The notes beneath the pieces are model-generated. The model worked only from the letters and a program-made list of their open reading frames with translations. It was not told where the DNA came from and did no database searches. This document shows, in pieces, positions 1 through 64,000 of a stretch of 64,000 nt of DNA; positions within the stretch are counted from its first letter, which is position 1; every line of letters starts with the position of its first letter. Origin of the DNA: Arcobacter sp. FWKO B (GTDB lineage: Bacteria; Campylobacterota; Campylobacteria; Campylobacterales; Arcobacteraceae); NCBI RefSeq assembly GCF_014844135.1, contig NZ_CP041403.1:372001-436000 (forward strand), in the 5' to 3' direction. The position numbers were made by a program, and so were the translations under genes.

Positions 1-467
1 TTTAATAACTGTCTTATTAATCTAAAAAAATTTTTTTCTATATCAAATACCCTTATTTTTCTACTCTTAACTTTTAAACTAAACTCTTCACCTAATTCAA
101 ACCTTTTACCACAAAGAACTATGCCTTTTTCTGCTAATTTTACATGTCCCTCTATAAATGTACTATAAGGAACACAATCACCATCAATAAATATTAAATA
201 TTCATATTTTGAAGCTACAACGGCTCTGTTTAATGCTCTATTTTTTCTCCAGCCAATATCTTCTTGAAAAAGATGAGTTATATTTAAATTTTTATATTTT
301 TCTTTAGCCATCTTTACATAATCAAACATTTCATTACTGTCACCATCTTCAGAAATTAAAACTTCATTTGGTAACACTGTTTGATTTGATAAACTATCTA
401 ATATCAAATCCAAACTATCTGTATCTTTATATACTGAAATTATAAATGAGCTCTTTGGTAAATTCAT
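1..467 (-). CDS. Glycosyltransferase family 2, 3' end outside window
   Basis: Reading leftwards from an ATG at 465-467, the frame stays open to the window edge (about 155 codons). It begins MNLPKSSFIISVYKDTDSLD and carries the GT2 hallmarks: a nucleotide-binding first strand, an SEDGD segment and a DGDC acidic motif (the DXD-like metal/UDP site) in a FIDGDCVP context near residue 96. The family transfers sugars from nucleotide donors in the cytoplasm. AGGA sits about ten bases before the ATG. It is the last visible gene of the O-antigen operon, so it probably adds a residue of the O-unit; donor and acceptor cannot be told. The C-terminal half is not in the window. Confidence 0.85.
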   Translation of the reverse strand, partial: MNLPKSSFIISVYKDTDSLDLILDSLSNQTVLPNEVLISEDGDSNEMFDYVKMAKEKYKNLNITHLFQEDIGWRKNRALNRAVVASKYEYLIFIDGDCVPYSTFIEGHVKLAEKGIVLCGKRFELGEEFSLKVKSRKIRVFDIEKNFFRLIRQLL

Positions 468-620
468 ATCTATTTTTTCCTCACAGTAATAATTTTTTAA
501 TTCTTAACTTCTTTAACTATTCAATATTTATCATTTTTTACATCTTTAATAAATCTATAACTATATCTACAGAATAAACAAAATCAACAATATTATAATT
601 CTGAACTTTAGAGGTCAATA

Positions 621-1547
621 CTACCATTTATAATAACCTACTAGTTTCTTTAAAAATCCTTCAAAATAACCAACCAACATACTTGTTGGCTTTATAAAAA
701 AGAATTTATTTTTCCAATATTTTGTCTTCCAAATATTCTTTGTTGTTTTTTTATAATTTTTAGAAACAACTTTCTTATAATCACTCGGGTATTTGTCAAA
801 TAAATCAACACAAAAACGATTAAATAACAATGCATTCACCAAATATTGAGAGTACTGTAAACTATTAAAAAGAGCCTTGTCTTTATTTTCATTTAAATAC
901 ACAGTACCTTGTGAATCATGAATTCTAAAATAAGACAAAACTTCATCATAAATAAACAGGTCTCCATGTTCCAGCTGTCGTAACCACATATCCAAATCAG
1001 CGAACATAAGTATTGAAACATCAAATAATCCAGAATATATATTTTTCCTTCTAAACATAACTGTAGTAGGCTCTCCAATCCAATTACTATATTTTAATGA
1101 TTCAATGATAGCTTTTTCTCTTGGAATTAATCCAATATGTTTTGCTTTTAAAATATCATCTTGTTTTCCGAAACATTGCCTGTGAGAACTAACTACAGAT
1201 ACTTCTTGTTGTGTATCTAATATTCTCACAAATATTTCCAAACATTTTTCGTGCAATTTATCATCAGCATTGACAAATTTTATATATTCACCATTTGCAA
1301 TCAATAGTGCTTTATTATAATTTCTATACATTCCAATATTAACATCATTTACAATCAACCTTATTCTAGAATCCTTTTCTATATATTTCTCTACTATTTC
1401 TTTTGTATTGTCAGTTGAAGCATTATCTAATACTATCAATTCAAAATCTTGAAATGTTTGAGCTAAAATACTATCAATAGCTTCTTGAATATAATTTGCA
1501 TAGTTAAATGATGGAATTAAAACGGATACTTTTGGATTATTAGTCAT
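621..1547 (-). CDS. Glycosyltransferase family 2 (O-antigen type)
   Basis: 308 residues with a GT-A fold signature: the start KVSVLIPSFNYANYIQEAID, LDNASTDNT near residues 40-48 and VNADD near residues 92-96 as the DXD equivalent. The length fits small bacterial GT2 enzymes, and there are no clear membrane segments, so it is likely cytoplasmic or peripheral. Its start overlaps the 3' end of rfbH by 8 bases, which indicates translational coupling. It is a good candidate for the enzyme that attaches the 3,6-dideoxyhexose or rhamnose made by the genes upstream, but substrate specificity cannot be read from sequence. Confidence 0.88.
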   Translation of the reverse strand: MTNNPKVSVLIPSFNYANYIQEAIDSILAQTFQDFELIVLDNASTDNTKEIVEKYIEKDSRIRLIVNDVNIGMYRNYNKALLIANGEYIKFVNADDKLHEKCLEIFVRILDTQQEVSVVSSHRQCFGKQDDILKAKHIGLIPREKAIIESLKYSNWIGEPTTVMFRRKNIYSGLFDVSILMFADLDMWLRQLEHGDLFIYDEVLSYFRIHDSQGTVYLNENKDKALFNSLQYSQYLVNALLFNRFCVDLFDKYPSDYKKVVSKNYKKTTKNIWKTKYWKNKFFFIKPTSMLVGYFEGFLKKLVGYYKW

Positions 1548-2868
1548 TAATATACTCCCTTATTTTTTCAATCATATAATTAATAGCATCATCACCCATA
1601 CCAGGATACAATCCTATCCAAAAACTATCATTCATGATTTTATCAGTCACTTTTAAATCTCCAACTACTCTATAATCTTGATTTAAAACCATATGGTCAA
1701 ACATAGGGTGTCTTGTCATATTTCCTGCAAAAAGATTTCTTGTTTGAACATTGTTATTTTCTAAATATTCGACTATTTCATTTCTTGTAAATTTTGCTTC
1801 ATCTGTTAATGTCATCATAAATCCAAACCAGCTAGGATCTGAGTTTGGTTGAGTTTCTACTAATTGCAACTCTTTGAGAGCTTTTAATCCATTGTATAAT
1901 TTTTTATAATTTTCTTTTCTCTTTTCTACAAATGTTGGGAATTTTTCAAGCTGAGCTACACCAACTGCTGCTTGCATATCTGATACTTTTAAATTAAATC
2001 CAAAGTGAGAGTAAACATACTTATGATCGTAACCTTTTGGTAAGCTTCCAAAGGTTTGCGAGAATCTACATCCACAGGTATTATCTATACCACTTTCACA
2101 CCAACAGTCTCTTCCCCAATCTCTCATACTAAGCATTATTTTTTTAAGAAGTGGATTGTCTGTATATGTAGCCCCACCTTCACCCATCGTCATATGATGT
2201 GGTGGATAAAAGCTAGATGTCCCTATATCTCCCCAAGTTCCTGTTGGTTTTCCTTCATATTGAGAACCTAATGCATCACAGTTATCTTCTATTAGCCAAA
2301 GATTATGTTTATCACAAAACTCTTTTACAGCTCTTAGGTTAAATGGATTCCCTAAAGTGTGAGCTATCATAATAGCTTTTGTTTTAGGGCTTAATGCTTT
2401 TTCTAGCTCATTAACATCGATATTTGCATGGATTAATTCCATATCTACAAATACTGGAACTGCACCATATTGAACAATAGGAGCTACAGTTGTGGGAAAT
2501 CCAGCAGCTACAGTTATAACTTCATCACCTCTTTTAATTTGTCTTTCTTTTAAAAGTGGAGAAGTTAAAGCATAAAAAGCAAGTAAATTTGCACTACTTC
2601 CAGAGTTTACTAAAAATGCCCATCTTACACCTAAATATTTTGCCAATTCTTTTTCAAATTTTTTAGAATAATCACCGTATGTAAGCCAAAAATCTAAGCT
2701 ACTATTCACAAGATATTGCATCTCTGTTTCATCAAATACTCTTCCAGCGTAATTTACTCTACTTTTACCAGCTATGAACTCTTTTTCTTGAACTGGTTTA
2801 TGGACTAATTCATAGTATTCTTTTGTTTTTTGTAAAATTTCTTGTTTTAATTGTTCTGCTTGTGTCAT
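1540..2868 (-). CDS. rfbH: CDP-4-keto-6-deoxyglucose 3-dehydrase (E1)
   Basis: 442 residues of the DegT/DnrJ/EryC1 aminotransferase fold, but a dehydrase: the usual PLP lysine is replaced by His225 in YPPHHMTMGEGG, the diagnostic change of RfbH/AscC/DdhC. The [2Fe-2S] spacing C-X57-C-X1-C-X7-C is met exactly by Cys197, Cys255, Cys257 and Cys265. The enzyme uses PMP and an external reductase (E3, AscD/DdhD) to remove the C3 hydroxyl of CDP-4-keto-6-deoxy-D-glucose. It starts in a TAATG overlap with the preceding reductase gene. No E3 reductase gene is present in this window, so the electron donor must be encoded elsewhere. The family call is very secure. Confidence 0.95.
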   Translation of the reverse strand: MTQAEQLKQEILQKTKEYYELVHKPVQEKEFIAGKSRVNYAGRVFDETEMQYLVNSSLDFWLTYGDYSKKFEKELAKYLGVRWAFLVNSGSSANLLAFYALTSPLLKERQIKRGDEVITVAAGFPTTVAPIVQYGAVPVFVDMELIHANIDVNELEKALSPKTKAIMIAHTLGNPFNLRAVKEFCDKHNLWLIEDNCDALGSQYEGKPTGTWGDIGTSSFYPPHHMTMGEGGATYTDNPLLKKIMLSMRDWGRDCWCESGIDNTCGCRFSQTFGSLPKGYDHKYVYSHFGFNLKVSDMQAAVGVAQLEKFPTFVEKRKENYKKLYNGLKALKELQLVETQPNSDPSWFGFMMTLTDEAKFTRNEIVEYLENNNVQTRNLFAGNMTRHPMFDHMVLNQDYRVVGDLKVTDKIMNDSFWIGLYPGMGDDAINYMIEKIREYIND

Positions 2869-3758
2869 TAATAGTTTCCTCTTATTGTTTTTTGTATTGC
2901 TTGTTTGAGTGTATATTTCTGATTCCAGTTTGGAACTGTTTGTCCATTATTATATGGAACCATAACTTCCCTTTCACGATAAGGTCTTACTCCCCATTTA
3001 ATATTTAATTTTGTATTTATTGCATCTTCAAAAACTTTTGATAAATCTTTTAAACTCATTTTTTCATTATTAGTAACTACAAATTCTCTATTTCTAAACT
3101 CATTATTTTTATCTGAATTTAACTGATTTATTAAAATCTCATAAGCACTAATAACATCATCTATATAACTAATATCTATAATTTGCTCACCTGCTGACAT
3201 CTCTAAAGTTTCACCTGAGTTTGCAATTTTACTCCAGAGGTTAAATACTTTATTTCTTGTATCGTTTGCTCCAAATGTATCATTAAGCTTTATGGTTGTA
3301 AAAATCAAATTTGAAGTTTGTGTATAATACTTAGCAATACTTTCAAATGCTTCTTTAGTAGCCGCATAAAGATTAACTGGATTGTAATCTTCATTTTCAT
3401 AATTTTGCCAAAAAGTCCCTGTATTTATAAACCATTTCACATTTGATATTTTACATGCTTCTAGAATTTCTGTTCCAAATTTAATATTTGAATATATCAA
3501 ATCTGAAATATTATCTTTTGTATGTGTTGCTAAAAATAAAGAAGCCAAATGAATAACACCATTAAATTTTTCTTTATCAAAGTACTCAATTATACTATCT
3601 ATTTGATTATCATACTCGAATATTTTAGCTCTTTCGTCTATCTTAGAAATATCACTATTTTGTCTTACTACACAATGTATAACATAACCTTTATTTAGTA
3701 ATAGTTTAATAAGATTTTGTCCTATAAATCCAGTAGCACCTGTCACTAATATTTTCAT
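2868..3758 (-). CDS. NAD(P)-dependent 4-ketosugar reductase (AscF/paratose-synthase-like)
   Basis: 296-residue extended short-chain dehydrogenase. The N-terminal Rossmann motif GATGFIGQN is at residues 7-15, and the catalytic Tyr-X3-Lys is seen as YAATK near residue 131 with an upstream Ser/Thr in NTGTF. It overlaps the epimerase gene by 4 bases (ATGA) and precedes rfbH. In CDP-3,6-dideoxyhexose pathways this slot holds the enzyme that reduces the 4-keto group to give the final CDP-sugar (abequose, paratose, tyvelose precursor or ascarylose). Because a C5 epimerase-type gene stands next to it, an AscF-like role giving CDP-L-ascarylose is favoured. That is inference; close relatives make other epimers. 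Confidence 0.8.
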   Translation of the reverse strand: MKILVTGATGFIGQNLIKLLLNKGYVIHCVVRQNSDISKIDERAKIFEYDNQIDSIIEYFDKEKFNGVIHLASLFLATHTKDNISDLIYSNIKFGTEILEACKISNVKWFINTGTFWQNYENEDYNPVNLYAATKEAFESIAKYYTQTSNLIFTTIKLNDTFGANDTRNKVFNLWSKIANSGETLEMSAGEQIIDISYIDDVISAYEILINQLNSDKNNEFRNREFVVTNNEKMSLKDLSKVFEDAINTKLNIKWGVRPYREREVMVPYNNGQTVPNWNQKYTLKQAIQKTIRGNY

Positions 3759-4309
3759 TTAATATCTCCAAAATTAAATGGAGTTTTAAATTCACTTAAA
3801 GTAGAAAAAGATTGGTCTCTATCTGAAAGTTTTGGATTTGTACAATCCCAATCAAATCCAAATGAATCATACCTTACCCCACTATCATTATGTGGAGCAT
3901 AACAAGTTGTTTGCATATAAGTTACATTTGTATTATCCTCTAGTGACTTAAACCCATGTGCTAAACCTTTTGGGATAATTAAAACTTTTCCATTATCGCT
4001 TGAAAGTTTTGTAGAAAAATATTTTCCATATGTTGGAGAATTTTTTCTAATATCTACTACTACATCTATAATTGTCCCAGCAGGTACATATACTAATTTT
4101 ATATGATCATATGGTGGTGTTTGAAAGTGCATACCTCTGATTACATCTTTATGTGAAATAGAATAGTATGTTTCTTTGATATGAATATCTAAACCATGTT
4201 CGATAAAGAAATCATTTGTAAAAGTTTTTGTAAACTTTCCTCTAATATCTTCAAATATTCTTGGCTCTAATATTTTAAGTCCTAAGATATTGGTATCAAC
4301 TATTTTCAT
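3755..4309 (-). CDS. RmlC-like CDP-ketosugar epimerase (AscE-like)
   Basis: About 184 residues of the RmlC cupin family with the conserved RGMHFQTPPYDHIKLV segment (catalytic His), VVDIRKNSPTYGKYF, and GLAHGF in the C-terminal cupin strands. A second, distinct rmlC exists at 9076-9651 in the rhamnose block, so this copy likely serves the CDP-sugar branch, as AscE (C5 epimerase) does in Yersinia. The chosen ATG at 4309 forms a 4-base ATGA overlap with the rfbG stop; a GTG four codons earlier is possible but lies deeper in rfbG. The function within the ascarylose-type pathway is inferred from context. Confidence 0.8.
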   Translation of the reverse strand: MKIVDTNILGLKILEPRIFEDIRGKFTKTFTNDFFIEHGLDIHIKETYYSISHKDVIRGMHFQTPPYDHIKLVYVPAGTIIDVVVDIRKNSPTYGKYFSTKLSSDNGKVLIIPKGLAHGFKSLEDNTNVTYMQTTCYAPHNDSGVRYDSFGFDWDCTNPKLSDRDQSFSTLSEFKTPFNFGDIK

Positions 4310-5436
4310 GAAACTGCCCACTCAATATTTTTAGCTTTTGCATCAGCAATATAACTCTCTAAATCACTATGAGTTAAAACTTTTTTATCCTCTTCATAAT
4401 AAGCTTTATACCACTTTACAGTTTTTTCAAAAGTGGTTTCACTATCCCACACATCTTTCCATTTTAAAAGAATATGAGCTTTTGAGCAGTCAAGTTTGAG
4501 TAAATTCGCTTCATGTAGCTGATTTGGCTCTTTGTTTATTTCATAATCTATTTTATCCCAATGTTTTTTAACATTTTTCACTACCTCTTCTACAGTAATA
4601 CTTCCCTCATCACTTGGACCAAAATTCCAAGCTTCTGCAAATTCCACTTTTTCTTCAAGAAGTTTTTGTCCAATATGAAGATATCCACTAAGAGGTTCAA
4701 GTACATGTTCCCATGGTCTTGTAGCTTTTGGGTTTCTAATACTTACTTTTTTCCTTTGTGAAACTGAAACCATAATATCTGTAATAAGTCTATCTTTAGC
4801 CCAATCTCCACCACCTATTACATTTCCAGCTCTACAAGTTGCAAGTAGTGTATTATGAGTTTTATTATAATCTTTTGTATTAAAGTATGAATTTCTATAT
4901 GAAGAGGCTAATATATCAGCACACCCCTTTGATGAGCTATATGGATCATATCCCCCCATTGGATCATTTTCTCTATATCCCCATATCCACTCTTTATTTT
5001 CATATGCTTTATCACTTGTTATGTTTACTATAGCTTTTACATTATATTTTCTACAAGCTTCAAATACTTTTAGAGTTCCAATTACATTTGTTTCATAGGT
5101 TTCAATTGGATTTTCGTAAGAGAGTCTTACAAGAGGTTGAGCAGCAAGATGAAATACAATATCTGGCTTATAAGTTTCTAAAGTTTGGTTCAATTTTTCT
5201 AAATCTCTTATGTCAGCTATAACGCTGACTAATTGAGAATTGAGAATTGAGAATTGAGAATTGCCTCCAAACAATAAGTCAAAATGGCTTGGTTTTGTTG
5301 GAGCTTCTAACGAATATCCTACAACTTTTGCACCCATTTGAGAAAGCCAATATACAAGCCAACTACCCTTAAATCCAGTATGTCCAGTAACTAAAACAGT
5401 TTTATCTTTATAAATTCCAGAAAAAAAATTTTGCAT
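4306..5436 (-). CDS. rfbG: CDP-glucose 4,6-dehydratase
   Basis: About 376 residues, an extended SDR with TGHTGFKGSWL near residues 15-25 (NAD site), AAQPLVRLSYE, NITSDK and the YDPYSSSKG Tyr-X3-Lys catalytic stretch, plus RAGNVIGGGDWAKDRL, all typical of RfbG/DdhB. It converts CDP-D-glucose to CDP-4-keto-6-deoxy-D-glucose. The start at 5436 makes a TAATG junction with rfbF and has GGAAG eight bases before it; an ATG at 5451 is less likely. An 11-residue insertion (NSQFSILNSQL) encoded by heptamer repeats at 5231-5263 lies in the N-terminal third, where relatives such as Salmonella RfbG run directly from the LF region to an IGDIRD-like segment. Confidence 0.95.
   Translation of the reverse strand: MQNFFSGIYKDKTVLVTGHTGFKGSWLVYWLSQMGAKVVGYSLEAPTKPSHFDLLFGGNSQFSILNSQLVSVIADIRDLEKLNQTLETYKPDIVFHLAAQPLVRLSYENPIETYETNVIGTLKVFEACRKYNVKAIVNITSDKAYENKEWIWGYRENDPMGGYDPYSSSKGCADILASSYRNSYFNTKDYNKTHNTLLATCRAGNVIGGGDWAKDRLITDIMVSVSQRKKVSIRNPKATRPWEHVLEPLSGYLHIGQKLLEEKVEFAEAWNFGPSDEGSITVEEVVKNVKKHWDKIDYEINKEPNQLHEANLLKLDCSKAHILLKWKDVWDSETTFEKTVKWYKAYYEEDKKVLTHSDLESYIADAKAKNIEWAVS
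5231..5263. repeat. Heptanucleotide array, 4.7 x AATTGAG, inside rfbG
   Basis: Four perfect copies of AATTGAG followed by AATTG, exactly 33 bases. Read on the minus strand it adds 11 codons to rfbG without changing the frame. It has the same length and architecture (four units plus five bases) as the array at 15771-15803 in the cysQ-like gene, although the unit differs. Confidence 0.9.
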
Positions 5437-6209
5437 TACCAAGTCTTCCATGGAGCTTTTTTACTATCCCAAAGTTTTTGAAGCTCTTGTTTATCTCTAA
5501 GTGTATCCATTGGTTTCCAAAATCCACTATGCTTAAATGTAAATATCTCACCATCTTTTGCAAGATTTTGAAGTGGTGCTTGTTCAAATATTGTACTATC
5601 ACCTTCAGTTATATAGTCAAATACTTTTGGTTCACAAACAAAAAATCCTGCATTTATCCAACCGCCATCACCTTTTGGCTTTTCTTGAAAACTTGACACT
5701 TGATAGTTATCTTCTATATTTAATGCACCAAATCTTCCATCTGGCTGAGCTGAAGTCATAGTCATAGTTTTACCATGTGATTTATGAAATTTTACTAACT
5801 CTTCAATATTTATATCACTTACACCATCACCATATGTAAGCATAAAAGATTCATTACCAATAAAAGCTTGTGCCCTTTTTACTCTTCCGCCTGTCATACT
5901 ATCATTTCCAGTATCAAGAAGTGTTATTTTCCAAGGCTCACTAGAATTATTTAAAACTTCCATTTTACCAGTTTGAATATCAAGTGTCACATCACTTTGA
6001 TGTAAAAAGTAATTTGCAAAATATTCCTTAATATAATAACCTTTATACCCAAGAAGAATAACAAATTCATTAAATCCATAGGAAGAATATATTTTCATAA
6101 TATGCCAAAGTATTGGTTTACCACCAATTTCCACCATAGGCTTTGGTCGTATATCTGTCTCTTCACTTAGGCGTGTACCATATCCTCCTGCTAATAGTAG
6201 TACTTTCAA
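5436..6209 (-). CDS. rfbF: Glucose-1-phosphate cytidylyltransferase
   Basis: 257 residues, nucleotidyltransferase fold. The start MKVLLLAGGYGTRLSEETD carries the GGxGTRL pyrophosphorylase loop, RPKPMVEIGGKPILWH follows directly, and GDGVSD is the metal-binding acidic motif near residue 130. It makes CDP-glucose from CTP and glucose-1-phosphate, the entry step to the 3,6-dideoxyhexose branch. The start overlaps the rmlB stop by 4 bases. The whole protein is collinear with RfbF/DdhA/AscA and of the usual length. Confidence 0.96.
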   Translation of the reverse strand: MKVLLLAGGYGTRLSEETDIRPKPMVEIGGKPILWHIMKIYSSYGFNEFVILLGYKGYYIKEYFANYFLHQSDVTLDIQTGKMEVLNNSSEPWKITLLDTGNDSMTGGRVKRAQAFIGNESFMLTYGDGVSDINIEELVKFHKSHGKTMTMTSAQPDGRFGALNIEDNYQVSSFQEKPKGDGGWINAGFFVCEPKVFDYITEGDSTIFEQAPLQNLAKDGEIFTFKHSGFWKPMDTLRDKQELQKLWDSKKAPWKTW

Positions 6210-7324
6210 TTAACGCCCCCTATATATTTCTCCAAATACCACTGTATAGTTTTAACTATTCCAGTATCAAAATTCTCATCTGCTTTCCAACCCAACTCAT
6301 TTTCTAGTTTACTTGCATCTATTGCATATCTTTTATCATGTCCTGCACGGTCTTCTACAAAAGTTATCAAATCCTTGTAGGATTTCAGTTGATGGTTGAT
6401 GGTTGATAGTTTATAGTTTTTTGTGATAGGATGAACTTCGTCCAAGATACTACAAATTCTATCAACAATTTGAAGGTTTGTTCTTTCGTTTCTTCCACCT
6501 ATATTATATGTCTCACCTTTTTTGCCATTGTGATATACTAAATCTATACCTTTGCAGTGATCAAGTACATAAAGCCAATCTCTTATATTTTTTCCGTCAC
6601 CATAGATAGGAATTGGATTTCCTTTGAGGGCATTTCGTATGATTGTCGGGATTAATTTTTCATCATGTTGTTTTGGTCCATAGTTATTAGAGCAGTTTGT
6701 GATAACACAATTTAGTCCAAAGGTTTCTACATAAGCTCTTACAATCATGTCACTAGATGCTTTTGAAGCACTATATGGAGAATTTGGGGCATATGGGGTC
6801 TTTTCTGTAAACATATCTCTTGGGTCATCTGTTAGTGTTCCATATACTTCATCAGTTGAGATATGATGAAAGCGAGGAAGCGAAGCTTCGTCTTTATTGG
6901 ATAGTGTATAGTTATTCGTTGATAGATATCGGTCTTTGTATTTAAATGGTTTCTCCATCCAATACTTATAAGCTACATCAACTAATGTATATGTACCATT
7001 TACATTCGTCTGTACAAACACACCTGGGTTTTTAATAGAGTTATCTACATGAGATTCTGCTGCAAAGTGAATAACACCTTGTATATCATATTCACTAAAT
7101 ATAAACTCTACAAGTTCACGATTGCAAATATCACCTTTGATAAATTTATATCGTGGATGTGATTCACACTCTTTGAGGTTTTCTAGGTTTCCTGCATAAG
7201 TTAAAAGGTCTAGGTTTACTAAGTTATAATTTGGATATTTATCTAAGAAGTATGGTACAAAGTTACTACCTATAAATCCTGCTGTTCCTGTTAGTAGTAT
7301 TGTTTTATTATTGTTATTGAACAT
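6206..7324 (-). CDS. rmlB: dTDP-glucose 4,6-dehydratase
   Basis: 372 residues (family usually about 340-350). NAD motif GTAGFIGSNFV is at residues 13-23, then AAESHVDNSI, HISTDEVYG and YSASKASSD with the Tyr-X3-Lys pair, and GDGKNIRDWLYV. It makes dTDP-4-keto-6-deoxy-D-glucose for rhamnose. Two low-complexity insertions explain the extra length: a segment with YLSTNNYTLSN before HISTDEVYG, and NYKLSTINHQL before SYKDLITFVEDRAGHD. Both coincide with heptamer-like DNA (6897-6924 and 6388-6415). The ATG directly follows the KilA-N stop, and its AGGAG ribosome site lies within the KilA-N 3' end. It is separated from rmlA/C/D by that gene. Confidence 0.95.
   Translation of the reverse strand: MFNNNNKTILLTGTAGFIGSNFVPYFLDKYPNYNLVNLDLLTYAGNLENLKECESHPRYKFIKGDICNRELVEFIFSEYDIQGVIHFAAESHVDNSIKNPGVFVQTNVNGTYTLVDVAYKYWMEKPFKYKDRYLSTNNYTLSNKDEASLPRFHHISTDEVYGTLTDDPRDMFTEKTPYAPNSPYSASKASSDMIVRAYVETFGLNCVITNCSNNYGPKQHDEKLIPTIIRNALKGNPIPIYGDGKNIRDWLYVLDHCKGIDLVYHNGKKGETYNIGGRNERTNLQIVDRICSILDEVHPITKNYKLSTINHQLKSYKDLITFVEDRAGHDKRYAIDASKLENELGWKADENFDTGIVKTIQWYLEKYIGGVN
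6388..6415. repeat. Heptanucleotide array (GTTGATG type) inside rmlB
   Basis: Four consecutive heptamers gttgatg, gttgatg, gttgata, gtttata on the plus strand. On the minus strand they encode a low-complexity segment in rmlB absent from typical RmlB proteins. The units share the consensus of the arrays at 6897-6924 and 22600-22634. Confidence 0.75.
6897..6924. repeat. Degenerate heptanucleotide array inside rmlB
   Basis: Heptamer phasing ttggata, gtgtata, gttattc, gttgata matches the GTTGATA-type unit of 6388-6415 with substitutions. It encodes the YLSTNNYTLSN-type insertion just upstream of the HISTDEVYG motif. It looks like an older, decayed copy. Confidence 0.55.
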
Positions 7325-8134
7325 TTATCTTCTTTCTCCTAATCTTTTAGTTTCATACTTTAGAAGTAATTCTAACTGCTCTATTGCTATTTTGTTTAGG
7401 CTTATTAGCCTCTCTTCAAATGGTAGATTTTGCTTAATAAACTCGGCATTTAAACTCTCTAAATTTGCCAGTACCACAAGTTGTTCAGCAGTTGCATAGT
7501 CTCTCATATTTCCCTCACGCTTTGGGTTTTGCTCACTCCACTCTTTTGCAGTGAGTCCAAAAAGTGCTACATTGAGTAAATCTGCTTCTGTAGCATAGAT
7601 AAATTGTATTTTGCTTTTTGCTATATTTGGTGGGATGAGATTGTTTTTTATCGCATCTGTGTGGATATGATAGTTCATCTTGACCAAAGTTCGTTTGATA
7701 TCCCAGCTTATTTTTTGTTTTTCTATCTCATCATTTTTAAGTCTTTGAAACTCTTTGATAAGATAAAGTTTAAACTTGGGACTTATCCAACTAGCAAATT
7801 CAAATGCTATATCTTTATGTGCATAAGTTCCACCGTATCGACCAGCTTTTGCAAGTATGCCTATTGCATTGGTTTTATTTATCCACATTTTTACAGATAG
7901 TGAAAAACGATTGTATCCAGCTTCATTTTTAATTCCCTCGAATTCGGGGGAATTAAAATCAGCATTATAAATCTCTTCCCAAATCCCAAGAAATTCTATG
8001 GTATTTTTATTTCTAAGCCATTTCTCAATAAGAACAAGACCATTTTCAATATTTTTGACCATATCTGTAAGTGATATATAATCATCTTCTATGATACTGA
8101 TTTGTTGTTCTTGAACTATGATTTTATTTTTCAT
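7325..8134 (-). CDS. KilA-N domain DNA-binding protein
   Basis: 269 residues. The N-terminal half has the KilA-N core: YISLTDMVKN, then WLRNKNTIEFLGIWEEIYN, FNSPEFEGIKNEAG, and WINKTNAIGILAKAGRYGG leading to YAHKDIAFEFASWISPKFK. KilA-N is a small DNA-binding fold common in phages and large DNA viruses. The C-terminal half (about 150 residues) is alpha-helical and ends in a charged LLKYETKRLGERR tail. The gene sits between rmlD and rmlB and ends flush with the rmlB ATG, providing its ribosome site, so it is not a loose passenger. It could be a cargo gene, part of a defence or toxin system, or a regulator. No partner gene is evident. Confidence 0.85.
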   Translation of the reverse strand: MKNKIIVQEQQISIIEDDYISLTDMVKNIENGLVLIEKWLRNKNTIEFLGIWEEIYNADFNSPEFEGIKNEAGYNRFSLSVKMWINKTNAIGILAKAGRYGGTYAHKDIAFEFASWISPKFKLYLIKEFQRLKNDEIEKQKISWDIKRTLVKMNYHIHTDAIKNNLIPPNIAKSKIQFIYATEADLLNVALFGLTAKEWSEQNPKREGNMRDYATAEQLVVLANLESLNAEFIKQNLPFEERLISLNKIAIEQLELLLKYETKRLGERR

Positions 8135-8216
8135 TTAATCAACTCCTCACTAGCAAGAGCTGGTCGAAATATTAGACTAGCTATTTTACTATCGATTGCA
8201 TAGTGTGAGATTATAT

Positions 8217-9083
8217 TCACTTTCTCTCCCCTAGTCTTCTCAAGCAATCATCCAATCCATCTTTCCAATATGGAATTTCTATATTAAAAGTAGATTTTAT
8301 CTTATTTTTATTTAATAGGCTATAATGTGGTCTCATTGCAGGGGTTGGATAATCTTTAGTTTCTATTGGATTTATTTGACAAGGAAGTTTTGCCATTTTC
8401 ATAATCTCTTTTGCAAAATCATACCAAGATAGCACTCCTTCATTTGAATAGTTATATATTTCAACTTTTTGACTATCTATTTGTGGTAAAATACATAAAA
8501 TAGTTTTTGCCAAATCTTTGGCATAAGTTGGTGTTCCTACTTGATCAAATATCACACCCAAAGATTCTTTCTCTTTACCAAGTCTTAGCATTGTTTTGAC
8601 AAAATTGTTTCCATAATAACTATAAACCCAAGAAGTTCTTATTATTATAGAATTTGGTGGATTTATATTTATTAACTCTTTTTCACCTTCTAATTTTGTC
8701 TTGCCATAGACTGATTGTGGGTTTGTTTGATACTCTTCATGGTACGGTTTACAACTTTTACCATCAAATACATAATCAGTAGAAATATGAATTAGTTTTA
8801 CATTTAATTCTTTAGATACTAATGCAAGCTTTTTTACAGCTTTTCTATTTATCACATCCGCATTTACTTCATCGGATTCAGCAATATCAACTGCTGTATA
8901 TGCTGCACAATTTATAATTACATTTATACTATTGTTTTGACAAAAACTTTTTATACTCTCTTTACTGGTAATATCTATATCATCCTTTGTTGTAAAGAAA
9001 AAATTATATGCATATTTTGAAGAAAGTTCTTTTAATTCACTTCCAACTTGTCCATTTGAGCCAGTTATGAGAATATTATGCAT
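8217..9083 (-). CDS. rmlD: dTDP-4-dehydrorhamnose reductase
   Basis: About 288 residues; start MHNILITGSNGQVGSELKEL with the NADPH loop, then NCAAYTAVD, HISTDYVFDG and YGKTKLEGE (catalytic Tyr and Lys) and IIRTSWVYS, all classic RmlD. It carries out the last step to dTDP-L-rhamnose. The ATG at 9083 is chosen because GGAG lies nine bases upstream and relatives start at this motif; it overlaps the rmlC stop by 8 bases. An ATG seven codons upstream is possible. An 82-base gap without recognisable features separates it from the KilA-N gene. Confidence 0.95.
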   Translation of the reverse strand: MHNILITGSNGQVGSELKELSSKYAYNFFFTTKDDIDITSKESIKSFCQNNSINVIINCAAYTAVDIAESDEVNADVINRKAVKKLALVSKELNVKLIHISTDYVFDGKSCKPYHEEYQTNPQSVYGKTKLEGEKELININPPNSIIIRTSWVYSYYGNNFVKTMLRLGKEKESLGVIFDQVGTPTYAKDLAKTILCILPQIDSQKVEIYNYSNEGVLSWYDFAKEIMKMAKLPCQINPIETKDYPTPAMRPHYSLLNKNKIKSTFNIEIPYWKDGLDDCLRRLGERK

Positions 9084-9651
9084 AATAATCCACTCCAAAC
9101 TCAAATAAATCTTTAGTATCTTTTAGTAATGGTTGTTTCGTGTCTTTTTGAGATAGCTTTAGTTTATCATATGGCACTTTCCAGTCAATACTAATATCTT
9201 GATCATCAAATGCTATTCCTCTATCACACTCAGGGCTATAATAGTTATCTACTTTATATGCAAATATTGTATCATCATCCAGCACTACAAAACCATGTGC
9301 AAATCCTCTAGGGATAAAAAGTTGTCTTTTATTTTCACTTGATAGTTCAACTGCTATATGCTGCCCAAAAGTTGGTGAGTTTTTTCTTATATCTACTGCA
9401 ATATCAAGAACTCTTCCTTGGATAACTCTTACAAGTTTTGTTTGAGCAAATGGTGGTAGCTGATAATGAAGCCCTCTTAAAACACCATAAGAACTTTTTG
9501 ATTCATTATCTTGGCAAAAATTTATATTGTAACCTAAAAACTTTTCAAGTTTATCTTGCCTAAAAGTCTCTACAAAATATCCTCTATTATCTCCATGAAT
9601 TGTTGGTTCTATAATAACAACATCTGGAATCTGAGTTCTCGTGAATGTCAT
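9076..9651 (-). CDS. rmlC: dTDP-4-dehydrorhamnose 3,5-epimerase
   Basis: 191 residues, the normal family length. Hallmarks: VVIIEPTIHGDNRGYFVETF at the N-terminus, QDNESKSSYGVLRGLHYQLP with the catalytic His, VDIRKNSPTFGQH, and FIPRGFAHGF. It epimerises C3 and C5 of dTDP-4-keto-6-deoxyglucose. It is much closer to canonical RmlC than the paralogue at 3755-4309. It lies four bases from rmlA and overlaps rmlD, so the three are one transcription unit. Confidence 0.95.
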   Translation of the reverse strand: MTFTRTQIPDVVIIEPTIHGDNRGYFVETFRQDKLEKFLGYNINFCQDNESKSSYGVLRGLHYQLPPFAQTKLVRVIQGRVLDIAVDIRKNSPTFGQHIAVELSSENKRQLFIPRGFAHGFVVLDDDTIFAYKVDNYYSPECDRGIAFDDQDISIDWKVPYDKLKLSQKDTKQPLLKDTKDLFEFGVDYYA

Positions 9652-9654
9652 AAT

Positions 9655-10545
9655 TTAAACTATCCTTCTTGGCTGATTAGCTCTTTTGATTAGGTATTGA
9701 CCATATTGGTTCTTTTTTAAAGGTTCTGCAAGTTCTAGAAGTTTCTCTTTAGAGATATATCCCATCTCATAAGCTATTTCTTCAAGACAAGCCACTTTTA
9801 GTGATTGTCTATGTTCTATAGTCTGTATAAAAGTACTAGCTTCCAGTAAGCTTTCATGAGTCCCTGTATCAAGCCATGCATACCCTCTTCCCATTAACTC
9901 TACTTTTAGTCTTTGTTCATTTAGATAGTCTTGATTTAATGTTGTTATTTCAAGTTCACCCCTATCACTTGGCTTTACATTTTTTGCTTTTTTTACCACA
10001 TCATTTGGATAAAAATACAATCCTACCACTGCATAATTTGACTTTGGATTTTTTGGTTTTTCTTCTATACTGATTACATTTCCAGCTTCATCAAACTCAG
10101 CTACACCATATCTTTGAGGGTCACTTACATAATATCCAAAAACTGTGGCTTTATTTTCATCTTTGACATTTTTTACACTTTGAGCTAGCAAACGAGTGAG
10201 ACCATGACCATAAAAAATATTATCACCAAGTACCAAACAAGCATCATCACCATCTAAAAACTCTTCACCCAAAATAAAAGCCTGAGCAAGTCCATCTGGA
10301 CTTGGCTGAACAACATATTCAAATCTCATCCCAAGCTCACTACCATTACCTAATAAGTTAATAAAATTTGATTGATCTTCAGGAGTTGTTATTATTAAGA
10401 CTTCTTTTATACCTGCTAACATAAGAACAGACAAAGGATAATAAATCATAGGTTTATCATATATCGGAACTAACTGTTTACTTACACCTTTTGTTATAGG
10501 ATATAGTCTTGTTCCACTTCCACCTGCTAATATTATACCTTTCAT
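9655..10545 (-). CDS. rmlA: Glucose-1-phosphate thymidylyltransferase
   Basis: 296 residues. [20 protein letters not shown] with the pyrophosphorylase loop, [20 protein letters not shown], and LGDNIFYG as the metal-binding acidic motif, followed by the conserved ERGELEIT-type segment (here [16 protein letters not shown]) and [13 protein letters not shown]. It makes dTDP-glucose from dTTP and glucose-1-phosphate. AGAGG precedes the ATG. A 33-base gap separates it from the upstream glycosyltransferase-9 gene. Confidence 0.96.
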
Positions 10546-10578
10546 TATGCCTCTTTAAAATTTAAATAATGTCTTATT

Positions 10579-11574
10579 TTACAATAATTTAGCTGATAAT
10601 AAAGTCTCTTTTACCATTAGTGGAGTAATTTTTTTCATACAAATATTATCTTTACAGTGTTTCATTACTTTTGTTTTATAACAAGGACTACACTCAAGCC
10701 CAGCTGTTATAATATGTACATCGTTAAAAGAGGTCTTATATGGACCTGTTTGCTCTGCTGGAGTTGGCCCAACAAGACAAAAAACTGGTGTATTTACAGC
10801 TGAAGCTATATGAGCAGTTCCAGTATCTGTTACTATTAAAGCTTTAGCATTTTCTACTACGCTTATCATTTGCGGTATAGTAATTTTTCCAACCAAATCT
10901 ATTATATTTAAGCCATATGGTTTTAAAGGTTCAAAAAAATCTTCTTCACCTTTTGCACCGATTACGACTATTGTTAAATCTTTTGGTAATAGTGCTAATA
11001 ACTCTTTCCAGTTACTATGTGGCCAAGCTCTATAATTCAAGCCTTTCTTTTTATTATGTGAGTTACTTGGGCTTATGATTATATATTTTTTTGGAAGGTT
11101 AAATTTATCTTCTATTTTTGAAAAGTCTTCTCCATAAAGCCTTGGATAAGCTTTATCAATATTTTCTTTTGATACCACACTAGCATAAAACTCTTTACAT
11201 ATTTCAACCATATGAACTTTTGTGATTTTAATATCTTCACAAAACCATCCAGCTTTTTTCTTTGCAACTATTTTATCAACAAGTGATTTAAACTGACTAC
11301 CCATCTCAAAGTTAATAAGCAAATCATAAGGCTCATTTTTAGAGGCTTTTATTATAGCTTTTTTTTGTGAACTAAATAGGATCGGAATTTTTTTATGTTT
11401 TAATAAATAAATATTCTTTACTCTATCATCATATTCAAAAAGCTTAGCACTTGCTGGAGTACATACAAAATCAATCTGTATATCATTTCCATATTCAAAT
11501 CTTAAAGCATCAATTACTGATGTTCCAAATACCAAATCCCCCAAAGCACCGCTTCTTATTACCAATACTCTCAT
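10579..11574 (-). CDS. Glycosyltransferase family 9 (heptosyltransferase)
   Basis: 331 residues, GT-B fold of the heptosyltransferase family. N-terminal VIRSGALGDLVFGTSVIDAL is the acceptor/LPS-binding start, and the C-terminal donor site is seen as VTDTGTAHIASAVNTPVFCL with GPTPAEQTGPY. A cysteine-rich tail, ECSPCYKTKVMKHCKDNIC, is common in this family near the C-terminus. It likely adds heptose or a related sugar to the inner core in the cytoplasm. It lies two bases downstream of the acyltransferase gene. Whether it is a WaaF or another core transferase is not resolved here. Confidence 0.88.
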   Translation of the reverse strand: MRVLVIRSGALGDLVFGTSVIDALRFEYGNDIQIDFVCTPASAKLFEYDDRVKNIYLLKHKKIPILFSSQKKAIIKASKNEPYDLLINFEMGSQFKSLVDKIVAKKKAGWFCEDIKITKVHMVEICKEFYASVVSKENIDKAYPRLYGEDFSKIEDKFNLPKKYIIISPSNSHNKKKGLNYRAWPHSNWKELLALLPKDLTIVVIGAKGEEDFFEPLKPYGLNIIDLVGKITIPQMISVVENAKALIVTDTGTAHIASAVNTPVFCLVGPTPAEQTGPYKTSFNDVHIITAGLECSPCYKTKVMKHCKDNICMKKITPLMVKETLLSAKLL

Positions 11575-11576
11575 AA

Positions 11577-12485
11577 TTAAACTTTTTTGTAAATTTCAGG
11601 ATAGTTTTCTTTAAATCTTTTATGTTGCCACATCCAAAGATCTGGTAGATTTGAAATCTGTTTTTCTATTGCATCAGCTTGAGCTTGTGTTAAAGATTCT
11701 ATGGTAGAAGTTTCATTTATATCAATAGGTGGATAAATATTTATTTCATATTTACCAAATTCTTTAAGAACTACAAATGCTGGTAACAATACTGCATTAA
11801 ACTTTAATGCAAGCCTTGCTGGAACATCTGTTTGTAATGCATTTTTACCAAAAAGCATCACATCAATACCACCTTTTGTTGCTGCTGTATGCTGATCTAC
11901 TACAAGCCCAACATTATTACCACTTTTAAGAGCTTTCATAAGACCTCTTGTTGCTCCACTTCTATCAAGTATTTCACAGTTATCTAACTCTCTACTTTGT
12001 TTTAGTTCATCATTTAGATATTGATTGTTAAGTGGTCGCCCTACTACACTAATAGGTTTGTATCTTGAAAAATACTTGCTCAAAAGTTCCCAGTTACCAT
12101 AATGAGCAGATATAAATATAATACTTTTATTCTCTTTTATTGCACTAAGAATATGGTGTTCACAGTTTATAGTTACTTTTTTATCAAGTTCTTGTGGTGT
12201 TATAGATGAATTTACAACAAATTCATATAGATTATAAGCCAAATTTTTATATGAGTTTTGAATAATATTTTCTTTTTCATCATCACTTAACCTATCACCA
12301 AATACAAAATCAAGATTTGCTTTTGGTACATGTTTGTGCATACCATCAAACTTTCTTACCAATACACTCAACCCATCTAAAAAAACTTTTGCCATACTTT
12401 TTGGCATAATACGAAATAAAAACTTAATTATCTTAAACAGTACAAAAAATAAAAAATCTTTTAATACAAACTCATGCTTGCTCAC
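11577..12485 (-). CDS. Lipid A biosynthesis acyltransferase (LpxL/HtrB family)
   Basis: 302 residues of the lysophospholipid acyltransferase superfamily. There is an N-terminal hydrophobic anchor (FLFFVLFKIIKFLFR) and the catalytic HX4E motif is seen as SAHYGNWELL near residue 125; VVDQHTAATKGG and LPAFVV match the LpxL/LpxM pattern. It transfers a secondary acyl chain to lipid A at the inner face of the inner membrane. The start overlaps the heptosyltransferase stop by 4 bases. Chain specificity (lauroyl, myristoyl) cannot be assigned. Confidence 0.9.
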   Translation of the reverse strand: MSKHEFVLKDFLFFVLFKIIKFLFRIMPKSMAKVFLDGLSVLVRKFDGMHKHVPKANLDFVFGDRLSDDEKENIIQNSYKNLAYNLYEFVVNSSITPQELDKKVTINCEHHILSAIKENKSIIFISAHYGNWELLSKYFSRYKPISVVGRPLNNQYLNDELKQSRELDNCEILDRSGATRGLMKALKSGNNVGLVVDQHTAATKGGIDVMLFGKNALQTDVPARLALKFNAVLLPAFVVLKEFGKYEINIYPPIDINETSTIESLTQAQADAIEKQISNLPDLWMWQHKRFKENYPEIYKKV

Positions 12486-13483
12486 TTCAATAATTTCCTT
12501 GCAATTTTGACCACTTCAATCTCTTTTATCTCTTCAATGGAGTAGTCATTTTTATCTAACTTATAGTGATTTACTATTGAAGGAGATTTTAACACAAAAT
12601 TGATTTGAGTTTGATAAGCTTGTTCTATTGGTGTTGGTCCAAAAAGCATAATAGAAGGGATATTTAAGCCCCATGCCATATGAGTAGGTCCAGTATCATT
12701 GCCAATAACTAGTTCAACCTTTGATATGAGACATTTAAGCTCATCAAAAGAGAGCTTAGGAGCTATAATAACATCATCTACTTTATCTTTTATTTTATAT
12801 GCTATCTCTTTTTCACTCTCACTACCCCATACTATAATTGGATTTTCATTGAGTTCTTTGATTATATTTATATATTTTTGCCAAGGGTAGTTTTTACTAT
12901 CCCATGATGAGCCAACAACAAAAACAATATTTTTTCTAGTAGTACTTAAAAAATCAAAACTATAATCACTACTATATAAAAAAGGTTTTTTAGCAAGTAT
13001 ATCATCATTGCTGATACTAAACCCTAGTGCTTTAGAACATAAATAGCAGTTTCTAAATATTTTATTTTGAGTATAGCTGATAGAAATCTTTTCATCATAA
13101 AAAAAGCTTGCTAGTCCTTCTCGTATACTATCTTTATCAAACCCAACAATCTTACTGCCAACAATATGACCACCAACTACTTTTGCTACTATGGCAGATT
13201 TTATAAGTCCTTGAGCATCTATTACTAGGTCATAATTATTTTTCGAAATCTCTTTGATCTTTTTTAACTCTGTAAAAATATTTGTAAATGATTTTTTTAT
13301 AGATTTTAGATTTATTTTATGTATAGCATTAATATGTGGATTGTTCTCCAAAACACCAGCTAGTGATTCTTCTACTATCCAGTCTATAATTGCATTTGGA
13401 AATTTTGCTTTTATAAACTGCAAAACAACCATAGTATGAACTATATCACCTATAGCACTAAGTCTAACTATTGCAATTTTCAC
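12482..13483 (-). CDS. waaC: Heptosyltransferase I-like glycosyltransferase family 9
   Basis: About 333 residues. It starts VKIAIVRLSAIGDIVHTMVV, matching WaaC (first heptose onto Kdo). The donor site is LVIGNDTGPTHMAWGLNIPS with LFGPTPIEQAY. The chosen GTG at 13483 has GGAGG just upstream, whereas the longer frame would begin at a TTG at 13498. The gene order ppx-waaC-lpxL is reminiscent of other Campylobacterota core loci. The symbol is given with moderate confidence because GT9 paralogues are hard to separate. Confidence 0.85.
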   Translation of the reverse strand: MKIAIVRLSAIGDIVHTMVVLQFIKAKFPNAIIDWIVEESLAGVLENNPHINAIHKINLKSIKKSFTNIFTELKKIKEISKNNYDLVIDAQGLIKSAIVAKVVGGHIVGSKIVGFDKDSIREGLASFFYDEKISISYTQNKIFRNCYLCSKALGFSISNDDILAKKPFLYSSDYSFDFLSTTRKNIVFVVGSSWDSKNYPWQKYINIIKELNENPIIVWGSESEKEIAYKIKDKVDDVIIAPKLSFDELKCLISKVELVIGNDTGPTHMAWGLNIPSIMLFGPTPIEQAYQTQINFVLKSPSIVNHYKLDKNDYSIEEIKEIEVVKIARKLLK

Positions 13484-13501
13484 AAAACCTCCATCCAACT
13501 A

Positions 13502-14971
13502 TCAACTTATTACTAATCTCAGTCCTATTGGTACTTCCAATTTATCAACATTCTCTCTTATAAGGTATGGTATGTCATTATCGCTTATAGTAAGTTCATT
13601 TTTATCTAGCAAGTATTCGTATTTTCTTTTACTATAATCACTATTAAGTGCTACATTCAAGCTTAACATAAAGCTAAGCCACTGTACTATCCAAGTATCA
13701 GGTAATAACTCTTTAAACTCTTTTAAATCATCACCAACTGGTAAGGAATTTTTTGAGTACTTTATCATATGAGCAATAAGAACCTTATCACTATGACTAA
13801 AACCATAATTTAGTCCATTTAAAATAAAATCAAAGCTATTTTCACTATATTTATAGAAATTTAGCGTTACACCAACACTATATAGCTTAGAAGCAACAAC
13901 TAATAACGAGCCATATTTATTATCAAGATTATGTAGAGGTTTTAATGCTTGAAAAATTTTAGAAGCATTATTGCCAAGATATGCAGTTAATTTACTATCA
14001 AGCTCAAATCTATCAATAAATGTCCTTACACTAAGATTAAAATTTGATGGGAATTTATCATTTTGATTTCTAAGTAAATCACATAAATAAACACCTTCTC
14101 TAACACCTACTCCACTAGTAACTACATTTTCAATACTAAAATAGTCAAGTATTGCATCGAAGATAAATGCACCCTCTTTAATAGTATCAAATCTATCTCT
14201 TTTTACACCAAGTTTCTTTAAATCACCCTCATTTTTTGCACTTATTATATCTTCAAAATAACTTTTGTGATCTTTATATTTATAATCAAACCCATGTAAG
14301 ACATCAAGTGGATAACTCATATCTTGCATAAAAAGCTTACTTATTGCCCTTATACTTCCACCAATTCCAACAACAGTTGATATCTCTTGCATATTCTCAC
14401 TTGATACTTTTTTCAGCTCTTGTAAAATATACTCTTTAGCACCTATTAAATCATCATTATCAAAAAAAAGTTCTTTTAGTCTAACTGTTCCGATATCAAG
14501 TGATACAAAGTCAACTATTTTTTTGTTTTTTACTATTGCAAACTCTGTACTTCCTCCACCAATATCTACTGTTACAAAATTATCACTATGAAGAAGATTA
14601 AGTGCGGCAACACCACCATAATATGCCTCTTTTGATCCATCAATAACTTTAATATTAAGTCCTAATTCATTTTTTATACGCAAAACAAATTCAGCCTTAT
14701 TTGGGGCATCACGCAAAGCTGATGTAGCAACACAAAGTATTTTTCTTGATTTTAAAGCTGTAGAAATATTTAAAAAAGATTTTAGAGCATCATAAGCTCT
14801 TTGCATAGGAATAGGTTGTAAGTTGCCACCGTTTTGGTAACTTCCTTCACTTATTTTTACCTTACATTTACTTTCGTTAATAAGGTGAAAACCAAATCTG
14901 CTTGTTTTTTTAAGTACTACCATCCTCATTGAGTTTGACCCAATGTCGATGATAGTTGTAATTTTAGCCAT
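13502..14971 (-). CDS. ppx: Exopolyphosphatase / pppGpp phosphohydrolase (Ppx/GppA)
   Basis: 489 residues. It has the ASKHA ATPase-fold start TTIIDIGSNSMRMVVLKK, a second phosphate loop TVDIGGGSTEFAIV near residue 135 and VVGIGGSIRAISKLF; the C-terminal half is an HD-like helical region as in long Ppx/GppA proteins. The enzyme degrades polyphosphate and/or converts pppGpp to ppGpp, in the cytosol. It is five bases downstream of the ferredoxin gene. Ppx and GppA activities cannot be told apart from sequence alone. Confidence 0.92.
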   Translation of the reverse strand: MAKITTIIDIGSNSMRMVVLKKTSRFGFHLINESKCKVKISEGSYQNGGNLQPIPMQRAYDALKSFLNISTALKSRKILCVATSALRDAPNKAEFVLRIKNELGLNIKVIDGSKEAYYGGVAALNLLHSDNFVTVDIGGGSTEFAIVKNKKIVDFVSLDIGTVRLKELFFDNDDLIGAKEYILQELKKVSSENMQEISTVVGIGGSIRAISKLFMQDMSYPLDVLHGFDYKYKDHKSYFEDIISAKNEGDLKKLGVKRDRFDTIKEGAFIFDAILDYFSIENVVTSGVGVREGVYLCDLLRNQNDKFPSNFNLSVRTFIDRFELDSKLTAYLGNNASKIFQALKPLHNLDNKYGSLLVVASKLYSVGVTLNFYKYSENSFDFILNGLNYGFSHSDKVLIAHMIKYSKNSLPVGDDLKEFKELLPDTWIVQWLSFMLSLNVALNSDYSKRKYEYLLDKNELTISDNDIPYLIRENVDKLEVPIGLRLVIS

Positions 14972-14976
14972 TTTTC

Positions 14977-15231
<255 letters not shown>

Positions 15232-15278
15232 TTATAACCTCATTTTTTTATTTATATTTTTTTAATATGGATTTATAG

Positions 15279-16019
15279 CTAAAGTTCTTTTATAATCTCT
15301 TTAAGCTTAGTAAAAATTTCGATATTTTTTGAAATTAAAAGAAATTTGTTATTTTGAAATCTATGTAAATCTTTTGTAATGAAAAGACCAGCATTTAAAT
15401 CATATTCTCTCATTTTTCCAGCAAATAGCACAAACTTATAATTATGTGCATTTGCTAAAGTCAAAGCAACAGCACCTGGACTTCTGTATTTTATCCCAAG
15501 TTCACTCAATACTTTACACACTTGCGGGTACTTATAAGATCGTTCAAAGACACCTACTTTTGGTTCATTACAAATATGTTCAAAAACCTCTTTAAGTGTC
15601 GTTAGGTTATAAATGATTTTATTTTCACCATCAAATACCATACATTCACCATTGCAAAAATTTGCAATTACTGCAAGTTCTATTTTATCATCAATCTCAT
15701 AGCTAACAGAAGATCCAAAATAAGGAAGCCTTGCCATGAAATTATCACTACCATCAAGGGGATCTATTACGAATTTTGAATTTTGAATTTTGAATTTTGA
15801 ATTAGAAAGTATTAGTCCACTTTCTTCAGATAATACATCACCATATGGTAGCAGATATTTTACAAAGATAGTTTCAGCTTTTAAGTCCATTACTGACGAT
15901 TTATCACCACCAGCGCCAATTTCTCCATTGTAACTAAAGTCTTCTTCACATAAAGAAGTATTGATATACTCATATACCTCTTTATTTGCTTGTAAGATAG
16001 CCCTCAGTATTTCACTCAT
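15279..16019 (-). CDS. CysQ-like inositol monophosphatase family phosphatase
   Basis: 246 residues. Metal-binding motifs: EESGLIL (Glu-Glu pair), DPLDGSDNF near residues 87-95 and the C-terminal DLNAGLF stretch in place of the usual WD segment. It likely dephosphorylates PAP (3'-phosphoadenosine 5'-phosphate) or inositol phosphate. An 11-residue insertion, NSKFKIQNSKF, encoded by the heptamer array at 15771-15803, stands directly before VIDPLDGSDN, beside the active site. The stop codon of gltD precedes its ATG with almost no gap. The exact substrate is not resolved. Confidence 0.85.
   Translation of the reverse strand: MSEILRAILQANKEVYEYINTSLCEEDFSYNGEIGAGGDKSSVMDLKAETIFVKYLLPYGDVLSEESGLILSNSKFKIQNSKFVIDPLDGSDNFMARLPYFGSSVSYEIDDKIELAVIANFCNGECMVFDGENKIIYNLTTLKEVFEHICNEPKVGVFERSYKYPQVCKVLSELGIKYRSPGAVALTLANAHNYKFVLFAGKMREYDLNAGLFITKDLHRFQNNKFLLISKNIEIFTKLKEIIKEL
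15771..15803. repeat. Heptanucleotide array, 4.7 x GAATTTT, inside cysQ-like gene
   Basis: Four perfect GAATTTT units plus GAATT, 33 bases, in frame with the phosphatase gene. It has the same size and build as the rfbG array. Confidence 0.9.
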
Positions 16020-17392
16020 TACTTCAAAAATTCTATAATTTTAAATGCTGCATTTCTTCCATCAGCTGTAGCAGTAACAGCCAAATCAGCACCTCTTACA
16101 ACATCTCCACCAGCAAAAATCTTTGGATTTGATGATTGGTAGTTTTCATTTGTTTTAATACCATTCCACTTATCAAGTTCTATGCCACTTTCTTTTATAA
16201 ATGATGGCACTTCTTGATCAAAACCTAGTGCATATATTATAATATCTGCATTTTCAATATACTCACTTCCAGCTATATTTTGAAGTGTACCTCTTTTAGA
16301 TGTACTAAAGTCAAGTTCAGTTTTTACCAATTCTACACCAGTAGCAAATCCATTTTCTAAGATAATCTTTGTTGGACTTACATTAAATACAAACTCAACA
16401 CCCTCTTCTTTTGCATTTACAACCTCTTTTTTACTTCCAGGCATTGTGTTTTCGTCTCTTCTATAAAGACATTTAACACTTTTTGCACCTTCACGAACGC
16501 TTGTTCTTACACAATCCATAGCAGTGTCACCACCACCTATAACAACTACATTTTTATCTTTTACATCTATAAAATTCTCAATATTTAAACCAAAATTTCT
16601 TTTTTGAATAGCTGTTAAGAATTCCATTGCCAAATGTATATTTGAAGCATTTTCCCCATCAATTCCAGCTGTTTTACCTTTTGTAGCACCAATTCCAATA
16701 AATACAGCATCAAACTCTTTTGTCAAATCCTCAAAACTTTTGTCTTTACCAATTTCACAATTTAAATGAAGTTTCATACCAGCACCTAAAAGCCAGTCAA
16801 TTCTTCTTTGAACTTTGTTTTTATCCAGTTTAAATCCAGGAATACCAAAAGTCAAAAGTCCACCACCTTTTGCAGCTCTTTCAAAAACTTCTACACCAAT
16901 CCCTTTTCTAAGTAAAAATGTAGCAGTACTTAATCCTGCTGGACCACTTCCAATTATTGCAACTTTTTTCTTGCTTGTAATTTTTGGGAAAGTTGGTTTA
17001 TAACCATTTTCAAATGCTTTTTCATTTAAATATGTTTCAACAGCACCTATAGTTACTGCCCCATGTGTATCATTTAGAGTACAATCACCCTCACAAAGTA
17101 CATCATGTGGACAAATTTTTCCCAAAATCTCAGGAAAAGGTGAAGATTCATTAGATAACTTAAAAGCAAGTTCTAAATCATTACTTGCTATTTGTTTAAG
17201 CCAATTCGGAATAAAGTTATGTAATGGACATTTGTTATGACAATATGGGTCACCACATCCTATACATCTACTTGCTTGCCTTGAAGTTTCATTATCACTT
17301 AAAAGCTCATACACTTCATCAAAATCTTTTAATCTTTTTAATACATCCCTTTTTTCAGGATTTCTTCTTTTTATATCTGTAAATTTCAACAT
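16019..17392 (-). CDS. gltD: Glutamate synthase small subunit
   Basis: About 457 residues. The N-terminal cysteine cluster CIGCGDPYCHNKCPLHN with CPHDVLCEGDC holds [4Fe-4S] centres; the FAD loop GSGPAGLSTATFLLRKG and the NADPH loop VIGGGDTAMDCVRTSVREG follow, and GGDVVRGADLAVTA is near the C-terminus. It feeds electrons from NADPH to the large subunit. The start at 17392 (MLKFTDIKRR) lies one base after the gltB stop with GGAG six bases upstream; an ATG at 17404 would overlap gltB. It sits downstream of gltB in one operon. Confidence 0.96.
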   Translation of the reverse strand: MLKFTDIKRRNPEKRDVLKRLKDFDEVYELLSDNETSRQASRCIGCGDPYCHNKCPLHNFIPNWLKQIASNDLELAFKLSNESSPFPEILGKICPHDVLCEGDCTLNDTHGAVTIGAVETYLNEKAFENGYKPTFPKITSKKKVAIIGSGPAGLSTATFLLRKGIGVEVFERAAKGGGLLTFGIPGFKLDKNKVQRRIDWLLGAGMKLHLNCEIGKDKSFEDLTKEFDAVFIGIGATKGKTAGIDGENASNIHLAMEFLTAIQKRNFGLNIENFIDVKDKNVVVIGGGDTAMDCVRTSVREGAKSVKCLYRRDENTMPGSKKEVVNAKEEGVEFVFNVSPTKIILENGFATGVELVKTELDFSTSKRGTLQNIAGSEYIENADIIIYALGFDQEVPSFIKESGIELDKWNGIKTNENYQSSNPKIFAGGDVVRGADLAVTATADGRNAAFKIIEFLK

Positions 17393-17393
17393 C

Positions 17394-20300
17394 TTAGTCT
17401 CCATCCGCTGGATTTAATGGCAATACTGTCATATTTTTTGGTTTAACAAGCCAAAAATTTCTAACTTCTGCTCTAAAATTTTCTATCATTTCAATAGCTT
17501 TTTCACTTTCTGTTTCATTTACATAATCACGAAGAAGCTTTTTAAGATAAATTCTTTCTCTTTCTGTATCATCTGTATCAATTCTAATAGCCTCAATTAA
17601 CTCTTGGTTCATTTTATCTATAAAAGTATGATGTTCATCATAAACAAATGCAAGTCCACCAGTCATACCAGCACCAAAATTAATACCAGTATTTCCAAGT
17701 ATTACAATAATACCACCTGTCATATATTCACAAGCACTATCTCCTGTACCTTCTACAACAGCTATTGCACCAGAGTTTCTAACTGCAAATCTTTCACCAA
17801 CAGCAGCTCTTACATACAGTTTACCACCAGTTGCACCATAAAGACAAGTATTACCAGCACCGCCATAATTTTGACCTTGTAACTTTGGTTTAATTACAAT
17901 CTTTCCACCATGCATACCTTTACCAACATAGTCATTTGCTACACCTTTTAGATATAGTGACATACCTTTGCTTAAAAATGCTCCAAATGATTGTCCAGCA
18001 GTGCCTTGAAGATTTATAGTAATTGAATCTTCTTTAAGTCCATCATCCCCATAATATTTAGCAATATGTCCAGAAATAAGAGCTCCAAAACTTCTATTAA
18101 GATTTGATATAGGACTAGAAATTTTTATAGGACTTGACGGATTTTCTATCGTTTTATGTACTTTTTTTAGTATCTCTTTTTCAAACTCATTTTTATCAAA
18201 TGGCTCATTTGAGCTTACCTGACAAGTATCTACACCATCTAGCTTTCTTAAAATATTACTAAAGTCGAACTTTTTAGCAAATTCATCATCTATAACTTTT
18301 AATAAATCACTTCTCCCTATTACTTCATCAAGAGATTTATATCCTAATGATGCAAGTATTTCTCTTACTTCTTCAGCTATAAATGTAAAGTAAGCAATAA
18401 GTCTTTGAACAGTTCCACCAAAATGTCCTCTTAAATCCTCATCTTGAGTTGCTACACCTACACTACATTTATTTGTGTGACAAATTCTTAATATTTTACA
18501 CCCCAAAATTGTAAGTGCAGCTGTTCCAAATGCATAACTTTCAGCACCAAGCATAGCAGCTTTTACAACATCAAGCCCTGTTTTAAGACCACCATCAGTT
18601 TGTAAATGTACCATTTGTCTTAGGTGGTTTGCCTTAAGTGCATTATGTGCTTCAGATAGTCCTAGTTCCCATGGATTTCCAGCATGTTTTATAGATGTAA
18701 GTGGAGCTGCACCAGTACCACCATCACCACCACTTATAATAATTTTATCAGCATATGCTTTTGCAACACCAGCAGCTATTGTTCCAACACCTAAGCTAGA
18801 TACTAATTTAACTGCTATTACAGCTTCTGGATTTACTTGTTTTAAGTCAAATATCAACTGTGCCAAATCCTCAATAGAGTAAATATCATGATGAGGAGGA
18901 GGTGAGATAAGAGTTACACCAGGTATTGTATGTCTTAATTTTGCAATAAGACCAGTAACTTTATACCCTGGAAGCTGTCCACCTTCACCTGGTTTTGCAC
19001 CTTGAGCCACTTTAATCTGAAGCTCAACTGCATTTCTCAAGTACCCTGGTGTTACACCAAATCTTCCTGATGCAATTTGTTTGATTTTTGAGTTTTTAAT
19101 AGTTTTAAATCTAGCACTATCTTCTCCTCCTTCACCACAGTTACTTTGTCCACCTATTGTATTCATAGCAATAGCTAAAGCTTCATGAGCTTCTGGTGAA
19201 ATTGATCCAAGACTCATAGCTGCACTTGCAAATCTTTTAAAAATCTCTTCTTTTGATTCAACTTCATTAATATCTATTGATTTTCTATCACTACCAAACT
19301 CAAAGAAGTCCCTAATCATTTTATTTTTTCTATTTTTAACCATTACTTTTAATGTGTCAAAATCTGTGATAGAATCAAAATCTGTAGCCTCTTTATTATG
19401 CATAGCTTTTGTTATAGAAGGACCATAATCATGATATTCGCCACCATCAATATATTTATAAATTCCACCAACTTTAAGTGGTAATATATGATTATTATCA
19501 TAATAAGCACTAAAATGTGCAGTTTCTAATCTTTTTTCAATATCACCATAACATAACCCTGCCAAATCACTATGACTCCCATTAAAGCACTCATCAACAA
19601 GCTTATCACTAAGCCCCAATACATCAAAAAGACCAGAGTTTCTATAGCTTGCTATTGTAGAAATACCCATTTTTGACATAATTTTTAGTATACCAGCATT
19701 AATTGCTTTTTGACTATTTTTTAATTTTTGTTGCATCTCATAAACTGATAAATCTTTTCTTTCATTTAAAGCTATAATTGAAGCATATAGCATGTATGGA
19801 TAAATTGCTGCTGTACCATAGCCAATAAGGACTGCAGCACTATGTGCATCGTACACTTCACCACTTACAGCTACAATAGATACATTGTGTCTTAATCCAA
19901 ATTTTAAAAGATATTGATTTAAGTATCCAATAGCCATAGCAATTGGTATAATCTTATTATTTTCATCAATTTCTCTATCATCAAGAATTACGATACTTGT
20001 CCCTTTTTGTACACTTTTTACAACTTCATCACCAAGAGCTTTTAATGATTTTTCAAGATCTGTTTTAAAAGTAGTTGAGAAAGTCTTATTTTTATAGTAT
20101 TGATCATATCTTGGATGTGTTTTATCCCCAAATGATTTTAAAATATCAAAATTTTCTTTCATCAAAATAGGAGTACTTGATTTTAATCTTTTTGCATAAA
20201 TTGCATCCTCATCAAGGATATTATGAATTCTTCCAAATCCAGTATTTAAACTCATTACAACCTTTTCTCTGTATGGGTCTATTGGTGGATTTGTTACTTG

Positions 20301-21827
20301 TGCAAATTTTTGTCTAAAAAAGTCTGTAAAATTTCTCTGAACAGATGAAAATGCTGCTAAAGGGGTATCATCCCCCATACTTCCAACAGCTTCTTTACCA
20401 TCTTTTGACATTGGCTCAATTACTTGATCTAATGTTTCATATGTGATATTAAAGAATTTTTGTTTTTTTGAGATATCATCAAATTTATATTCACTAAAAT
20501 CCAAAAATGAATCATCAATATACTCTTGTAAATACTCCATATCATGGCTTAACCATTTTGAATAATTCTGTGATGACTTTAGATAGTTGTTGATATCTTT
20601 ATCTTTTAAAACCACACCGTGTTTTAAATCCAATCCTATCATTTGTCCGCCACTTAGCCTACCTCTTTCTAAAATAGCATCTTCATCAAGTTCTATTGTG
20701 CCATACTCACTTGTGATAATTATTCTATCATCTTTTGTGATTATGTATTTTGATGGTCTAAGACCATTTCTATCAAGAACACAACCAATATATCTACCAT
20801 CAGTAAGACTAACTGCTGCTGGTCCATCCCATGCCTCTTGTGCTGTTGAAGTATATTCATAAAATGCTCTTAAATCACTGTCCATATGTGGTGCATTTTG
20901 CCAAGGTGCAGGAATTAAACTTCTTGCAGATTTAAAAAAATCAAGTCCATTTATTATCATAAACTCAAACATATTATCCAAACTAGCACTATCACTTCCA
21001 CCATCTTGTAAAATTGGGAAAATTCTTTGCAGTTCTTCATCTGTAAATACTGTAGATTTTATATTTTCAGATTTAACTTTTACATTAAATCTATTTGCTT
21101 CAACAGAATTTATCTCACCATTATGAGCTATACTTCTAAAGGGTTGAGCTAGCTTCCACTTTGGTAATGTATTTGTAGAAAATCTTTGGTGAAAAAGTGA
21201 AAATGTAATAGCAAAATCAGGATCTTTTAAATCAGTATAAAACTCTTTTATATGTGTAGGCATCAAAAGCCCTTTATAGGAGATAACCTTTGATGAAAAT
21301 GTAGGGATATAAAAACCTTCTTTGCTTTTTAACTCATGCTCACACTCTTTTCTTGTAAGATACAACATAGCATCAAACCTATTTGTTGATACAAGTGAAT
21401 TTGCTGTTACAAAAACTTGTACAATATTAGGTAGCGTATCAAGTGCAAGTTTTCCAAGTGCATCTTTATTTACAGGTACATTTCTTGTAAAAAGAACTTT
21501 CAAGTCATTTCTTGCACAATGTTTTTTAAAAACATCAATATCTGCAATATCAGGAGCAAATATCATAGCTACAGCATAAACATTTGGTAAATCTACCCCA
21601 TTATTTAAAGCAACTTTTCTCATAAACTGTTCAGGCATAGACAACAAAAGCCCACACCCATCACCACTTTTACCATCAGCTGCAATTGCACCTCTGTGCA
21701 TCATTCTTTCTAGTGAAGTAATAGCATCTTGAAGATTTTGATGAGTTGGTTTGTTCTTTAAACTAGCAATTAATCCAAAACCACAATTATCTCTAAAAGA
21801 AGTTAATAAATCTAAGTTACATCCCAT
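17394..21827 (-). CDS. gltB: Glutamate synthase large subunit
   Basis: 1477 residues, the full family length. After a short propeptide the expected N-terminal nucleophile is Cys15 in DNCGFGLIASL; GMT-type glutaminase motifs follow (MHRGAIAADGKSGDGCG). The central and FMN/3Fe-4S regions include PGEGGQLPGYKV, ISPPPHHDIYSIEDL, GGDGGTGAAPLTSIKHAG and CHTNKCSVGVATQD, and the C-terminal beta-helix has GGxGNTCLYGATGG-like repeats. It converts 2-oxoglutarate and glutamine to two glutamates. A TATAAT box and an inverted repeat lie just upstream. Confidence 0.97.
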   Translation of the reverse strand: MGCNLDLLTSFRDNCGFGLIASLKNKPTHQNLQDAITSLERMMHRGAIAADGKSGDGCGLLLSMPEQFMRKVALNNGVDLPNVYAVAMIFAPDIADIDVFKKHCARNDLKVLFTRNVPVNKDALGKLALDTLPNIVQVFVTANSLVSTNRFDAMLYLTRKECEHELKSKEGFYIPTFSSKVISYKGLLMPTHIKEFYTDLKDPDFAITFSLFHQRFSTNTLPKWKLAQPFRSIAHNGEINSVEANRFNVKVKSENIKSTVFTDEELQRIFPILQDGGSDSASLDNMFEFMIINGLDFFKSARSLIPAPWQNAPHMDSDLRAFYEYTSTAQEAWDGPAAVSLTDGRYIGCVLDRNGLRPSKYIITKDDRIIITSEYGTIELDEDAILERGRLSGGQMIGLDLKHGVVLKDKDINNYLKSSQNYSKWLSHDMEYLQEYIDDSFLDFSEYKFDDISKKQKFFNITYETLDQVIEPMSKDGKEAVGSMGDDTPLAAFSSVQRNFTDFFRQKFAQVTNPPIDPYREKVVMSLNTGFGRIHNILDEDAIYAKRLKSSTPILMKENFDILKSFGDKTHPRYDQYYKNKTFSTTFKTDLEKSLKALGDEVVKSVQKGTSIVILDDREIDENNKIIPIAMAIGYLNQYLLKFGLRHNVSIVAVSGEVYDAHSAAVLIGYGTAAIYPYMLYASIIALNERKDLSVYEMQQKLKNSQKAINAGILKIMSKMGISTIASYRNSGLFDVLGLSDKLVDECFNGSHSDLAGLCYGDIEKRLETAHFSAYYDNNHILPLKVGGIYKYIDGGEYHDYGPSITKAMHNKEATDFDSITDFDTLKVMVKNRKNKMIRDFFEFGSDRKSIDINEVESKEEIFKRFASAAMSLGSISPEAHEALAIAMNTIGGQSNCGEGGEDSARFKTIKNSKIKQIASGRFGVTPGYLRNAVELQIKVAQGAKPGEGGQLPGYKVTGLIAKLRHTIPGVTLISPPPHHDIYSIEDLAQLIFDLKQVNPEAVIAVKLVSSLGVGTIAAGVAKAYADKIIISGGDGGTGAAPLTSIKHAGNPWELGLSEAHNALKANHLRQMVHLQTDGGLKTGLDVVKAAMLGAESYAFGTAALTILGCKILRICHTNKCSVGVATQDEDLRGHFGGTVQRLIAYFTFIAEEVREILASLGYKSLDEVIGRSDLLKVIDDEFAKKFDFSNILRKLDGVDTCQVSSNEPFDKNEFEKEILKKVHKTIENPSSPIKISSPISNLNRSFGALISGHIAKYYGDDGLKEDSITINLQGTAGQSFGAFLSKGMSLYLKGVANDYVGKGMHGGKIVIKPKLQGQNYGGAGNTCLYGATGGKLYVRAAVGERFAVRNSGAIAVVEGTGDSACEYMTGGIIVILGNTGINFGAGMTGGLAFVYDEHHTFIDKMNQELIEAIRIDTDDTERERIYLKKLLRDYVNETESEKAIEMIENFRAEVRNFWLVKPKNMTVLPLNPADGD

Positions 21828-21841
21828 TTTAGTCCTTTGAG

Positions 21842-21862
21842 TGACAAATTACAAAATTGTCA
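21842..21862. promoter_or_regulatory. Inverted repeat TGACAA-N9-TTGTCA upstream of gltB
   Basis: Perfect six-base arms separated by nine bases, 15 bases before the gltB ATG and downstream of its likely -10 box. The position would suit a repressor operator in the leader. No regulator can be named. Confidence 0.45.
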
Positions 21863-21873
21863 TAAATTGAGTG

Positions 21874-21879
21874 ATTATA
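21874..21879 (-). promoter_or_regulatory. Probable -10 box of gltB
   Basis: TATAAT on the minus strand inside GGATATAATCAC, giving a leader of roughly 40 bases to gltB. There is no clear -35, as is normal for Campylobacterota sigma-70 promoters. Confidence 0.6.
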
Positions 21880-21965
21880 TCCTATTTTTGTGATTATTTG
21901 GAAAAAGAATTGTATAGTTTTTATACAAATATACCAAAAGCTATCCTCCATAATCTTAATTGTGA

Positions 21966-21971
21966 TATAAT
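21966..21971 (+). promoter_or_regulatory. -10 box abutting the recO start
   Basis: TATAAT in TGATATAATACAATT, only six bases before the recO ATG. A transcript from this box would start at or within a base or two of the ATG, i.e. leaderless. No Shine-Dalgarno-like sequence is visible. Confidence 0.55.
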
Positions 21972-21977
21972 ACAATT

Positions 21978-22595
21978 ATGCAAGGTTTTATAATCAATAT
22001 AAAAAAAGTTAAAGACGAAGATTTAATAGTATCAATTTTAAGCTTAGATAAAGTTTATACACTTTATCGATTTTATGGGGCTAGACACTCTATATTAAAT
22101 ATAGGTTATAAAATAGATTTTGAAATAGATACAAATGTCAAAGGTTCAATCCATAGATTAAAAGATGTTATGCAACTAGGCTTTTCATGGATGGGTAATT
22201 ATGAAAAAATGTATGCTTGGCAAAGGTTTTTGAAACTTTTTTATCCTCACTTAAAAGATGTTGAACATATTGAGCCTTTTTATTTTGAACTTTTAAATGA
22301 TTTAATAACCAAAATTTCAAAACAAAATTCTAAAAGAGCACTACTTGAAGGATATATCAAAATACTTGAATATGAAGGAAGACTTCATTGTGAACATACT
22401 TGTTTATTGTGTGAAAACCAAATAACTGAAAATATATCACTAGTACGAGGTTTTTTGCCGACACATCCTAAGTGTAGCTATTCAAAAAGCTTTGATAGTA
22501 ACCATATACAAGAGCTTTTTAATGAAAAATCGGCTATAAATCTAACTGATGACGAAGTAGATTATCTTTGGAATATAATATTGCAGGGACTTTAA
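21978..22595 (+). CDS. recO: DNA repair protein RecO (Campylobacterota type)
   Basis: 205 residues. It has an OB-fold N-terminus (MQGFIINIKKVKDEDLIVSI) and a helical C-terminal region with a zinc-ribbon-like pair CEHTCLLCENQ, as in RecO. The family mediates RecA loading onto gapped ssDNA with RecR. It is short relative to E. coli RecO but typical of epsilonproteobacterial members. It is divergent from gltB and first gene of a cluster with pdxJ-pdxA-pldA. The gene begins without a ribosome site. Confidence 0.85.
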   Translation: MQGFIINIKKVKDEDLIVSILSLDKVYTLYRFYGARHSILNIGYKIDFEIDTNVKGSIHRLKDVMQLGFSWMGNYEKMYAWQRFLKLFYPHLKDVEHIEPFYFELLNDLITKISKQNSKRALLEGYIKILEYEGRLHCEHTCLLCENQITENISLVRGFLPTHPKCSYSKSFDSNHIQELFNEKSAINLTDDEVDYLWNIILQGL

Positions 22596-22599
22596 ATTA

Positions 22600-22634
22600 G
22601 TGATTAGTTTATAGATGATAGAGTAGAGATTATT
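22600..22634. repeat. Intergenic heptanucleotide array after recO
   Basis: Five heptamers in phase, gtgatta, gtttata, gatgata, gagtaga, gattatt, similar to the GTTGATA-type units inside rmlB. They fill most of the 62-base recO-pdxJ spacer. Confidence 0.6.
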
Positions 22635-22657
22635 TAAGAAGAAGAGAGGAATAGAAG

Positions 22658-23440
22658 ATGAAATTAGGTGTAAATATAGACCATATCGCTGTACTTAGAG
22701 AAGCTAGAAAGATTAATGATCCAAGTCCACTTGATGCAGTTGGAGTTTGCAGGCTAGCTGGGGCTGATCAAATTACTATACATTTAAGAGAAGATAGAAG
22801 ACATATTCATGACAATGATGCAAGAGATATTATTAACTCATCTTTGTTGCCAGTTAATCTTGAGTGTTCAATAAATCCAGATATTATAGATATAGTATGT
22901 GCTTTAAAACCATACAGAGCTACTCTAGTACCTGAAAATAGAAATGAAGTTACCACTGAAGGTGGACTAGATTTAGCAGGTAACTATGAAAAAATCAAAA
23001 AAGCCATAGATAAACTAAAAGCAAATGAAATTGAAGTCTCGCTTTTTATAGACCCTAGTCTTGAAGCTTGTAATTACTCAAGAATGTTAGATAGTGATTG
23101 GGTTGAATTTCACACTGGTTCATTTGCAAATATATATGCGATGCTTTATACTAATCTACGCCTTACTCATCACTGTATCAAAGAGCTTGATTTACCAAGA
23201 GCTAAGTTACATCAAATGCTTGATAGTAGTCTAGAAGATTTAAACATAGCCTCAAAAGAAGCATATAATCTTGGACTAAGAGTTGCTGCAGGTCATGGAC
23301 TAAATTATAATAATGTAACTGAGATATTACATATTAAAGAAATTACAGAATTAAATATAGGTCAAAGTATAGTTGCTAGAAGCGTATATGTTGGACTTGA
23401 AAGTGCAATAAAAGAGATGATTTTGAAGGTAAATAAATGA
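22658..23440 (+). CDS. pdxJ: Pyridoxine 5'-phosphate synthase
   Basis: 260 residues, TIM barrel. It starts MKLGVNIDHIAVLREARK, the PdxJ signature, with QITIHLREDRRHI, VNLECSI and VAAGHGLNYNN. It condenses 1-deoxyxylulose-5-phosphate with the PdxA product to give pyridoxine 5'-phosphate. The stop overlaps pdxA by 4 bases (ATGA), so the two are coupled. Confidence 0.97.
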   Translation: MKLGVNIDHIAVLREARKINDPSPLDAVGVCRLAGADQITIHLREDRRHIHDNDARDIINSSLLPVNLECSINPDIIDIVCALKPYRATLVPENRNEVTTEGGLDLAGNYEKIKKAIDKLKANEIEVSLFIDPSLEACNYSRMLDSDWVEFHTGSFANIYAMLYTNLRLTHHCIKELDLPRAKLHQMLDSSLEDLNIASKEAYNLGLRVAAGHGLNYNNVTEILHIKEITELNIGQSIVARSVYVGLESAIKEMILKVNK

Positions 23441-24363
23441 AGTATAAAATAGCTATCAGTATAGGTGATTTAAATGGCATTGGGCTTGAAATAGCAATCA
23501 AAGCTCATGAAGAAATATCTAAACTATGCGAACCAATTTATTGTATAAATGAAACTATGCTAGATAGAGGACTTAAGCTTTTAGGGGTTTCAAAACCACA
23601 AAATTTTAATATTCATCCTACAAAAGGTGAATTTGACATCAAGCCATCTAAAGTGACTAAAAAAAGTGGAAAATTCTCGTATGATTCTTTTATTGAAGCT
23701 ATTAAACTAGCTAAAAAAGGGAAAGTTGATGCCATAACAACATTACCAATAAATAAACAATCCTGGAATGAAGCAGGGATTTCTTACAAAGGGCATACTG
23801 AGGTATTAAGAGACTATTTTGGAAGAGATGCAATAATGATGCTTGGATGTGATAAAATGTTTGTTGCATTATTTACAGAGCATATCCCTTTATCAGCAGT
23901 ATGTGAAAATATCAAAACAAAAAAATTAACTCAATTCTTAATAGATTTTTACAACAATGTCAAATCAGATAAAATATGTGTACTTGGATTAAATCCCCAT
24001 TCAGGTGATGGTGGAGTGTTAGGTGATGAAGAGGTAAAAATCATCAAAGCCATCAAAGAAGCAAACAATGAACTAAATCAAAAAATTTTTTATGGTCCAG
24101 CTGTTCCTGATACTGCATTTACAAAACAAAATCGCTCCCAATATAAATACTTTGTAGCAATGTATCATGATCAAGGTTTAGCACCTCTTAAGGCTCTATA
24201 TTTTGATGAAGGGATAAATGCCAGCTTAAACCTACCTATAGTGCGTACTTCTGTAGATCATGGAACTGCTTTTGATATAGCTTATAAAACAGATAGAGAA
24301 CTAAATACAACTAGTTACATAAATGCCATCAAAGAAGCTTGTAAATTAATTAAAAACAAATGA
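23437..24363 (+). CDS. pdxA: 4-hydroxythreonine-4-phosphate dehydrogenase
   Basis: 308 residues. It starts with ISIGDLNGIGLEI, contains TTLPINKQSW, the metal-ligand YKGHTEVLRDYF and the C-terminal AMYHDQGLAPLKAL, all PdxA marks. It is the step before PdxJ in DXP-dependent vitamin B6 synthesis. It overlaps both neighbours by 4 bases. Confidence 0.97.
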   Translation: MKYKIAISIGDLNGIGLEIAIKAHEEISKLCEPIYCINETMLDRGLKLLGVSKPQNFNIHPTKGEFDIKPSKVTKKSGKFSYDSFIEAIKLAKKGKVDAITTLPINKQSWNEAGISYKGHTEVLRDYFGRDAIMMLGCDKMFVALFTEHIPLSAVCENIKTKKLTQFLIDFYNNVKSDKICVLGLNPHSGDGGVLGDEEVKIIKAIKEANNELNQKIFYGPAVPDTAFTKQNRSQYKYFVAMYHDQGLAPLKALYFDEGINASLNLPIVRTSVDHGTAFDIAYKTDRELNTTSYINAIKEACKLIKNK

Positions 24364-25361
24364 AAAAGATAATAATATTATTTATATTTATTGGTTCTTC
24401 ATTTTTACTTAGTGATACTTTACTTATACAAGCACAAGAATATGAAAAACAAGGTGACTACAAAAATGCTATGCTTGTATACAAACAAATAGCACTCGCA
24501 AATCAACCTAAAGATATTGAAGATGAAGAAAACACTTTATCATCTCAAATTGCTAGAGAACGATTTGCAAAAGAGTATATACGATCTAATGACTTAGAAA
24601 CTCAGCTAAGTATTAATCAAATAATTAGTTCAGAATTTGGAATATATGCCTATAAAAAGAATTATTTTGCACCTGTTTCATATTCACAAAACCACAATGA
24701 TGGCAGACAAAATAATGAAGCAAAGTTTCAAATCAGTATTAGAAAACCAATCATACATAACTTATTTGGTTTTGATGAATCTATCGAATTTGGATATACC
24801 CAAACATCATGGTGGCAACTATATGATAATTCTTCACCTTTTAGAGAAACTAACTATTCCCCTGAAGTATACACATTGTTTTTTAACAAAGACTCTAATG
24901 CAGCTCTAAAACTTTATAAAATTGGCTTTATTCATGAATCAAACGGTAAAGATGGTGAAAAATCAAGATCTTGGAATAGAATATATACCGAAGGAACATT
25001 TCAAGTTGGTCACATTTTTGTAACACCAAAGTTGTGGTATAGAATACCTGAAAAAGCAAAAAACAATATCAATCAAACAAGTGGTGACGATAACCCAGAT
25101 ATTATGAAATATTATGGCTATGGTGAGCTAAGTATTAAATACCCTTATAAACAACATCTTTTTGAATTAAACTTTAGAAATAATCTAAGAAAAAACAACA
25201 AACACTCTAGTGAATTTATATGGACTTTTCCCCTTAATTCATCCAAACCTTTTGGTAAATATTTTGGTTTTATTCAGTTACAAAGTGGCTATGGAGATAG
25301 TTTGATTGATTACAATAAACATTCAAAAAGAGCTACTTTGGGGATAGCTTTTTCAAGGTAG
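24360..25361 (+). CDS. pldA: Outer membrane phospholipase A (OMPLA)
   Basis: 333 residues. The N-terminal signal peptide is KKIIILFIFIGSSFLLS. A helical stretch with AQEYEKQGDYKNAMLVYKQI resembling a TPR precedes the barrel. The barrel carries the family pattern YTQTSWWQLYD and the catalytic segment HESNGKDGEKSRSWNR, where His, Ser (+2) and Asn (+14) have the spacing of E. coli His142, Ser144, Asn156. It is a calcium-dependent outer-membrane phospholipase A1/A2. It is coupled to pdxA by an ATGA overlap, an arrangement with no obvious functional link. Confidence 0.93.
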   Translation: MKKIIILFIFIGSSFLLSDTLLIQAQEYEKQGDYKNAMLVYKQIALANQPKDIEDEENTLSSQIARERFAKEYIRSNDLETQLSINQIISSEFGIYAYKKNYFAPVSYSQNHNDGRQNNEAKFQISIRKPIIHNLFGFDESIEFGYTQTSWWQLYDNSSPFRETNYSPEVYTLFFNKDSNAALKLYKIGFIHESNGKDGEKSRSWNRIYTEGTFQVGHIFVTPKLWYRIPEKAKNNINQTSGDDNPDIMKYYGYGELSIKYPYKQHLFELNFRNNLRKNNKHSSEFIWTFPLNSSKPFGKYFGFIQLQSGYGDSLIDYNKHSKRATLGIAFSR

Positions 25362-25378
25362 CAACTGGGCTTTTTTTT

Positions 25379-25437
25379 GGAACACCAGTCTATAACAAGG
25401 TTTGTCTTAAAGACAACCAGATAAATCTGGTGTTTCC
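25379..25437. repeat. Palindromic element unit 1 (internally deleted)
   Basis: Bounded by ggaacaccag and ctggtgtttcc in inverted orientation, 59 bases. It shares the gtttgtctt core with the following units but is shorter. It lies between the convergent genes pldA and hit. Confidence 0.75.
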
Positions 25438-25448
25438 ATTTTCTCTTT

Positions 25449-25532
25449 GGAACCCCAGTCTCGGACTGGGCTTGTCCTAATTCATTCACAAAATCTTTGT
25501 GCTTGCATTCTCTTTGAGAAATCTGGCGTTTC
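25449..25532. repeat. Palindromic element unit 2
   Basis: 84 bases from ggaaccccag to ctggcgtttc, with an inner hairpin (ccagtc...gactgg) and gcttgtcctaattcattcac. It is closely similar to unit 3. Confidence 0.85.
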
Positions 25533-25544
25533 GTTTTCTCTTTT

Positions 25545-25626
25545 GGAACCCCAGATTCATCTGGGCTTGTCTTCATTCATTCACCAGATCTTGTGCTTAC
25601 ACTCTCTTTGAGAAATCTGGCGTTCC
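25545..25626. repeat. Palindromic element unit 3
   Basis: 82 bases from ggaaccccag to ctggcgttcc. The inner hairpin ccagattcatctgg is followed by gcttgtcttcattcattcac. Its reverse complement aligns end to end with the 82-base element at 62436-62517. The tandem units occupy the whole convergent spacer and could end transcription in both directions. Confidence 0.88.
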
Positions 25627-25629
25627 AAA

Positions 25630-26124
25630 CTAATTACTAAAATATTTGTTTGCCACTTTTAAAAGCTTTTGATAAATCTCATCAAAATCCACACTATAAA
25701 CCCTAGTACCACCAATAGTAGTAATAAAATTTGTATCACCCATCCATCTAGGCACTAGGTGAAGATGTATATGCTCAGCTATACCAGCTCCTCCAACTGC
25801 ACCTAAATTCATTCCAATATTTACACCTTTTGCATTTAGTTCTTTTTTGAGCATTTCCACACCTCTTTGAGCAAAAGTAGAAATTTTCATCCACACCTTT
25901 GGATCAAGCTCTTCAAGTGCATCTGTATGAAAATGTGGGATAATCATAAAATGCCCAGGAGAATATGGATATCTATTCATAACAATAAAACAATCATTAT
26001 CTCTATACAATACACCAAGACTTTCATCATCTTGTGAATTTTTACTGATATGACAAAACACACACCCTTGTATTCTATCACCTTTTACATACTCATCCCT
26101 CCAAGGGGCATACAATTTCTGCAT
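25630..26124 (-). CDS. HIT family hydrolase / AP4A phosphorylase-like
   Basis: 164 residues. The HIT motif is HIHLHLVPRWMGD, with the first His of the triad in EHIHLHLVP, and a CVFCHI zinc-type pair lies at the N-terminus. YPYSPGHFMIIPHFH is the conserved second strand. Members hydrolyse or phosphorolyse dinucleoside polyphosphates and nucleotidyl conjugates in the cytosol. GGAG precedes the ATG. The convergent spacer to pldA is full of palindromic repeats. Confidence 0.92.
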   Translation of the reverse strand: MQKLYAPWRDEYVKGDRIQGCVFCHISKNSQDDESLGVLYRDNDCFIVMNRYPYSPGHFMIIPHFHTDALEELDPKVWMKISTFAQRGVEMLKKELNAKGVNIGMNLGAVGGAGIAEHIHLHLVPRWMGDTNFITTIGGTRVYSVDFDEIYQKLLKVANKYFSN

Positions 26125-26156
26125 AAAACTCCGTTTTTTAATTAATAATTATTAAC

Positions 26157-26179
26157 TAAAATAGGCTACGCCTATTTTA
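26157..26179 (-). terminator. Terminator of the yceI-like gene
   Basis: Perfect ten-base inverted repeat taaaataggc / gcctatttta with a three-base loop. It begins in the stop codon of the YceI-family gene, and T/A-rich sequence follows on the minus strand. Confidence 0.65.
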
Positions 26180-26767
26180 ATCTTCAATAACCACTGCTTG
26201 TATCTCTATAATCAATTTAACTTCATCACCAACAGCAACTCCACCAAATTCTAGAGCTCTATTCCAATTAAGTCCAAAATCTTTTCTATTGATTTGTCCA
26301 TCAATACTAAATCCAATTTTAGTTTTACCAGACATATCTTTTACAATACCATTTATAGTAGCATTTAATTCAACTGGCTTACTAATACCTCTAATTTCAA
26401 TATTACCTTTTAATACACCTGAACTATCTGTTTTTTTCTCATAACTATTCATAACAAACTTTATATCAGGATGTTTATCAACTTCAAAAAAATCAGCACT
26501 TCTTAAATGATCATCTCTTTTTTCTATACCAGTATCAATTGAAGCTGCCTTTACAGTAGCATCAAATTTAGTAAATTTCTTACCCTTAGTATCAAATTCG
26601 ATATCACCATCATAATCAGTAAACTTACCCTTAACATTGGTAATCATAAGATGTTTGATACTAAATCCAACCTCACTATGTCCACCATCTATAACTAACT
26701 CAGCAGCACTAACACCTAAACCAAAGGCAACAAACCCAGCAACTAATAAATTTCTTAACTTTTTCAT
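26177..26767 (-). CDS. YceI family periplasmic lipid-binding protein
   Basis: About 196 residues. The signal peptide is MKKLRNLLVAGFVAFGLGVSAAE. The mature YceI lipocalin-like barrel shows HSEVGFSIKHLMITNVKGKF, HLRSADFFEVDKHPDI and RKDFGLNWN, with the EFGGVAVGDEVKL finish. YceI proteins bind isoprenoid or quinone lipids; the exact role here is unknown. The start at 26767 places GGAGG seven bases upstream; an ATG two codons earlier would sit too close to it. Confidence 0.93.
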   Translation of the reverse strand: MKKLRNLLVAGFVAFGLGVSAAELVIDGGHSEVGFSIKHLMITNVKGKFTDYDGDIEFDTKGKKFTKFDATVKAASIDTGIEKRDDHLRSADFFEVDKHPDIKFVMNSYEKKTDSSGVLKGNIEIRGISKPVELNATINGIVKDMSGKTKIGFSIDGQINRKDFGLNWNRALEFGGVAVGDEVKLIIEIQAVVIED

Positions 26768-26833
26768 ATTCATACCTCCATAATTGTTATATCACAAGCT
26801 TAGTACAAAAGTTATTAATAATATCTTAAAGTA

Positions 26834-27982
26834 TCAAAATAGTTTTATAAGTTTTTTTAATACTTTTCTTAAGTTTTTATTTTGTGTACCAATATTTAAT
26901 CTCATAAAACCAGTACCACCTTTACCAAAACTTTCACCATTATTAAGTCCAATCTTTGCATTTAATAATCGTTGATTTATTTCATTTTGCGTAAGGTTTA
27001 AGGCTTTAAAATCAAGCCATAATAAATAAGTTGCATTAGAATCTACAACTTTAATTTTTGAATTATTTTCTTTTAAAAACTCAATTACAAAATTTTTATT
27101 TTTTTGAATATAATACAAAAAACTATCTAACCATTCTTTGCCTTGATTACAATAACTTTGTATTGCAATATTTGAAAAACTGTTTAAATGATTACAGTGC
27201 ATTTTTGATATTTCATTTTTAAAAGCTCTTAAAATATCAAAATTATAACTAAATACATATGAGGTACTTAAACCAGCTAAATTAAAAGTTTTTGAAGGTG
27301 AATTAAGTACTATTAAATGCTCTTTTAGATTATGATACTTAGCTAAAGATGTAAACTTATCAAAAACTATATCACAATGTATCTCATCACTTACAATTTT
27401 CATACCATTTTCTACAGCGATATCAGCTAACTGCATTAACTCATCTTCTGACCAAATCTTTCCTATTGGATTATGTGGTGAACAAAATAGTATAAGCTTA
27501 GTTTTTCTAGTAATAGTTTTTCTTAAATTATCAAAATCAATAGTATATTCACTACCACTATATAGTAATTCTTGATTATTTACTACTCTTTTATTCTCTT
27601 CAATAACACTAAAAAAAGGGTAATACACAGGTGAAAAAACAATAACTTCATCTCCAATATTACTAAATGCTTTTACACATGCACTTAAACTAGCTACTAC
27701 AGATGAACTAAAAAGAATATTATGTTTTTTTAATTCAATATTATTTTGAACTTTTTGCCAAAAAATTATACTTCTGTAAAACTGATCACCAATTTCTTCA
27801 TAGCCAAAGATTCCAAATTCACATTTTTTTTTAATCTTTTTTTGTAGAAATTTTGGGATTTCAAAATCCATATCAGCAACCCATAATGGATGGGTAATTT
27901 CAGATTGAAAATACCTTTTTGCACCATCATATTTTACACAATTTGTATTGTTTCTATTTTTTAATTTATCGAAATTTGCCAT
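26834..27982 (-). CDS. ovoB: PLP-dependent C-S lyase of ovothiol synthesis (OvoB-like, MalY/PatB fold)
   Basis: 382 residues, fold type I PLP enzyme of the MalY/PatB group. It shows the start HPLWVADMDFEIPKFLQ, CSPHNPIGKIWSEDEL, VSDEIHCDIVF and the PLP lysine in NSPSKTFNLAGLSTSY; RLNIGTQ is the C-terminal Arg site. It overlaps the 3' end of ovoA by 22 bases. OvoB cleaves the 5-histidylcysteine sulfoxide made by OvoA to release 5-thiohistidine. The family alone would also fit cystathionine beta-lyase; the overlap with ovoA decides the call. Confidence 0.88.
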   Translation of the reverse strand: MANFDKLKNRNNTNCVKYDGAKRYFQSEITHPLWVADMDFEIPKFLQKKIKKKCEFGIFGYEEIGDQFYRSIIFWQKVQNNIELKKHNILFSSSVVASLSACVKAFSNIGDEVIVFSPVYYPFFSVIEENKRVVNNQELLYSGSEYTIDFDNLRKTITRKTKLILFCSPHNPIGKIWSEDELMQLADIAVENGMKIVSDEIHCDIVFDKFTSLAKYHNLKEHLIVLNSPSKTFNLAGLSTSYVFSYNFDILRAFKNEISKMHCNHLNSFSNIAIQSYCNQGKEWLDSFLYYIQKNKNFVIEFLKENNSKIKVVDSNATYLLWLDFKALNLTQNEINQRLLNAKIGLNNGESFGKGGTGFMRLNIGTQNKNLRKVLKKLIKLF

Positions 27983-29826
27983 ATATAACTTTCAATATTT
28001 CTTTCATTGATATATTTTTGTACTAATTCTTGGTCAAACTCTGACTTAAATGCAAAGACTAACTTTCCATTTGGATTTAATTTCAATATTAAATCATCAA
28101 TCATATGATCAAGAGAATATATCTCATTAAAACTATTTGTAAGTATAATTAAATCATAGCCACTAAAATGTTTTTTTAAATTACAACTATCACCCTGCCA
28201 AAACTCAATATTTTCATATCTAAAAGTATCTAAGTTTTTTTGTGCAATCATTATATTTCTTGCTGTAAAATCTATCCCTGTAATAGCTATATTTTTATTT
28301 GCCTTATGAATATCAAAAACCAAACCTCCATAAAAACATCCTATATTTAAAACATTTTTAATTGTATCTAAATTTACAACTTCATTAAGCTTTAAAAATA
28401 CTTCATCATAAAATTTTTGTTCTTCTAAGACAAATGCACCTTGTTCTATTTCATGTGCATTAAGAATCAATTGTTCTACCTCAATATACCTAAATCCAGC
28501 GTGTTGAAAGAAGTGTCTTCTAAATGCATATCTTGAGCTTAATAGTACTTCATTCCCAGTACTTATCCAAGAACCACCTTTTATTATATTGTGTCTAGTG
28601 TCAAAAGTTGGCACTGAAAAATCATCATATAAAGGATGAACTTCAAAGCCAGTAAATTGATCTATAGGTGTTGTAGTCCATTGCCAAACATTTCCTATTA
28701 CATCAAAAAAATCTCCATGAGCAAATTTATCGACACTTACACTTGAACAATTATATTCTAAATTTATATTTGCAATACCTTGTAATGAGTAATCTTTGTT
28801 ATACTCTAAACCACAATATTCAGACAATCTATGCCATTGTGCTTCACTTGGTAATATTATATTTTTATTTGTTTTTTTACTTAAATATTTACAAAAAGCC
28901 TCTGCTTCTAAAAAATTCACTTCGACTGGATAAGACCATGGCATATCCACTATTTGTGTCATAGTTCTGTATTTATAATTATTACCATCTTGTACCCAAA
29001 AGTGTGGATGTTTAACTTGTTTATAATCTCTCCATCTAAGCCCTTCATCACTCCAATATTCATCATTTTCATAACCACCATCAAGTACAAAATCCATAAA
29101 TTCTTGATTACTCACTAAATATTTAGAAGCTTTAAAGTCTTCAACTTCATGCATATACGAGCCATACTCATTATCCCAGCCATAAAAATCACTCTTTTTA
29201 TCTCTACCCAATCGCACTAACGAACCTTTTACAAAAAGAAGTTCATTAATAGGAGCATTTTTATACTCAATATATTCTTTAAATATTTCACTTTTTTTGA
29301 CATACTTGATATCAAGTTGTCGATGAAGAACTGAAGATGTTTCAAGGTGTATTCGTTCATGTTCTATACCCATCAAAATAACCCACATAGGACTATCCCA
29401 ATTAATAGGAAGTGTAAAATCACAATTTTCAATATATTCTAATACTACTTGTTTAACTTTAGTTCTATATTCTTTAACTTCATTAACATCAGGCCAATTA
29501 TAATTTGAGTTATTCAAGTCATCCCAACTCATTTCATCAACACCTATTGCAAAAATTGACTCATAAGTTGGATTTACCCTATTTTGTATATATCTACCTA
29601 TTATTAATTTATTAATATAAAAAGTTGCCGTATGCCCAAAATAAAATATTAGTTTGTGTCTAAGTGGCTCAGGTTGAGTGTAATAAACACTATTATCTAC
29701 AAATATATCATAAAGCTTTTCATATAATTCATATGTTCTTAAAAAGTACTCTTTTATTTCATCTCTTTTAACTTCTATATCAGTACCATAAAGTGAAATA
29801 TTTTTTGTAAGATATTTTTTTAACAT
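27961..29826 (-). CDS. ovoA: 5-histidylcysteine sulfoxide synthase / methyltransferase (OvoA)
   Basis: About 621 residues with three domains: an N-terminal DinB-like domain with the iron ligands HX3HXE seen as GIEHERIHLETSS, a central FGE-sulfatase domain (GGSWISTGNEVLLSSRYAFR, HAGFRYIEV), and a C-terminal SAM methyltransferase (VLNIGCFYGGL, GIDFTARNI). It oxidatively couples cysteine to C5 of histidine and later N-methylates 5-thiohistidine to ovothiol. The N-terminal FYFGHTATFYINKL and FAIGVDEMSWDDLN are OvoA-specific. The ATG at 29826 is chosen because AGGA precedes it and relatives start here; the frame is open 33 codons further upstream. Confidence 0.93.
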   Translation of the reverse strand: MLKKYLTKNISLYGTDIEVKRDEIKEYFLRTYELYEKLYDIFVDNSVYYTQPEPLRHKLIFYFGHTATFYINKLIIGRYIQNRVNPTYESIFAIGVDEMSWDDLNNSNYNWPDVNEVKEYRTKVKQVVLEYIENCDFTLPINWDSPMWVILMGIEHERIHLETSSVLHRQLDIKYVKKSEIFKEYIEYKNAPINELLFVKGSLVRLGRDKKSDFYGWDNEYGSYMHEVEDFKASKYLVSNQEFMDFVLDGGYENDEYWSDEGLRWRDYKQVKHPHFWVQDGNNYKYRTMTQIVDMPWSYPVEVNFLEAEAFCKYLSKKTNKNIILPSEAQWHRLSEYCGLEYNKDYSLQGIANINLEYNCSSVSVDKFAHGDFFDVIGNVWQWTTTPIDQFTGFEVHPLYDDFSVPTFDTRHNIIKGGSWISTGNEVLLSSRYAFRRHFFQHAGFRYIEVEQLILNAHEIEQGAFVLEEQKFYDEVFLKLNEVVNLDTIKNVLNIGCFYGGLVFDIHKANKNIAITGIDFTARNIMIAQKNLDTFRYENIEFWQGDSCNLKKHFSGYDLIILTNSFNEIYSLDHMIDDLILKLNPNGKLVFAFKSEFDQELVQKYINERNIESYIWQISIN

Positions 29827-29933
29827 AACCCATCCTTTGGATTGATTATACAAAAAACTTTGTAAAGAATTCATATAATACCAACTATGATTAAAAATCT
29901 TTTTATATTTACGATCATATATCAATCTATTTT

Positions 29934-29971
29934 TATTAAGTATACATTAAATTTTGTATTAAAACTTAATA
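29934..29971. promoter_or_regulatory. Nested inverted repeats upstream of ovoA
   Basis: Outer arms TATTAAGT (29934-29941) and ACTTAATA (29964-29971) surround an imperfect palindrome, ATACATTAA/ATTTTGTAT. The site lies about 110 bases before the ovoA start and about 115 bases before the divergent degenerate GGDEF gene. It is a candidate operator, unproven. Confidence 0.35.
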
Positions 29972-30085
29972 ATAAGGCTAGTAATTTTTTAAACTAAATT
30001 TAATTTTTCTTATTGTACAATCACTTTAAGTGAGTAATAAATATATACACTTTGTTATTTAGGTATAAACTAAGGGGGATTCATT

Positions 30086-30499
30086 ATGCAAGTAGATGGT
30101 TTTAACAAATCAGTCGATCATAATATTTTTTTTAATACCTTTGAACACTATTATAAAATAGCGCTTCATAGCTGTTCTCCATTTATAATGGCAATTTGTA
30201 GGATGGATAATTTAAAAGAAGATTTTATATCCACATTTTCACAAATAGCAAAAAATAAAATTACCAAATCAGATACTATTCTTAGATTTGGAATCAATGA
30301 ATTTATTATTCTTCTATCATCTGAAAGTAATAGTCGTGGGTATGATGTATTGAACTCAATCAAAAATGAATTTTATGATGTAAACATAGGTATGCTTGAA
30401 ATAAGACCAAAATATTTTTATGAAAAAACATTAGTAGAAGACTATTTAACAATTGCTTCAAAAAAAATTGAAGTTGCAAAAAAGTACACCAATCATTAG
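30086..30499 (+). CDS. Degenerate GGDEF-like protein
   Basis: 137 residues. The pattern RFGINEFIILLSS at the position and context of RxGGDEFxxLL, followed by NSIKNEFYDVNIGMLEIRP and the terminal KKIEVAKKYTN helix (cf. ALYxAK), indicates a GGDEF fold in which GGDEF has become GINEF. The substrate-binding and catalytic glycines and an aspartate are lost, so diguanylate cyclase activity is unlikely; a GTP or c-di-GMP sensing or purely structural role is possible. The domain is slightly short at its start. A strong AAGGGGG site precedes the ATG. It converges on the methyltransferase gene with a 4-base overlap of ends. Confidence 0.6.
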   Translation: MQVDGFNKSVDHNIFFNTFEHYYKIALHSCSPFIMAICRMDNLKEDFISTFSQIAKNKITKSDTILRFGINEFIILLSSESNSRGYDVLNSIKNEFYDVNIGMLEIRPKYFYEKTLVEDYLTIASKKIEVAKKYTNH

Positions 30500-31245
30500 A
30501 TTTTAAATACAACAACACCTTTTTGGGCATTTGTAGTAAATTTTATTTTATTATCTTTAATTTTAGCTAGTAAAATATTTTCTACTACTTTTACATCTGG
30601 CTCTACACCAAATCTTTCAAGGTGAGAAATTGCATAGTCTAATGCATCCTCAAATATATAACTATCACTCCATGATGTTTGAAAATATTTTACATCATGT
30701 TTAATATTTACAGCTTTTAAATAATCAGTAAATCTTTGTGTCTGACCAAAAGTTTTATTTTTTAAAGTATTATGTTTTTTAAGTAATTCATCTATAATAT
30801 CATTGTTCTTAAAATCACCCCAACCAACAAAAATACCATATGTTAAAGTTGAATTTATAAACTTACTTATTTGTTCTTGCGAAGATACAGCTGGTGTCAT
30901 GGAAGCTAAAGAAATATCATATTTATCTTTTATGATAAAATCATCCCAACTTGTATGAAAAATATCAATTTTATCTTCTAAATTAAGAGTTTCCTTGTCA
31001 TATTCAAAAATATCCAACATAGGTTTTGATAAATCCAAAGCAGTTATTTTGGATGCTCTTGATGCCAAAGGGATAGCTAAAGTTCCAGTTCCACACCCAA
31101 TATCAAGTATATTCTTACCCTCAAAATCAACACCAAAATCCTCAGCCACACCAAAAATAAACCTAGCATCACTTTGTATAGACTCATCTGTATATCTAGG
31201 GTATCTTGAAGCTAATTTGTCCCAATAACTATTTGGAAGTTCCAT
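30496..31245 (-). CDS. Class I SAM-dependent methyltransferase
   Basis: About 249 residues. Motif I, ILDIGCGTGTLAIPLA, is near residue 45, an acidic strand-2 end is seen in ALDLSKPML, and the DxxSLASMTPAV region follows. The start at 31245 (MELPNSYWDKLA) has AAGGGG five bases before it and avoids overlap with murF; an upstream extension by 15 codons is less likely. It is the last gene of the ruvA-ddl-hydrolase-murF operon. Substrate unknown (small molecule or cofactor). Confidence 0.85.
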   Translation of the reverse strand: MELPNSYWDKLASRYPRYTDESIQSDARFIFGVAEDFGVDFEGKNILDIGCGTGTLAIPLASRASKITALDLSKPMLDIFEYDKETLNLEDKIDIFHTSWDDFIIKDKYDISLASMTPAVSSQEQISKFINSTLTYGIFVGWGDFKNNDIIDELLKKHNTLKNKTFGQTQRFTDYLKAVNIKHDVKYFQTSWSDSYIFEDALDYAISHLERFGVEPDVKVVENILLAKIKDNKIKFTTNAQKGVVVFKI

Positions 31246-31261
31246 ATTACCCCTTAAATAA

Positions 31262-32707
31262 CTAAATGAAATTCGGTGCATCATTTGCAAACAAAATCAA
31301 ATCACCAATATGTGTATACTCAGCTAAAGTTGACTCAAGCTCTTTTTTATTTTTCAAAAAAATTACCTGTTTTGCTTTTATTTCTTTTTCAAAAATCTTT
31401 TTATTTAGATCACCTGTTATAATAATCAAATCAAAAACTTTTTCTATTGCTTTGGCTAATACAATATTTGCAGCTTCAGTTGATTCTACAATCCCTGGAG
31501 TTACTATTACTTTTCTTCCATTATGAGTTGAAGCTAGATTTACCCCTTCTAGCATCCCATCAAGATTGCCATTGAAAGAGTCATCAAGTATTATCTTTCC
31601 ACCAGCTTTTATTAACTCTAATCTATGAGAAACTGGCTTAAGCTCACTAAGCGAAAGTTTTATTTCATCTATACTCATTCCAAGCTCATATGCAACTAAT
31701 ATTACAGCTGTAAGATTAATAGCATTAAAACTTCCTAAAATTGGTGCATAAAAATGCTCTATATTACCACCAACTTCTAAATCAAACCATATACCATCAA
31801 GATTACTCATCGTAATATGTAGACTATCAGGAAATTTTCTAATATTTGGGTAATCTAATATTGGTACAGATTCATGAACAAATCCAACTTGTAATCTTGG
31901 TGAATTTAACAATTCCATTTTAGTATATATAATATTATCAAGTGTTTTAAAATACTCAATATGTTGCTCTCCAACACTTCCAATTACGGCTATTTGAGGC
32001 TCTAAAAATCTTGTGATTTCATCAATATCACCTTTTGCCCTTGCTCCAGCTTCAGCAATATATACTTGCGTGTCTAATGGTAAATCATCATTTACATCTT
32101 TTAGTATTCCAGCCATAGTATTTACACTTCTTGGTGTCATATAAGTAATATATTTCTTACTCAATACTTGGTTAAGATAGTTTTTGATTGATGTTTTACC
32201 AAATGAAGCTGTAATTGCAACAATTTTAGTATCTTTAAATGTTTGTAGCCTTTTTTTTGCTTTATCTTTAAATGATAAAAACATCACTTTTTCCAAAGCA
32301 AAAGATATAATATAAGTTAAAATAAGTGGCAATACAACTCCATGATTAGAACATCCTTGAGTTGCAAGACATAAAACTATTAAACAAATAGTAACAACAA
32401 ACAAAATAGCTAAAAATCTCAATACCCTCTTTGTCAAAACTAAGGGTCTATCTAATCTTTTATTCCATAATACAAAACTTGTTAAGTACAATAAATAAAA
32501 ATATATTGCAAAATAAGTAAAATCAAGCAAATAATAAAGTACAAAAGGGGTAGCAAAATATAATATATGCCAATGTGGTTTATGATGTTTTAAAATTACT
32601 CTTTCTATTTGGTAATTATACCACTGTAAATTTGTAATTAAATACCAACCAAGACTTAGTACCAAAATAAAATATGTGAATATTTGAAAAATATCAATCC
32701 AATCCAT
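31262..32707 (-). CDS. murF: Mur ligase family protein, membrane-anchored MurF
   Basis: About 481 residues. The first 150 residues hold several hydrophobic helices (FTYFILVLSLGWYLI, FATPFVLYYLLDF, FLAILFVVTICLIVL), a feature of epsilonproteobacterial MurF. The Mur ligase part has the ATP loop ITASFGKTSIKN (cf. GTNGKT/S), EAGARAKGDI, GSVGEQHIEYF and the DDSFNGN segment. It adds D-Ala-D-Ala to UDP-MurNAc-tripeptide. It sits in one operon with ddl, which makes that dipeptide. The ATG at 32707 has AGGA seven bases upstream and overlaps the hydrolase stop. Confidence 0.9.
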   Translation of the reverse strand: MDWIDIFQIFTYFILVLSLGWYLITNLQWYNYQIERVILKHHKPHWHILYFATPFVLYYLLDFTYFAIYFYLLYLTSFVLWNKRLDRPLVLTKRVLRFLAILFVVTICLIVLCLATQGCSNHGVVLPLILTYIISFALEKVMFLSFKDKAKKRLQTFKDTKIVAITASFGKTSIKNYLNQVLSKKYITYMTPRSVNTMAGILKDVNDDLPLDTQVYIAEAGARAKGDIDEITRFLEPQIAVIGSVGEQHIEYFKTLDNIIYTKMELLNSPRLQVGFVHESVPILDYPNIRKFPDSLHITMSNLDGIWFDLEVGGNIEHFYAPILGSFNAINLTAVILVAYELGMSIDEIKLSLSELKPVSHRLELIKAGGKIILDDSFNGNLDGMLEGVNLASTHNGRKVIVTPGIVESTEAANIVLAKAIEKVFDLIIITGDLNKKIFEKEIKAKQVIFLKNKKELESTLAEYTHIGDLILFANDAPNFI

Positions 32708-33410
32708 CAATAATTCCTGTTATAAATTTACTATGCTTTAAGAAAAAATAGTGATCACCATTAAGTATATGAAAATTAGAGTTTTTAATAAGCTTAGCTA
32801 TTTTCTTTCCACTTTCTAAGCTTGTTGCTTTATCTTCTTTTCCCCAAAAAATGAGTGCGGTATTTTCAAACTTTTCAAATTCACCACTAAAGTCCTCATT
32901 TACTACATTTTTCAATGTCTCATACATATTTTGTGGCAAATTTTGAGCATCTTTAGTTCTAAAAATTTTGGTAAACTCTTTGAATCCAAGTAAATTTAAT
33001 ATTTTAGTGAGACATATTTTTACTTTAATTTTTAAAGGTTTTTTTTCTACTATTCCTGCAGTACTTAATAAAACTAAATTTTTTGGATTTAATAAAGTAG
33101 CAACCTTACCTCCAAAAGAGTGCCCTACTATTACAGATGGTTGTGAACCTATTATGTTTAAAAACTCTCTAATAATATTTGCATAATCAACTGTATGTAA
33201 AATTAAATCATTACTACTTCTACCAAATCCTGGCATATCTATATATATATGTCTATAATGACTCAAAGTGTTTCCAAAAGCACTTTGCATTAATTCTTTA
33301 TTACTTCCCCAACCGTGTAAAAACACAATATCACATGAACAATCAAGATTTGCTAATTCATACGATATTTGAAACTTATTGTTATTGTAAAGTACTTCTT
33401 TAATTGCCAT
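32694..33410 (-). CDS. Alpha/beta hydrolase
   Basis: 238 residues. The oxyanion region is LHGWGSN, the nucleophile elbow VIVGHSFGGKVA carries Ser near residue 97, and an acidic residue in FWGKEDKATS and His in LNGDHYFFLKH complete the triad. It is a cytosolic serine hydrolase of unknown substrate. It is conserved between ddl and murF in this operon layout, which hints at an envelope-related role, but no specific activity can be named. Confidence 0.88.
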   Translation of the reverse strand: MAIKEVLYNNNKFQISYELANLDCSCDIVFLHGWGSNKELMQSAFGNTLSHYRHIYIDMPGFGRSSNDLILHTVDYANIIREFLNIIGSQPSVIVGHSFGGKVATLLNPKNLVLLSTAGIVEKKPLKIKVKICLTKILNLLGFKEFTKIFRTKDAQNLPQNMYETLKNVVNEDFSGEFEKFENTALIFWGKEDKATSLESGKKIAKLIKNSNFHILNGDHYFFLKHSKFITGIIDGLD

Positions 33411-33413
33411 TAA

Positions 33414-34451
33414 TTACAATTTACCTTTTGCTGATTTAATTTTATTTACATACTCATAGTTTATTTTTATTTTTTTATTTACAGGTAACTTTATACTTGA
33501 AATCACACTATTAAAATCTTCAAAAAGATAATTTGCCATACTTCCTGGAATTGGATTGATTTCATTTAGATACACTTCATCATCGATAACAAAAAAATCA
33601 CATCTAATTATTGCACCACAAAAAAATGGATTATATATTTTTGCAAAATTCTCTTTCAAGCTATTGATAAGTTCATCCCCTAAATCAGCACTACTAACTT
33701 GTTCACTTCTTCCAAAATCAAGATATTTTTTTTCAAAATCCAAAAACTCTTTTTTTTGAGGCTCTTCAATAATAGAAAAAGCAAGACCACTTTGTGTCAT
33801 TGTACCAGCAAGATTATATTCTTTTACACCATTGATAAAAGGCTCAACTATTACATCATTATCAAATTCAAATGCCACATCTAGTGCATATTCAAGCTCT
33901 TTTACATCTTTTACTACACTCACCCCAATAGAACTCCCAAGTCTACAAGGCTTTATAATCATAGGGAAATCTATCCCTTTTATTTCACGGTTGTTCTTAT
34001 CTATTTTTGTAAATTCTACAGTTTTCACCCCAATTTCATTGGCAAACATTTTAGTTATATATTTGTCAAAGCTTAATACACAAGCTTGTGTCCTTGGTCC
34101 AATAAAAGGGATATCAAAAAAGTTAAAAAGTGATGCTACAACACCATCTTCGCCATCTCCACCATGGATAAGATTAAGGGCTAAATCAAAATCTATTTTT
34201 GTAGTTCCAAATAATCCTCTTTTATAAAAACCGTTGTTTGATATTTCCAGTTTTTGCTCTTTTTTATAGCTAGCTGTACTAAATAAAGTAGATTTCATTT
34301 TATCATTTGGTATCAAGAAAAACTCTCTGTTTTGATCAACAAAAATAAATATTAACTCTTTTTTTATAACTTTTTTCATAGCAATAGCACTAACTATGCT
34401 AATCTCATGCTCATAACTCATTCCACCAAAAAATACTGCTATCTTATTCAT
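33414..34451 (-). CDS. ddl: D-alanine--D-alanine ligase
   Basis: 345 residues, ATP-grasp. It starts KIAVFFGGMSYEHEISIVSA and includes LIHGGDGEDGVVASLF, KPCRLGSSIGVSVVKD and the metal-binding NEINPIPGSMANYLF. It supplies D-Ala-D-Ala to MurF two genes downstream. The full length and motifs are canonical; like other Campylobacterota Ddl enzymes it retains the EHE(V/I)S triad. Confidence 0.96.
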   Translation of the reverse strand: MNKIAVFFGGMSYEHEISIVSAIAMKKVIKKELIFIFVDQNREFFLIPNDKMKSTLFSTASYKKEQKLEISNNGFYKRGLFGTTKIDFDLALNLIHGGDGEDGVVASLFNFFDIPFIGPRTQACVLSFDKYITKMFANEIGVKTVEFTKIDKNNREIKGIDFPMIIKPCRLGSSIGVSVVKDVKELEYALDVAFEFDNDVIVEPFINGVKEYNLAGTMTQSGLAFSIIEEPQKKEFLDFEKKYLDFGRSEQVSSADLGDELINSLKENFAKIYNPFFCGAIIRCDFFVIDDEVYLNEINPIPGSMANYLFEDFNSVISSIKLPVNKKIKINYEYVNKIKSAKGKL

Positions 34452-34492
34452 TATCTATATACCCTTCCCTTCATCCTTAAACCTACTAATAA

Positions 34493-35056
34493 CTATTTTT
34501 GTAACTTTTTTAATGCTTCTCTAACAAGATCACTTGTAGTTACACTCGAACATGTTGATAAAACTTTTGTAATAATATCTTTTTTAAACCCTAAAGACTC
34601 TAATGCTAAAGAAGCTTCATTTTTACTATTATCAATAATACTATTTTCACTTCCTTGGATATCTAAACTCATTCCACTTAATTCAACCAATATTCTACTT
34701 GCCCCTTTAGGACCAATACCTGGAACAGTTTTTAATAAATTTACATCTTTTGTGATTAATATTTGGGCAAAACTACTTGGTGAAAATGTTGAACAAATTG
34801 CAAGTGCAACTTTTGGTCCAACCCCGTTGATTTTGATAAGTGTATCAAAAAGTTTTTTTTCATTTACATCTAAAAAACCATATAATGATTGACTATCTTC
34901 TCTTATTATGTGAGTAGTAAAAAGCTTAATCTTGCTATCTGTTATAGCACCACTACAAGTTAAAGATACAAAAACCTCATAAACAATACCATTTACATCA
35001 ATATGAAGCTTTGTTGGCTCTTTTTTTTCTATAATACCTTTTAAACCTACTATCAT
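34493..35056 (-). CDS. ruvA: Holliday junction branch migration protein RuvA
   Basis: 187 residues. The OB-fold start [20 protein letters not shown], the acidic pin region and the tandem helix-hairpin-helix motifs ([13 protein letters not shown] and [13 protein letters not shown]) are clear, followed by the C-terminal domain III that contacts RuvB. The ATG at 35056 is preferred over the adjacent GTG. It is the first gene of the operon leading to ddl and murF. Confidence 0.96.
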
Positions 35057-35114
35057 CACTACCCCTTAGAAAATGATGATATTATACACTAACACAGCTG
35101 AGAATATAAATATA

Positions 35115-35149
35115 ATGAGTTCTTTTACCAAAAAGATAAAAGAACTCAT
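35115..35149 (-). terminator. Terminator between flagellin and ruvA
   Basis: Perfect 13-base arms atgagttctttta and taaaagaactcat with a nine-base loop, five bases after the flagellin stop. On the minus strand a T/A-rich run follows. Confidence 0.75.
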
Positions 35150-35153
35150 ATTA

Positions 35154-35981
35154 TTAAGTAAGAAGTCTAAGAACTGTATGTTGAGTCACATTAAATTGTG
35201 ATTGGGCATAAGCTCCAGCATGAGAAAGGACATTTAACTTATTGAAATTTGATACTTCTTGTGCAATATCAGCTCCACTTAGCTGTGATTGCGCTATTTG
35301 GGTTTGGACTTGCTGTTGAATCAAATTTCTACCAGAACTTTCAAGTTGATTTTGAGTAGATCCAAATTCTCCTCTATAATTATTGAGTGTATCCATTGCA
35401 TTATCCACTTGTGATAAAAATCCACGAGCAACATCTGCACTAAAACTACCACCATCTTGGGTAAGCAATCCACTAAGTCCAACTCCAAGAGAATTTGACT
35501 GAACTTCTGAAGTAGTTACCACATCTTGTGATGTATTTCCAAGCTGAAAAGTTTCAAGTGAAGTAGCTGAATTATCAGTTGAACTACTTTGTAATAAATT
35601 CTGACCGTTATAATTAGTACTACTTGCTATATCATCAAAGTTCTGCATTAAGCCCTGTATATCTTTTAGTATAGCTTCTCTTCCTTCTTGGGATGTTGTA
35701 GCGGTTGAAGCTTGAATAAGTTTTTCTCTAACATTATCTAATATATTTGACTGTTCTGAAACTGCTTTATCGGCGATTTGTATTGATGCAACCGCACTAT
35801 TTGCATTTTGAAGCGCTTGAGTATAACCACTTGCTTGTGTTCTTAAAGCATCAGAAATCATCATTGAAGATGGATTATCAGATGCCTGATTTATTTTTAA
35901 AGCAGTAGCTATTTTTTGTAGCGACTTATTTTGTTCAGTATAAGGATTTAGATACTGATTTACATTGTTACCTATTTGCAT
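35154..35981 (-). CDS. Short flagellin
   Basis: 275 residues. The conserved D0/D1 ends are present: an N-terminal LQKIATALKINQASDNPSSM with ISDALRTQASGYTQALQNAN, and a C-terminal AQSQLSGADIAQEVSNFN with a final hydrophobic LSHAGAYAQSQFN stretch. The variable D2/D3 region is almost absent, so this is a minimal flagellin (most flagellins exceed 400 residues). It may be a minor filament protein or the main flagellin of a reduced type, as seen in Arcobacter-like bacteria. The ATG at 35981 has GGAG six bases upstream. No sigma-28 consensus was recognised before it. Confidence 0.9.
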   Translation of the reverse strand: MQIGNNVNQYLNPYTEQNKSLQKIATALKINQASDNPSSMMISDALRTQASGYTQALQNANSAVASIQIADKAVSEQSNILDNVREKLIQASTATTSQEGREAILKDIQGLMQNFDDIASSTNYNGQNLLQSSSTDNSATSLETFQLGNTSQDVVTTSEVQSNSLGVGLSGLLTQDGGSFSADVARGFLSQVDNAMDTLNNYRGEFGSTQNQLESSGRNLIQQQVQTQIAQSQLSGADIAQEVSNFNKLNVLSHAGAYAQSQFNVTQHTVLRLLT

Positions 35982-36113
35982 GACCAACTCCTTATTCTCA
36001 AATATATGAGTAAGTTATAATCTTTCATAAGTCATTTTAATACAATAAAGTTTAATATAATATTAATTAATCTACTTAATAATTTACACAAAATAATATA
36101 GTATATAAAAGTA

Positions 36114-36599
36114 CTAATTATTATTTGCTTGTGCAATAAGTCGTTCTATTTCATCACTATCTACTAAATCTTTTGTGTCATTATCACCGTTTATATGCTT
36201 TGCTGCAGGTGCTATATCAATATCCAATGCATCTAAAGTACTACCCATCATTCGATATATATCACGCATTGTGTGTATTACTCTTTCTATTTTTTGCCTA
36301 TGAATATCTTGATATTGCATTATAGACATAGTATCAAAAATAATATTTCTTATATCCTCTATAGCCTGACAAGATTCTATCGTGCCACATTCCATATGCT
36401 CAAGCTTTTCCAATACAATGTCAAGATTATCAAATATCTGAGTTGCTTTTACTTCTGATTCTTTTGTAACATCACTTAATTGTTTTACAACATGTGCTCC
36501 ATCTTGATGTTTTTGTTCATGTCCTATAGTACTTTTTGGAGTATCAATATCATCTAAATTCCCACCAGCCATCAAAGCATCCAATTCTTCTTGAGTCAT
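36114..36599 (-). CDS. CheZ-like protein with FliM-type N-terminal peptide
   Basis: 161 residues. The core SIMQYQDIHRQKIERVIHTM resembles the remote CheZ family described in Helicobacter and Campylobacter (D/Q-containing helix with FQDINRQKIERV). The N-terminus MTQEELDALMAGG imitates the SQDEIDALL motif by which FliM and FliY bind phospho-CheY; a second SDEIERLIAQ copy ends the protein. It would speed CheY-P dephosphorylation. It lies next to a flagellin but diverges from vgrG. The assignment as CheZ is inference from motif. Confidence 0.65.
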   Translation of the reverse strand: MTQEELDALMAGGNLDDIDTPKSTIGHEQKHQDGAHVVKQLSDVTKESEVKATQIFDNLDIVLEKLEHMECGTIESCQAIEDIRNIIFDTMSIMQYQDIHRQKIERVIHTMRDIYRMMGSTLDALDIDIAPAAKHINGDNDTKDLVDSDEIERLIAQANNN

Positions 36600-36723
36600 T
36601 ACTTAATCCCTTGTATTAAAATTTGTTATAAGTTTACATTAATTATTCTTAATGTTTTGTAAATCAATTAATTATTAAAAATTTACATATTCAAAATCAT
36701 AACTTTAAACTTATTTTTATACA

Positions 36724-36759
36724 CCTAATGATAAAATAACACTTTATCTTATCATTAGG
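36724..36759. promoter_or_regulatory. Inverted repeat immediately upstream of vgrG
   Basis: Perfect 11-base arms cctaatgataa and ttatcattagg with a 14-base spacer, ending seven bases before the vgrG ATG. In mRNA it would form a hairpin covering the ribosome-binding region; no Shine-Dalgarno sequence is visible between it and the ATG. It could be a regulator site, a translational hairpin or the scar of an insertion. Confidence 0.55.
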
Positions 36760-36766
36760 CATAATC

Positions 36767-38764
36767 ATGACCCATAAACTAACCAACTTCCTAAAAAACA
36801 AACCAATCCCCCAACGCATAAACGCAAGAATAAAATTCATAGGCTTAGATGACTCTATTTCTGGAGTTGGAGAAAGTGATTTTAGTGTGTATAAGTTAGA
36901 AGGATACAGTAGTGTAGATAGTTATTATAAGTTTAATATATTAATGGTTAGTGATTATGATTTGGTTATTGAGGATATTGTTGATTTGGAGTGTTGTGTT
37001 AGGGTAAGGGATGAGATTAATAGTTTAAATAAAAAAGAGATATATGGTAGAGTATTTAAGATTAAAGAATATAGTGTTGTAGGGAGTAAAAGAGTTTATG
37101 AGGTAGTACTTGTTTCACCATTACATTATCTTAGTTTAAATAAACGATATGAGATATATATGGATAAGAGTGTAAAAGATATTATTAGTATAATACTTGG
37201 AAGATACAAAGCATTACTTGGTATTGATTTGGTTTTAAAAGTAGATAATCTAAAATATCCTATAAGACACTATACTACTCAATATGCTCAAAGTGATTAT
37301 GAGTTTATTAAGATGCTTTGTGAAGAAGAAGGGTTAGTTCTTCTTAGTGATTATAGTTCAAACAATCCTTATGGTTTGGTATTATGTGAGTTAAATGAAC
37401 ATGCAGTATCTTGTGAGGGTATTGAAGCTAGTTTCTTTGCTTCTAAGAAGTTTGCCCTATCAAACTATAGTGAAGACTTCTATGACTATTTAAAACCCTC
37501 TGTAGATATGCAAACAACTCATGGTAAAAACTTAGAGTTTGATACATATAAAGACAACTCCAATACTAAACAACTAAGACATGATTTACAATATGAGATA
37601 TTAAGAGATAGATTAGAGCTATATGATGGCTCTAATGCTAAAGATTTAAAAAGATACAATGAAATAGATGCACAAAGAGGATATAGTTCTAGCATCAAAG
37701 TAGATGGTGTTAGTTATGAGTTATCTATGAGAGATGGTATAAGTGTAGTACTTAATGATACTAAACTACTTCAAGAAAAAGAAGTGATAATACTAAGTGT
37801 AGAGTATCAAGGATTCTTTCCTAATGCATTAGATGAATACAAAGAAGATGATAAAGATAAAACACAATACTTTGTACAATTTAGCTCTATTGTAAAAGAC
37901 CATATATATAGACCATATAAAACTATTACTAAACCAAGAATAAGTAGTGTACAAACAGCTATAGTATCCAAAGGGGATAATAATACTAAAGATAGTGCAA
38001 ATGAGATAGATGTCAATCATCTTGGTGAAATAAGAGTTATAATGCACTTTGATTATAATAGACCAACAAGCTGTTATATTCCACTAAGTAATATCTATAG
38101 TGGAGACAATTATGGAGCAAGGTTTCTTCCTAGAGTTAATTCTGAAGTAATAGTAAGTTATATCAATGGTGACATAGATAGACCTATTATAATAGGAAGT
38201 TTACACAATGGTGAAAATAAAATACCCTATCCTCTTCCCCAAACTAAAACTCAAAGCTATATAAAAACACAAACTACTCCACAATATCAAGACAAAGAAG
38301 GATACAACGAAATACTATTTGAAGATAAACCAAATAATGAACAACTTAACCTAAGAGCACAAAAAGACCATAGCGTACTAGTACTCAATAACTCTAACGA
38401 AACAATACAAAACAATAAAACAAAGTTTGTTCAAAATAATGAAAAAAACACAATAAAAGGAAACCAAACAACCCATATACATAAAAACAAATCTGAAACT
38501 ATCAATATAGCTAGTGACCTTACCATTGGAGCAGGATATCAAGTGAGTGTAGGTGCTGGGAAGAATGAGAGTGTTGGGGGGAGTTCTACGGAGCAGGTGG
38601 GTGTAATAAAACATACTACAGTTGGACAAAGATATGAGATAAAAGTAGGAAATAGTAGTATTGTTATGACTAGTGATGGGAAGATAATCATACAGGGTTC
38701 ACAAGTAGCAGTAATAGGCAGTAAACATGTGGAAATCAAAAGTGAACTAGTGGATATAAACTAA
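36767..38764 (+). CDS. vgrG: Type VI secretion spike protein VgrG
   Basis: 665 residues. The N-terminal gp27-like part includes YKVEGY-type strands and RHYTTQYAQSDYEFIKMLCE with EEEGLVLL; the gp5 OB-fold region holds HLGEIRVIMHFDYNRPTS and ARFLPRVNSEVIVSYINGDI with RPIIIGSLHNGEN; then comes a repeated beta-helix. There is no extra C-terminal effector domain, so it acts as a carrier. The next gene (DUF2169) overlaps its stop by one base. Its first 91 bases are duplicated at 58979 in a fossil copy. Confidence 0.95.
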   Translation: MTHKLTNFLKNKPIPQRINARIKFIGLDDSISGVGESDFSVYKLEGYSSVDSYYKFNILMVSDYDLVIEDIVDLECCVRVRDEINSLNKKEIYGRVFKIKEYSVVGSKRVYEVVLVSPLHYLSLNKRYEIYMDKSVKDIISIILGRYKALLGIDLVLKVDNLKYPIRHYTTQYAQSDYEFIKMLCEEEGLVLLSDYSSNNPYGLVLCELNEHAVSCEGIEASFFASKKFALSNYSEDFYDYLKPSVDMQTTHGKNLEFDTYKDNSNTKQLRHDLQYEILRDRLELYDGSNAKDLKRYNEIDAQRGYSSSIKVDGVSYELSMRDGISVVLNDTKLLQEKEVIILSVEYQGFFPNALDEYKEDDKDKTQYFVQFSSIVKDHIYRPYKTITKPRISSVQTAIVSKGDNNTKDSANEIDVNHLGEIRVIMHFDYNRPTSCYIPLSNIYSGDNYGARFLPRVNSEVIVSYINGDIDRPIIIGSLHNGENKIPYPLPQTKTQSYIKTQTTPQYQDKEGYNEILFEDKPNNEQLNLRAQKDHSVLVLNNSNETIQNNKTKFVQNNEKNTIKGNQTTHIHKNKSETINIASDLTIGAGYQVSVGAGKNESVGGSSTEQVGVIKHTTVGQRYEIKVGNSSIVMTSDGKIIIQGSQVAVIGSKHVEIKSELVDIN

Positions 38765-39822
38765 TGAATTTCAAAAATCATACCCCATTTAGTGCGTTTG
38801 CTTGGGAAAATCATGATAACAACAAGCAAACATATATCACTTCAGTTTGTAGAATAAAACTTACTATATCATATAAGAAAGATAATGAATTATTGGAATT
38901 GAAACTAGATAAAAATCAAGGGGATTTATTCGACAAAGATATATTTTTTGATGATTCAAATGAGAAAGAACTAAGATATTCAACAGACTATATACCATTT
39001 AAACCTATGGCTGATATTATCATAAATGCAAACTCATACTCAAAGATTGCATTACCTATGTGGAGCTGTGGGGTTAAAGTATTTTCCCAAAGTAATAAAA
39101 TGATACTTGAAAAAAATCTTATTGTTAGTGGTCAAAGAAATTGGATAAAAAAGCCAATCGTAGGATGGGAACTAGAAAATCCAACAAAATGTGATAAAGT
39201 ACCACTTAGATATAGCCTAGCTTATGGTGGAGAAATTACAAAAGATGAGGAAATAATATCATCATATCCATACAATCCTATCGGTATTGGTCTTGTGGAC
39301 AAAAACCATCCATCGCATATCATAAAAGCTCCACAAATCTATGAAGCCAAACTACCTATAAATCCAGATGTGCCATATGAAATTTTATCATATGAAGGGT
39401 TTGGTAATATTGATAGAAGCTGGGAGGATAGATTTGTGTTTGGTGGCACATATGATGATAACTGGATAAAAAATCAAAGTCCATTTTTGCCTCTTGATTT
39501 TGACTATAGATTTTATCAGACATCCCATCCAGACATGAGACTAAAAGAATATATACAACCCTTTACTACTGTGGTATTAGAAAACCTATTACCCAATGCA
39601 TCTATAGCAAAAATAATAATCCCACCCTACACTCCCATATCAAAAACAACAACCAATACACAAGAAAATATCTCATCAATGAATCTAGACACCCTACTCA
39701 TAGACATAGATTCACAAAATCCTAATGATTGGTGTATTTACTTATCTTACAGAAGCAGAATAAAATTTGATGAAGATGTAATTTCTAGTGAAATATTTTT
39801 AGAAACATCAAGGGATAGTTAG
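38764..39822 (+). CDS. DUF2169 protein, T6SS effector adaptor
   Basis: 352 residues. It starts with NHTPFSAFAWENHDNNKQTY and contains KPMADIIINANSYSK, GQRNWIKKP, VPLRYSLAYGGEI and ENPYNPIG-like YPYNPIGIGLVDK, all typical of DUF2169, a domain fixed next to vgrG and PAAR/Rhs effectors. The family is thought to help load effectors on the spike. The start overlaps the vgrG stop. It ends before the effector array, consistent with serving the Rhs protein downstream. Confidence 0.85.
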   Translation: MNFKNHTPFSAFAWENHDNNKQTYITSVCRIKLTISYKKDNELLELKLDKNQGDLFDKDIFFDDSNEKELRYSTDYIPFKPMADIIINANSYSKIALPMWSCGVKVFSQSNKMILEKNLIVSGQRNWIKKPIVGWELENPTKCDKVPLRYSLAYGGEITKDEEIISSYPYNPIGIGLVDKNHPSHIIKAPQIYEAKLPINPDVPYEILSYEGFGNIDRSWEDRFVFGGTYDDNWIKNQSPFLPLDFDYRFYQTSHPDMRLKEYIQPFTTVVLENLLPNASIAKIIIPPYTPISKTTTNTQENISSMNLDTLLIDIDSQNPNDWCIYLSYRSRIKFDEDVISSEIFLETSRDS

Positions 39823-39827
39823 TACAC

Positions 39828-39863
39828 ATGAAAAAGATAATTAATAAAAGGATGATGGCATAA
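39828..39863 (+). pseudogene. Micro-ORF remnant of an effector gene
   Basis: Eleven codons, MKKIINKRMMA, ending in TAATG with the next gene. The start resembles the 5' end of the truncated lipase gene (MKKINKI at 40600); the end resembles the tail DERMVG/DERMVA of the two truncated effectors. It looks like an effector whose whole middle has been deleted, leaving only start and tail. Too short to be certain. Confidence 0.4.
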
Positions 39864-40600
39864 TGAGCGGATTGATAATATTTCCTATATTTATAGTATA
39901 TGTTGGGGTTGGTGTTTTGATATTGAATTTTATATTAAAACTATTTAAAAAACAGATTGCAAAAGTATGGATAATTTTAATAGTTGTAGTTTTTCCATTT
40001 TGGGATGTTATAGCTGGTTATGGGATATTGGGCATAATAAAACTTACTGCCAAACCAACTATTTATGAATATCCACAAAGAGATGAGGATGGAAGGATTG
40101 AGAGTGTTGGGGAGAGTTTGACAAGAGGCTTTGTTAGTACTGAAACTTTATCGGATAGTCAAAGATTAAATAATTTCAAAAAAAAGTTCAATAATAAGAT
40201 TAGTGATTTTATTGAATTTAATTCTGATGTATATGATGAGGATAATAAAAGACTGATTGTGAAAATTAATTTTAAACAAAATGATAAACCATATGAGATT
40301 ATAGAACAATCTCAAGCAAGGTATATTGGGAAATTCATTACAGATGTTGAAGATACTACATTTTTAGGATTTGGTATTGATAAATCCATAGTAGAAATAC
40401 ACGATACAAAGGAAAATAAGATTATAGCAATAGCTCCTACTATTGGTGTAAGTACAAATCTCTACATGGAATGGGTACGCCAAAAAATCTTTTTTTTAGT
40501 AAGTAGTGGAGGTGGCAGAGCTATGATATATATAGATTCCATTGTAACGGCACAAGAATTGAGAAAAGAATTATTTACAGATATAAAAGGTATTAGATAA
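39863..40600 (+). CDS. Putative membrane immunity-like protein
   Basis: 245 residues. There are two N-terminal membrane helices, FPIFIVYVGVGVLILNFILKL and WIILIVVVFPFWDVIAGYGILGII, then a soluble domain with TKPTIYEYPQRDEDGRIESV and a beta-rich end. I do not recognise a family. It starts in a TAATG overlap with the micro-ORF and ends in a TAATG overlap with the lipase-like gene. Its place after an effector remnant suggests an immunity protein retained after its toxin was lost; this is inference. Confidence 0.6.
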   Translation: MSGLIIFPIFIVYVGVGVLILNFILKLFKKQIAKVWIILIVVVFPFWDVIAGYGILGIIKLTAKPTIYEYPQRDEDGRIESVGESLTRGFVSTETLSDSQRLNNFKKKFNNKISDFIEFNSDVYDEDNKRLIVKINFKQNDKPYEIIEQSQARYIGKFITDVEDTTFLGFGIDKSIVEIHDTKENKIIAIAPTIGVSTNLYMEWVRQKIFFLVSSGGGRAMIYIDSIVTAQELRKELFTDIKGIR

Positions 40601-41196
40601 TGAAAAAGATAAATAAAATATTAGACTATGGCCTTTTGGCGGAATTATCTTATCTTAGACTTGAAAGTAGATACTATCAACAAATTAATTTTGACGGAGA
40701 TATAAATAAAGTTCTTTATACTAATGAAGGTCTAAAAGATTACTTCAAAGCCACAGAAGAAACAATTGAAAAATCATTAGAAAAAAATATCATCAAATCC
40801 AAAAACGAACAAACCTTTACAGATAAATTCAAAGAAGTATATGAAACTGTAGATAAATACCGTGATATCCAACCAGACAGAGTAAACACAATGATAAGTT
40901 TATTAGATAGATACACAATAAAAGATTTTAGTAGTGATGATGGATGGCTTGGTTCTGATTTTCAGGGAATGCTTTTAGAGGAAAATAATACTGGGAAATA
41001 CATAATAGCTTTTAGAGGTACTTCAAGTATCAAAGATGCGTTAGTTGATATTGCTATTGCAAAGATTACTGTGAATCATAATTTCCAATACAATGAAGCC
41101 ATTGAGTTTGTAAACCTTATGATGAGAAAGCATGGTATTGAAAAAAATAATCTAACATTTAATGATATGATTATTGATGAAAGGATGGTGGGGTGA
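40600..41196 (+). pseudogene. Lipase-like T6SS effector truncated before its catalytic serine
   Basis: 198 residues. YGLLAELSYLRLE at the start, then DGWLGSDFQGMLLEENNTGK and IIAFRGTSSIKDALVDI, match the N-terminal half of class-3 lipases (Mbeg1-like). The next element in such lipases is a strand and the GHSLGG nucleophile elbow, expected right after HGIEKNNLTF; here the protein instead ends NDMIIDERMVG. The reading frame is open and the gene is coupled to the next one, so a truncated protein is probably made, but it lacks Ser, Asp and His of the triad and should be inactive. The tail is shared with 41692-42750. Confidence 0.65.
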
Positions 41197-41209
41197 TGGA
41201 TGATATAAA
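41149..41209. repeat. Shared effector-tail repeat, copy 1
   Basis: 61 bases identical at 57 positions to 42703-42763. It spans the last codons of the truncated lipase and the ribosome site and start of the following membrane gene. Confidence 0.85.
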
Positions 41210-41711
41210 AAAAGATATTACACTTGAAGAAAAGAATGAAGATAAGATATTATTGGAAGTGACATATAATCCTATTGGTAGGATTTTTGCTTTTTTATTT
41301 TATTTAATGATATTTACATTTGGACTAGCCTTAATAATTTATGACCATTATATAAGTATTGCCATTGGCATTATATCAATATTAATTGGTACTTATTTTG
41401 GGCTTGGTATTTTAAACTTTAAAAAATTAGTATTCTATAATGATAGAGTATCTTACTATAGAAATATATTCATAAATAATAACAATCCAAAAGAAATCTC
41501 CTACAATGAACTAAACTATGTAAGCTTAACCAATGGTAGATATGTAGGTGGTTCACTAAGCTTTAATATGCTTAAGCCATTTGGAGAAAAAACAATATCT
41601 TTCCAAATAGATTTATTACCAATTAGCAATAAAACACTTATGAAAATAAAAAAAATATTAGTAGAAAAAAAAGTTATAGAAAAGGATGCTCATGTCTGGG
41701 ATTACGACTAA
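41196..41711 (+). CDS. Membrane protein, possible immunity partner
   Basis: 171 residues. Two membrane helices, AFLFYLMIFTFGLALIIYDH and ISIAIGIISILIGTYFGLGI, are followed by a beta-rich region with LVFYNDRVSYYRNIF and ISYNELNYVSLTNG resembling a bacterial PH-like domain. It shares this plan and its start context with the protein at 42750-43223, so the two are likely distant paralogues. The ATG at 41196 lies in a TGATG overlap with the lipase-like gene. Candidate immunity protein for that effector; not proven. Confidence 0.6.
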   Translation: MDDIKKDITLEEKNEDKILLEVTYNPIGRIFAFLFYLMIFTFGLALIIYDHYISIAIGIISILIGTYFGLGILNFKKLVFYNDRVSYYRNIFINNNNPKEISYNELNYVSLTNGRYVGGSLSFNMLKPFGEKTISFQIDLLPISNKTLMKIKKILVEKKVIEKDAHVWDYD

Positions 41712-42750
41712 TACAGTAAACACTCAAGTAGCAATATATGAGGTAAAAGAATCAAGTGCAAACATAGCTTTAGTTTCTTTTAGTGGATATTTGGCTTTTA
41801 GCGGAACAATGGCGGCAGAATTTACAAAAAAAAGTATAGCTGGTAAAACAATATCTACTATATTTTCTGTAACGGATGGTGTAATTAATTGTGCTTTTGA
41901 TGCTAATATGAATCCTGATAAAAGTCTTGGTGAACTTGTAGGTATGCAGGTGGCTGGTTTTGGTGCAGGTAAATTAGGTTCAATAATTGGAGAGCAGACT
42001 GGTCTTCAATTGACCAGAACAACAGCAGGTATTATAACAAGAAGCCTAGGAACAAGAATAATAGCTGGAGCAGCAGGTGGAGCTGTGGCTGGTCCTGTGG
42101 GGGCTGTAGTTGGTGCTGTTTTGGGTGCTGTTTTATGGGGAATGTATGGTGAAGATTTATACAATAAAGCTAAAGAAAAAGTTGGTGAGTTAGGATTGAA
42201 TCTAAATCCAGATAATATAGACATAGCTGATAAGTATTTTGCACAAAGACCAAAAAACATCTCTACACTTCATGGAAACAACAAATCATCTCTTAGCTTA
42301 GCAGTAGAACAAAGTAATCATACTTTACAATCAAATCCAAAATCAATCTTAGAAACTATAGATAACTATGACAATAAATTAGAAGAAGATTTAAAACATA
42401 TAGAAATATATTTATCACAAATAATAGTCCAATATGAGCTAAACTCTCTTTCAGGCTTAGAATCCAAAGCAAACTTCGGAGCAAGGCAAGATAGTAAGTA
42501 CAAGGTTGTTAGTACTAGTCCTAGTGTCAACAAGACTCCAAGGGGGAGTAGTACTCCAGATATATCATATGATGTGCAAGAAATAATCATATCATTAAAT
42601 ACTATCTTTTATCCATACTCATCGTTATATAAAAAAAGTATTTCGTCATTTAGTTCACTAAACTCCAACAATACTTTTTTTAAAAGCCTTGATTATGAAG
42701 AAAATCTAACATTTACTGATATGGTTATTGATGAAAGGATGGTGGCGTGA
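41692..42750 (+). pseudogene. Chimeric, truncated Rhs-type effector
   Basis: 352 residues. N-terminal residues 20-150 are glycine/alanine-rich with likely membrane helices (AAGGAVAGPVGAVVGAVLGA), as in T6SS Rhs pre-domains. A soluble helical region then leads into SKANFGARQDSKYKVVSTSP, the DUF4150/PAAR entry also found in the big Rhs gene. After SYDVQE the homology stops and 57 residues of different sequence follow, ending in LTFTDMVIDERMVA, the tail of the truncated lipase. So the PAAR, Rhs core and toxin are missing. The start at 41692 has AAAGG close before it. Confidence 0.7.
42455..42582. repeat. PAAR-entry repeat, copy 1
   Basis: 128 bases closely similar to 44192-44319 in the large Rhs gene. 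It encodes the linker into the DUF4150/PAAR domain. The homology ends exactly where the chimeric gene departs. Confidence 0.9.
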
Positions 42751-42763
42751 TGGAAGATATAAA
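42703..42763. repeat. Shared effector-tail repeat, copy 2
   Basis: Second copy of the 61-base tail repeat. It covers the end of the chimeric effector, the AAGGA ribosome site and the start of the next membrane gene. Confidence 0.85.
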
Positions 42764-43223
42764 TTTTTGTATAAAGTATTTAGAAGATAAAACAAGAATA
42801 AGTCTTAAAATCATTGGTTTATTGATAATGTCATTAATTTATAGTTTTATTTTAGTACGCAATATTGAGAAAACACTAGAAGACAATTTATTATTATTTT
42901 TTATCATTGTTTATTTTTTCATAATAGTTATACATCATTTTTACACCATAATCCACCGCCTAATTTCTTATGATGAAATCTGTATCAATGGTGACTATTT
43001 TATTGTTAAAAAAAATGGTCACATAAAAAGTAAAACATTAATTTCAAATACAATATTTGAGTCATATGTTTTTTTTGCTTCTATGACTGGTTTAGCTTAT
43101 ATTACTATTTATGATACTAGTAATGAAAAGAAAAAACTGCTTTTCCACTATAAGGAGGATGAGATTTCCAAAGAAGAACACATATTGTTAAAAGAAATAT
43201 TTAAAAGCCAAATAAAGGACTAA
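42750..43223 (+). CDS. Small membrane protein, possible immunity partner
   Basis: 157 residues. Two membrane helices, IIGLLIMSLIYSFILV and LLLFFIIVYFFIIVIHHFYTI, precede a beta-rich segment, ICINGDYFIVKKNGHIKSKT. Architecture and start (MEDINF against MDDIKK) resemble the protein at 41196-41711. Its ATG overlaps the chimeric effector stop (TGATG). Probably an immunity gene inherited with a toxin that has since been lost. Confidence 0.6.
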   Translation: MEDINFCIKYLEDKTRISLKIIGLLIMSLIYSFILVRNIEKTLEDNLLLFFIIVYFFIIVIHHFYTIIHRLISYDEICINGDYFIVKKNGHIKSKTLISNTIFESYVFFASMTGLAYITIYDTSNEKKKLLFHYKEDEISKEEHILLKEIFKSQIKD

Positions 43224-43225
43224 TA

Positions 43226-46200
43226 ATGTCATTCCATACTCCAATTGAAATTAAAAAAGAAAGCATTAGTGAAATACCAGCCATTTACTATAGTAGCACT
43301 GCATATCTTGTTGATAAAATTGATAATATAGCATCAAAACTTATGGCAAAAGCTACTTTTCCAGGAGGTACAGCTATTGCAATGGCAATAAATATAGTTG
43401 CAGATCCTAAGAACAAAGGTAAAGTTATTGTATCAACAACATTAGCAAGTGGTGCAATATTTTATATAGCAGGAGCTAAATTAACTACATTAGTCATTGA
43501 AGCTATTGTTGCATCTGCAATGATGGCATTAGGAATAACTGCGACACCAATTATAATTACTTTGGTATCAGCAGTAAGTTTGGCAATTGTAGCTACAATT
43601 GCTGGTAGTGAGTTATATGATATTATCTATAATGAATTGAAAGACATAGAATCTAAATATAGAAACTTAACAGAAACAGATATCTTTACACTATACGCAA
43701 AAGGCAAAGTTACACAAGAAGAACTTACTTTAATCTTGGAAGCTTTTGAACAAAATAAAACCATCAGTTGCCTTGAGCCATACGAAGAACTTAAAACTTT
43801 AAGACATATTACAAATATAGAAAATGAATATCTTGCTTCATATATAAAAGTAAACAAACCAAACAACAAAGTACAAATCAAAGATAAAGATATACAAGAA
43901 GTAAAACAAATCACAAAAGAAATACTTAAAGAAGACACAAACAACACCCTTAAAAAACACGACATAAACATAATAACCACAAATGATGGTGAAGAATATA
44001 CTGTTATGAAAAAACAACTTATTGATTATCTATCTAGGAAAAAAGGTAGTAATACTCAAGATGTATATAACTATGATTTCAATAGTTTTATAAGAAAAGA
44101 AGATAGACTAGGAGAAGGTGAGGAGTTTTTACTTATAAAACCTACAGAGTATCTACAATTTCCACTTATTCATTCTATTTATTCCCTCCAAGGCTTACAA
44201 TCCAAAGCAAACTTCGGAGCAAGGCAAGATAGTAAATACAAGGTTGTTAGTACTAGTCCTAGTGTAAATAAGACTCCAAGGGGTAGTAGTACTCCTGCTA
44301 TATCATATGATGTACAAGAGGATTTGGGTGGGGCTAGCAATGTGAGTACTAGTGTATTTTTTAATTCTAAGGGGGCTTATGTAAAAAATAGCAATTCTAC
44401 CAAAGTCACGGGGGATGAGAAAGGGACTAAAAAGGGGGTAAAATCTGGAACTCTTAGTGCCCAGTCTGATCCGCTGGAACATTCTTCTAGTGTATTTATC
44501 AATGGACAAGAAGTGATAAGGGTAAATGATGTGCAGTATATGCAAGGGAGGAATACTGTAGGCAAGGTAGTAAGTGATGAAAGTGGTCAAAAGCCTGCTA
44601 TTAGTGATGATGGGGAGATTGTAGGGACACTCAAAAAAGCTACTACTTCTCCTATGATTAATAAAAACAAACCATCTAACAATACATCTAAAACTGGAGA
44701 ACTTGGAAGCTTTAGGGGGTCACCTGTGATACTAAAAAGTGGTATGTCTTATGTATCTCATAGTGATATCATACTAAGGAGCATAATAGATATAAATCTT
44801 TCAAGAGTATATATAAATGATGATTATAGTGGTAGCTTTGGGAGGGGTTGGAGACTAGGATATGATAATAGGTTTGTAAATACCAAAGATAATATATTTA
44901 CACTTCATACTACAGAGGGACTAGAATATAGATTTGAGATGGTTGATGGTGAGTTTAGGGATATGGATAATCTTGGGGTTGTGGTATCTGCTTATAATGA
45001 TACTTATACTATATCCTATCAAGATAAAACCACCCATACATATCACTCCTCAAAACTCATACAAATAAAAGATAAAAATGGTAATTGTTTGGAGTTTATT
45101 TATGATAAGAACTTTTTACTAACTCAAATCATAAGCAATAAAGCATCACTTGATATCACATACAACCATAAAGGTTTTATTCATAAGATACAAGACCATA
45201 GTGATAGAATATTTGTCTATAGCTATGACAAACATGACAATCTTATCCAAGTAACATATCCAAATAAAACAACACTAAAGTATAACTACTCCAAAACTCT
45301 CTCAAATCAATACTATCTTAGTGAAACTATCAACCAACTAGATTTAATTACCCTTAGTTTTACATATGATACCAACAACAAAGTACAAAGCTATACTACA
45401 CCTAGCGAATCTTACACTTATGCTTATGAGCCAAATCGTATCATAAAAACTAGTAGTACTAATGAAAGGACATTTTATAAGATTGATAACTTTGGTGCTA
45501 TAGTGGCTATTACTTATGCGGATAAAACAACAGCAAATGAAGACTATGATATAGATACAAATAGCTCTTGGATAAAAGATAGAGCAAATAAAAAGTCATT
45601 TTACAAATATGATGAGAAAAATAGAATAATCATCTCTCAAACAGCCATAAATCAAGATATAGTTTATGATTATATGGATGATACTAAATTTGTCAGTAAA
45701 CAAAATTCAAACAATAAAATCACTTCATACCAATATGATGATAAATATAATCTTTGCCAAATAAATCATCCCAACTTGACACAAGACATATACACTTATG
45801 ATAAATATGGCAATATTTTAACACACACAAACCAATCAAACCTTACGACAACATACTCCTACAATGACTTTGGACAAATCACATCCATAACAGATATCAA
45901 TAACAATACAATTTACTATGAATATGATGAATTAGCAAGGGTTGTATCATATGTGAATAGCCATGGTATCATAGAAGTATATAAATATGATTTGTTAGAT
46001 AATATTACTCATGTATATAAAAATGGATTGCTGTTTGTAGCATTTGGTTATGACAAGGCAAATAGACTTCTAAGTATAAGTGACCATATGGGAAATTCAT
46101 CTTATTTCAAATATGACAACTTTGTACTAAGTCATATAACCCATCCAAACCAAACTACTACAAACTTCACCTTCTCAAAAGATAAAACAACCATTACCTT

Positions 46201-48355
46201 ACCAAATGATACAACCATACACTATGAATTTGATAAATATACAAACAAACTCATAAAACTAACCACACCAAATATCAATATATCATACAAATATGATAAA
46301 TTTGGCAATATGCTAAGTGCTACAGATGACTCACACGAAATATCATATACATATGACAATAAAGCAAACTTACTAAGAAGTAGCTATGATGACAAAGATA
46401 TAGTTTATAGTTATGATGAAAATGAACTTTTTTCCTTGGGGTTTGAAGATAGGAGTTTTTATTGTCTAAGAGATAATACTAACAATATCCTAACTCTTCA
46501 AACTAACTCTTTGGATAAGTATGAGTTTAGTTATGATGAAAATGGAAATGTAGTATCATTACAGTATCCAAATAAGTTTACTATGATAAACAAATACAAT
46601 CCTCAAAGAAAGTTGTGTTTTAGTACTACACCACATAAAGAGCTTTCATATATCTATGACAACAACAATCAGATAATCTCATACAATAATATAAAATACA
46701 AGTATGACACCAATCAAAGATTAATTAGTAGCAACGATAAGTCATATTCTTATGATTTATCTAATAATTTACTATCTTATAATAATACTTATGATAACAT
46801 AACCAATCAACTTATAAGCAATGACATATACGAATGTTTCTATGATGTACTTGGTAATCTGACTCAAAAGGTCAATAAGCAAACGAGTATTACATCACAT
46901 TATAGATATGATGATTTATCAAGACTTATAGAATATAAACAAACAGATAGTTCTAACTCTATATTAAAGGAAATATATTTGTCATACAATCCTCTATCAC
47001 AAAGAGCATCGAAGTATTATAAAGACAAAGATATATCATATTATCACAAATACATATATGACAATCACAATATCATAGGGATATATGATGGAAGAAGTGA
47101 TAGGTTATTAGCTTCATTTATACATACTCCAAAAAGCATAGACAAACCACTATCAATAACTATAGACAAACAAACATACTATTATCATTTAGATATCAAT
47201 AACTCTGTAGTAGAAATAAGTGATGAGTCTAAAAACATAGTACAACACTTTACATATGATGACTTTGGGTATATTATAGATAGATATACTAGTGAAAATC
47301 ATAAAGAGTTAGAAATATTAAATCCTTATACTTACACATCAAGAGAATATGACACTGATGAGTTATATTACTATAGAGCTAGATATTATGACCCTAGCAT
47401 AAAAAGATTTATATCACCAGACCCTATAAGCTATCAAAGTGGAGATACAAACTTTTATGCTTATGTAAACAACAACCCAATAAACCTAACAGACCCTAGT
47501 GGACTAAAACCTCAGGTGAATATTCCTAATAGTGATGTAGTAGGTAATATATACACAAAGAATATAGCAAACAATCTACCTCAAAATCCAAACATAGATA
47601 TACTTACTCCTCCACCCTCACCTATCAATGCTGAACCTATGGGTAAGGATGGGTTTAAGGTTAGTGGTGAAAAACCTGAGCCTATGCAAGAATGTTGCAA
47701 AAAACCTGTTCCAACTGTAGCACCGACTCCTGGGTCTTGGGCATATTATACAAACAGACACAACAACTATAAAGATAGACAACTACTATGTACTAATCTA
47801 CCACCAAATCCTCCTATTTATTATTTAGGATATGGCGAGAAATATTGTAGAAAATTTGTTGAAGAAACGAAACCTAGTCTTTCTCAAGCAGGGCAAGATT
47901 GGTTGGATGATGTATTGGTCAATTTACAAAAATATATGGAACAAGGTGTTGTTGATTTAAATTTTGTTGCAACTATTAATAAAAATTTCAACACTACAGT
48001 ATCCGACCATGGTGGAGCTAAAAGCTATTTTACAGGTATTGAATGTCGTAGTGAAGAACATAAAAAATTTGCATTTGCTACCCACCCTGATGCCTATATG
48101 CCATTGAGGATGTCTACGGAACTTACTTGTAGCGATTTAATAGCTATTGGTATGACTCCAGATGGAGAGGAATGGTATGGAGACAATCGCTGGGATACAA
48201 TATCTCAAGCGTGGTATGTGGTACAGGAAATGGGAGTCAATGGAATTGTTAATATTTCCAAAAAATGTGGCAAAGAGAGTGGAAATTATGTATGGGACAG
48301 TATAAAAAACAAGGCAAATCAAGTTACTAATACCATACGGGACTTATTCAAATGA
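43226..48355 (+). CDS. PAAR-Rhs polymorphic toxin (T6SS effector)
   Basis: 1709 residues. Residues 65-140 form a hydrophobic pre-Rhs region (IFYIAGAKLTTLVIEAIVAS); residues 335-460 contain a DUF4150 PAAR-like domain that would cap VgrG. From about residue 510 a long run of YD/Rhs repeats leads to the core end RYYDPSIKRFISPDPISYQS and DPSGL at 1423-1427. A 52-residue linker (rich in Asn and Pro) precedes a 231-residue tip with GYGEKYCRKFVEETKPSLSQ, SDHGGAKSYF and FAFATHPDAYMP. I do not recognise the tip family; conserved-looking Asp-His and Thr-His-Pro-Asp segments suggest an enzyme. The next gene overlaps its stop by 4 bases. Confidence 0.92.
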   Translation: MSFHTPIEIKKESISEIPAIYYSSTAYLVDKIDNIASKLMAKATFPGGTAIAMAINIVADPKNKGKVIVSTTLASGAIFYIAGAKLTTLVIEAIVASAMMALGITATPIIITLVSAVSLAIVATIAGSELYDIIYNELKDIESKYRNLTETDIFTLYAKGKVTQEELTLILEAFEQNKTISCLEPYEELKTLRHITNIENEYLASYIKVNKPNNKVQIKDKDIQEVKQITKEILKEDTNNTLKKHDINIITTNDGEEYTVMKKQLIDYLSRKKGSNTQDVYNYDFNSFIRKEDRLGEGEEFLLIKPTEYLQFPLIHSIYSLQGLQSKANFGARQDSKYKVVSTSPSVNKTPRGSSTPAISYDVQEDLGGASNVSTSVFFNSKGAYVKNSNSTKVTGDEKGTKKGVKSGTLSAQSDPLEHSSSVFINGQEVIRVNDVQYMQGRNTVGKVVSDESGQKPAISDDGEIVGTLKKATTSPMINKNKPSNNTSKTGELGSFRGSPVILKSGMSYVSHSDIILRSIIDINLSRVYINDDYSGSFGRGWRLGYDNRFVNTKDNIFTLHTTEGLEYRFEMVDGEFRDMDNLGVVVSAYNDTYTISYQDKTTHTYHSSKLIQIKDKNGNCLEFIYDKNFLLTQIISNKASLDITYNHKGFIHKIQDHSDRIFVYSYDKHDNLIQVTYPNKTTLKYNYSKTLSNQYYLSETINQLDLITLSFTYDTNNKVQSYTTPSESYTYAYEPNRIIKTSSTNERTFYKIDNFGAIVAITYADKTTANEDYDIDTNSSWIKDRANKKSFYKYDEKNRIIISQTAINQDIVYDYMDDTKFVSKQNSNNKITSYQYDDKYNLCQINHPNLTQDIYTYDKYGNILTHTNQSNLTTTYSYNDFGQITSITDINNNTIYYEYDELARVVSYVNSHGIIEVYKYDLLDNITHVYKNGLLFVAFGYDKANRLLSISDHMGNSSYFKYDNFVLSHITHPNQTTTNFTFSKDKTTITLPNDTTIHYEFDKYTNKLIKLTTPNINISYKYDKFGNMLSATDDSHEISYTYDNKANLLRSSYDDKDIVYSYDENELFSLGFEDRSFYCLRDNTNNILTLQTNSLDKYEFSYDENGNVVSLQYPNKFTMINKYNPQRKLCFSTTPHKELSYIYDNNNQIISYNNIKYKYDTNQRLISSNDKSYSYDLSNNLLSYNNTYDNITNQLISNDIYECFYDVLGNLTQKVNKQTSITSHYRYDDLSRLIEYKQTDSSNSILKEIYLSYNPLSQRASKYYKDKDISYYHKYIYDNHNIIGIYDGRSDRLLASFIHTPKSIDKPLSITIDKQTYYYHLDINNSVVEISDESKNIVQHFTYDDFGYIIDRYTSENHKELEILNPYTYTSREYDTDELYYYRARYYDPSIKRFISPDPISYQSGDTNFYAYVNNNPINLTDPSGLKPQVNIPNSDVVGNIYTKNIANNLPQNPNIDILTPPPSPINAEPMGKDGFKVSGEKPEPMQECCKKPVPTVAPTPGSWAYYTNRHNNYKDRQLLCTNLPPNPPIYYLGYGEKYCRKFVEETKPSLSQAGQDWLDDVLVNLQKYMEQGVVDLNFVATINKNFNTTVSDHGGAKSYFTGIECRSEEHKKFAFATHPDAYMPLRMSTELTCSDLIAIGMTPDGEEWYGDNRWDTISQAWYVVQEMGVNGIVNISKKCGKESGNYVWDSIKNKANQVTNTIRDLFK
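44192..44319. repeat. PAAR-entry repeat, copy 2
   Basis: Copy within the complete Rhs gene of the 128-base block also found in the chimeric effector. In this copy the frame continues into DLGGASNVSTSVFFNSKGAY, the intact DUF4150 domain. Confidence 0.9.
46979..47661. repeat. Rhs core-end repeat, copy 1
   Basis: 683 bases nearly identical to 49624-50306 at a constant offset of 2645. It covers the last Rhs repeats, the DPSGL core end and the linker, and stops where the toxin tips diverge. Confidence 0.95.
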
Positions 48356-49584
48356 AAACAATATTAAGGATATCAATGTGGATTATTTTAGGTATTATCA
48401 GCTTTATAGCTGTTGTCGCAATTATGCTTTTCAACTGGCAGAGCATCACAAATTTTAAAATAGGACAAACAATGAACAAATTTTCAGAAGTGACAACCTC
48501 ATGGACAGATATAGACTTTACAGTAGCAGTAGAAGGAGAAACGCCTTATTTGACATTCTCAAAACAAACACCGTATCCAGCCTTAGCAAAATACAAAATT
48601 AATGGAATTTTGAGTATAAAAAATGCTGTGTTAGTATATGGTAGCAATTATTATGAAAAACAAGCAATATGGAATAGTTCGAGAGATGGTATTTACTTTG
48701 TAGAAGAAAATGAACAAGCTTATATTTTTAGTTCTAATGACAATGGTAAAACTTTTGAAAAAATCTCTTTAGGTCACGGCATAGTAAGAAATATCCTTAA
48801 TGTCAACGATATACTATATACTGAAATCTATGAGCAAGATACCAAGAACATACGCTATTACAGTTCTGTTGATTTAGGTAAAACATGGGTTTCAAATGAC
48901 TGGAAGCCATCATTTGCATGGTATGATGGTACAATGTTTATAGAAAATGAAGAGAGAACACATATTGTTATGAGTCAAGACAATGGCGTGACATGGCATC
49001 CTTTAGACAGTATCTTAAAAGAGTTTTATACTGAAACAAAAATGCTATCTCTTTTTCAGCGTTCATTAAGACAATTAAATAATCATATAATAGTAGGTAT
49101 GAACGAAAAGGAAGAATTCTTATTTCTTGACTTAAAAACGATGAAGATAGAAAAAAAGGTTTTTGAAACACCAGAGAATCAAGAAATAGTTGGCTTCACT
49201 ATTAATAATAATCAATTGGCTTTAGAACTTAAAGAATATACTATTCCTGACCAAACCAAACCTCCATTTGACTCAGGAGGTATACAAACATCATACTATT
49301 TTCCAGAGACCAAAGAGTATGTCAATCTTCCAAAACATCTACCATACCATATTTATTGGAATATACAAGATAACTACATAGGTGGCTTTATGAAATATGG
49401 AAGCCAATCGTTTGGAATACCAGTTCATGTTTATACTTTAGATAGAGGGAAAGAATGGAAGTATGAGATATTAGATAAGTATAGTTTTATGTCTGCTTAT
49501 GCATATATTGATGGTCAATTGTGGTTTGTTGCAGCAAAAGACTCTGCAGCGAATGTTTTTTTGACCAAAGGTGAATTAAAATAA
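48352..49584 (+). CDS. BNR-repeat membrane-anchored protein, probable Rhs immunity
   Basis: 410 residues. A single N-terminal membrane helix (IILGIISFIAVVAIMLF) is followed by a beta-propeller with Asp-box/BNR repeats: SSNDNGKTFE, SSVDLGKTWV, SQDNGVTWH and LDRGKEWK. BNR propellers occur in sialidases, but the catalytic Arg triad is not evident. It starts in an ATGA overlap with the Rhs stop, the usual place for the immunity gene. A periplasmic propeller tethered to the inner membrane implies that the Rhs tip acts in the periplasm or on the envelope. The pairing is inferred from position. Confidence 0.75.
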   Translation: MKTILRISMWIILGIISFIAVVAIMLFNWQSITNFKIGQTMNKFSEVTTSWTDIDFTVAVEGETPYLTFSKQTPYPALAKYKINGILSIKNAVLVYGSNYYEKQAIWNSSRDGIYFVEENEQAYIFSSNDNGKTFEKISLGHGIVRNILNVNDILYTEIYEQDTKNIRYYSSVDLGKTWVSNDWKPSFAWYDGTMFIENEERTHIVMSQDNGVTWHPLDSILKEFYTETKMLSLFQRSLRQLNNHIIVGMNEKEEFLFLDLKTMKIEKKVFETPENQEIVGFTINNNQLALELKEYTIPDQTKPPFDSGGIQTSYYFPETKEYVNLPKHLPYHIYWNIQDNYIGGFMKYGSQSFGIPVHVYTLDRGKEWKYEILDKYSFMSAYAYIDGQLWFVAAKDSAANVFLTKGELK

Positions 49585-49623
49585 AATCAATAAATAAAAC
49601 GATACAATTAAGGAGCTAAGATT

Positions 49624-50306
49624 TTGTCATACAATCCTCTATCACAAAGAGCATCAAAGTATTATAAAGACAAAGATATATCATATTATCACAAATACAT
49701 ATATGACAATCACAATATCATAGGGATATATGATGGAAGAAGTGATAGGTTACTTGCTTCATTTATACATACTCCAAAAAGCATAGACAAACCACTATCA
49801 ATAACTATAGACAAACAAACATACTATTATCATTTAGATATCAATAACTCTGTAGTAGAAATAAGTGATGAGTTTAAAAACATAGTACAACACTTTACAT
49901 ATGATGACTTTGGGTATATTATAGATAGATATACTAGTGAAAATCATAAAGAGTTAGAAATATTAAATCCTTACACTTACACATCAAGAGAATATGACAC
50001 TGATGAGTTATATTACTATAGAGCTAGATATTATGACCCTAGCATAAAAAGATTTATATCACCAGACCCTATAAGCTATCAAAGTGGAGATACCAACTTT
50101 TATGCTTATGTAAACAACAACCCAATAAACCTAACAGACCCTAGTGGACTAAAACCTCAGGTGAATATTCCTAATAGTGATGTAGTAGGTAATATATACA
50201 CAAAGAATATAGCAAACAATCTACCTCAAAATCCAAACATAGATATACTTACTCCTCCACCCTCACCTATCAATGCTGAACCTATGGGTAAGGATGGGTT
50301 TAAGGT
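49624..50306. repeat. Rhs core-end repeat, copy 2
   Basis: Second copy of the 683-base block, with a few substitutions relative to 46979-47661 (for example gag-ttt against gag-tct around 49870). In frame with the orphan tip. Confidence 0.95.
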
Positions 50307-51099
50307 GAGGGGTAGTAAGCCTAAGCTTGATATAGGGAAGACTCTTTACTTTGTGTTTTATGACTCCAATGCAAAACATACCAAATATCTAAAAAGTTCA
50401 GCAACAAAAGTATACAATGAAGTAAAACAAGAGATAAGTAAAAAACCAGATAAACAACACCACATAGTATATTTACAAGAAGTAACATCAGCTAATGAAC
50501 TAAAAGACTTTGTACAAAGTAAGATAGAACAAAATGGTGGAAAAGAAAAGGTACTACTTGGAAGTATAGAAGCAATAAGACAAATACCTCAAAGTACTTC
50601 TATATATCAATATGTAAAAAATACTTTAAATATAAAACCAAACCAAGAACACCTAAAACCAAAACCATACTTCCAAGGCAACATAGACCAACAATCTATA
50701 AATACCCATAATGAAAATATATTAAGAAATGAAAAACTACATAAAACTATAGCGAGCAAAGAACATCAGAAGTATGTAATGATGGAGGTGGCTGAGGATT
50801 TGGATGGTTTATCTGATAATTTAGGACTAGCAGGTGCTGTTTTATTAGTTGCTGCTACAAAAAATCCTAAAAGAGCAGCTATACTAGCACCTATAGGAAA
50901 AGGCTTAACTGTATTGTCTGAAGGTGCAATGTATGGTAAACATTTATTTAAATACTTTGCAGATGAATTTGACTATAGAGAACTGACAACTGATGTAATA
51001 TTAGCTAAAACTGTATTTATTAGGAACAATGAATTAATAGAATATTATGCAGATAAAACCATATCTGAATATATAAAAAATTTATATGAGGACAAATAA
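49624..51099 (+). CDS. Orphan Rhs C-terminus with a different toxin tip
   Basis: 491 residues. Residues 1-227 copy the end of the large Rhs protein, including the DPSGL core end; there is no PAAR or N-terminal part. The 264-residue tip differs: VRGSKPKLDIGKTLYFVFYD, then a charged helical region and a hydrophobic segment, LGLAGAVLLVAATKNPKRAA. I recognise no family. It begins at a TTG with AGGAG eight bases upstream; the ribosome site lies outside the duplicated DNA. It could be translated as a separate protein or be a silent cassette that swaps tips by recombination with the main gene. Confidence 0.75.
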   Translation: MSYNPLSQRASKYYKDKDISYYHKYIYDNHNIIGIYDGRSDRLLASFIHTPKSIDKPLSITIDKQTYYYHLDINNSVVEISDEFKNIVQHFTYDDFGYIIDRYTSENHKELEILNPYTYTSREYDTDELYYYRARYYDPSIKRFISPDPISYQSGDTNFYAYVNNNPINLTDPSGLKPQVNIPNSDVVGNIYTKNIANNLPQNPNIDILTPPPSPINAEPMGKDGFKVRGSKPKLDIGKTLYFVFYDSNAKHTKYLKSSATKVYNEVKQEISKKPDKQHHIVYLQEVTSANELKDFVQSKIEQNGGKEKVLLGSIEAIRQIPQSTSIYQYVKNTLNIKPNQEHLKPKPYFQGNIDQQSINTHNENILRNEKLHKTIASKEHQKYVMMEVAEDLDGLSDNLGLAGAVLLVAATKNPKRAAILAPIGKGLTVLSEGAMYGKHLFKYFADEFDYRELTTDVILAKTVFIRNNELIEYYADKTISEYIKNLYEDK

Positions 51100-51101
51100 T
51101 T

Positions 51102-51623
51102 ATGAAAAAAGCATTTAAAATTATATTTAAAGAGATAAGTACAATTTTAACATTATTGGCAATTCCTACATTTGCATTAATATTAGGGCTATCTGGAAAA
51201 GATGGTGTACAACTTCTAAATAAATTTGAACCAGAACATTATAAAGGATATATGTTTGTAGCTATATTTGGATACATTTTAGCAATAGTACTTACAATAG
51301 ACAGTTGGTACCACGATTACTACCTACCCTATAAAAAAAGCAAAGAACAACAACCAACCCCAAAAGAATCACAAGAAGAAACCGTACCACCAAACAAAGA
51401 AGAAACCATTTCTTCTACTATAGAGCCAACCAAAGATGAAGAAAAAGCATTAACTTATTGGGAAAAAGTAGTAAGCCCATGTAAAAACATAATGACTATA
51501 GTAATAGTACTGATGTTTATCAGATTTACTATTCCACAGGAGAGTTGGTTTTTAAATATTGTGTTTTTAGGATTTTTGGGATATATGATATGGTGTATGA
51601 ATAAGGCAAATAAGAAACCTTGA
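51102..51623 (+). CDS. Small membrane protein, probable immunity to the orphan tip
   Basis: 173 residues. There is an N-terminal helix, TILTLLAIPTFALILGL, a second, MFVAIFGYILAIVLTI, a charged middle (EQQPTPKESQEETVPPNKEE) and two C-terminal hydrophobic segments (IMTIVIVLMFIRFTI, LNIVFLGFLGYMIW). No family recognised. It starts two bases after the orphan Rhs stop and keeps the effector-membrane gene alternation of the array, so it is best read as an immunity protein. Confidence 0.6.
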   Translation: MKKAFKIIFKEISTILTLLAIPTFALILGLSGKDGVQLLNKFEPEHYKGYMFVAIFGYILAIVLTIDSWYHDYYLPYKKSKEQQPTPKESQEETVPPNKEETISSTIEPTKDEEKALTYWEKVVSPCKNIMTIVIVLMFIRFTIPQESWFLNIVFLGFLGYMIWCMNKANKKP

Positions 51624-51728
51624 TATCATGTGTAGCTCGTGCACTTATATCAGTTTAATTTAAGTTTGATTTCAATTTACTCCTTTTGTAACTCTTGCAT
51701 ATATTTTATATTTTTTTAAGGATAATAG

Positions 51729-52140
51729 GTGAAACAACTCTCTATTGACATTTTGCGTATCATGGCTTCAAATAATGATTACTACTTATCTAGTCGTGAA
51801 ATAGAAAACAAACTAGAGCGTGTTTCAAAAAGAGCAATTTTGAATGAATTGAAGTTGTTGCAAACTTTAAAAAGAATAAAAATTCTTGGAAAAAGTTCTT
51901 CAACAGTTTATAAAATCTCAAATAACTATTTTGATATATATGAAGAACTGCGTTATATATATCAATAAAATATCAAAACTTGACAATACAGATTTTTTTA
52001 TAAAAGAAAAAGCTAATGCAGAAAATAAAAAAATAAAAATTAAAGTAAAAACAACTTTAGATCAAATAATGATGGAACATTATGACAAAAGATGTGAAAC
52101 TTTGGAAAAAAATGGTTGCTTTGATAAACTAGATATATAA
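51729..52140 (+). pseudogene. Frameshifted winged-helix DNA-binding gene
   Basis: A GTG start with AAGGA upstream opens a frame beginning VKQLSIDILRIMASNNDYYL and SREIENKLERVSKRAILNEL, a winged-helix pattern. It ends at a stop at 51966-51968, just after the run TATATATAT at 51954-51962. In the next frame the sequence continues sensibly, YINKISKLDNTDFFIKEKAN, to 52140. Adding one TA unit joins the two halves into about 137 residues. Either a recent mutation, slipped-strand on/off switching, or a sequencing error. It separates the effector array from the tss genes. Confidence 0.6.
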
Positions 52141-52189
52141 TTAATCTTATCTCATATAAACTATAAACTTATTTTAATTATTAATAAGT

Positions 52190-52195
52190 TATAAT
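52190..52195 (+). promoter_or_regulatory. Possible -10 box of the tssA operon
   Basis: TATAAT in AAGTTATAATATTACC, about 110 bases before tssA, in a 165-base AT-rich spacer with no other recognisable signal. Other AT-rich matches exist nearby, so the choice is tentative. Confidence 0.4.
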
Positions 52196-52305
52196 ATTAC
52201 CGATACTTTATATTGTTATATTTTTATTATATAGCCATGCATTTTAATGAGAATATAAATAATTAAATATACTATTATATTAGTTTAAAAAAGGATCTCA
52301 AGCTT

Positions 52306-53796
52306 ATGCTAAACCCAATATCAGAAGAAAACATTTGTGGTGTTGATATGAAGTATGATGATTTATATTTAGCTATTGAACAAGAAATATCAAATGAAAA
52401 TAGCCTAACAAATACAAACAAAATCAATTGGGAATTTGTTGGTATAAATTCTCAAATATTACTTACTAAACAAACAAAAGATATAAAGTTGTTTTGCTGG
52501 TGGGCAATAGCTTCAATCAAGCATGATTTAAATACCACTTTTTCTATCTTAGAATTAATGAATCAATTTATAACTATGTTCCATAATAAACTATTCCCGA
52601 CAACAATAAAAGCAAGGATTTCAATATTTAATTGGTTTGATAGTAATTTAGAAAAAACTATTATACTAGATAACAAACTAGCATTTACTACCGATGATTT
52701 AACTAACCTACAAGAAATATTAAATTCAATACAAAACTCTATTAATGACTTAACTAATACACAATATACATACTTTAAAAACTTGTTAACAATACTAACA
52801 AATATGCAAAAACAACAATCCAATTTAGTACAAATTACTCAAATCACAACCCCCAATACACAACAAACAAAACCAATAAATACACAAAATATAGATTATA
52901 TCAACAATGATTATGATTTCAAAAAATCATTAAATGTATTTAAAAAATTATCTAATGAGATAATTCAATATCTACATAATACCGATAGTTACAGTTTAAT
53001 GGCTATTAAGCTTACAAGAATGCTTTGTTGGTTAGAGATAGATGAAACTCCAAAATCAGTCAACAACAAAACACTCATAAAAGCCCCTAGTCAAACTAGA
53101 TTGGATGAAATAGATGAATTGCTAAATAATTCAAACTTAGAAGAAGCATTTTTATTAATAGAAACAACCTTAAGTAGGGCTCCATTTTGGTTGGATGGAC
53201 ACAAAAAATCTTATGATATTTTAAAACAAGAAAATAAACTCCAATCTACAAAAGAGATAAAAAACCATATACTATCTTTTGTTAACACATATGATAATAT
53301 ATTGGATTTAACATTTGATGACAACACCCCTTTTGCATCTCATGAAACAATAAAGTGGCTAAATATTTCATTACAACCTGTAAAAAATGAAACTACAAAT
53401 TCTAAAGATATAGAAATTGTTGATGATTTAAAAAACTTTAAAAACAAGTGCTATGCATATATAAAACAAAAAAACCCTAAACAAGCTTTTTTAGAAATAG
53501 AAACTAAAATAAAAACTGCTGATAATTATGAAGATAAATTTTTATTAAAGATTTTACATATTGAAGTTGCCATTGAAGCATCTTTACCACATCTTGCATT
53601 GGCAATAATCGAGGAGCTTTATCATGATATTGAATATTTTAAACTAGAAAAATGGAAACCAGAGTTGGCATCAAAAGTATATCTTATACTATTGAAGTCT
53701 TTTAATAGAACACAAATATCAAAAGAACGGTTTGATGATGCTTATTATAAGTTATCAAAAATCAATTCTACTATGATTTTGGATATCAAATTTTAA
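52306..53796 (+). CDS. tssA: T6SS protein TssA
   Basis: 496 residues. The N-terminal ImpA_N domain starts LNPISEENICGVDMKYDDLY with INWEFVGINSQILLTKQTKD and LFCWWAIASI; the C-terminal half is helical (LDEIDELLNNSNLEEAFLLI, APFWLDGHKKSYDIL) as in VasJ-type TssA. It caps or primes the sheath at the baseplate. AAGGA stands ten bases before the ATG. It is the first of six contiguous tss genes. Confidence 0.88.
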   Translation: MLNPISEENICGVDMKYDDLYLAIEQEISNENSLTNTNKINWEFVGINSQILLTKQTKDIKLFCWWAIASIKHDLNTTFSILELMNQFITMFHNKLFPTTIKARISIFNWFDSNLEKTIILDNKLAFTTDDLTNLQEILNSIQNSINDLTNTQYTYFKNLLTILTNMQKQQSNLVQITQITTPNTQQTKPINTQNIDYINNDYDFKKSLNVFKKLSNEIIQYLHNTDSYSLMAIKLTRMLCWLEIDETPKSVNNKTLIKAPSQTRLDEIDELLNNSNLEEAFLLIETTLSRAPFWLDGHKKSYDILKQENKLQSTKEIKNHILSFVNTYDNILDLTFDDNTPFASHETIKWLNISLQPVKNETTNSKDIEIVDDLKNFKNKCYAYIKQKNPKQAFLEIETKIKTADNYEDKFLLKILHIEVAIEASLPHLALAIIEELYHDIEYFKLEKWKPELASKVYLILLKSFNRTQISKERFDDAYYKLSKINSTMILDIKF

Positions 53797-53807
53797 AGGA
53801 GTAAATT

Positions 53808-54287
53808 ATGGACAAACAGTCACAATCACCAAAAGAAAGAATTAATGTCACCTATAAACCAGCAACAGGAGATAATTCTGAAGAGATAGAAATACCATTT
53901 AAACTAACAGTTTTGGGTGAATTTAATCCAAATGAAGAGAAAAAACCAGTTGAACAAAAAAAAGTTGTTAAAATAAACAAACAAAACTTTAATGATGTTT
54001 TAAAAACTCAAAACTTATCACTTGATTTTATGGTACCAAATAAGCTTGATTCTAATAATGATGATTTAAGAGTTAATCTTAAAATAGAATCAATAAAAGA
54101 CTTTTCACCAGAAAATATAGTTGAGAATGTTGACGAGATGAAACAATTAATGCAACTAAGACAATCACTTATTGCACTAAAAGGACCTCTTGGCAATATT
54201 CCAGCTTTTAGAAAAGCAATACAAAGTGCAATATCAGATCCAGTTGAGAGAGAAAAACTTTTACAACAACTAACAACACAAGAATAA
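53808..54287 (+). CDS. tssB: T6SS sheath small subunit TssB
   Basis: 159 residues. Family marks: ERINVTYKPATGDNSEEIEI, PFKLTVLGEFNP and KIESIKDFSPENIVENVDEM, ending LRQSLIALKGPLGNIPAFRK. It interlocks with TssC to form the contractile sheath. Eleven bases separate it from tssA and ten from tssC. Confidence 0.96.
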   Translation: MDKQSQSPKERINVTYKPATGDNSEEIEIPFKLTVLGEFNPNEEKKPVEQKKVVKINKQNFNDVLKTQNLSLDFMVPNKLDSNNDDLRVNLKIESIKDFSPENIVENVDEMKQLMQLRQSLIALKGPLGNIPAFRKAIQSAISDPVEREKLLQQLTTQE

Positions 54288-54297
54288 AGGAATAAAC

Positions 54298-55776
54298 ATG
54301 TCAAATATAATACAAAAAAATTCTTTACAAAATACATTTGATAATAATTTTTTAGAAAGCATTGTTGAACAAACAAAACTCTCTAAAGATGATGACACTT
54401 ACGATGTTGTAAAATATGGAGTAGAAGCACTTATTAAAGAACTCCTAAGTTCAGGTAATAGTGAAGAAAAAGTCAATAAAGCTGTAATAGACAGGATGAT
54501 AGCTGAAATAGATTTAAAAATAAGTGAACAAATGGATGAGATACTACATCATAAAAACTTTCAAGCACTAGAATCAAGATGGCGTGGACTTTATATGTTG
54601 GTTGAAAGAACTGATTTTAGAGAAAATATCCTAATGGAGTTTATAAATGTATCAAAAAATGAACTTTTAGAAGACTTTGAAGAGTGTTTGGATATTACAC
54701 AAAGTGGCTTATACAAGCATCTATATAGTGCAGGTTATGGTCAATTTGGTGGTGAACCTGTTGGTGCAATTATTGCTGATTATGAATTATCACCTTCAAA
54801 TATGGATATGAAATTCTTAACAAAAGTTGCTTCAATATCAGCAATGAGTCATGCTCCATTTATCGCTGCAGCTGGTCCAAAGTTTTTTGGTTTAGAAAGT
54901 TTTGAGGGATTACCAGATTTAAAAGATTTACAAGATGTAATGAGTTCACCAAAATATGCAGCATGGAGAGGTTTTAGACAGACAAATGAAGACTCAAGAT
55001 ATGTAGGATTGACTCTTCCTAGATTTTTGTTAAGAGCACCTTATGACCCTGAGAATAATCCTATTACAAAATTTGTATACAAAGAAAATGTAGAAGACAA
55101 CCATGAATCATATCTATGGGGAAATACTATTTATGCATTTGCAAGTGCTATGACTGCTAGCTTTGCCAACTATAGATGGTGTACGAATATAATAGGTCCA
55201 AATAGCGGTGGTGCTATCAAAGATTTACCAGTTCATACTTTTGAGAGTATGGGGGATGTTGAAATGAAAATTCCAACTGAAGTTTTAGTTACAGACAGAA
55301 GAGAATATGAGCTTTCTGAACAAGGTTTCATACCTCTTACTATGAGAAAAGGGAGTAACAATGCAGCTTTTTTTGCAGCAAACTCTGCACAAGCTCCAAA
55401 AATATTCCCAAATACACCAGAAGGAAAACAAGCAGAGCTAAACTACAAACTTGGAACTCAAATGCCTTATTTATTTGCAGTTACAAGAATGTCACATTAT
55501 ATAAAAGTACTTCAACGAGAACATATTGGTTCGTGGAGAGAAAGAGCTGACCTTGAAAGAGAGCTTAACAAATGGGCAAAACAATATATTGCAGACCAAG
55601 AAAATCCAAGTGCAGAAATAAGAAGCAAAAGACCATTTAAAAAAATCCAAATTGAAGTAGAAGATGTAGAGGGTGATCCAGGATGGTATAGAGTTAAAAT
55701 GGCTATGAGACCACACTTTAAATATATGGGTGCTAGCTTTGAGTTATCACTTGTTGGCAAGTTAGACAAGGATTAA
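54298..55776 (+). CDS. tssC: T6SS sheath large subunit TssC
   Basis: 492 residues. Typical motifs: FQALESRWRGLYMLVERTDF, ADYELSPSN-type and FIAAAGPKFFGLESFEGLPD, WRGFRQTNEDSRYVGLTLPR and the FLLRAPYDPENNPI stretch; the C-terminal VEDVEGDPGWYRVKMAMRPH is the sheath handshake strand. Full length with no disruption. Confidence 0.97.
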   Translation: MSNIIQKNSLQNTFDNNFLESIVEQTKLSKDDDTYDVVKYGVEALIKELLSSGNSEEKVNKAVIDRMIAEIDLKISEQMDEILHHKNFQALESRWRGLYMLVERTDFRENILMEFINVSKNELLEDFEECLDITQSGLYKHLYSAGYGQFGGEPVGAIIADYELSPSNMDMKFLTKVASISAMSHAPFIAAAGPKFFGLESFEGLPDLKDLQDVMSSPKYAAWRGFRQTNEDSRYVGLTLPRFLLRAPYDPENNPITKFVYKENVEDNHESYLWGNTIYAFASAMTASFANYRWCTNIIGPNSGGAIKDLPVHTFESMGDVEMKIPTEVLVTDRREYELSEQGFIPLTMRKGSNNAAFFAANSAQAPKIFPNTPEGKQAELNYKLGTQMPYLFAVTRMSHYIKVLQREHIGSWRERADLERELNKWAKQYIADQENPSAEIRSKRPFKKIQIEVEDVEGDPGWYRVKMAMRPHFKYMGASFELSLVGKLDKD

Positions 55777-55779
55777 TAA

Positions 55780-56196
55780 TTGCTTTATAAGGGGAGTTTA
55801 TTTGAAAAAATTACAGACTGTGTAGAGTTCAAAGGTTTAAGTAAAGAAGAAGCCATGTATAAGTCTATAGCAAATAATTTATCAAAAATATTTTCAACAA
55901 ATGCAGGTAATGCAGAAATAGCGACAGACTATGGTAAACCAGACTTAAATAATATAGAACTAAGTCAAAATGAATCCATAGAAATGATAGAGAAAAAAGC
56001 AGAAATTTGCATCAGAAAGTACGAACCAAGACTATACAATGCAAAAGTTGGTATCAGTAGAGATAAACTTCAATATAATGAAATGAATATTCATATTGAG
56101 GGTTTTCTCAAGATAGACAAAAAAAGTAAAAAAGTGACTTTTAAAGCAAATTTACTAAGTAGTGGTGAAATAAAGGTGATACCAGATGACTATTAA
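55780..56196 (+). CDS. tssE: T6SS baseplate protein TssE
   Basis: 138 residues, gp25-like lysozyme-fold baseplate wedge: SLFEKITDCVEF, SIANNLSKIFSTNAGNAEIA and YGKPDLNNIELS. It starts at TTG, supported by AAGGA seven bases upstream inside the end of tssC; no ATG start fits the conserved N-terminus. The stop overlaps tssF by 11 bases. Confidence 0.93.
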   Translation: MLYKGSLFEKITDCVEFKGLSKEEAMYKSIANNLSKIFSTNAGNAEIATDYGKPDLNNIELSQNESIEMIEKKAEICIRKYEPRLYNAKVGISRDKLQYNEMNIHIEGFLKIDKKSKKVTFKANLLSSGEIKVIPDDY

Positions 56197-57958
56197 TGAT
56201 TATTATATGCAAGAAATGGACTCACTTAGAACTTTAGGTGGTGAGTTTGCAAACAAAAACCCAGGTCTTGCACCTTATCTTTCAAAAGAAGGTCAAGATC
56301 CAGATGTAGAAAGATTACTTGAGGGATTTGCATTTTTAACTGGTAGACTAAGGCAACAACTAGATGAAGAACTTCCCGAAGTTGCACATACGCTGACACA
56401 ACTAATGTGGCCAAACTACATAAGACCTGTTCCTTCTTATTGCATTATTGCTTATGAGCCTTTGAGTGATGGGAATATTTTTCAAAAAGTACCAAAAGAC
56501 ACTCATGTATGTGGTGAAACAAATGAAAATAAAATAACTTGTAAATTTAGAACTTGTTTTAATACAGATATACACCCCATAGAAGTAACAAAAAGCAACT
56601 ATTATGTTATTGGTAACAAGAGTCAATTAGAAATTAATTTTTCATTTTTATCAAATCTAACATTAGATAAATTAAATTTAAATTCATTAAGAATCTACTT
56701 AAATGGATCAAGATTTGTTTCACAAGAACTGTATTTGTATTTTATGGAATATGTAGATAAAATCGAAATCGAACTATTAAATAACAACAATGATCTTGTA
56801 AACTCAATAAATCTACCAAATAAATCAATAAGCCCATTAGGATTTGGTATAGACGAGAGAATGGTACCATATCCTGATAATGTTTTTGAGGGCTATATTG
56901 CTCTTCAAGAATACTTTTCTTTTGAGCATAAATATTTATTTTTCAATATAAATAATTTATCAATACTAAAATCATTAGATGAAAACACATTAAATAATAC
57001 TAGTAAATTGAGGATTAAATTTTATTTCAATAAAAAACTAGCATCAACACAAGCTATCAAAAAAGATATTTTTATGTTACATTGCACGCCTGCTATCAAT
57101 CTTTTTGAAGCAAATGCCGTACCAATCAGAAAAAACAACTATCAAGAAGAATATCTCCTAATAGCATCTGAATATGAAAGAAGTGATGCTGAAGTGTTTT
57201 GTGTTGAGAGTGCAAGAGGATGGAAAGCAGACAAAAATACATATGAAAACTTTTTACCATTTGAATCTTTTAACTATAACGACTATGAAGAGTATTACTC
57301 TGTTAGAATCAAACTATCTGATGATGGAGAAAGAACTCAAAGTTATATAAGATTTTCTTCTTCTGATGGAATTTTTGAATCATTTGATAACAAACACGCT
57401 ACCGTATCAGTAAAACTTTTATGCACCAATAGTAATCTGCCTACAAAACTGCCTCTAGGTAGCATAAATATTCCAGATTCTCATTCGCCAACATCGCATT
57501 TGAAATTTACAAATATAACCATACCAACATCTAGCTATCCTCCACCTATAGGAAAAGATTTTTTGTGGAGAATGATTTCAAATATGTCCCTCAATTATTT
57601 ATCGCTTACTGATATTAAAACATTGATTACAATACTTAGTACATATGATTTTTTGGGTGCACACGATTTAAAAATCAAAAAAAAGAATACATTAATGTTC
57701 AAAGGTTTAGTTTCAATCCAACATTCAAAAACTGAAATGATTTATGAAGGTTTTCCCATAAGAGGAATAAAAACTTTTTTAGAAATAGATGTTAGTAAAT
57801 TTACAAATATTGGTGAAGCATATTTATTATGCTGTGTATTAAATGAGTTTTTTGCACTATATTGCAACATCAACTCTTTTCATAAACTTGAAGTAAAAAT
57901 GATTGACTATGATATTTTCCAATGGCCTCCTAGAATAGGCTATCAACAAGTGATTTAA
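56186..57958 (+). CDS. tssF: T6SS baseplate protein TssF
   Basis: 590 residues. The start NDYYMQEMDSLRTLGGEFAN with NPGLAPYLSKEGQDPDVERL and LEGFAFLTGRLRQQLDEELP is the TssF/VasA signature, as is LTQLMWPNYIRPVPS. It is the wedge core together with TssE and TssG. One base separates it from tssG. Confidence 0.96.
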   Translation: MTINDYYMQEMDSLRTLGGEFANKNPGLAPYLSKEGQDPDVERLLEGFAFLTGRLRQQLDEELPEVAHTLTQLMWPNYIRPVPSYCIIAYEPLSDGNIFQKVPKDTHVCGETNENKITCKFRTCFNTDIHPIEVTKSNYYVIGNKSQLEINFSFLSNLTLDKLNLNSLRIYLNGSRFVSQELYLYFMEYVDKIEIELLNNNNDLVNSINLPNKSISPLGFGIDERMVPYPDNVFEGYIALQEYFSFEHKYLFFNINNLSILKSLDENTLNNTSKLRIKFYFNKKLASTQAIKKDIFMLHCTPAINLFEANAVPIRKNNYQEEYLLIASEYERSDAEVFCVESARGWKADKNTYENFLPFESFNYNDYEEYYSVRIKLSDDGERTQSYIRFSSSDGIFESFDNKHATVSVKLLCTNSNLPTKLPLGSINIPDSHSPTSHLKFTNITIPTSSYPPPIGKDFLWRMISNMSLNYLSLTDIKTLITILSTYDFLGAHDLKIKKKNTLMFKGLVSIQHSKTEMIYEGFPIRGIKTFLEIDVSKFTNIGEAYLLCCVLNEFFALYCNINSFHKLEVKMIDYDIFQWPPRIGYQQVI

Positions 57959-57959
57959 A

Positions 57960-58949
57960 ATGATATATCATATAGACACTATTAACCAAAAACTATCAAC
58001 CATAAAACACAAAATATCTCTTGCACAAGCTGTAAGGATTTCATTATTTTATTTAAAAAATATTTATCCGAAACTAAAAGTAGATGAACTGTACAGAAAA
58101 ATATTATTTAAGTCAAATACTAGTTTATCTTTTCAAAAATCAGAACTTGCTGATATACAATTTATCACTCAACAAGAAAATCAAGTTTATGCCGTTTTTA
58201 CTGTAAATTTTTTATCACTATTTGGTAGCTCTTCTCCGCTCCCAGCACATTACAGCGAAACAGTTTTAAGAGATACTGATGAAAATGGGAATTTAAGAGA
58301 TTTTATGAATATATTTAATCATAATTTACAAAAATTTATTTATCCCATATGGCAAAAACACAGATATTCTGTAGTTTATCAAAAAGATTTCAAAGACTAC
58401 TTCTCAAAATATGTGATTTCTATTATTGGTTTATATAGTGAACATCAAGCACACAAAACAAACTTGGATATGAACAAAATTGCTCCTTATATTGGGCTAC
58501 TTTCAATGAAACAAAAATCTTCTGGAATGCTTAAAGCTATACTAAAACATTATCTTAATCATAAAGATATAGATATCAAACAATGCCAAATAAGCAACAT
58601 AGAAATTCCATCTTGGCAATATTGTTCATTGGGTCAACAAAACTGTGTCTTAGGTACAAGTACAATCATAGGAACCAATGCAAAAAGTAGAAATATGAAA
58701 TTTTCTATAGAACTCAAAAACTCACATTGGGATAATCTTAGAGAATATAGCATATATGGTGAAAAACTCAACCAATTGAATGAGTTGGTTAATTTTATTC
58801 TAAAAGAGCCATTGGTTTATGATTTGATAATAAATGTCCCACAAAAAAATATTATCAATTCTAAACTATCAGACGAAAGATGTGCCTATCTTGGAATCAA
58901 CTCTGTCATAGGTGAATCAACAAGCAATCTACAGATTGCTTTTGCATAA
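57960..58949 (+). CDS. tssG: T6SS baseplate protein TssG
   Basis: 329 residues. Family features: ARISLFYLKN-like VRISLFYLKNIYPKLKVDE, VNFLSLFGSSSPLPAHYSE, the RDFMNIFNHNLQKFIYPIWQ helix, and the C-terminal LGQQNCVLGTSTIIGTNAKS segment. It is the last intact tss gene in the window; immediately after it the DNA turns into vgrG debris, so the locus breaks off here. Confidence 0.95.
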   Translation: MIYHIDTINQKLSTIKHKISLAQAVRISLFYLKNIYPKLKVDELYRKILFKSNTSLSFQKSELADIQFITQQENQVYAVFTVNFLSLFGSSSPLPAHYSETVLRDTDENGNLRDFMNIFNHNLQKFIYPIWQKHRYSVVYQKDFKDYFSKYVISIIGLYSEHQAHKTNLDMNKIAPYIGLLSMKQKSSGMLKAILKHYLNHKDIDIKQCQISNIEIPSWQYCSLGQQNCVLGTSTIIGTNAKSRNMKFSIELKNSHWDNLREYSIYGEKLNQLNELVNFILKEPLVYDLIINVPQKNIINSKLSDERCAYLGINSVIGESTSNLQIAFA

Positions 58950-58978
58950 AGTATTAAAGGACCCTGTCAAGCCCCAAC

Positions 58979-59237
58979 AACTAACCAACTTCCTAAAAAA
59001 CAAACCAATCTCCCAACGCATAAACGCAAGAATAAAATTCATAGGCTTAGATGACTCTATTTCTGGAGTGTTGTGTTAGAGTAAGGGATGAGATAAATAG
59101 TTTAAATAAAAAAGAGATATATAGACGAATACAACAAAGAAATATCACCTTATCTTGCAAAACTAAATCCAAAAGCAAGAGTACAAAGGGCTGTGTTTGG
59201 TAATGATGGGTCTAGGGCTGTTGTGGGGTTGAGTTAA
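58979..59237 (+). pseudogene. vgrG fossil with internal deletion and foreign 3' end
   Basis: 58979-59069 copies vgrG 36777-36867 with one visible mismatch; a 125-base deletion between GGAGT repeats follows, then 59065-59122 copies 36988-37045. After GAGATATAT the homology ends and 59123-59237 can encode DEYNKEISPYLAKLNPKARV and a GNDGSRAVVGLS end with a stop, apparently the C-terminus of another effector or spike gene. The start codon is lost and the deletion shifts frame into TAG. No function expected. Confidence 0.9.
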
Positions 59238-59289
59238 GGGTCAAATCAAAGTATTTATACTATATATTCACAAAACTTGATAAAAAATA

Positions 59290-59395
59290 GGATATTTTGA
59301 GTGAAGTTCAAGGCAGACAGAAGCTCAAATCGAGGAGTTTACTTTAGTAAATGACGAAAATTTGAGTTTTTATCTAACGAAGAGTTTTTCAAAAA
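59290..59395. repeat. Hairpin-rich intergenic element before truD
   Basis: A region with nested inverted repeats: ctcaaat (59324-59330) with atttgag (59360-59366), and tttact (59338-59343) with agtaaa (59346-59351). It lies between the vgrG fossil and the convergent truD end. It could be a bidirectional terminator or a copy of a dispersed element; no second copy is in the window. Confidence 0.4.
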
Positions 59396-59415
59396 GCTTT
59401 GTTTTATAGCTATTT

Positions 59416-60483
59416 TTATTGGTGGAGTATTTCTCTTATGACCTCTGTCGCATACGACCCTTTTGGTAGGAAAAAGCTCATTTCAAACCATTTTTTATCT
59501 TCTTTATAGTTTGATTCTAAATCTTCTACAAAAACCCATGCAAATCTTCTTGCACCATCAATAGCAGGGATAAAATCGATTATTTTTTGCTCATAAATTG
59601 CAGCATCCCTCTCACTAAGTTTTACTTTTTTACCCACCAAAAGCCCTGTAGGGACTCTGTCTTTTGCAAAAAACTTATCTGATTCACTTTTTAAATCATC
59701 TGCAATAAATATTTTTCCATAAGGATAATGACTCATAAGCTCACCATCAAGTACCTTAAAAGGGTGTGGTTGAGCTTTTAGTTCTTTTATAGTTTTTATA
59801 TCAAGTCCAGTCAAACTTGCTGCTTCAGCAGGTGTAAAAGATGATATATATTTACTAATTTCTATCCTTTTTGAAAGCCATTCATTGAAAAGGTGACTCT
59901 GATAAGCATTTATATACATTTGCTTAAGTTTCATATTTCGCTCTTTTCTAATACCTTGAAGTATTTCAAGTCCAAGCTTATAGTTATTTTGTTCTACACC
60001 AAATCTTTGAAAACCAAAATAGTTAGCAATACCATATTTTGATATCTCAGCAAGGATATTTTGTATTTTGTTTGCATCATTTTGAAAAACTTTTTTAAAT
60101 CTAATAAAAAACTTATTTCCCTTTAAATGTCCTATTTTTATCTTATTATTATGATAAGTAGTGCTCAGTATTTTGATATTAGGGTGATTTAAAAGTGATA
60201 GTTTTTCTTCAAAATTTTTGTGCATAGAGATATATTGCACTGTCATAGCATTTTTATCTTTTAATCCCGCGTACCCTATATCTCTTGTTTTACATCCTAT
60301 TGTATTACTTATTATTTCAAGCATATCCCATGTAGACATATCTTTTTTTCGCACACAAAGAACCAAATGTTCCCCATCCCCACTAAACTCATAAAGTGGC
60401 ACTTCAGTCACCACAAAGTCATCTATGCTTTGTCTAAAATATACATCTATTTTACTATGATTTAAATAATACTGATTTTCCAA
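59416..60483 (-). CDS. truD: tRNA pseudouridine(13) synthase TruD
   Basis: 355 residues. The catalytic motif GYAGLKDKNAMTVQ has the active Asp near residue 77, followed by NKFFIRFKKV and NYFGFQRFG, and RFAWVFVEDLE near the end. It modifies U13 of tRNA-Glu. It lies nine bases downstream of thiL. Confidence 0.96.
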   Translation of the reverse strand: MENQYYLNHSKIDVYFRQSIDDFVVTEVPLYEFSGDGEHLVLCVRKKDMSTWDMLEIISNTIGCKTRDIGYAGLKDKNAMTVQYISMHKNFEEKLSLLNHPNIKILSTTYHNNKIKIGHLKGNKFFIRFKKVFQNDANKIQNILAEISKYGIANYFGFQRFGVEQNNYKLGLEILQGIRKERNMKLKQMYINAYQSHLFNEWLSKRIEISKYISSFTPAEAASLTGLDIKTIKELKAQPHPFKVLDGELMSHYPYGKIFIADDLKSESDKFFAKDRVPTGLLVGKKVKLSERDAAIYEQKIIDFIPAIDGARRFAWVFVEDLESNYKEDKKWFEMSFFLPKGSYATEVIREILHQ

Positions 60484-60492
60484 ATTTTTCCT

Positions 60493-61317
60493 TTAAAAAT
60501 GGTGCTCTTTACAAGGGCACTCAAAACTTCCATCAACTGCCTTAGCAAATACTGTTATATCAACTTTATGTTTTTTTGCTATTTTATCTATTTTTTTGAA
60601 ATGCTTTACATCAAACGAAAAAAGCACCTCATACTCTTCACCACTACATCCTATCTCATCATCTATACTCTCAAAAAATTCAAATCCTATATTGTTAGCA
60701 CTACTTAAACGACCTAACTCAAAAAACAATCCATCAGAAATATCTAAAGCACTTGATATATAAGGTGATATTTCATAAAAAAACTCTGGATTTAATTTTG
60801 GTTTTATAAATTTTGACTTTTTAGTAATGTTTCCACCACCAAGCAATATATCTAAATCTTTTTTTGCACTTCCTAATTCTCCTGTATATGCAACAAGATC
60901 CCCAATCTTAGCACCTGTTCTCAAAATAGGTTTTTTTGTTTTTGAAATAATTGTTACAGAAATATCAAGTTTTTCATTTGATATAGTATCTCCACCAATT
61001 ATCTCTACGCCAAATTTTTTGGCTGTTTTTTTAAACCCTCTTGCTAAAGATATCAAATCACTTTGTGTATATATTTTTGGTATGGCAACAGTCAATAGTG
61101 CATACTTAGGCTTTGCATTCATTACAATTGCATCACTTATATTTACTAACATTGCTTTAGTGGCTATTTGTTCTAAACTCATCCACTCTTTTTTGAAGTG
61201 TACATTTTCAAAAAAGGCATCTTGAGAGTAAACCCACTTGCCAACAACAGCACCATCATCACCGATATGTTTTGTAGCACTTACAAATTGTTTTATAAAA
61301 AAAGCTTCTTTATTCAT
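60493..61317 (-). CDS. thiL: Thiamine-monophosphate kinase
   Basis: About 274 residues of the PurM/ThiL fold: MNKEAFFIKQF, KHIGDDGAVVG with the metal-binding DD, QDAFFENVHF, NISDAIVMNAKPKYALL, GGDTISNEKLDISVTI and ALDISDGLF. It phosphorylates thiamine monophosphate to the diphosphate. The start at 61317 fits the family; the frame is open 12 codons upstream and no strong ribosome site distinguishes the options. Divergent from the next gene by 49 bases. Confidence 0.9.
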   Translation of the reverse strand: MNKEAFFIKQFVSATKHIGDDGAVVGKWVYSQDAFFENVHFKKEWMSLEQIATKAMLVNISDAIVMNAKPKYALLTVAIPKIYTQSDLISLARGFKKTAKKFGVEIIGGDTISNEKLDISVTIISKTKKPILRTGAKIGDLVAYTGELGSAKKDLDILLGGGNITKKSKFIKPKLNPEFFYEISPYISSALDISDGLFFELGRLSSANNIGFEFFESIDDEIGCSGEEYEVLFSFDVKHFKKIDKIAKKHKVDITVFAKAVDGSFECPCKEHHF

Positions 61318-61331
61318 AAGGAACATTATAC

Positions 61332-61337
61332 TATAAT
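61332..61337 (+). promoter_or_regulatory. -10 box of the DUF5644-like gene
   Basis: TATAAT in ACTATAATAAACC, 30 bases before the ATG, with GAGGT as ribosome site. It overlaps the thiL leader, so the two genes share a compact divergent control region. Confidence 0.5.
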
Positions 61338-61366
61338 AAACCATAATTTTCACATGAGGTACTAAA

Positions 61367-62419
61367 ATGAATAAACTCTTTATAGAACTGTTCCATTTTG
61401 ATAAAAATACTGACTATCTACCATACTATAAAAAGTATACTTTAAAGTATGATGAGCAAACTAGTGTCAATAAAATACTTGACATGATAGAGCAAAAAGA
61501 GCCTTTTGGGATAGATAAATCAAAAACTATCAATGTTAAAATAAATCATCTTTATACTAATGCTAATGTAAAGGTATCAGAACTTGTAAAGATACTTGGA
61601 GTTGATTGGAAAATTGAGCCAATTAGTACATATAGAGCAACAAAAGATTTTATTTATGATAATAGTGACTTTTTGGATAGAATTTCATTATTTGACAAAT
61701 ATCTCAACTATTCACAAAAACAAAATTACAAGGATAACTATGAGATGTTTTATTATGCATCAAATAGTATAAATGTAAATAGAGATTATATTGGTGATCA
61801 TTCCCTATATATAGCTTATAACATAATCAAAGAGAATCCATCACTAAAAGATGAAATTTTATCAATAATCACAAAATTAGATAGTGGTATATCATATCAT
61901 ACATCTTTAGAAAATAGAATTTTTGGTTTTTCTACATCAAATGAGGAAAAAATAGAATTTTTATTCAAAATAGCAAATCTTGAATATAAAAAACCAACTT
62001 ACTTAAATATATCTGATATACAAATCATACAAAAATTTGATACATTTAATATATCTGCATATATGCCAACAGCACAAACAAAAACTTTAATCCAACAAAG
62101 TGGTGCTAAATACATTAATATTAATACAGCATACAATGATATAGCAATTTGTAATCTAAAAGGAAATAAGAAATTTTCTCTTAAACTTGCTGGTGAGTTT
62201 TTACTTGATGCAATGGATAACAATGCTGATTTAGTAATAGTAGATGATGAATTTTTAGCCATTTTTGATGGTATGCAATGTGAAATTGAAAATAGTGTTG
62301 GAAGAGATATAAGAATGCCTATTTTAACAAAAACAGAATTTACTAAAATCCTAGCTGGAAATAAAGATGCCAAAGCTTTGGGGCTTGATAAGCATAAGGT
62401 AGTTGTTAGTTTATTTTAG
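61367..62419 (+). CDS. Conserved Campylobacterota protein (DUF5644-like)
   Basis: 350 residues, soluble, no signal peptide. It starts NKLFIELFHFDKNTDYLPYY and has a ferredoxin-fold-like N-terminus (LKYDEQTSVNKILDMIEQ, INHLYTNANVKVSELV), a helical middle, and a C-terminal alpha/beta part, SAYMPTAQTKTLIQQSGAKY with LAGEFLLDAMDNNADLVIVD, that recalls the HdrB-like C-terminal domain. It lies upstream of the succinate dehydrogenase/fumarate reductase flavoprotein gene, which suggests a link to that complex. The domain name is recalled, not searched. Confidence 0.6.
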   Translation: MNKLFIELFHFDKNTDYLPYYKKYTLKYDEQTSVNKILDMIEQKEPFGIDKSKTINVKINHLYTNANVKVSELVKILGVDWKIEPISTYRATKDFIYDNSDFLDRISLFDKYLNYSQKQNYKDNYEMFYYASNSINVNRDYIGDHSLYIAYNIIKENPSLKDEILSIITKLDSGISYHTSLENRIFGFSTSNEEKIEFLFKIANLEYKKPTYLNISDIQIIQKFDTFNISAYMPTAQTKTLIQQSGAKYININTAYNDIAICNLKGNKKFSLKLAGEFLLDAMDNNADLVIVDDEFLAIFDGMQCEIENSVGRDIRMPILTKTEFTKILAGNKDAKALGLDKHKVVVSLF

Positions 62420-62435
62420 TATATTTATCTTTAGT

Positions 62436-62517
62436 GGAACACTAGATGTCTTGCAAATAGTATAATCACAAGTATCAAATCAGCAATTAAGACAAACCCG
62501 AATAAATTCGGGGTTCC
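62436..62517. repeat. Palindromic element, dispersed copy
   Basis: 82 bases from ggaac to gttcc. It aligns over its whole length with the reverse complement of 25545-25626 (same length, same gacaa-ccc core and terminal ccc/ggg hairpin). It lies between the DUF5644-like gene and the sdhA promoter. Confidence 0.85.
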
Positions 62518-62637
62518 ACAAAACCTTTCGCTTTTTAGATTTACTCTGCCACATTTTGTAACAACTATTATTACAATCTTTAATAAAACTCCTTTTCTAA
62601 AGTTTTTATTTATTTTTTTTTGTTACAATCTTACAAA

Positions 62638-62643
62638 TATAAT
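62638..62643 (+). promoter_or_regulatory. -10 box of sdhA
   Basis: TATAAT in CAAATATAATAAG with T-rich stretches at phased intervals upstream, the usual Campylobacterota promoter form. It gives a leader of about 20 bases containing AAAGGA. Confidence 0.65.
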
Positions 62644-62669
62644 AAGAATTGAACATCGAAAGGATAAAA

Positions 62670-64000
62670 ATGGGTCTTCCTATACATAAATATGATGTCG
62701 TTATAGTTGGAGCTGGACTAGCTGGATGTGCAGCTGCAAAAGAGATCAAAGAATCTGGACTTAGTGTATGTGTACTTACAAAACTACACCCACTAAGAAG
62801 CCACTCAGGAGCTGCCCAAGGTGGTATTAATGCAGCACTTAATCCAGAAGATAGTACGGATTTGCATGTTTTTGATACAGTAAAAGGTAGTGATTATTTA
62901 GGTGATCAAGATGCTATCACTTTAATGTGCGAAAAAGCACCAGAAACTATAAGATGGGCTGAGAGAATGGGAGCTGCTTTTAGTAGAAGCGATAAGGGAG
63001 AAATAGCTCAAAGACCTTTTGGTGGACAAAGTAAGCCAAGAGCATGCTATGCAAAAGATAGAACAGGTATCACACTTCTTCAAACAATATATGAACAAGC
63101 ACATAGACTTGGCGTAACTTTTTTAGATGAGTGGTATGTAGCTGATATGATTTATGATGGTGGCAAAGTTAGTGGTGTAATAGCATATGACATAACTAAC
63201 TCAAAACCAGCTATATTTAATGCAAAAGCAGTAATGTTTGCAACTGGTGGATACGGAAGAGCATTTAAAATCAACTCAAATGCACATGCAAATACTGGTG
63301 ATGCACTCTCTATTGTAGCTAGACATGGTCTACCACTAGAAGATATGGAGTTTGTTCAATTCCACCCAACAGGAATAGCAGGAAACGGTGTACTTATATC
63401 TGAAGCTGCAAGGGGTGAAGGTGGAAGGCTATACAATAGCCTTGGTGAGAGATTTATGGAGAAATATGCTCCAAATAAACTAGAACTAGCTTCAAGAGAT
63501 GTTGTAAGCCGTGCTATCACTCAAGAAATCCTTGAAGGAAGAGGCTGTGGTGCAAATAAAGATCATGTTATGATAGACCTTACCCATCTTGGAAAAGATT
63601 TGATTATGGAAAGGTTGCCAGAACTTCGTGATTTGGCTATCACATTTTTAGGTCAAGATATGATAAAAGAACCTATTAGTATAGCTGCAACTGCTCATTA
63701 TTCTATGGGTGGTATCCCTGTTGATATCAATGGTCATGTAAGAAAAAACAATACTGAACTTGTAGAAGGTTTTTATGCAGCTGGAGAGTGTGCTTGCGTA
63801 AGTGTACACGGTGCAAATAGACTTGGGGCAAACTCAGTTCTTGAGGCACTATTCTTTGGAAGACATGTTGGAGAAAATATTGCAAATGATGTAAAAAATG
63901 GAATATCATTTAAACAAGCAAAAGCTGACGATGCACAAAATGCACTCAATGAACTAAAAGCAATAAAAGAAAATAATGGTAATGTAAAAGTACCAGAGCT
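62670..64000 (+). CDS. sdhA: Succinate dehydrogenase / fumarate reductase flavoprotein subunit, 3' end outside window
   Basis: At least 443 residues. The FAD loop is VVIVGAGLAGCAAAKEI; RSHSGAAQGGINAAL carries His45 for covalent FAD; QFHPTGI and SRDVVSRAI with HYSMGGIPVD hold the substrate-binding His and Arg residues. There is no twin-arginine signal, so the subunit faces the cytoplasm, unlike periplasmic MfrA. It catalyses succinate-fumarate interconversion. AAAGGA is five bases before the ATG. Partner subunits would lie beyond the window. Confidence 0.93.
   Translation, partial: MGLPIHKYDVVIVGAGLAGCAAAKEIKESGLSVCVLTKLHPLRSHSGAAQGGINAALNPEDSTDLHVFDTVKGSDYLGDQDAITLMCEKAPETIRWAERMGAAFSRSDKGEIAQRPFGGQSKPRACYAKDRTGITLLQTIYEQAHRLGVTFLDEWYVADMIYDGGKVSGVIAYDITNSKPAIFNAKAVMFATGGYGRAFKINSNAHANTGDALSIVARHGLPLEDMEFVQFHPTGIAGNGVLISEAARGEGGRLYNSLGERFMEKYAPNKLELASRDVVSRAITQEILEGRGCGANKDHVMIDLTHLGKDLIMERLPELRDLAITFLGQDMIKEPISIAATAHYSMGGIPVDINGHVRKNNTELVEGFYAAGECACVSVHGANRLGANSVLEALFFGRHVGENIANDVKNGISFKQAKADDAQNALNELKAIKENNGNVKVPE

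Follow-up and report, generated by a model that had tools for sequence, protein, structure and literature searches.

A GGAAC-footed REPIN family in Arcobacter sp. FWKO B and its probable mobilisation by a single RAYT

The REPs of Pseudomonas fluorescens SBW25 carry a GTAG tag. The REPINs of this strain consist of two inverted REPs joined by a spacer, are dispersed extragenically and cluster by the RAYT gene; the GI REPINs have 71 bp between their conserved ends (PMC3116915). The REPs of the GTAG and CGTC superfamilies are small palindromes with an unpaired tag, which often stand as opposite-orientation pairs in convergent or codirectional spacers (PMC3733652). In the REPtrons of TnpAREP subclass 2.4, or RAYT group 4, whose proteins have the motifs NH[IFV]H, WQ and YIxNNP, the REPs flank the transposase gene, form long and perfect hairpins whose stem bases consist of GC pairs, and occur as inverted dimers; their canonical form is GT[AG]G (PMC6006769).

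A repeat family of Arcobacter sp. FWKO B resembles each of these systems in the structure and location of its units, and its putative transposase has the motifs NHIH and WQ, with YIxxNP where YIxNNP is canonical. However, the foot of the repeat is GGAAC instead of the GTAG of SBW25; it fits neither superfamily consensus, and it also departs, as does the GGAA at related RAYT loci, from the canonical REPs of subclass 2.4. Membership of the GTAG-tagged superfamily was rejected by its tag, GGAAC being invariant in 28 aligned units. In comparison with SBW25, each hairpin has a flank of its own (CTTGTC vs TGAA), the hairpins vary independently, not being conserved for end-to-end folding, and the copies number in the tens rather than the hundreds. 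In the broad sense the family has the marks of REPs and REPINs, namely the copy number, inverted tagged hairpins and a RAYT flanked by the same repeat. We therefore regard the element as a non-autonomous unit of REPIN/BIME type, which the single RAYT most likely moves in trans in single-stranded form, with a probability of roughly 0.85 as judged from sequence. This reading is directly supported by the copy number, the anatomy, the hairpin covariation, the identity of the RAYT and the repeats flanking it, the lack of target-site duplications and the element-free orthologous spacers. The points against it are the non-canonical GGAAC head, a RAYT score below the cut-off, the failure to find a close RAYT in the 86% complete genus-mates G001 and G002, and a weak orientation bias. 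A limited literature search found no paper linking Arcobacter, repetitive extragenic palindromic sequences and a transposase, and neither GGAA nor Arcobacter occurs as a term in PMC3733652 or PMC2817692. The family extends REPIN/RAYT pairs to GGAAC, a tag that belongs to neither of the published classes, GTAG and CGTC.

The window, that is, the whole stretch of DNA analysed (64,000 nt), corresponds to C1:372001-436000 of the genome, which has 2,243,170 bases in one contig; the G+C of the DNA is 30%. Three direct units occupy the pldA-hit spacer, between the phospholipase A1 gene (PF02253, ending at 25361) and the convergent HIT gene (PF01230, ending at 25630). The original prediction of three units in this spacer and a fourth on the opposite strand was borne out: within the window the covariance model found these four places and none else (Table 1), and the hairpin 1 pattern GGAACNCC-N3-20-GGNTTGTC matched 4 times, the average over 100 dinucleotide shuffles being 0.0. 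The size of 82 bp held for units 3 and 4, and had to be corrected for the other two. Units 2 and 4 show partial decay, and the hairpin 2 loop of unit 3 contains the insert of the long form with two small inner hairpins. Unit 4 is located upstream of a gene for a FAD-binding flavoprotein, probably of the succinate dehydrogenase/fumarate reductase type.

Table 1. Positions of the repeat units in the window, of the RAYT gene (contig C1) and of the genes in the array around it
Feature	Position	Strand	Description
Unit 1	25379..25437	+	Short-form REPIN, 59 bp; hairpin 1 partly degenerate; covariance model 40.1 bits
Unit 2	25449..25532	+	Long-form REPIN, 84 bp; covariance model 42.8 bits
Unit 3	25545..25626	+	Long-form REPIN, 82 bp; best preserved copy of the window; covariance model 66.2 bits
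Unit 3, hairpin 1	25550..25565	+	CCCAGA-TTCA-TCTGGG behind GGAAC foot 25545-25549; also terminator-like
Unit 3, hairpin 2	25584..25620	-	CCAGAT..ATCTGG behind its own GGAAC foot (25626-25622)
Unit 4	62436..62517	-	Long-form REPIN, 82 bp; covariance model 40.9 bits
RAYT gene	C1:1660636-1661169	-	177 aa; PF01797
Array genes			DUF4160/DUF2442 pair (DhiT-like); Unstab_antitox module; HigB/YoeB-like toxin + partner
Array genes, continued			ParE-like toxin + partner; MNT-like nucleotidyltransferase; small membrane proteins; porin-like gene

The layout of the unit is GGAAC-[CCC..GGG]-CTTGTCTT-spacer-[CCAG..CTGG]-CGTTCC. Hairpin 1 directly follows the left GGAAC and is followed by CTTGTCTT, and hairpin 2 lies just before CGTTCC or TGTTCC, which provides a GGAAC foot on the opposite strand. 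In the 28 aligned short units, the left GGAACCCC and the right GTTCC were invariant, a result to be read with the selection of these units as complete ones. The stems carried compensated variants, including AGAT/ATCT, AGTC/GACT, GACT/AGTC and GATT/AATC. When the aligned units were folded as two hairpins, 98.6% of the cells were paired, both sides had changed in 8 of 13 pairs, and the covariation was 0.460, as against 0.184 in shuffled alignments and at most 0.057 when the fold was slid. The alternative end-to-end fold paired 93.2% of the cells overall with a covariation of 0.148; 7 of its 11 pairs never varied, and its variable pairs were often broken. The types of hairpin 1 and hairpin 2 were nearly independent of each other (shuffle p 0.06). 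The covariation within each hairpin, the broken end-to-end fold and this near independence indicate that the unit comprises two REPs in inverted orientation. Accordingly, its earlier description as a single 82-bp palindrome was misleading and is ruled out by the pair counts of the two folds.

Two length classes were distinguished, of about 56-66 and 80-87 bp, plus a few outliers. The long class has an insert of the type TTGTGC-n-GCAC-TCTC-n-GAGA in the loop of hairpin 2, which is predicted to fold as two small inner hairpins. The flanks are T-rich on the left and A-rich on the right, with A at +1 in 35 of 43 cases. In one degenerate copy the foot reads GTAAC, which may be an older variant; this copy (C1:1955469-1955533) lies close to the downstream end of a reading frame that resembles a chemotaxis receptor. 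At C1:493026-493157 (L065), three hairpin 1 units stand in a row between sequences that we take to be folK-like and mnmA-like; the frame stays open across the repeats, giving a single ORF of 545 aa.

The genome-wide search proposed with the original prediction was performed by three methods. In the genome of origin, blastn with the 82-bp unit returned 54 matches, the pattern search 51 (reversed-pattern control, 0), and the covariance model 79 distinct places, of which 72 scored at least 30 bits. The original prediction was to be given up if only the copies of the window existed and their ends were not conserved elsewhere. This refutation failed: besides these 79 places, the GGAAC/GTTCC ends recur in two genus-mates. 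The covariance model gave 19 matches in G001 and 7 in G002, counts in which both strands of one palindromic copy may be included. The same model had no matches in the genus-mate G003, and in the 57 other relatives searched its only match was a weak one, in G070. The pattern also gave lone hits in G003 and other genera; they were without a matched stem and look like chance.

According to a simple ORF caller, the copies are mostly intergenic, and convergent or codirectional gene spacers dominate among them. This preference, together with the 3 terminator-like sites in the pldA-hit spacer (0.3 expected), would suit bidirectional intrinsic terminators or structured RNA elements that were multiplied by selection and not by transposition. 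Such an origin is very improbable, however, since dispersed long copies are 80-88% identical across the whole unit in blastn, copies also occur as tandem runs and between in-frame genes (folK-mnmA), and the family is associated with a RAYT; the lack of Rfam matches in the window also speaks against it and rules out a known RNA family. Termination is weak as a main role and not general. What stands of the suggestion that the units may end transcription is that they might, as a by-product, act as weak terminators or form mRNA 3' ends, and the units of the pldA-hit spacer could help to terminate both transcripts.

The Y1 (IS200-like)/HUH transposase domain PF01797 was detected in one gene of the whole genome, and this gene lies between copies of the repeat; the REP-associated tyrosine transposase that the original prediction had proposed to look for was thus found in a RAYT-like form. 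The protein scored 79.2 bits against the model of REP-associated tyrosine transposases (NCBIfam NF047646), just below the cut-off of 80, and 38.8 bits against the IS200 model, whose cut-off is 55. The HUH and Tyr residues are kept, and none of nine relatives differs at His95 or Tyr153. NHIH and WQ match subclass 2.4, and YIFYNP is one position off YIxNNP, the form that most close relatives have. REPINs stand on both sides of the gene, one some 31 nt past its 3' end and the other some 100 nt ahead of its start; the gene itself showed no REP.

Related RAYTs of the same family or order are 45-51% identical to this protein. GGAA-headed hairpins also adjoin those in G056, G070, G099 and G093, and one sequence type of such a hairpin is multi-copy in G056 (7) and G070 (13). 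In distant relatives from Acidobacteria, Planctomycetes and other phyla, the hairpins share this layout and their feet are GTAGC, GTAAC or GTACC. We infer that the GGAAC foot derives from a GTAG-type foot. The GGAA-footed close RAYTs and the GTAGC- or GTAAC-footed distant ones would form a natural series for the co-evolution of an HUH transposase with its guide tetranucleotide. A wider scan of genome contigs retrieved no near relative and only distant ones, with 23-50% identity in the best segment. In G001 and G002, which contain copies and are both 86% complete, a close RAYT was not found.

The search for target-site duplications, which had been put forward as a check, revealed none, the mean overlap being 0.33 nt as compared with 0.56 nt in shuffles. 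This result is as expected of HUH elements. Of the two kinds of non-autonomous mobile palindrome that had been considered, the REP type is supported by the 79 places and a RAYT between copies, and the MITE type is not supported. A MITE derived from a DDE insertion sequence would explain the GGAAC/GTTCC ends as terminal inverted repeats, and the A-rich right flank could be counted in its favour. It is nevertheless extremely unlikely, because in addition to the absent duplications each half of the unit is an independently covarying hairpin and the element flanks the gene of an HUH transposase instead.

Comparison with genus-mates revealed spacers that are short or free of the element. At 268 nt, the pldA-hit spacer is much longer than its counterpart in G003, which has about 20 nt. 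That of G001 has 190 nt and no intact unit, and perhaps retains a decayed hairpin 2. The same spacer of G001 (G001:C87, L232) has a different palindromic sequence (GATCCTGAGTCAAGCTCAGGATGAC), which may represent a second repeat family in the genus. Genus-mates have short or element-free spacers at 1183312, 1194119 and 877771; for 691903, where the alignment was uninformative, the search coordinates point the same way. Base-exact empty sites were sought at four more loci, and the junctions were unreadable because the flanks are too diverged.

For a single-strand transposon, an orientation bias relative to replication is expected. The gene dnaA is at 1.2157 Mb, and the sampled GC skew flips its sign near there and near 0.2 Mb. 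The copies tended to lie on the + strand in the left replichore and on the - strand in the right one, a weak tendency (p 0.02-0.07 by cut-off, covariance-model count) that is confounded with gene direction. A hand-merged count gave a stronger strand bias (Fisher p 0.001-0.005), and only the weak bias is claimed.

In the proposed mechanism of the REPIN reading, the RAYT would bind the GGAAC foot together with its hairpin, cut near the foot and transfer the strand, and the copies would build up in spacers because such insertions are tolerated. The element is thus most likely a passenger that is copied or moved by the RAYT and persists where it is harmless, for example at gene ends.

The densest cluster of the genome is an array of 8.4 kb at C1:1659012-1667461, which holds 17 of the 72 strong copies as compared with 0.27 expected, and in which the RAYT and about five toxin-antitoxin-like modules lie among the copies. 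The only integrase seen near the array is a short phage-type reading frame. G001 has a similar array, and the same toxin-antitoxin module is present twice in G001, between differing flanks. A stretch of 1,537 bp (L061:7452-8984 / L196:5301-6835), extending from within a REPIN as far as the HigB/YoeB-like toxin's stop codon, shares 99.3% identity with G001. The adjoining gene, presumably for a porin, is 68% identical and the other shared array genes 82-86%; pldA and hit are 70-80% identical. The difference between this stretch and its neighbours points to a recent transfer of the 1.5-kb toxin-antitoxin piece plus its REPINs, a reading to be taken with caution in that G001 is an incomplete bin with 6% contamination.

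These features could also suggest that the REPINs are RAYT-processed boundaries of an exchangeable array of toxin-antitoxin cassettes, similar to integron attC sites, in which the RAYT, or homologous recombination between the repeats, cuts out or joins the intervening segments by way of the hairpins. Such a role would be added to the REPIN reading and would not replace it. The concentration of copies and modules around the RAYT, the nearly identical segment starting in a REPIN, and the module duplicated in G001 are in agreement with it. However, the shared segment meets a REPIN at one end only; at the other it breaks off at a stop codon, roughly 60 bp before reaching one. Elsewhere, most copies sit in ordinary spacers. 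Moreover, the contig of G001 may be chimeric in view of the state of that bin, and ordinary transfer in repeat-rich DNA would give the same picture. We therefore consider the boundary role unlikely, and a full cassette system, in which the REPINs delimit the modules and the RAYT helps to shuffle or spread them between species, quite unlikely. If true, it would be a single-strand-DNA counterpart of integron cassette arrays, and the toxin-antitoxin array around the RAYT offers a testable case for REPINs in gene exchange. Integron attC sites have the core sites RYYYAAC / GTTRRRY. The GGAAC/GTTCC ends and the T-rich left flank do not fit them, and the attC assignment itself was rejected.

Other repeats were noticed besides the REPINs. 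The window contains a direct repeat of 300 nt with 99% identity (46978-47277 and 49623-49922) and one of 129 nt with 94% identity (42453-42581 and 44191-44319), both apparently unrelated to the REPIN. A further stretch of 119 bp is 98% identical between L061:2383-2501 and L065:4826-4944, and its first copy lies near tRNA-Met and tRNA-Gln.

What the first reader, a model, noticed from the sequence alone, without database searches (positions are those of the whole stretch)
26834..29826. Ovothiol biosynthesis operon ovoA-ovoB in a Campylobacterota genome
OvoA has the HX3HXE iron site and a C-terminal methyltransferase; the PLP lyase overlaps it by 22 bases. Together they should make ovothiol A, a redox thiol. 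The overlap makes the lyase assignment much firmer than sequence family alone. Nested inverted repeats upstream (29934-29971) suggest regulation.
Basis: partly seen in the sequence, partly recalled or inferred. Interest (0 to 1): 0.5.

Follow-up and report, generated by a model that had tools for sequence, protein, structure and literature searches.

The report
Ovothiol enzyme with stripped-down methyltransferase
A bacterium related to Arcobacter carries the two genes that put sulfur onto histidine, but the part that should add the final methyl group has lost most of its conserved outer pieces, so it probably makes 5-thiohistidine instead of ovothiol.

Summary
The ovoA-ovoB operon is real: ovoA 27961-29826 (-), ovoB 26834-27982 (-), 22 bases shared. 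OvoA's N-terminal sulfoxide synthase looks intact. Most of the SAM-binding core survives; most conserved segments outside it are gone. The single-contig genome holds no OvoM over cut-off. Seven surveyed genomes of the window's family carry this mini form; two of them have a separate, full OvoM. Of 119 Campylobacterota genomes with OvoA (397 sampled), 16 have no OvoM domain over cut-off; reduced or missing MT domains arose several times. Best reading: OvoA plus OvoB make 5-thiohistidine, and the last step to ovothiol A is not done by this protein. In relatives the mini domain is under purifying selection (dN/dS 0.17-0.24), so a new role or residual activity is open. Campylobacterota OvoA and OvoM already have solved structures, and MT-less OvoA is reported elsewhere, so this is a new variant of a known kind. 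The upstream inverted repeat is weakly supported.

The parts
27961..29826 (-). ovoA, 621 aa, variant with a miniaturised C-terminal methyltransferase domain
   Evidence: ORF and SD-like AAAGGA at 29833-29838; TIGR04344 652.9 bits
28486..29826 (-). OvoA residues 1-447: DinB-like plus FGE-sulfatase-like sulfoxide synthase
   Evidence: PF12867, PF03781; full-length model: 8khq Z 54.8, EgtB-IV Z 48.8
29341..29361 (-). HERIHLE = HX3HXE, H156 and H160 (iron-ligand role recalled); third His is H65 at 29632-29634
   Evidence: sequence; invariant in alignments A3 and A5
28627..28629 (-). Y400, which I take for the recalled active-site tyrosine of OvoA enzymes
   Evidence: invariant in A5
27964..28485 (-). 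mini methyltransferase domain, OvoA residues 448-621: most of the SAM core kept, flanking conserved segments mostly lost
28255..28272 (-). DFTARN (residues 519-524); its D, F, T and N are the same in 9 of 9 mini rows, T and N differing from canonical S and F
28174..28197 (-). QGDSCNLK (residues 544-551), retained from OvoM-type MTs
26834..27982 (-). ovoB, PatB-family PLP-dependent C-S lyase, 382 aa, K231 at 27290-27292 as PLP lysine (by motif, recalled)
   Evidence: TIGR04350 417.1 bits; nearest solved sequence 6qp3 PatB; only one of four hits over cut-off in the genome
27961..27982 (-). 22-base overlap of the ovoA 3' end and the ovoB 5' end
29934..29971 (.). nested AT-rich inverted repeat claimed as regulatory; present but weakly supported

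Best explanation
ovoA-ovoB is a two-gene operon for 5-thiohistidine. The OvoA N-terminal non-haem iron domain joins cysteine sulfur to C5 of histidine as a sulfoxide, and the overlapping PLP lyase OvoB cleaves it to 5-thiohistidine (both steps inferred from family membership). The C-terminal domain is a miniaturised relic of the OvoM-type Npi-methyltransferase: it keeps most of the SAM-binding core but has lost the mid insert, the C-terminal SPYTW...WLGG...RKFQH segments and the conserved residues of the N-terminal cap that canonical OvoA and standalone OvoM share (shown). It therefore most likely does not turn 5-thiohistidine into ovothiol A (inferred). As the single-contig genome has no OvoM over cut-off, the likely end product is 5-thiohistidine or an unknown derivative of it. 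The mini domain persists as a SAM-binding or structural appendage (inferred; purifying selection shown in relatives).
For: MT domain under the family cut-off, N domain well over it. 21 of 65 positions that are at least 90% conserved in 65 canonical MTs are kept in the window, 25-32 in the 8 other mini rows, 56-61 in 4 standalone OvoMs. 16 of those columns are deleted in 9 of 9 mini rows; 14 of the 16 are unchanged in all 4 OvoMs. The acidic residue of motif I is N, not D, in 9 of 9. No OvoM over cut-off in the single-contig genome. Of 7 surveyed mini genomes, 2 (G027, G019) carry a separate complete OvoM. MT/N divergence ratio about 2.3-2.6 in mini pairs against 1.0-1.3 in canonical pairs. In one family, canonical, degenerate and MT-less OvoA share gene neighbours, so MT was lost in place. 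Change between canonical and reduced forms recurs: at least 7 times by starred branches of a quick tree. MT-less OvoA with a competing fate for 5-thiohistidine is reported (PMC12631010, parts 1 and 2 of 3 read).
Against: Most core positions are unchanged in 9 of 9 mini rows (G62, C63, G66, G81, D83, F84, F132, Q134, D136, C138, N139, L140, K141, D148, Y160, G177). dN/dS of the mini domain is 0.17-0.24 in five pairs of relatives, so the domain does something there; the window itself is too diverged to be tested. The predicted fold is a class I MT (mean pLDDT 86.8; Z 15.2 to the MT part of 8khq, 14.7 to OvoM 9bxm). A smaller acceptor pocket, or one shared with the N domain, could still methylate 5-thiohistidine. 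An unrelated MT elsewhere could do the step. No metabolite data.
Confidence: 0.6

Rival explanations
1. The mini-MT is an active, economised Npi-methyltransferase; the operon makes ovothiol A.
For: Most SAM-core positions intact in 9 of 9 rows; purifying selection in relatives; class I MT fold in the model.
Against: 16 conserved columns outside the core deleted in 9 of 9 and the motif I acid changed to N; 2 of 7 mini genomes have a separate OvoM; faster divergence.
Confidence: 0.18
2. The mini-MT has been repurposed: its clade-specific residues define a new SAM-dependent activity (another acceptor or position) or a SAM/SAH-sensing module that tunes the sulfoxide synthase. This does not exclude 5-thiohistidine as the product of the pair.
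For: Shared changes against canonical MTs: D60N, S85T, F88N and R158E in 9 of 9 mini rows; dN/dS 0.17-0.24 in relatives.
Against: Faster divergence is also what partial loss of constraint gives; other lineages dropped the domain altogether.
Confidence: 0.15
3. A non-homologous methyltransferase elsewhere in the genome completes ovothiol A.
For: The genome has other class I MTs, one of them 30496-31290 near ovoA.
Against: That gene has no counterpart in the other loci compared, and no ORF cluster apart from OvoA and OvoB is shared by all mini loci (clusters were not searched against family libraries).
Confidence: 0.07
4. The enzyme is an EgtB-IV-like ergothioneine sulfoxide synthase, not OvoA.
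For: EgtB-IV is the second closest fold (Z 48.8); its solved chains hold no MT domain.
Against: 627 bits to OvoA_Th2 against 350 to EgtB-IV; TIGR04344 over cut-off; no EgtD-type family (PF10017) over cut-off in the genome.
Confidence: 0.02

Closest known systems
OvoA_Th2 (PDB 8khq), bifunctional OvoA; three stretches printed match locus L002 of a genome of the same order letter for letter
   Same: Same N-terminal sulfoxide synthase, same order of domains, 46% identity over 608 aligned residues
   Different: Its MT domain is canonical; the window's is about 80 residues shorter and lacks most conserved segments outside the SAM core
OvoM from Sulfuricurvum sp. (PDB 9bxl, 9bxm, 9bxn), standalone 5-thiohistidine N-methyltransferase
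   Same: Same fold as the mini domain (9bxm Z 14.7, 162 aligned)
   Different: OvoM is a separate full-size enzyme; the window genome has none over cut-off
Truncated OvoA without MT module, co-encoded with some 5-thiohistidine N-acetyltransferases (PMC12631010; mostly Bacteroidota)
   Same: OvoA without a complete Npi-methylation module
   Different: There the module is missing; here a mini version remains, and none of the neighbouring proteins scanned is an acetyltransferase
EgtB-IV (PDB 8vig, 8vih, 8vii, 8vik, 8vil)
   Same: Fold of the N-terminal domain
   Different: Ergothioneine enzyme by its titles, no MT domain in the solved chains, about half the bit score

Membership tests
OvoA (5-histidylcysteine sulfoxide synthase) | N-terminal domain over the curated cut-off of TIGR04344 | tested here: met
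   652.9 bits against 400
OvoA (5-histidylcysteine sulfoxide synthase) | Three-His iron site including HX3HXE | tested here: met
   H65, H156, H160 and E162, invariant over 30 OvoAs; ligand role recalled
OvoA (5-histidylcysteine sulfoxide synthase) | C5-selective coupling of cysteine and histidine | not testable with these tools
   needs an enzyme assay
OvoM / OvoA C-terminal Npi-methyltransferase | TIGR04345 over its curated cut-off | tested here: not met
   68 bits against 170 for the protein; best stretch 48.2 bits in the genome search
OvoM / OvoA C-terminal Npi-methyltransferase | Class I MT fold | tested here: met
   model pLDDT 86.8; Z 15.2 to 8khq, 14.7 to 9bxm, but up to 16.8 to other MTs
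OvoM / OvoA C-terminal Npi-methyltransferase | SAM-core positions conserved in canonical OvoA | tested here: inconclusive
   most kept in 9 of 9 mini rows, but motif I D60 is N and F88 is N in 9 of 9
OvoM / OvoA C-terminal Npi-methyltransferase | Conserved segments outside the SAM core shared by canonical OvoA and standalone OvoM | tested here: not met
   16 such columns deleted in 9 of 9 mini rows, 14 of them unchanged in all 4 OvoMs; cap columns 14-37 keep 1-2 of 7
OvoM / OvoA C-terminal Npi-methyltransferase | Methylation of 5-thiohistidine | not testable with these tools
   needs an enzyme assay
OvoB (PatB-family C-S lyase) | PatB family over cut-off with PLP lysine | tested here: met
   417.1 bits against 340; K231 in SPSKTF
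OvoB (PatB-family C-S lyase) | Linkage to ovoA | tested here: met
   33 of 43 loci (9 of 9 mini, 8 of 8 MT-less, 13 of 18 canonical, 3 of 8 degenerate); but 1 of 17 canonical loci of the window's own family
OvoB (PatB-family C-S lyase) | Cleavage of the histidine-cysteine sulfoxide | not testable with these tools
   needs an enzyme assay
EgtB-IV ergothioneine synthase | Closer to EgtB-IV than to OvoA, with an EgtD partner in the genome | tested here: not met
   350 against 627 bits; PF10017 best 19.8 bits against cut-off 23

The most novel reading that the evidence does not exclude
In one Arcobacteraceae-type lineage the OvoA methyltransferase was cut down to a bare SAM-binding module and repurposed, either as a SAM/SAH sensor of the sulfoxide synthase or as a new modifying enzyme, so these bacteria use 5-thiohistidine or a new derivative of it, not ovothiol A, as their redox thiol.
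Probability: 0.15. Interest if true: 0.65.

Novelty: new variant of a known kind. Interest (0 to 1): 0.42.

Why it matters
A genome with an ovoA gene is easily counted as an ovothiol producer. The reduced or missing methyltransferase domains found here in Campylobacterota would make that wrong for a share of them (16 of 119 sampled OvoA genomes have no OvoM domain over cut-off). They offer natural experiments on why the Npi-methyl group matters, and a short list of genomes in which 5-thiohistidine itself may be the working thiol.

Tried and rejected
Upstream inverted repeats as a regulator: simple 8-bp repeats are as frequent in 407 of 1000 shuffles, nested ones in 53 of 1000. A window-wide search of the 8-bp outer arms found one exact and one two-mismatch site, where 0.24 are expected and 2 of 100 shuffles have as many. 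Suggestive at most. No Rfam family reaches its gathering score in 26000-31000. No terminator-like site and 23 promoter-like sites against 27.0 in shuffles in 26600-30200.

EgtB-IV / ergothioneine: rejected on score and on the lack of an EgtD-type family over cut-off. Acetyltransferase partner: the GNAT family PF00583 rings in 9 of 9 genomes tried and in all 14 controls, so it says nothing; 5THNAT itself was not tested.

The 22-base overlap as something special: ovoA-ovoB adjacency is common in canonical loci of other families too, so it supports the pairing but is ordinary; in canonical loci of the window's own family it is rare (1 of 17).

One origin of the mini form: not resolved by the N-domain trees. 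The careful tree needs two changes, and none of 200 bootstrap trees needs one, but one clade is not rejected (p-AU 0.289; 0.474 on the quick tree). The MT tree gives one clade at 99, with a long-branch warning. I lean on the shared deletions and residues.

Limits. G119 was put into by mistake (confused with locus L119). In the count of 103 genomes with an OvoM domain over cut-off, G332 and G374 (231-residue C-termini, just over cut-off) and G416 (internal deletion) are included although I call them reduced. Five reduced forms (L118, L119, L120, L123, L124) each rest on one genome and may include assembly errors. L117 is 'mini' by length but is treated as degenerate elsewhere; the mini clade of nine rows excludes it. 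dN/dS pairs share members and do not include the window, which is too diverged. The papers PMC10696552 and PMC12068934 are not held, so contacts in OvoA_Th2 and OvoM were not read; that the lost segments face the methyl acceptor is general knowledge of class I MTs, not a result. Papers: ten searches. One paper holds both 'ovothiol' and 'campylobacter', the latter only in a cited title on broiler chickens (passages seen); none holds 'ovothiol' and 'Sulfuricurvum'.

Full report
What is there. The window lies at 372001-436000 of a single-contig genome of 2.24 Mb, 99.99% complete. On the minus strand, ovoA (27961-29826, 621 aa) and ovoB (26834-27982, 382 aa) share 22 bases. The ovoA ATG at 29826 has AAAGGA six bases upstream; the longer ORF to 29925 starts at TTG and is not needed. 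Neighbours are a YceI protein, a HIT protein and phospholipase A1 on one side, and a GGDEF-like ORF (under cut-off), a small methyltransferase and a MurF-like protein (under cut-off) on the other.

The first two steps look canonical. The OvoA N-terminal half scores 652.9 bits on TIGR04344 (cut-off 400) and the lyase 417.1 on TIGR04350 (cut-off 340). H65, H156, H160, E162 and Y400 are in place and invariant in an alignment of 30 OvoAs. The closest solved sequence is OvoA_Th2, 8khq; the full-length model (mean pLDDT 82.7) aligns to it over 608 residues with Z 54.8 but rmsd 13.6, so the two domains are placed differently or the model is unsure there. OvoB is the one PatB-family protein over cut-off in the genome. 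It sits next to ovoA in 33 of 43 loci compared, but in only 1 of 17 canonical loci of the window's own family.

The methyltransferase domain is not canonical. It gets 68 bits on TIGR04345 (cut-off 170). After Y447 it has 174 residues; 65 canonical rows have 246-277. An alignment with eight canonical domains shows losses in the N-terminal YETDxxxSQYxxFHYG cap, in an insert after motif II, and in the C-terminal SPYTW...TPKxxWLGG...FVIRETxRKFQH part; the last W is kept. Of 65 columns at least 90% conserved in the 65 canonical MTs, the window keeps 21, the 8 other mini rows 25-32, ten degenerate rows 27-47 and four standalone OvoMs 56-61. Sixteen columns are deleted in 9 of 9 mini rows; 14 of these are unchanged in all four OvoMs. 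Most SAM-core positions are kept in 9 of 9, but the motif I acid is changed (D60N), and S85T, F88N and R158E are also changed in 9 of 9. A model of the mini domain (178 residues from G444, mean pLDDT 86.8) is a class I methyltransferase fold, Z 15.2 to 8khq residues 462-686 and 14.7 to OvoM 9bxm; other methyltransferases score up to 16.8, so this shows the fold, not the function.

It is not an isolated error. The mini form is in seven surveyed genomes of the window's family (G000, G008, G010, G019, G025, G027, G036) and in two further named MAG loci, L032 and L033. Loci L031, L034 and L035 lie on contigs of the same length as those of G025, G008 and G010. Record titles include Arcobacteraceae bacterium and Arcobacter sp.; L031 and L032 are titled Desulfosporosinus and Helicobacter pylori, which I take to be mislabelled MAGs. 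In relatives the domain is under purifying selection: dN/dS 0.24, 0.22, 0.24, 0.22 and 0.17 in five mini pairs (the last near saturation), against 0.21, 0.11, 0.12, 0.17 and not computable for the N domain. The window is too diverged for this test and is in no pair. Relative to the N domain the mini domain diverges faster (corrected ratio about 2.3-2.6) than canonical MTs (about 1.0-1.3).

Reduction and loss recur in the phylum. Of 397 sampled Campylobacterota genomes, 119 have the OvoA N domain over cut-off and 103 have an OvoM domain over cut-off. All 103 are among the 119, and the 16 without are: four mini (G000, G008, G010, G025), six degenerate (G386, G404, G256, G219, G364, G107) and six with no MT domain (G387, G176, G413, G367, G341, G337). 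In one genus of family f16, 8 genomes have lost the domain (C-termini of 3-27 residues) and a ninth has a degenerate one. ORF clusters 2 and 3 follow ovoB in 6 of 8 MT-less, 2 of 8 degenerate and 3 of 18 canonical loci, so the MT was lost in place. A quick N-domain tree needs 10 changes between canonical and reduced forms, 7 of them forced by starred branches; counts do not give direction.

Separate OvoM. Of 36 relevant genomes searched (37 with G119, added by mistake), two mini ones (G027, and G019, 74% complete) and two MT-less ones (G414, G218) carry a full OvoM apart from OvoA. The mini pair's OvoMs are nearest to the MT domains of canonical OvoA of their own family, the MT-less pair's to Sulfurovum-like and related MTs. 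In G027 and G019 the mini domain therefore need not be the OvoM. The window genome has none; its best OvoM hit is the mini domain itself at 48.2 bits.

Reading. OvoA and OvoB should make 5-thiohistidine (inferred from families). The final Npi-methylation is probably not done by this protein (inferred from lost segments, faster divergence and separate OvoMs). The end product is then 5-thiohistidine or an unknown derivative. Against this stand the mostly intact SAM core and the purifying selection in relatives, which keep residual activity or a new role open.

Comparison with what is known. 8khq stretches match a genome of this order letter for letter; from memory, 8khq is from Hydrogenimonas thermophila. 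The OvoM structures 9bxl-9bxn are from Sulfuricurvum, a member of this phylum by recall. OvoA lacking the MT module, co-encoded with some 5-thiohistidine N-acetyltransferases, is reported (PMC12631010, parts 1 and 2 of 3 read). So the pathway in this phylum is not new. I saw no account of the mini form in the ten paper searches listed under Tried and rejected, which cover open-licence papers only.

Regulation. The nested inverted repeat is real but close to chance in DNA of 20% G+C, and no RNA family reaches its gathering score.

Noticed in passing
L153:3977-5818 and L154:3965-5813: In two genomes whose OvoA has no MT domain, OvoM is fused to (L153) or directly follows (L154) a protein that looks like an ADP-ribosylglycohydrolase, next to dnaX-, murI- and rho-like genes (named by eye, no family search).
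   Followed up: partly
window 25420-25624: Imperfect direct repeats of 32-39 nt with a period of about 95 bases in the stretch between the phospholipase A1 and HIT genes.
   Followed up: no
window 22658-24363: Two ORFs that look like pdxJ and pdxA (PLP synthesis; recognised by eye, no family search) lie about 2.5 kb from the PLP-dependent OvoB gene; probably coincidence.
   Followed up: no
G105:C1:1074543-1074917: An OvoM fragment with an in-frame TAG in a genome without an OvoA match, a likely decayed remnant.
   Followed up: no
L031 and L032: Record titles name Desulfosporosinus and Helicobacter pylori, but the OvoA loci fit Arcobacteraceae-type mini forms; the MAG labels look wrong.
   Followed up: no

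Follow-up and report, generated by a model that had tools for sequence, protein, structure and literature searches.

Architecture of the locus

The window, a 64,000-nucleotide stretch of DNA from Arcobacter sp. FWKO B, contains a single cluster that holds a PAAR-like domain, an Rhs core, VgrG, DUF2169 and tssABCEFG. All features described here lie on the forward (+) strand. The VgrG spike of the T6SS (36767-38764) is followed by a DUF2169 protein (38764-39822), presumably a typical adaptor for PAAR/Rhs effectors, and the T6SS genes tssA, tssB, tssC, tssE, tssF and tssG occupy 52306-58949. Between them, the open reading frame and its Pfam and NCBIfam matches identify an Rhs protein of 1709 residues (43226-48355). 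The Pfam scan places a Tox-PAAR-like domain (PF13665, residues 340-446), DUF6531 (residues 498-570) and six RHS repeats within it, and NCBIfam locates the Rhs-associated core TIGR03696 at residues 1344-1427. The core closes in the sequence with DPSGL (residues 1423-1427; 47492-47506), which we take to be the usual autocleavage motif among Rhs proteins. Beyond it lie a linker and a C-terminal tip of 231 residues (1479-1709; 47660-48352), a stanniocalcin-like putative toxin domain. The core end and linker (46978-47661) recur at 49623-50306 with 678 of 684 positions identical, and because these duplicated copies diverge exactly at the tip start, the boundary at residue 1479 is marked independently. 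The locus thus has the PAAR-like domain, Rhs core, variable tip, adjoining partner gene and T6SS cluster that characterise T6SS PAAR-Rhs polymorphic toxins. From its sequence, the Rhs protein is predicted to be a T6SS effector with the C-terminal 231 residues as the putative toxin.

The initial annotation had begun the tip at 47662 and assigned it to no nameable toxin family. Its codons start at 47660, and the second claim is borne out by the absence of any significant match to the tip in Pfam, NCBIfam, PHROGs or PDB. A cytosolic nuclease or NADase match, which that annotation had named as contrary to its reading, did not appear either. Profile search and modelling of the tip, which it had proposed, gave no direct family, in keeping with its description of the tip as unrecognised; the stanniocalcin relationship set out below was missed. 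Pfam, NCBIfam, PHROGs and PADLOC yielded nothing usable for the tip or its relatives, profiles of the tip family had no match in PDB, and no relatives turned up in IMG/VR scans or in the phage collection. The lone PADLOC match among the relatives was to PDC-S15, in a single member (E 4e-4).

Relatives of the tip, at 24-39% identity, occur as Rhs tips in Bacteroidota, as VgrG-linked cargo in Paraburkholderia and Acinetobacter and as cargo-like proteins in Myxococcota. Members are also found in Riflebacteria, and the family further includes secreted, cysteine-rich bacterial proteins. It spans at least five phyla and is a widespread, previously unnamed family; no described toxin family contains the tip. 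The family alignment picks out conserved segments along the tip, beginning with YYLGYGEKYC (residues 1532-1541; 47819-47848), which has the family form YYxxYGxKY. This is followed by the helix S..G..WL......LQ..ME (residues 1553-1572; 47882-47941), the helix F..FAF.TH..AY (residues 1612-1624; 48059-48097) with near-invariant H1620 and Y1624, and the segment D..I..TPD (48128-48163) with near-invariant D1637. H1620, Y1624 and D1637, along with the near-invariant Y1532 and Y1540, are the likeliest residues to form a catalytic or ligand-binding site.

Probable relationship of the tip to stanniocalcins

Stanniocalcins are a family of secreted animal hormones. The model of the tip is all-helical (pLDDT 76), and in a Foldseek search stanniocalcin-2 had the highest probability (0.30, versus 0.10 or less for the others among the matches listed). 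This match was not significant (E 4.9, TM 0.33/0.43, rmsd 8.5), and a search against viral models gave nothing significant.

The sequence link runs via intermediates. A tip profile built without L011 matches secreted, cysteine-rich Myxococcota proteins at 37-57 bits; in the reverse direction, the profile of these secreted proteins gives the window tip 54.8 bits, with an E-value of 5e-14 at Z=1e5. Among 177,635 PDB sequences the secreted-protein profile finds stanniocalcin-2 at E 2.8e-4, with the runner-up at E 1.2; with two more members added, stanniocalcin-2 reaches E 3.7e-5 and is the sole match up to an E of 10. Significant similarity to stanniocalcin is therefore found through the secreted relatives, and stanniocalcin is the only family matched in PDB. 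STC1 scores 25.9 bits and STC2 23.7 bits, and alignment of STC1 with one member from each of three groups gives a z of about 6.4 in every case. The window tip itself has no direct score with STC1 or STC2. Neither a direct search of the tips with an STC profile nor a profile built from all members together gave a significant result, and tblastn of STC1 on plasmids returned nothing relevant. No family member passes the gathering cut-off of the Pfam Stanniocalcin model (23; best 16.1 bits), and the family therefore lies outside the curated Pfam family and is a member of a wider superfamily only. When PF03298 was run over 237 Myxococcota genomes, six weak matches were obtained at E<=0.1, all under the cut-off, and half of these six fall on loci previously detected by the tip-family profile.

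The cysteine framework is colinear with that of stanniocalcin in the secreted Myxococcota proteins and in L011 and L061. The window tip and most of the conflict members lack it. On a mapping from two STC sequences, STC1 and STC2 carry Gln at the position of H1620 and Asn at that of D1637. The H-x-x-C-Y spacing in the secreted members resembles that of the active-site helix of phospholipase A2. Homology to phospholipase A2 was rejected because no profile matched any such chain in PDB.

The propeller partner

The start of the gene behind the tip (48352-49584) shares ATGA with the Rhs stop. It encodes the candidate immunity protein, a membrane-anchored Asp-box (BNR) propeller of 410 residues. Hydropathy and a modelled helix define an N-terminal membrane anchor at residues 9-27 (48376-48432), the best hydrophobic 19-mer of the protein (mean hydropathy 2.84). 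Pfam BNR is matched above cut-off, and Asp-box motifs at residues 127-135, 171-179, 208-215 and 362-369 amount to four under a loose and three under a strict definition, versus 0.24 and 0.000 expected from shuffles. The single-chain model is poor (pLDDT 41), with the anchor helix its only confident part. Relatives of the protein match Sortilin-Vps10, BNR and Ycf48 models, and one propeller of the set weakly matches Tli3 (PF24316, E 0.0023).

An Asp-box propeller lies directly behind the tip gene at no fewer than 21 loci in four phyla with differing upstream delivery genes. Distances among the tips rise with those among their propellers (Mantel r 0.84, exceeded in 0 of 5000 permutations), a correlation confounded by shared ancestry. 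In most conflict-type members the next gene encodes an Asp-box propeller, either a lipoprotein or membrane-anchored, and this supports an effector-immunity pair operating outside the cytoplasm; no adjoining Asp-box propeller was seen beside the secreted, cysteine-rich members. Because the linkage is conserved, we consider tip and propeller almost certain to be an effector-immunity pair. Propellers of the family begin either with a lipobox or with a membrane anchor that is not cleaved, so the tip very probably acts outside the cytoplasm. The initial annotation had anticipated much of this from the neighbour at 48352-49584, whose coordinates stand: its membrane tether with at least four Asp-boxes, its candidacy as the cognate immunity protein and an extracytoplasmic site of action all find support here.

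Discussion

Our results point, with good probability, to a T6SS Rhs effector whose stanniocalcin-like tip acts outside the cytoplasm and is neutralised by a propeller. In the model we propose, the VgrG/PAAR/Rhs spike would bring the tip into a neighbouring cell, where cleavage at DPSGL, as in known Rhs proteins, would let the Rhs shell release it. The released tip would then hit an envelope or periplasmic target outside the cytoplasm. In the producer's own periplasm, the membrane-anchored propeller would neutralise the tip, presumably by binding.

The conserved Tyr, His and Asp suggest that the tip is an enzyme, and we lean slightly towards enzymatic activity. The competing view, that the tip binds and inhibits an envelope protein as stanniocalcin-2, a secreted binding protein, inhibits the protease PAPP-A (PMC9579167), gains from the lack of any known enzyme fold among the matches to the tip. 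Near-invariant His, Asp and Tyr amid otherwise divergent members look more like an active site, however, and a toxin that only binds would need stoichiometric delivery. We regard such a binder as rather unlikely, and modestly favour an enzyme that attacks some component of the envelope over a pure binding toxin. The immunity pattern also led us to consider membership of the Lipocone superfamily (Min-Wnt, SAA, TelC or related), whose toxins cleave lipid head groups and include T6SS-delivered, all-helical diffusible tips with membrane or lipoprotein immunity proteins (PMC12419801). TelC, SAA and Wnt are absent among the Foldseek matches listed, no profile matched any such PDB entry, the SAA-Wnt clade motif sNxxGR is missing from the tip alignment, and propellers are not among the immunity proteins given in PMC12419801. 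Lipocone membership is accordingly not supported by either search and is highly improbable. That the propeller gene is an unrelated housekeeping lipoprotein, downstream by chance, we find scarcely credible. Asp-box propellers do serve many roles, and weak NCBIfam matches to BamI and other families exist, but chance would have to account for direct adjacency to the tip gene across four phyla behind varied delivery genes, and for the lack of such neighbours beside secreted, non-conflict members.

A further challenge concerns the stanniocalcin link itself, since the effector-immunity pair could be real and the likeness reflect convergence of small, cysteine-rich, all-helical proteins with no homology. 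When cysteines are masked in STC1 and STC2 the profile signal vanishes; much of the match therefore sits in the cysteine framework, and this, with the non-significant Foldseek match and the Pfam cut-off that no member passes, speaks for convergence. The best of about 10,000 shuffles nevertheless reached only 11.6 bits, and the best of about 10,000 more with cysteines fixed in position 16.6 bits, so that not one of the cysteine-fixed shuffles attained the observed STC1 and STC2 scores. PDB contains many cysteine-rich proteins and STC2 alone was matched, a separate Pfam model run on whole genomes arrives at the same loci, and the structural search indicated STC2 ahead of any test of the sequence link. 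Convergence is thus unlikely, and in all likelihood the tip family is distantly homologous to the stanniocalcins.

Comparison with known systems sharpens what is distinctive here. The secreted bacterial relatives, whose profile significantly matches STC2, resemble stanniocalcins (PF03298; STC1, STC2) in their colinear cysteines, QGK/ECY-like segments and all-helical secreted domain. The window tip differs in being bacterial, in lacking the cysteine framework and in its fusion to an Rhs/T6SS delivery protein paired with an immunity gene, and STC1 and STC2 have Gln and Asn in place of the near-invariant bacterial His and Asp. T6SS PAAR-Rhs toxins such as RhsA of Pseudomonas protegens and TseI of Aeromonas dhakensis share the PAAR-like domain, the Rhs shell, a variable tip past the core, an adjoining immunity gene and a displaced orphan tip downstream, whereas the window tip lies outside every described toxin family and its candidate immunity protein is a membrane-anchored propeller. 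Tle/Tli effectors, with their periplasmic lipoprotein immunity, are similar in having a lipoprotein or membrane-anchored immunity protein; unlike them, the tip has no lipase match, and the weak Tli3 match comes from a single propeller. Lipocone toxins likewise combine helical diffusible tips and extracytoplasmic immunity proteins with a superfamily that has animal members, but the tip has no sequence match or listed structural match to them, and propeller immunity is not reported for them (PMC12419801).

The analysis brings to light a putative T6SS toxin family, not described before, that is paired with propeller immunity proteins and present in at least five phyla. A bacterial branch with both toxin and small secreted members gives the stanniocalcins an outgroup and hints at where a stanniocalcin active site may have been. 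The only solved stanniocalcin fold, that of STC2 (8a7d/8a7e), had no reported structural relatives, its authors having found no similar fold (PMC9579167), and our literature search returned no paper combining stanniocalcin with polymorphic toxins. Tentatively, and with somewhat less than even confidence, the stanniocalcin domain may exist bacteria-wide in two forms, one a secreted protein and the other a T6SS toxin tip whose His, Asp and Tyr make up an enzymatic site; the animal stanniocalcins would then be relatives that have lost this site. If so, stanniocalcins would join animal signalling proteins, for example Wnt, whose domain occurs in bacterial conflict proteins.

The duplicated copy downstream of the propeller gene opens a displaced (orphan) Rhs C-terminal cassette (49624-51099) with a different tip of no recognised family. 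A membrane protein without a significant Pfam match follows at 51102-51623, and its open reading frame and position make it a candidate immunity protein for the displaced tip. This second tip at 49624-51099 had been overlooked in the initial annotation.

Results

The Rhs ORF (43226-48355, 1709 aa) comprises Tox-PAAR-like, DUF6531, RHS repeat and Rhs-associated core domains, the core terminating in DPSGL at residues 1423-1427, and shares its cluster with VgrG, a DUF2169 protein and tssA, B, C, E, F and G. The tip (residues 1479-1709) has a sharp boundary: segment 46978-47661 is repeated at 49623-50306 with 678 of 684 bases identical, and the two copies diverge precisely at the start of the tip. 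The initial annotation could assign the tip to no nameable toxin family, which is borne out by the lack of any match in Pfam, NCBIfam, PHROGs or PDB. As the near-identical core copy is followed by divergence at the tip, 49624-51099 represents a displaced older Rhs tip with part of its core still in front. This tip has no family match, and the ORF downstream of it (51102-51623) encodes a membrane protein. Upstream of the Rhs gene, short modules are duplicated at 42453-42581 and 44191-44319 (94% identical) and at 41144-41209 and 42698-42763 (91%). ORFs 40600-41196 and 41686-42750, which share a terminal DMxIDERMVx sequence, may be what is left of earlier effector cassettes.

Using tblastn, four relatives of the tip were found on plasmids: VgrG-downstream proteins of Paraburkholderia and Acinetobacter, a Persicobacter Rhs tip and a secreted Alisedimentitalea protein (L011). 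An alignment search with the window tip and three plasmid relatives added 15 loci in bacterial genomes, from Bacteroidota (Rhs tips), Paraburkholderia, Acinetobacter, Myxococcota and Riflebacteria. In whole-genome profile searches, family members occurred in 30 of 237 Myxococcota genomes, 2 of 296 in one Bacteroidota order, 1 of 199 in the Acinetobacter family, 3 of 349 from Pseudomonadota and 2 of 40 in the Riflebacteria phylum. None of 396 other Campylobacterota sampled carries it, and the window copy was therefore probably acquired by horizontal transfer. In one alignment, a single member has a hit (E 4e-4) to PDC-S15, a candidate defence family of PADLOC.

Members are of two kinds. Rhs-linked, VgrG-linked or cargo-like proteins are followed by a propeller gene. 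The other kind comprises secreted Cys-rich proteins from Myxococcota together with L011 and L061; these stand alone, and no Asp-box propeller was found near them. The secreted stanniocalcin-like proteins L044-L055, L061 and L011 derive from Myxococcota, a Riflebacteria-phylum genome and an alphaproteobacterial plasmid.

The window propeller (48352-49584) overlaps the Rhs stop and carries four Asp-boxes behind an N-terminal membrane anchor, in agreement with the tethered propeller of at least four Asp-boxes originally described. Clear Asp-boxes occur in the downstream gene of at least 21 tip-family loci, where the propeller N-terminus is a lipobox or an uncleaved membrane anchor; in three Myxococcota loci (L017, L018, L038) they are fewer or absent. 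In L017 and L018 (about 5243-7167) the tip gene precedes two successive propeller-like genes, of which the second has the clearer Asp-boxes and a lipobox-like stretch. One Pseudomonadota genome (G1450:C173) holds two tandem effector-propeller pairs ~2.3 kb apart (L056, L059). Tip and propeller distances are strongly correlated (r 0.84, 20 loci), to which shared descent of host lineages contributes. Identity to its counterparts is only 11-18% for the window propeller against 22-35% for the tip, indicating that the partner evolves faster, as would be expected for an immunity protein.

The predicted tip model is all helical (pLDDT 76) and has zero significant PDB matches, with stanniocalcin-2 standing out by probability (0.30). 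Alignment of L011 with STC1 gave z 7. Eleven secreted Myxococcota proteins were collected with a tip-family profile including L011; all 11 are still recovered at 37-57 bits when L011 is left out of the profile, and a profile built from the 11 scores 54.8 bits against the window tip. Against 177,635 PDB sequences the sole significant match of this secreted profile is stanniocalcin-2 (E 2.8e-4; next 1.2), and on addition of L011 and L061 stanniocalcin-2 reaches E 3.7e-5 with no other match up to E 10. The STC1 and STC2 sequences used were checked against PDB, STC2 being identical to the deposited chain and STC1 matching as its homologue. Observed STC scores were 25.9 and 23.7 bits, compared with at most 11.6 for shuffled sequences. 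Since masking Cys abolishes the match and Cys-fixed shuffles reach a maximum of 16.6 bits, the cysteine framework is necessary, not sufficient, for the signal. The Pfam Stanniocalcin model yields six matches (E<=0.1) over the 237 Myxococcota genomes, all under the curated cut-off; three, including the best, coincide with loci already detected by the tip-family profile (G967:C35, G1148:C195, G1012:C31).

Discussion

Sequence comparison provides a strong case that the secreted bacterial members are homologous to the window tip, and a good though not overwhelming one for their homology to stanniocalcin. The tip is thus stanniocalcin-like by two steps. The STC2 structure paper reports a similar fold in no other protein (PMC9579167), and one review's reference list cites stanniocalcin with deep eukaryotic roots (PMC9063168). 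A comparable history is described for Wnt and serum amyloid A in the Lipocone paper, where stanniocalcin is unmentioned (PMC12419801). Our literature search, outside which most subscription papers fell, found 'stanniocalcin' and 'polymorphic toxin' together in no paper.

Locus anatomy and known Rhs systems suggest a model where the T6SS would deliver the tip, the Rhs shell would release it and the membrane-anchored propeller would neutralise it. That the partners are consistently membrane-anchored or lipoproteins speaks for a site of action in the periplasm or at the envelope, lending support to the target first proposed. The tip could be an enzyme or a binding toxin; conservation of polar residues favours an enzyme. 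The top conserved positions across 37 bacterial members are Y1532, G1537, Y1540, S1553, G1556, W1559, L1567, H1620, Y1624 and D1637. The conjecture of the initial annotation that the propeller may block an active site fits all the observations. In the alignment, H1620 and D1637 line up with Gln and Asn in both STC1 and STC2; should the bacterial domain prove to be enzymatic, animal stanniocalcins would hypothetically be its inactive relatives.
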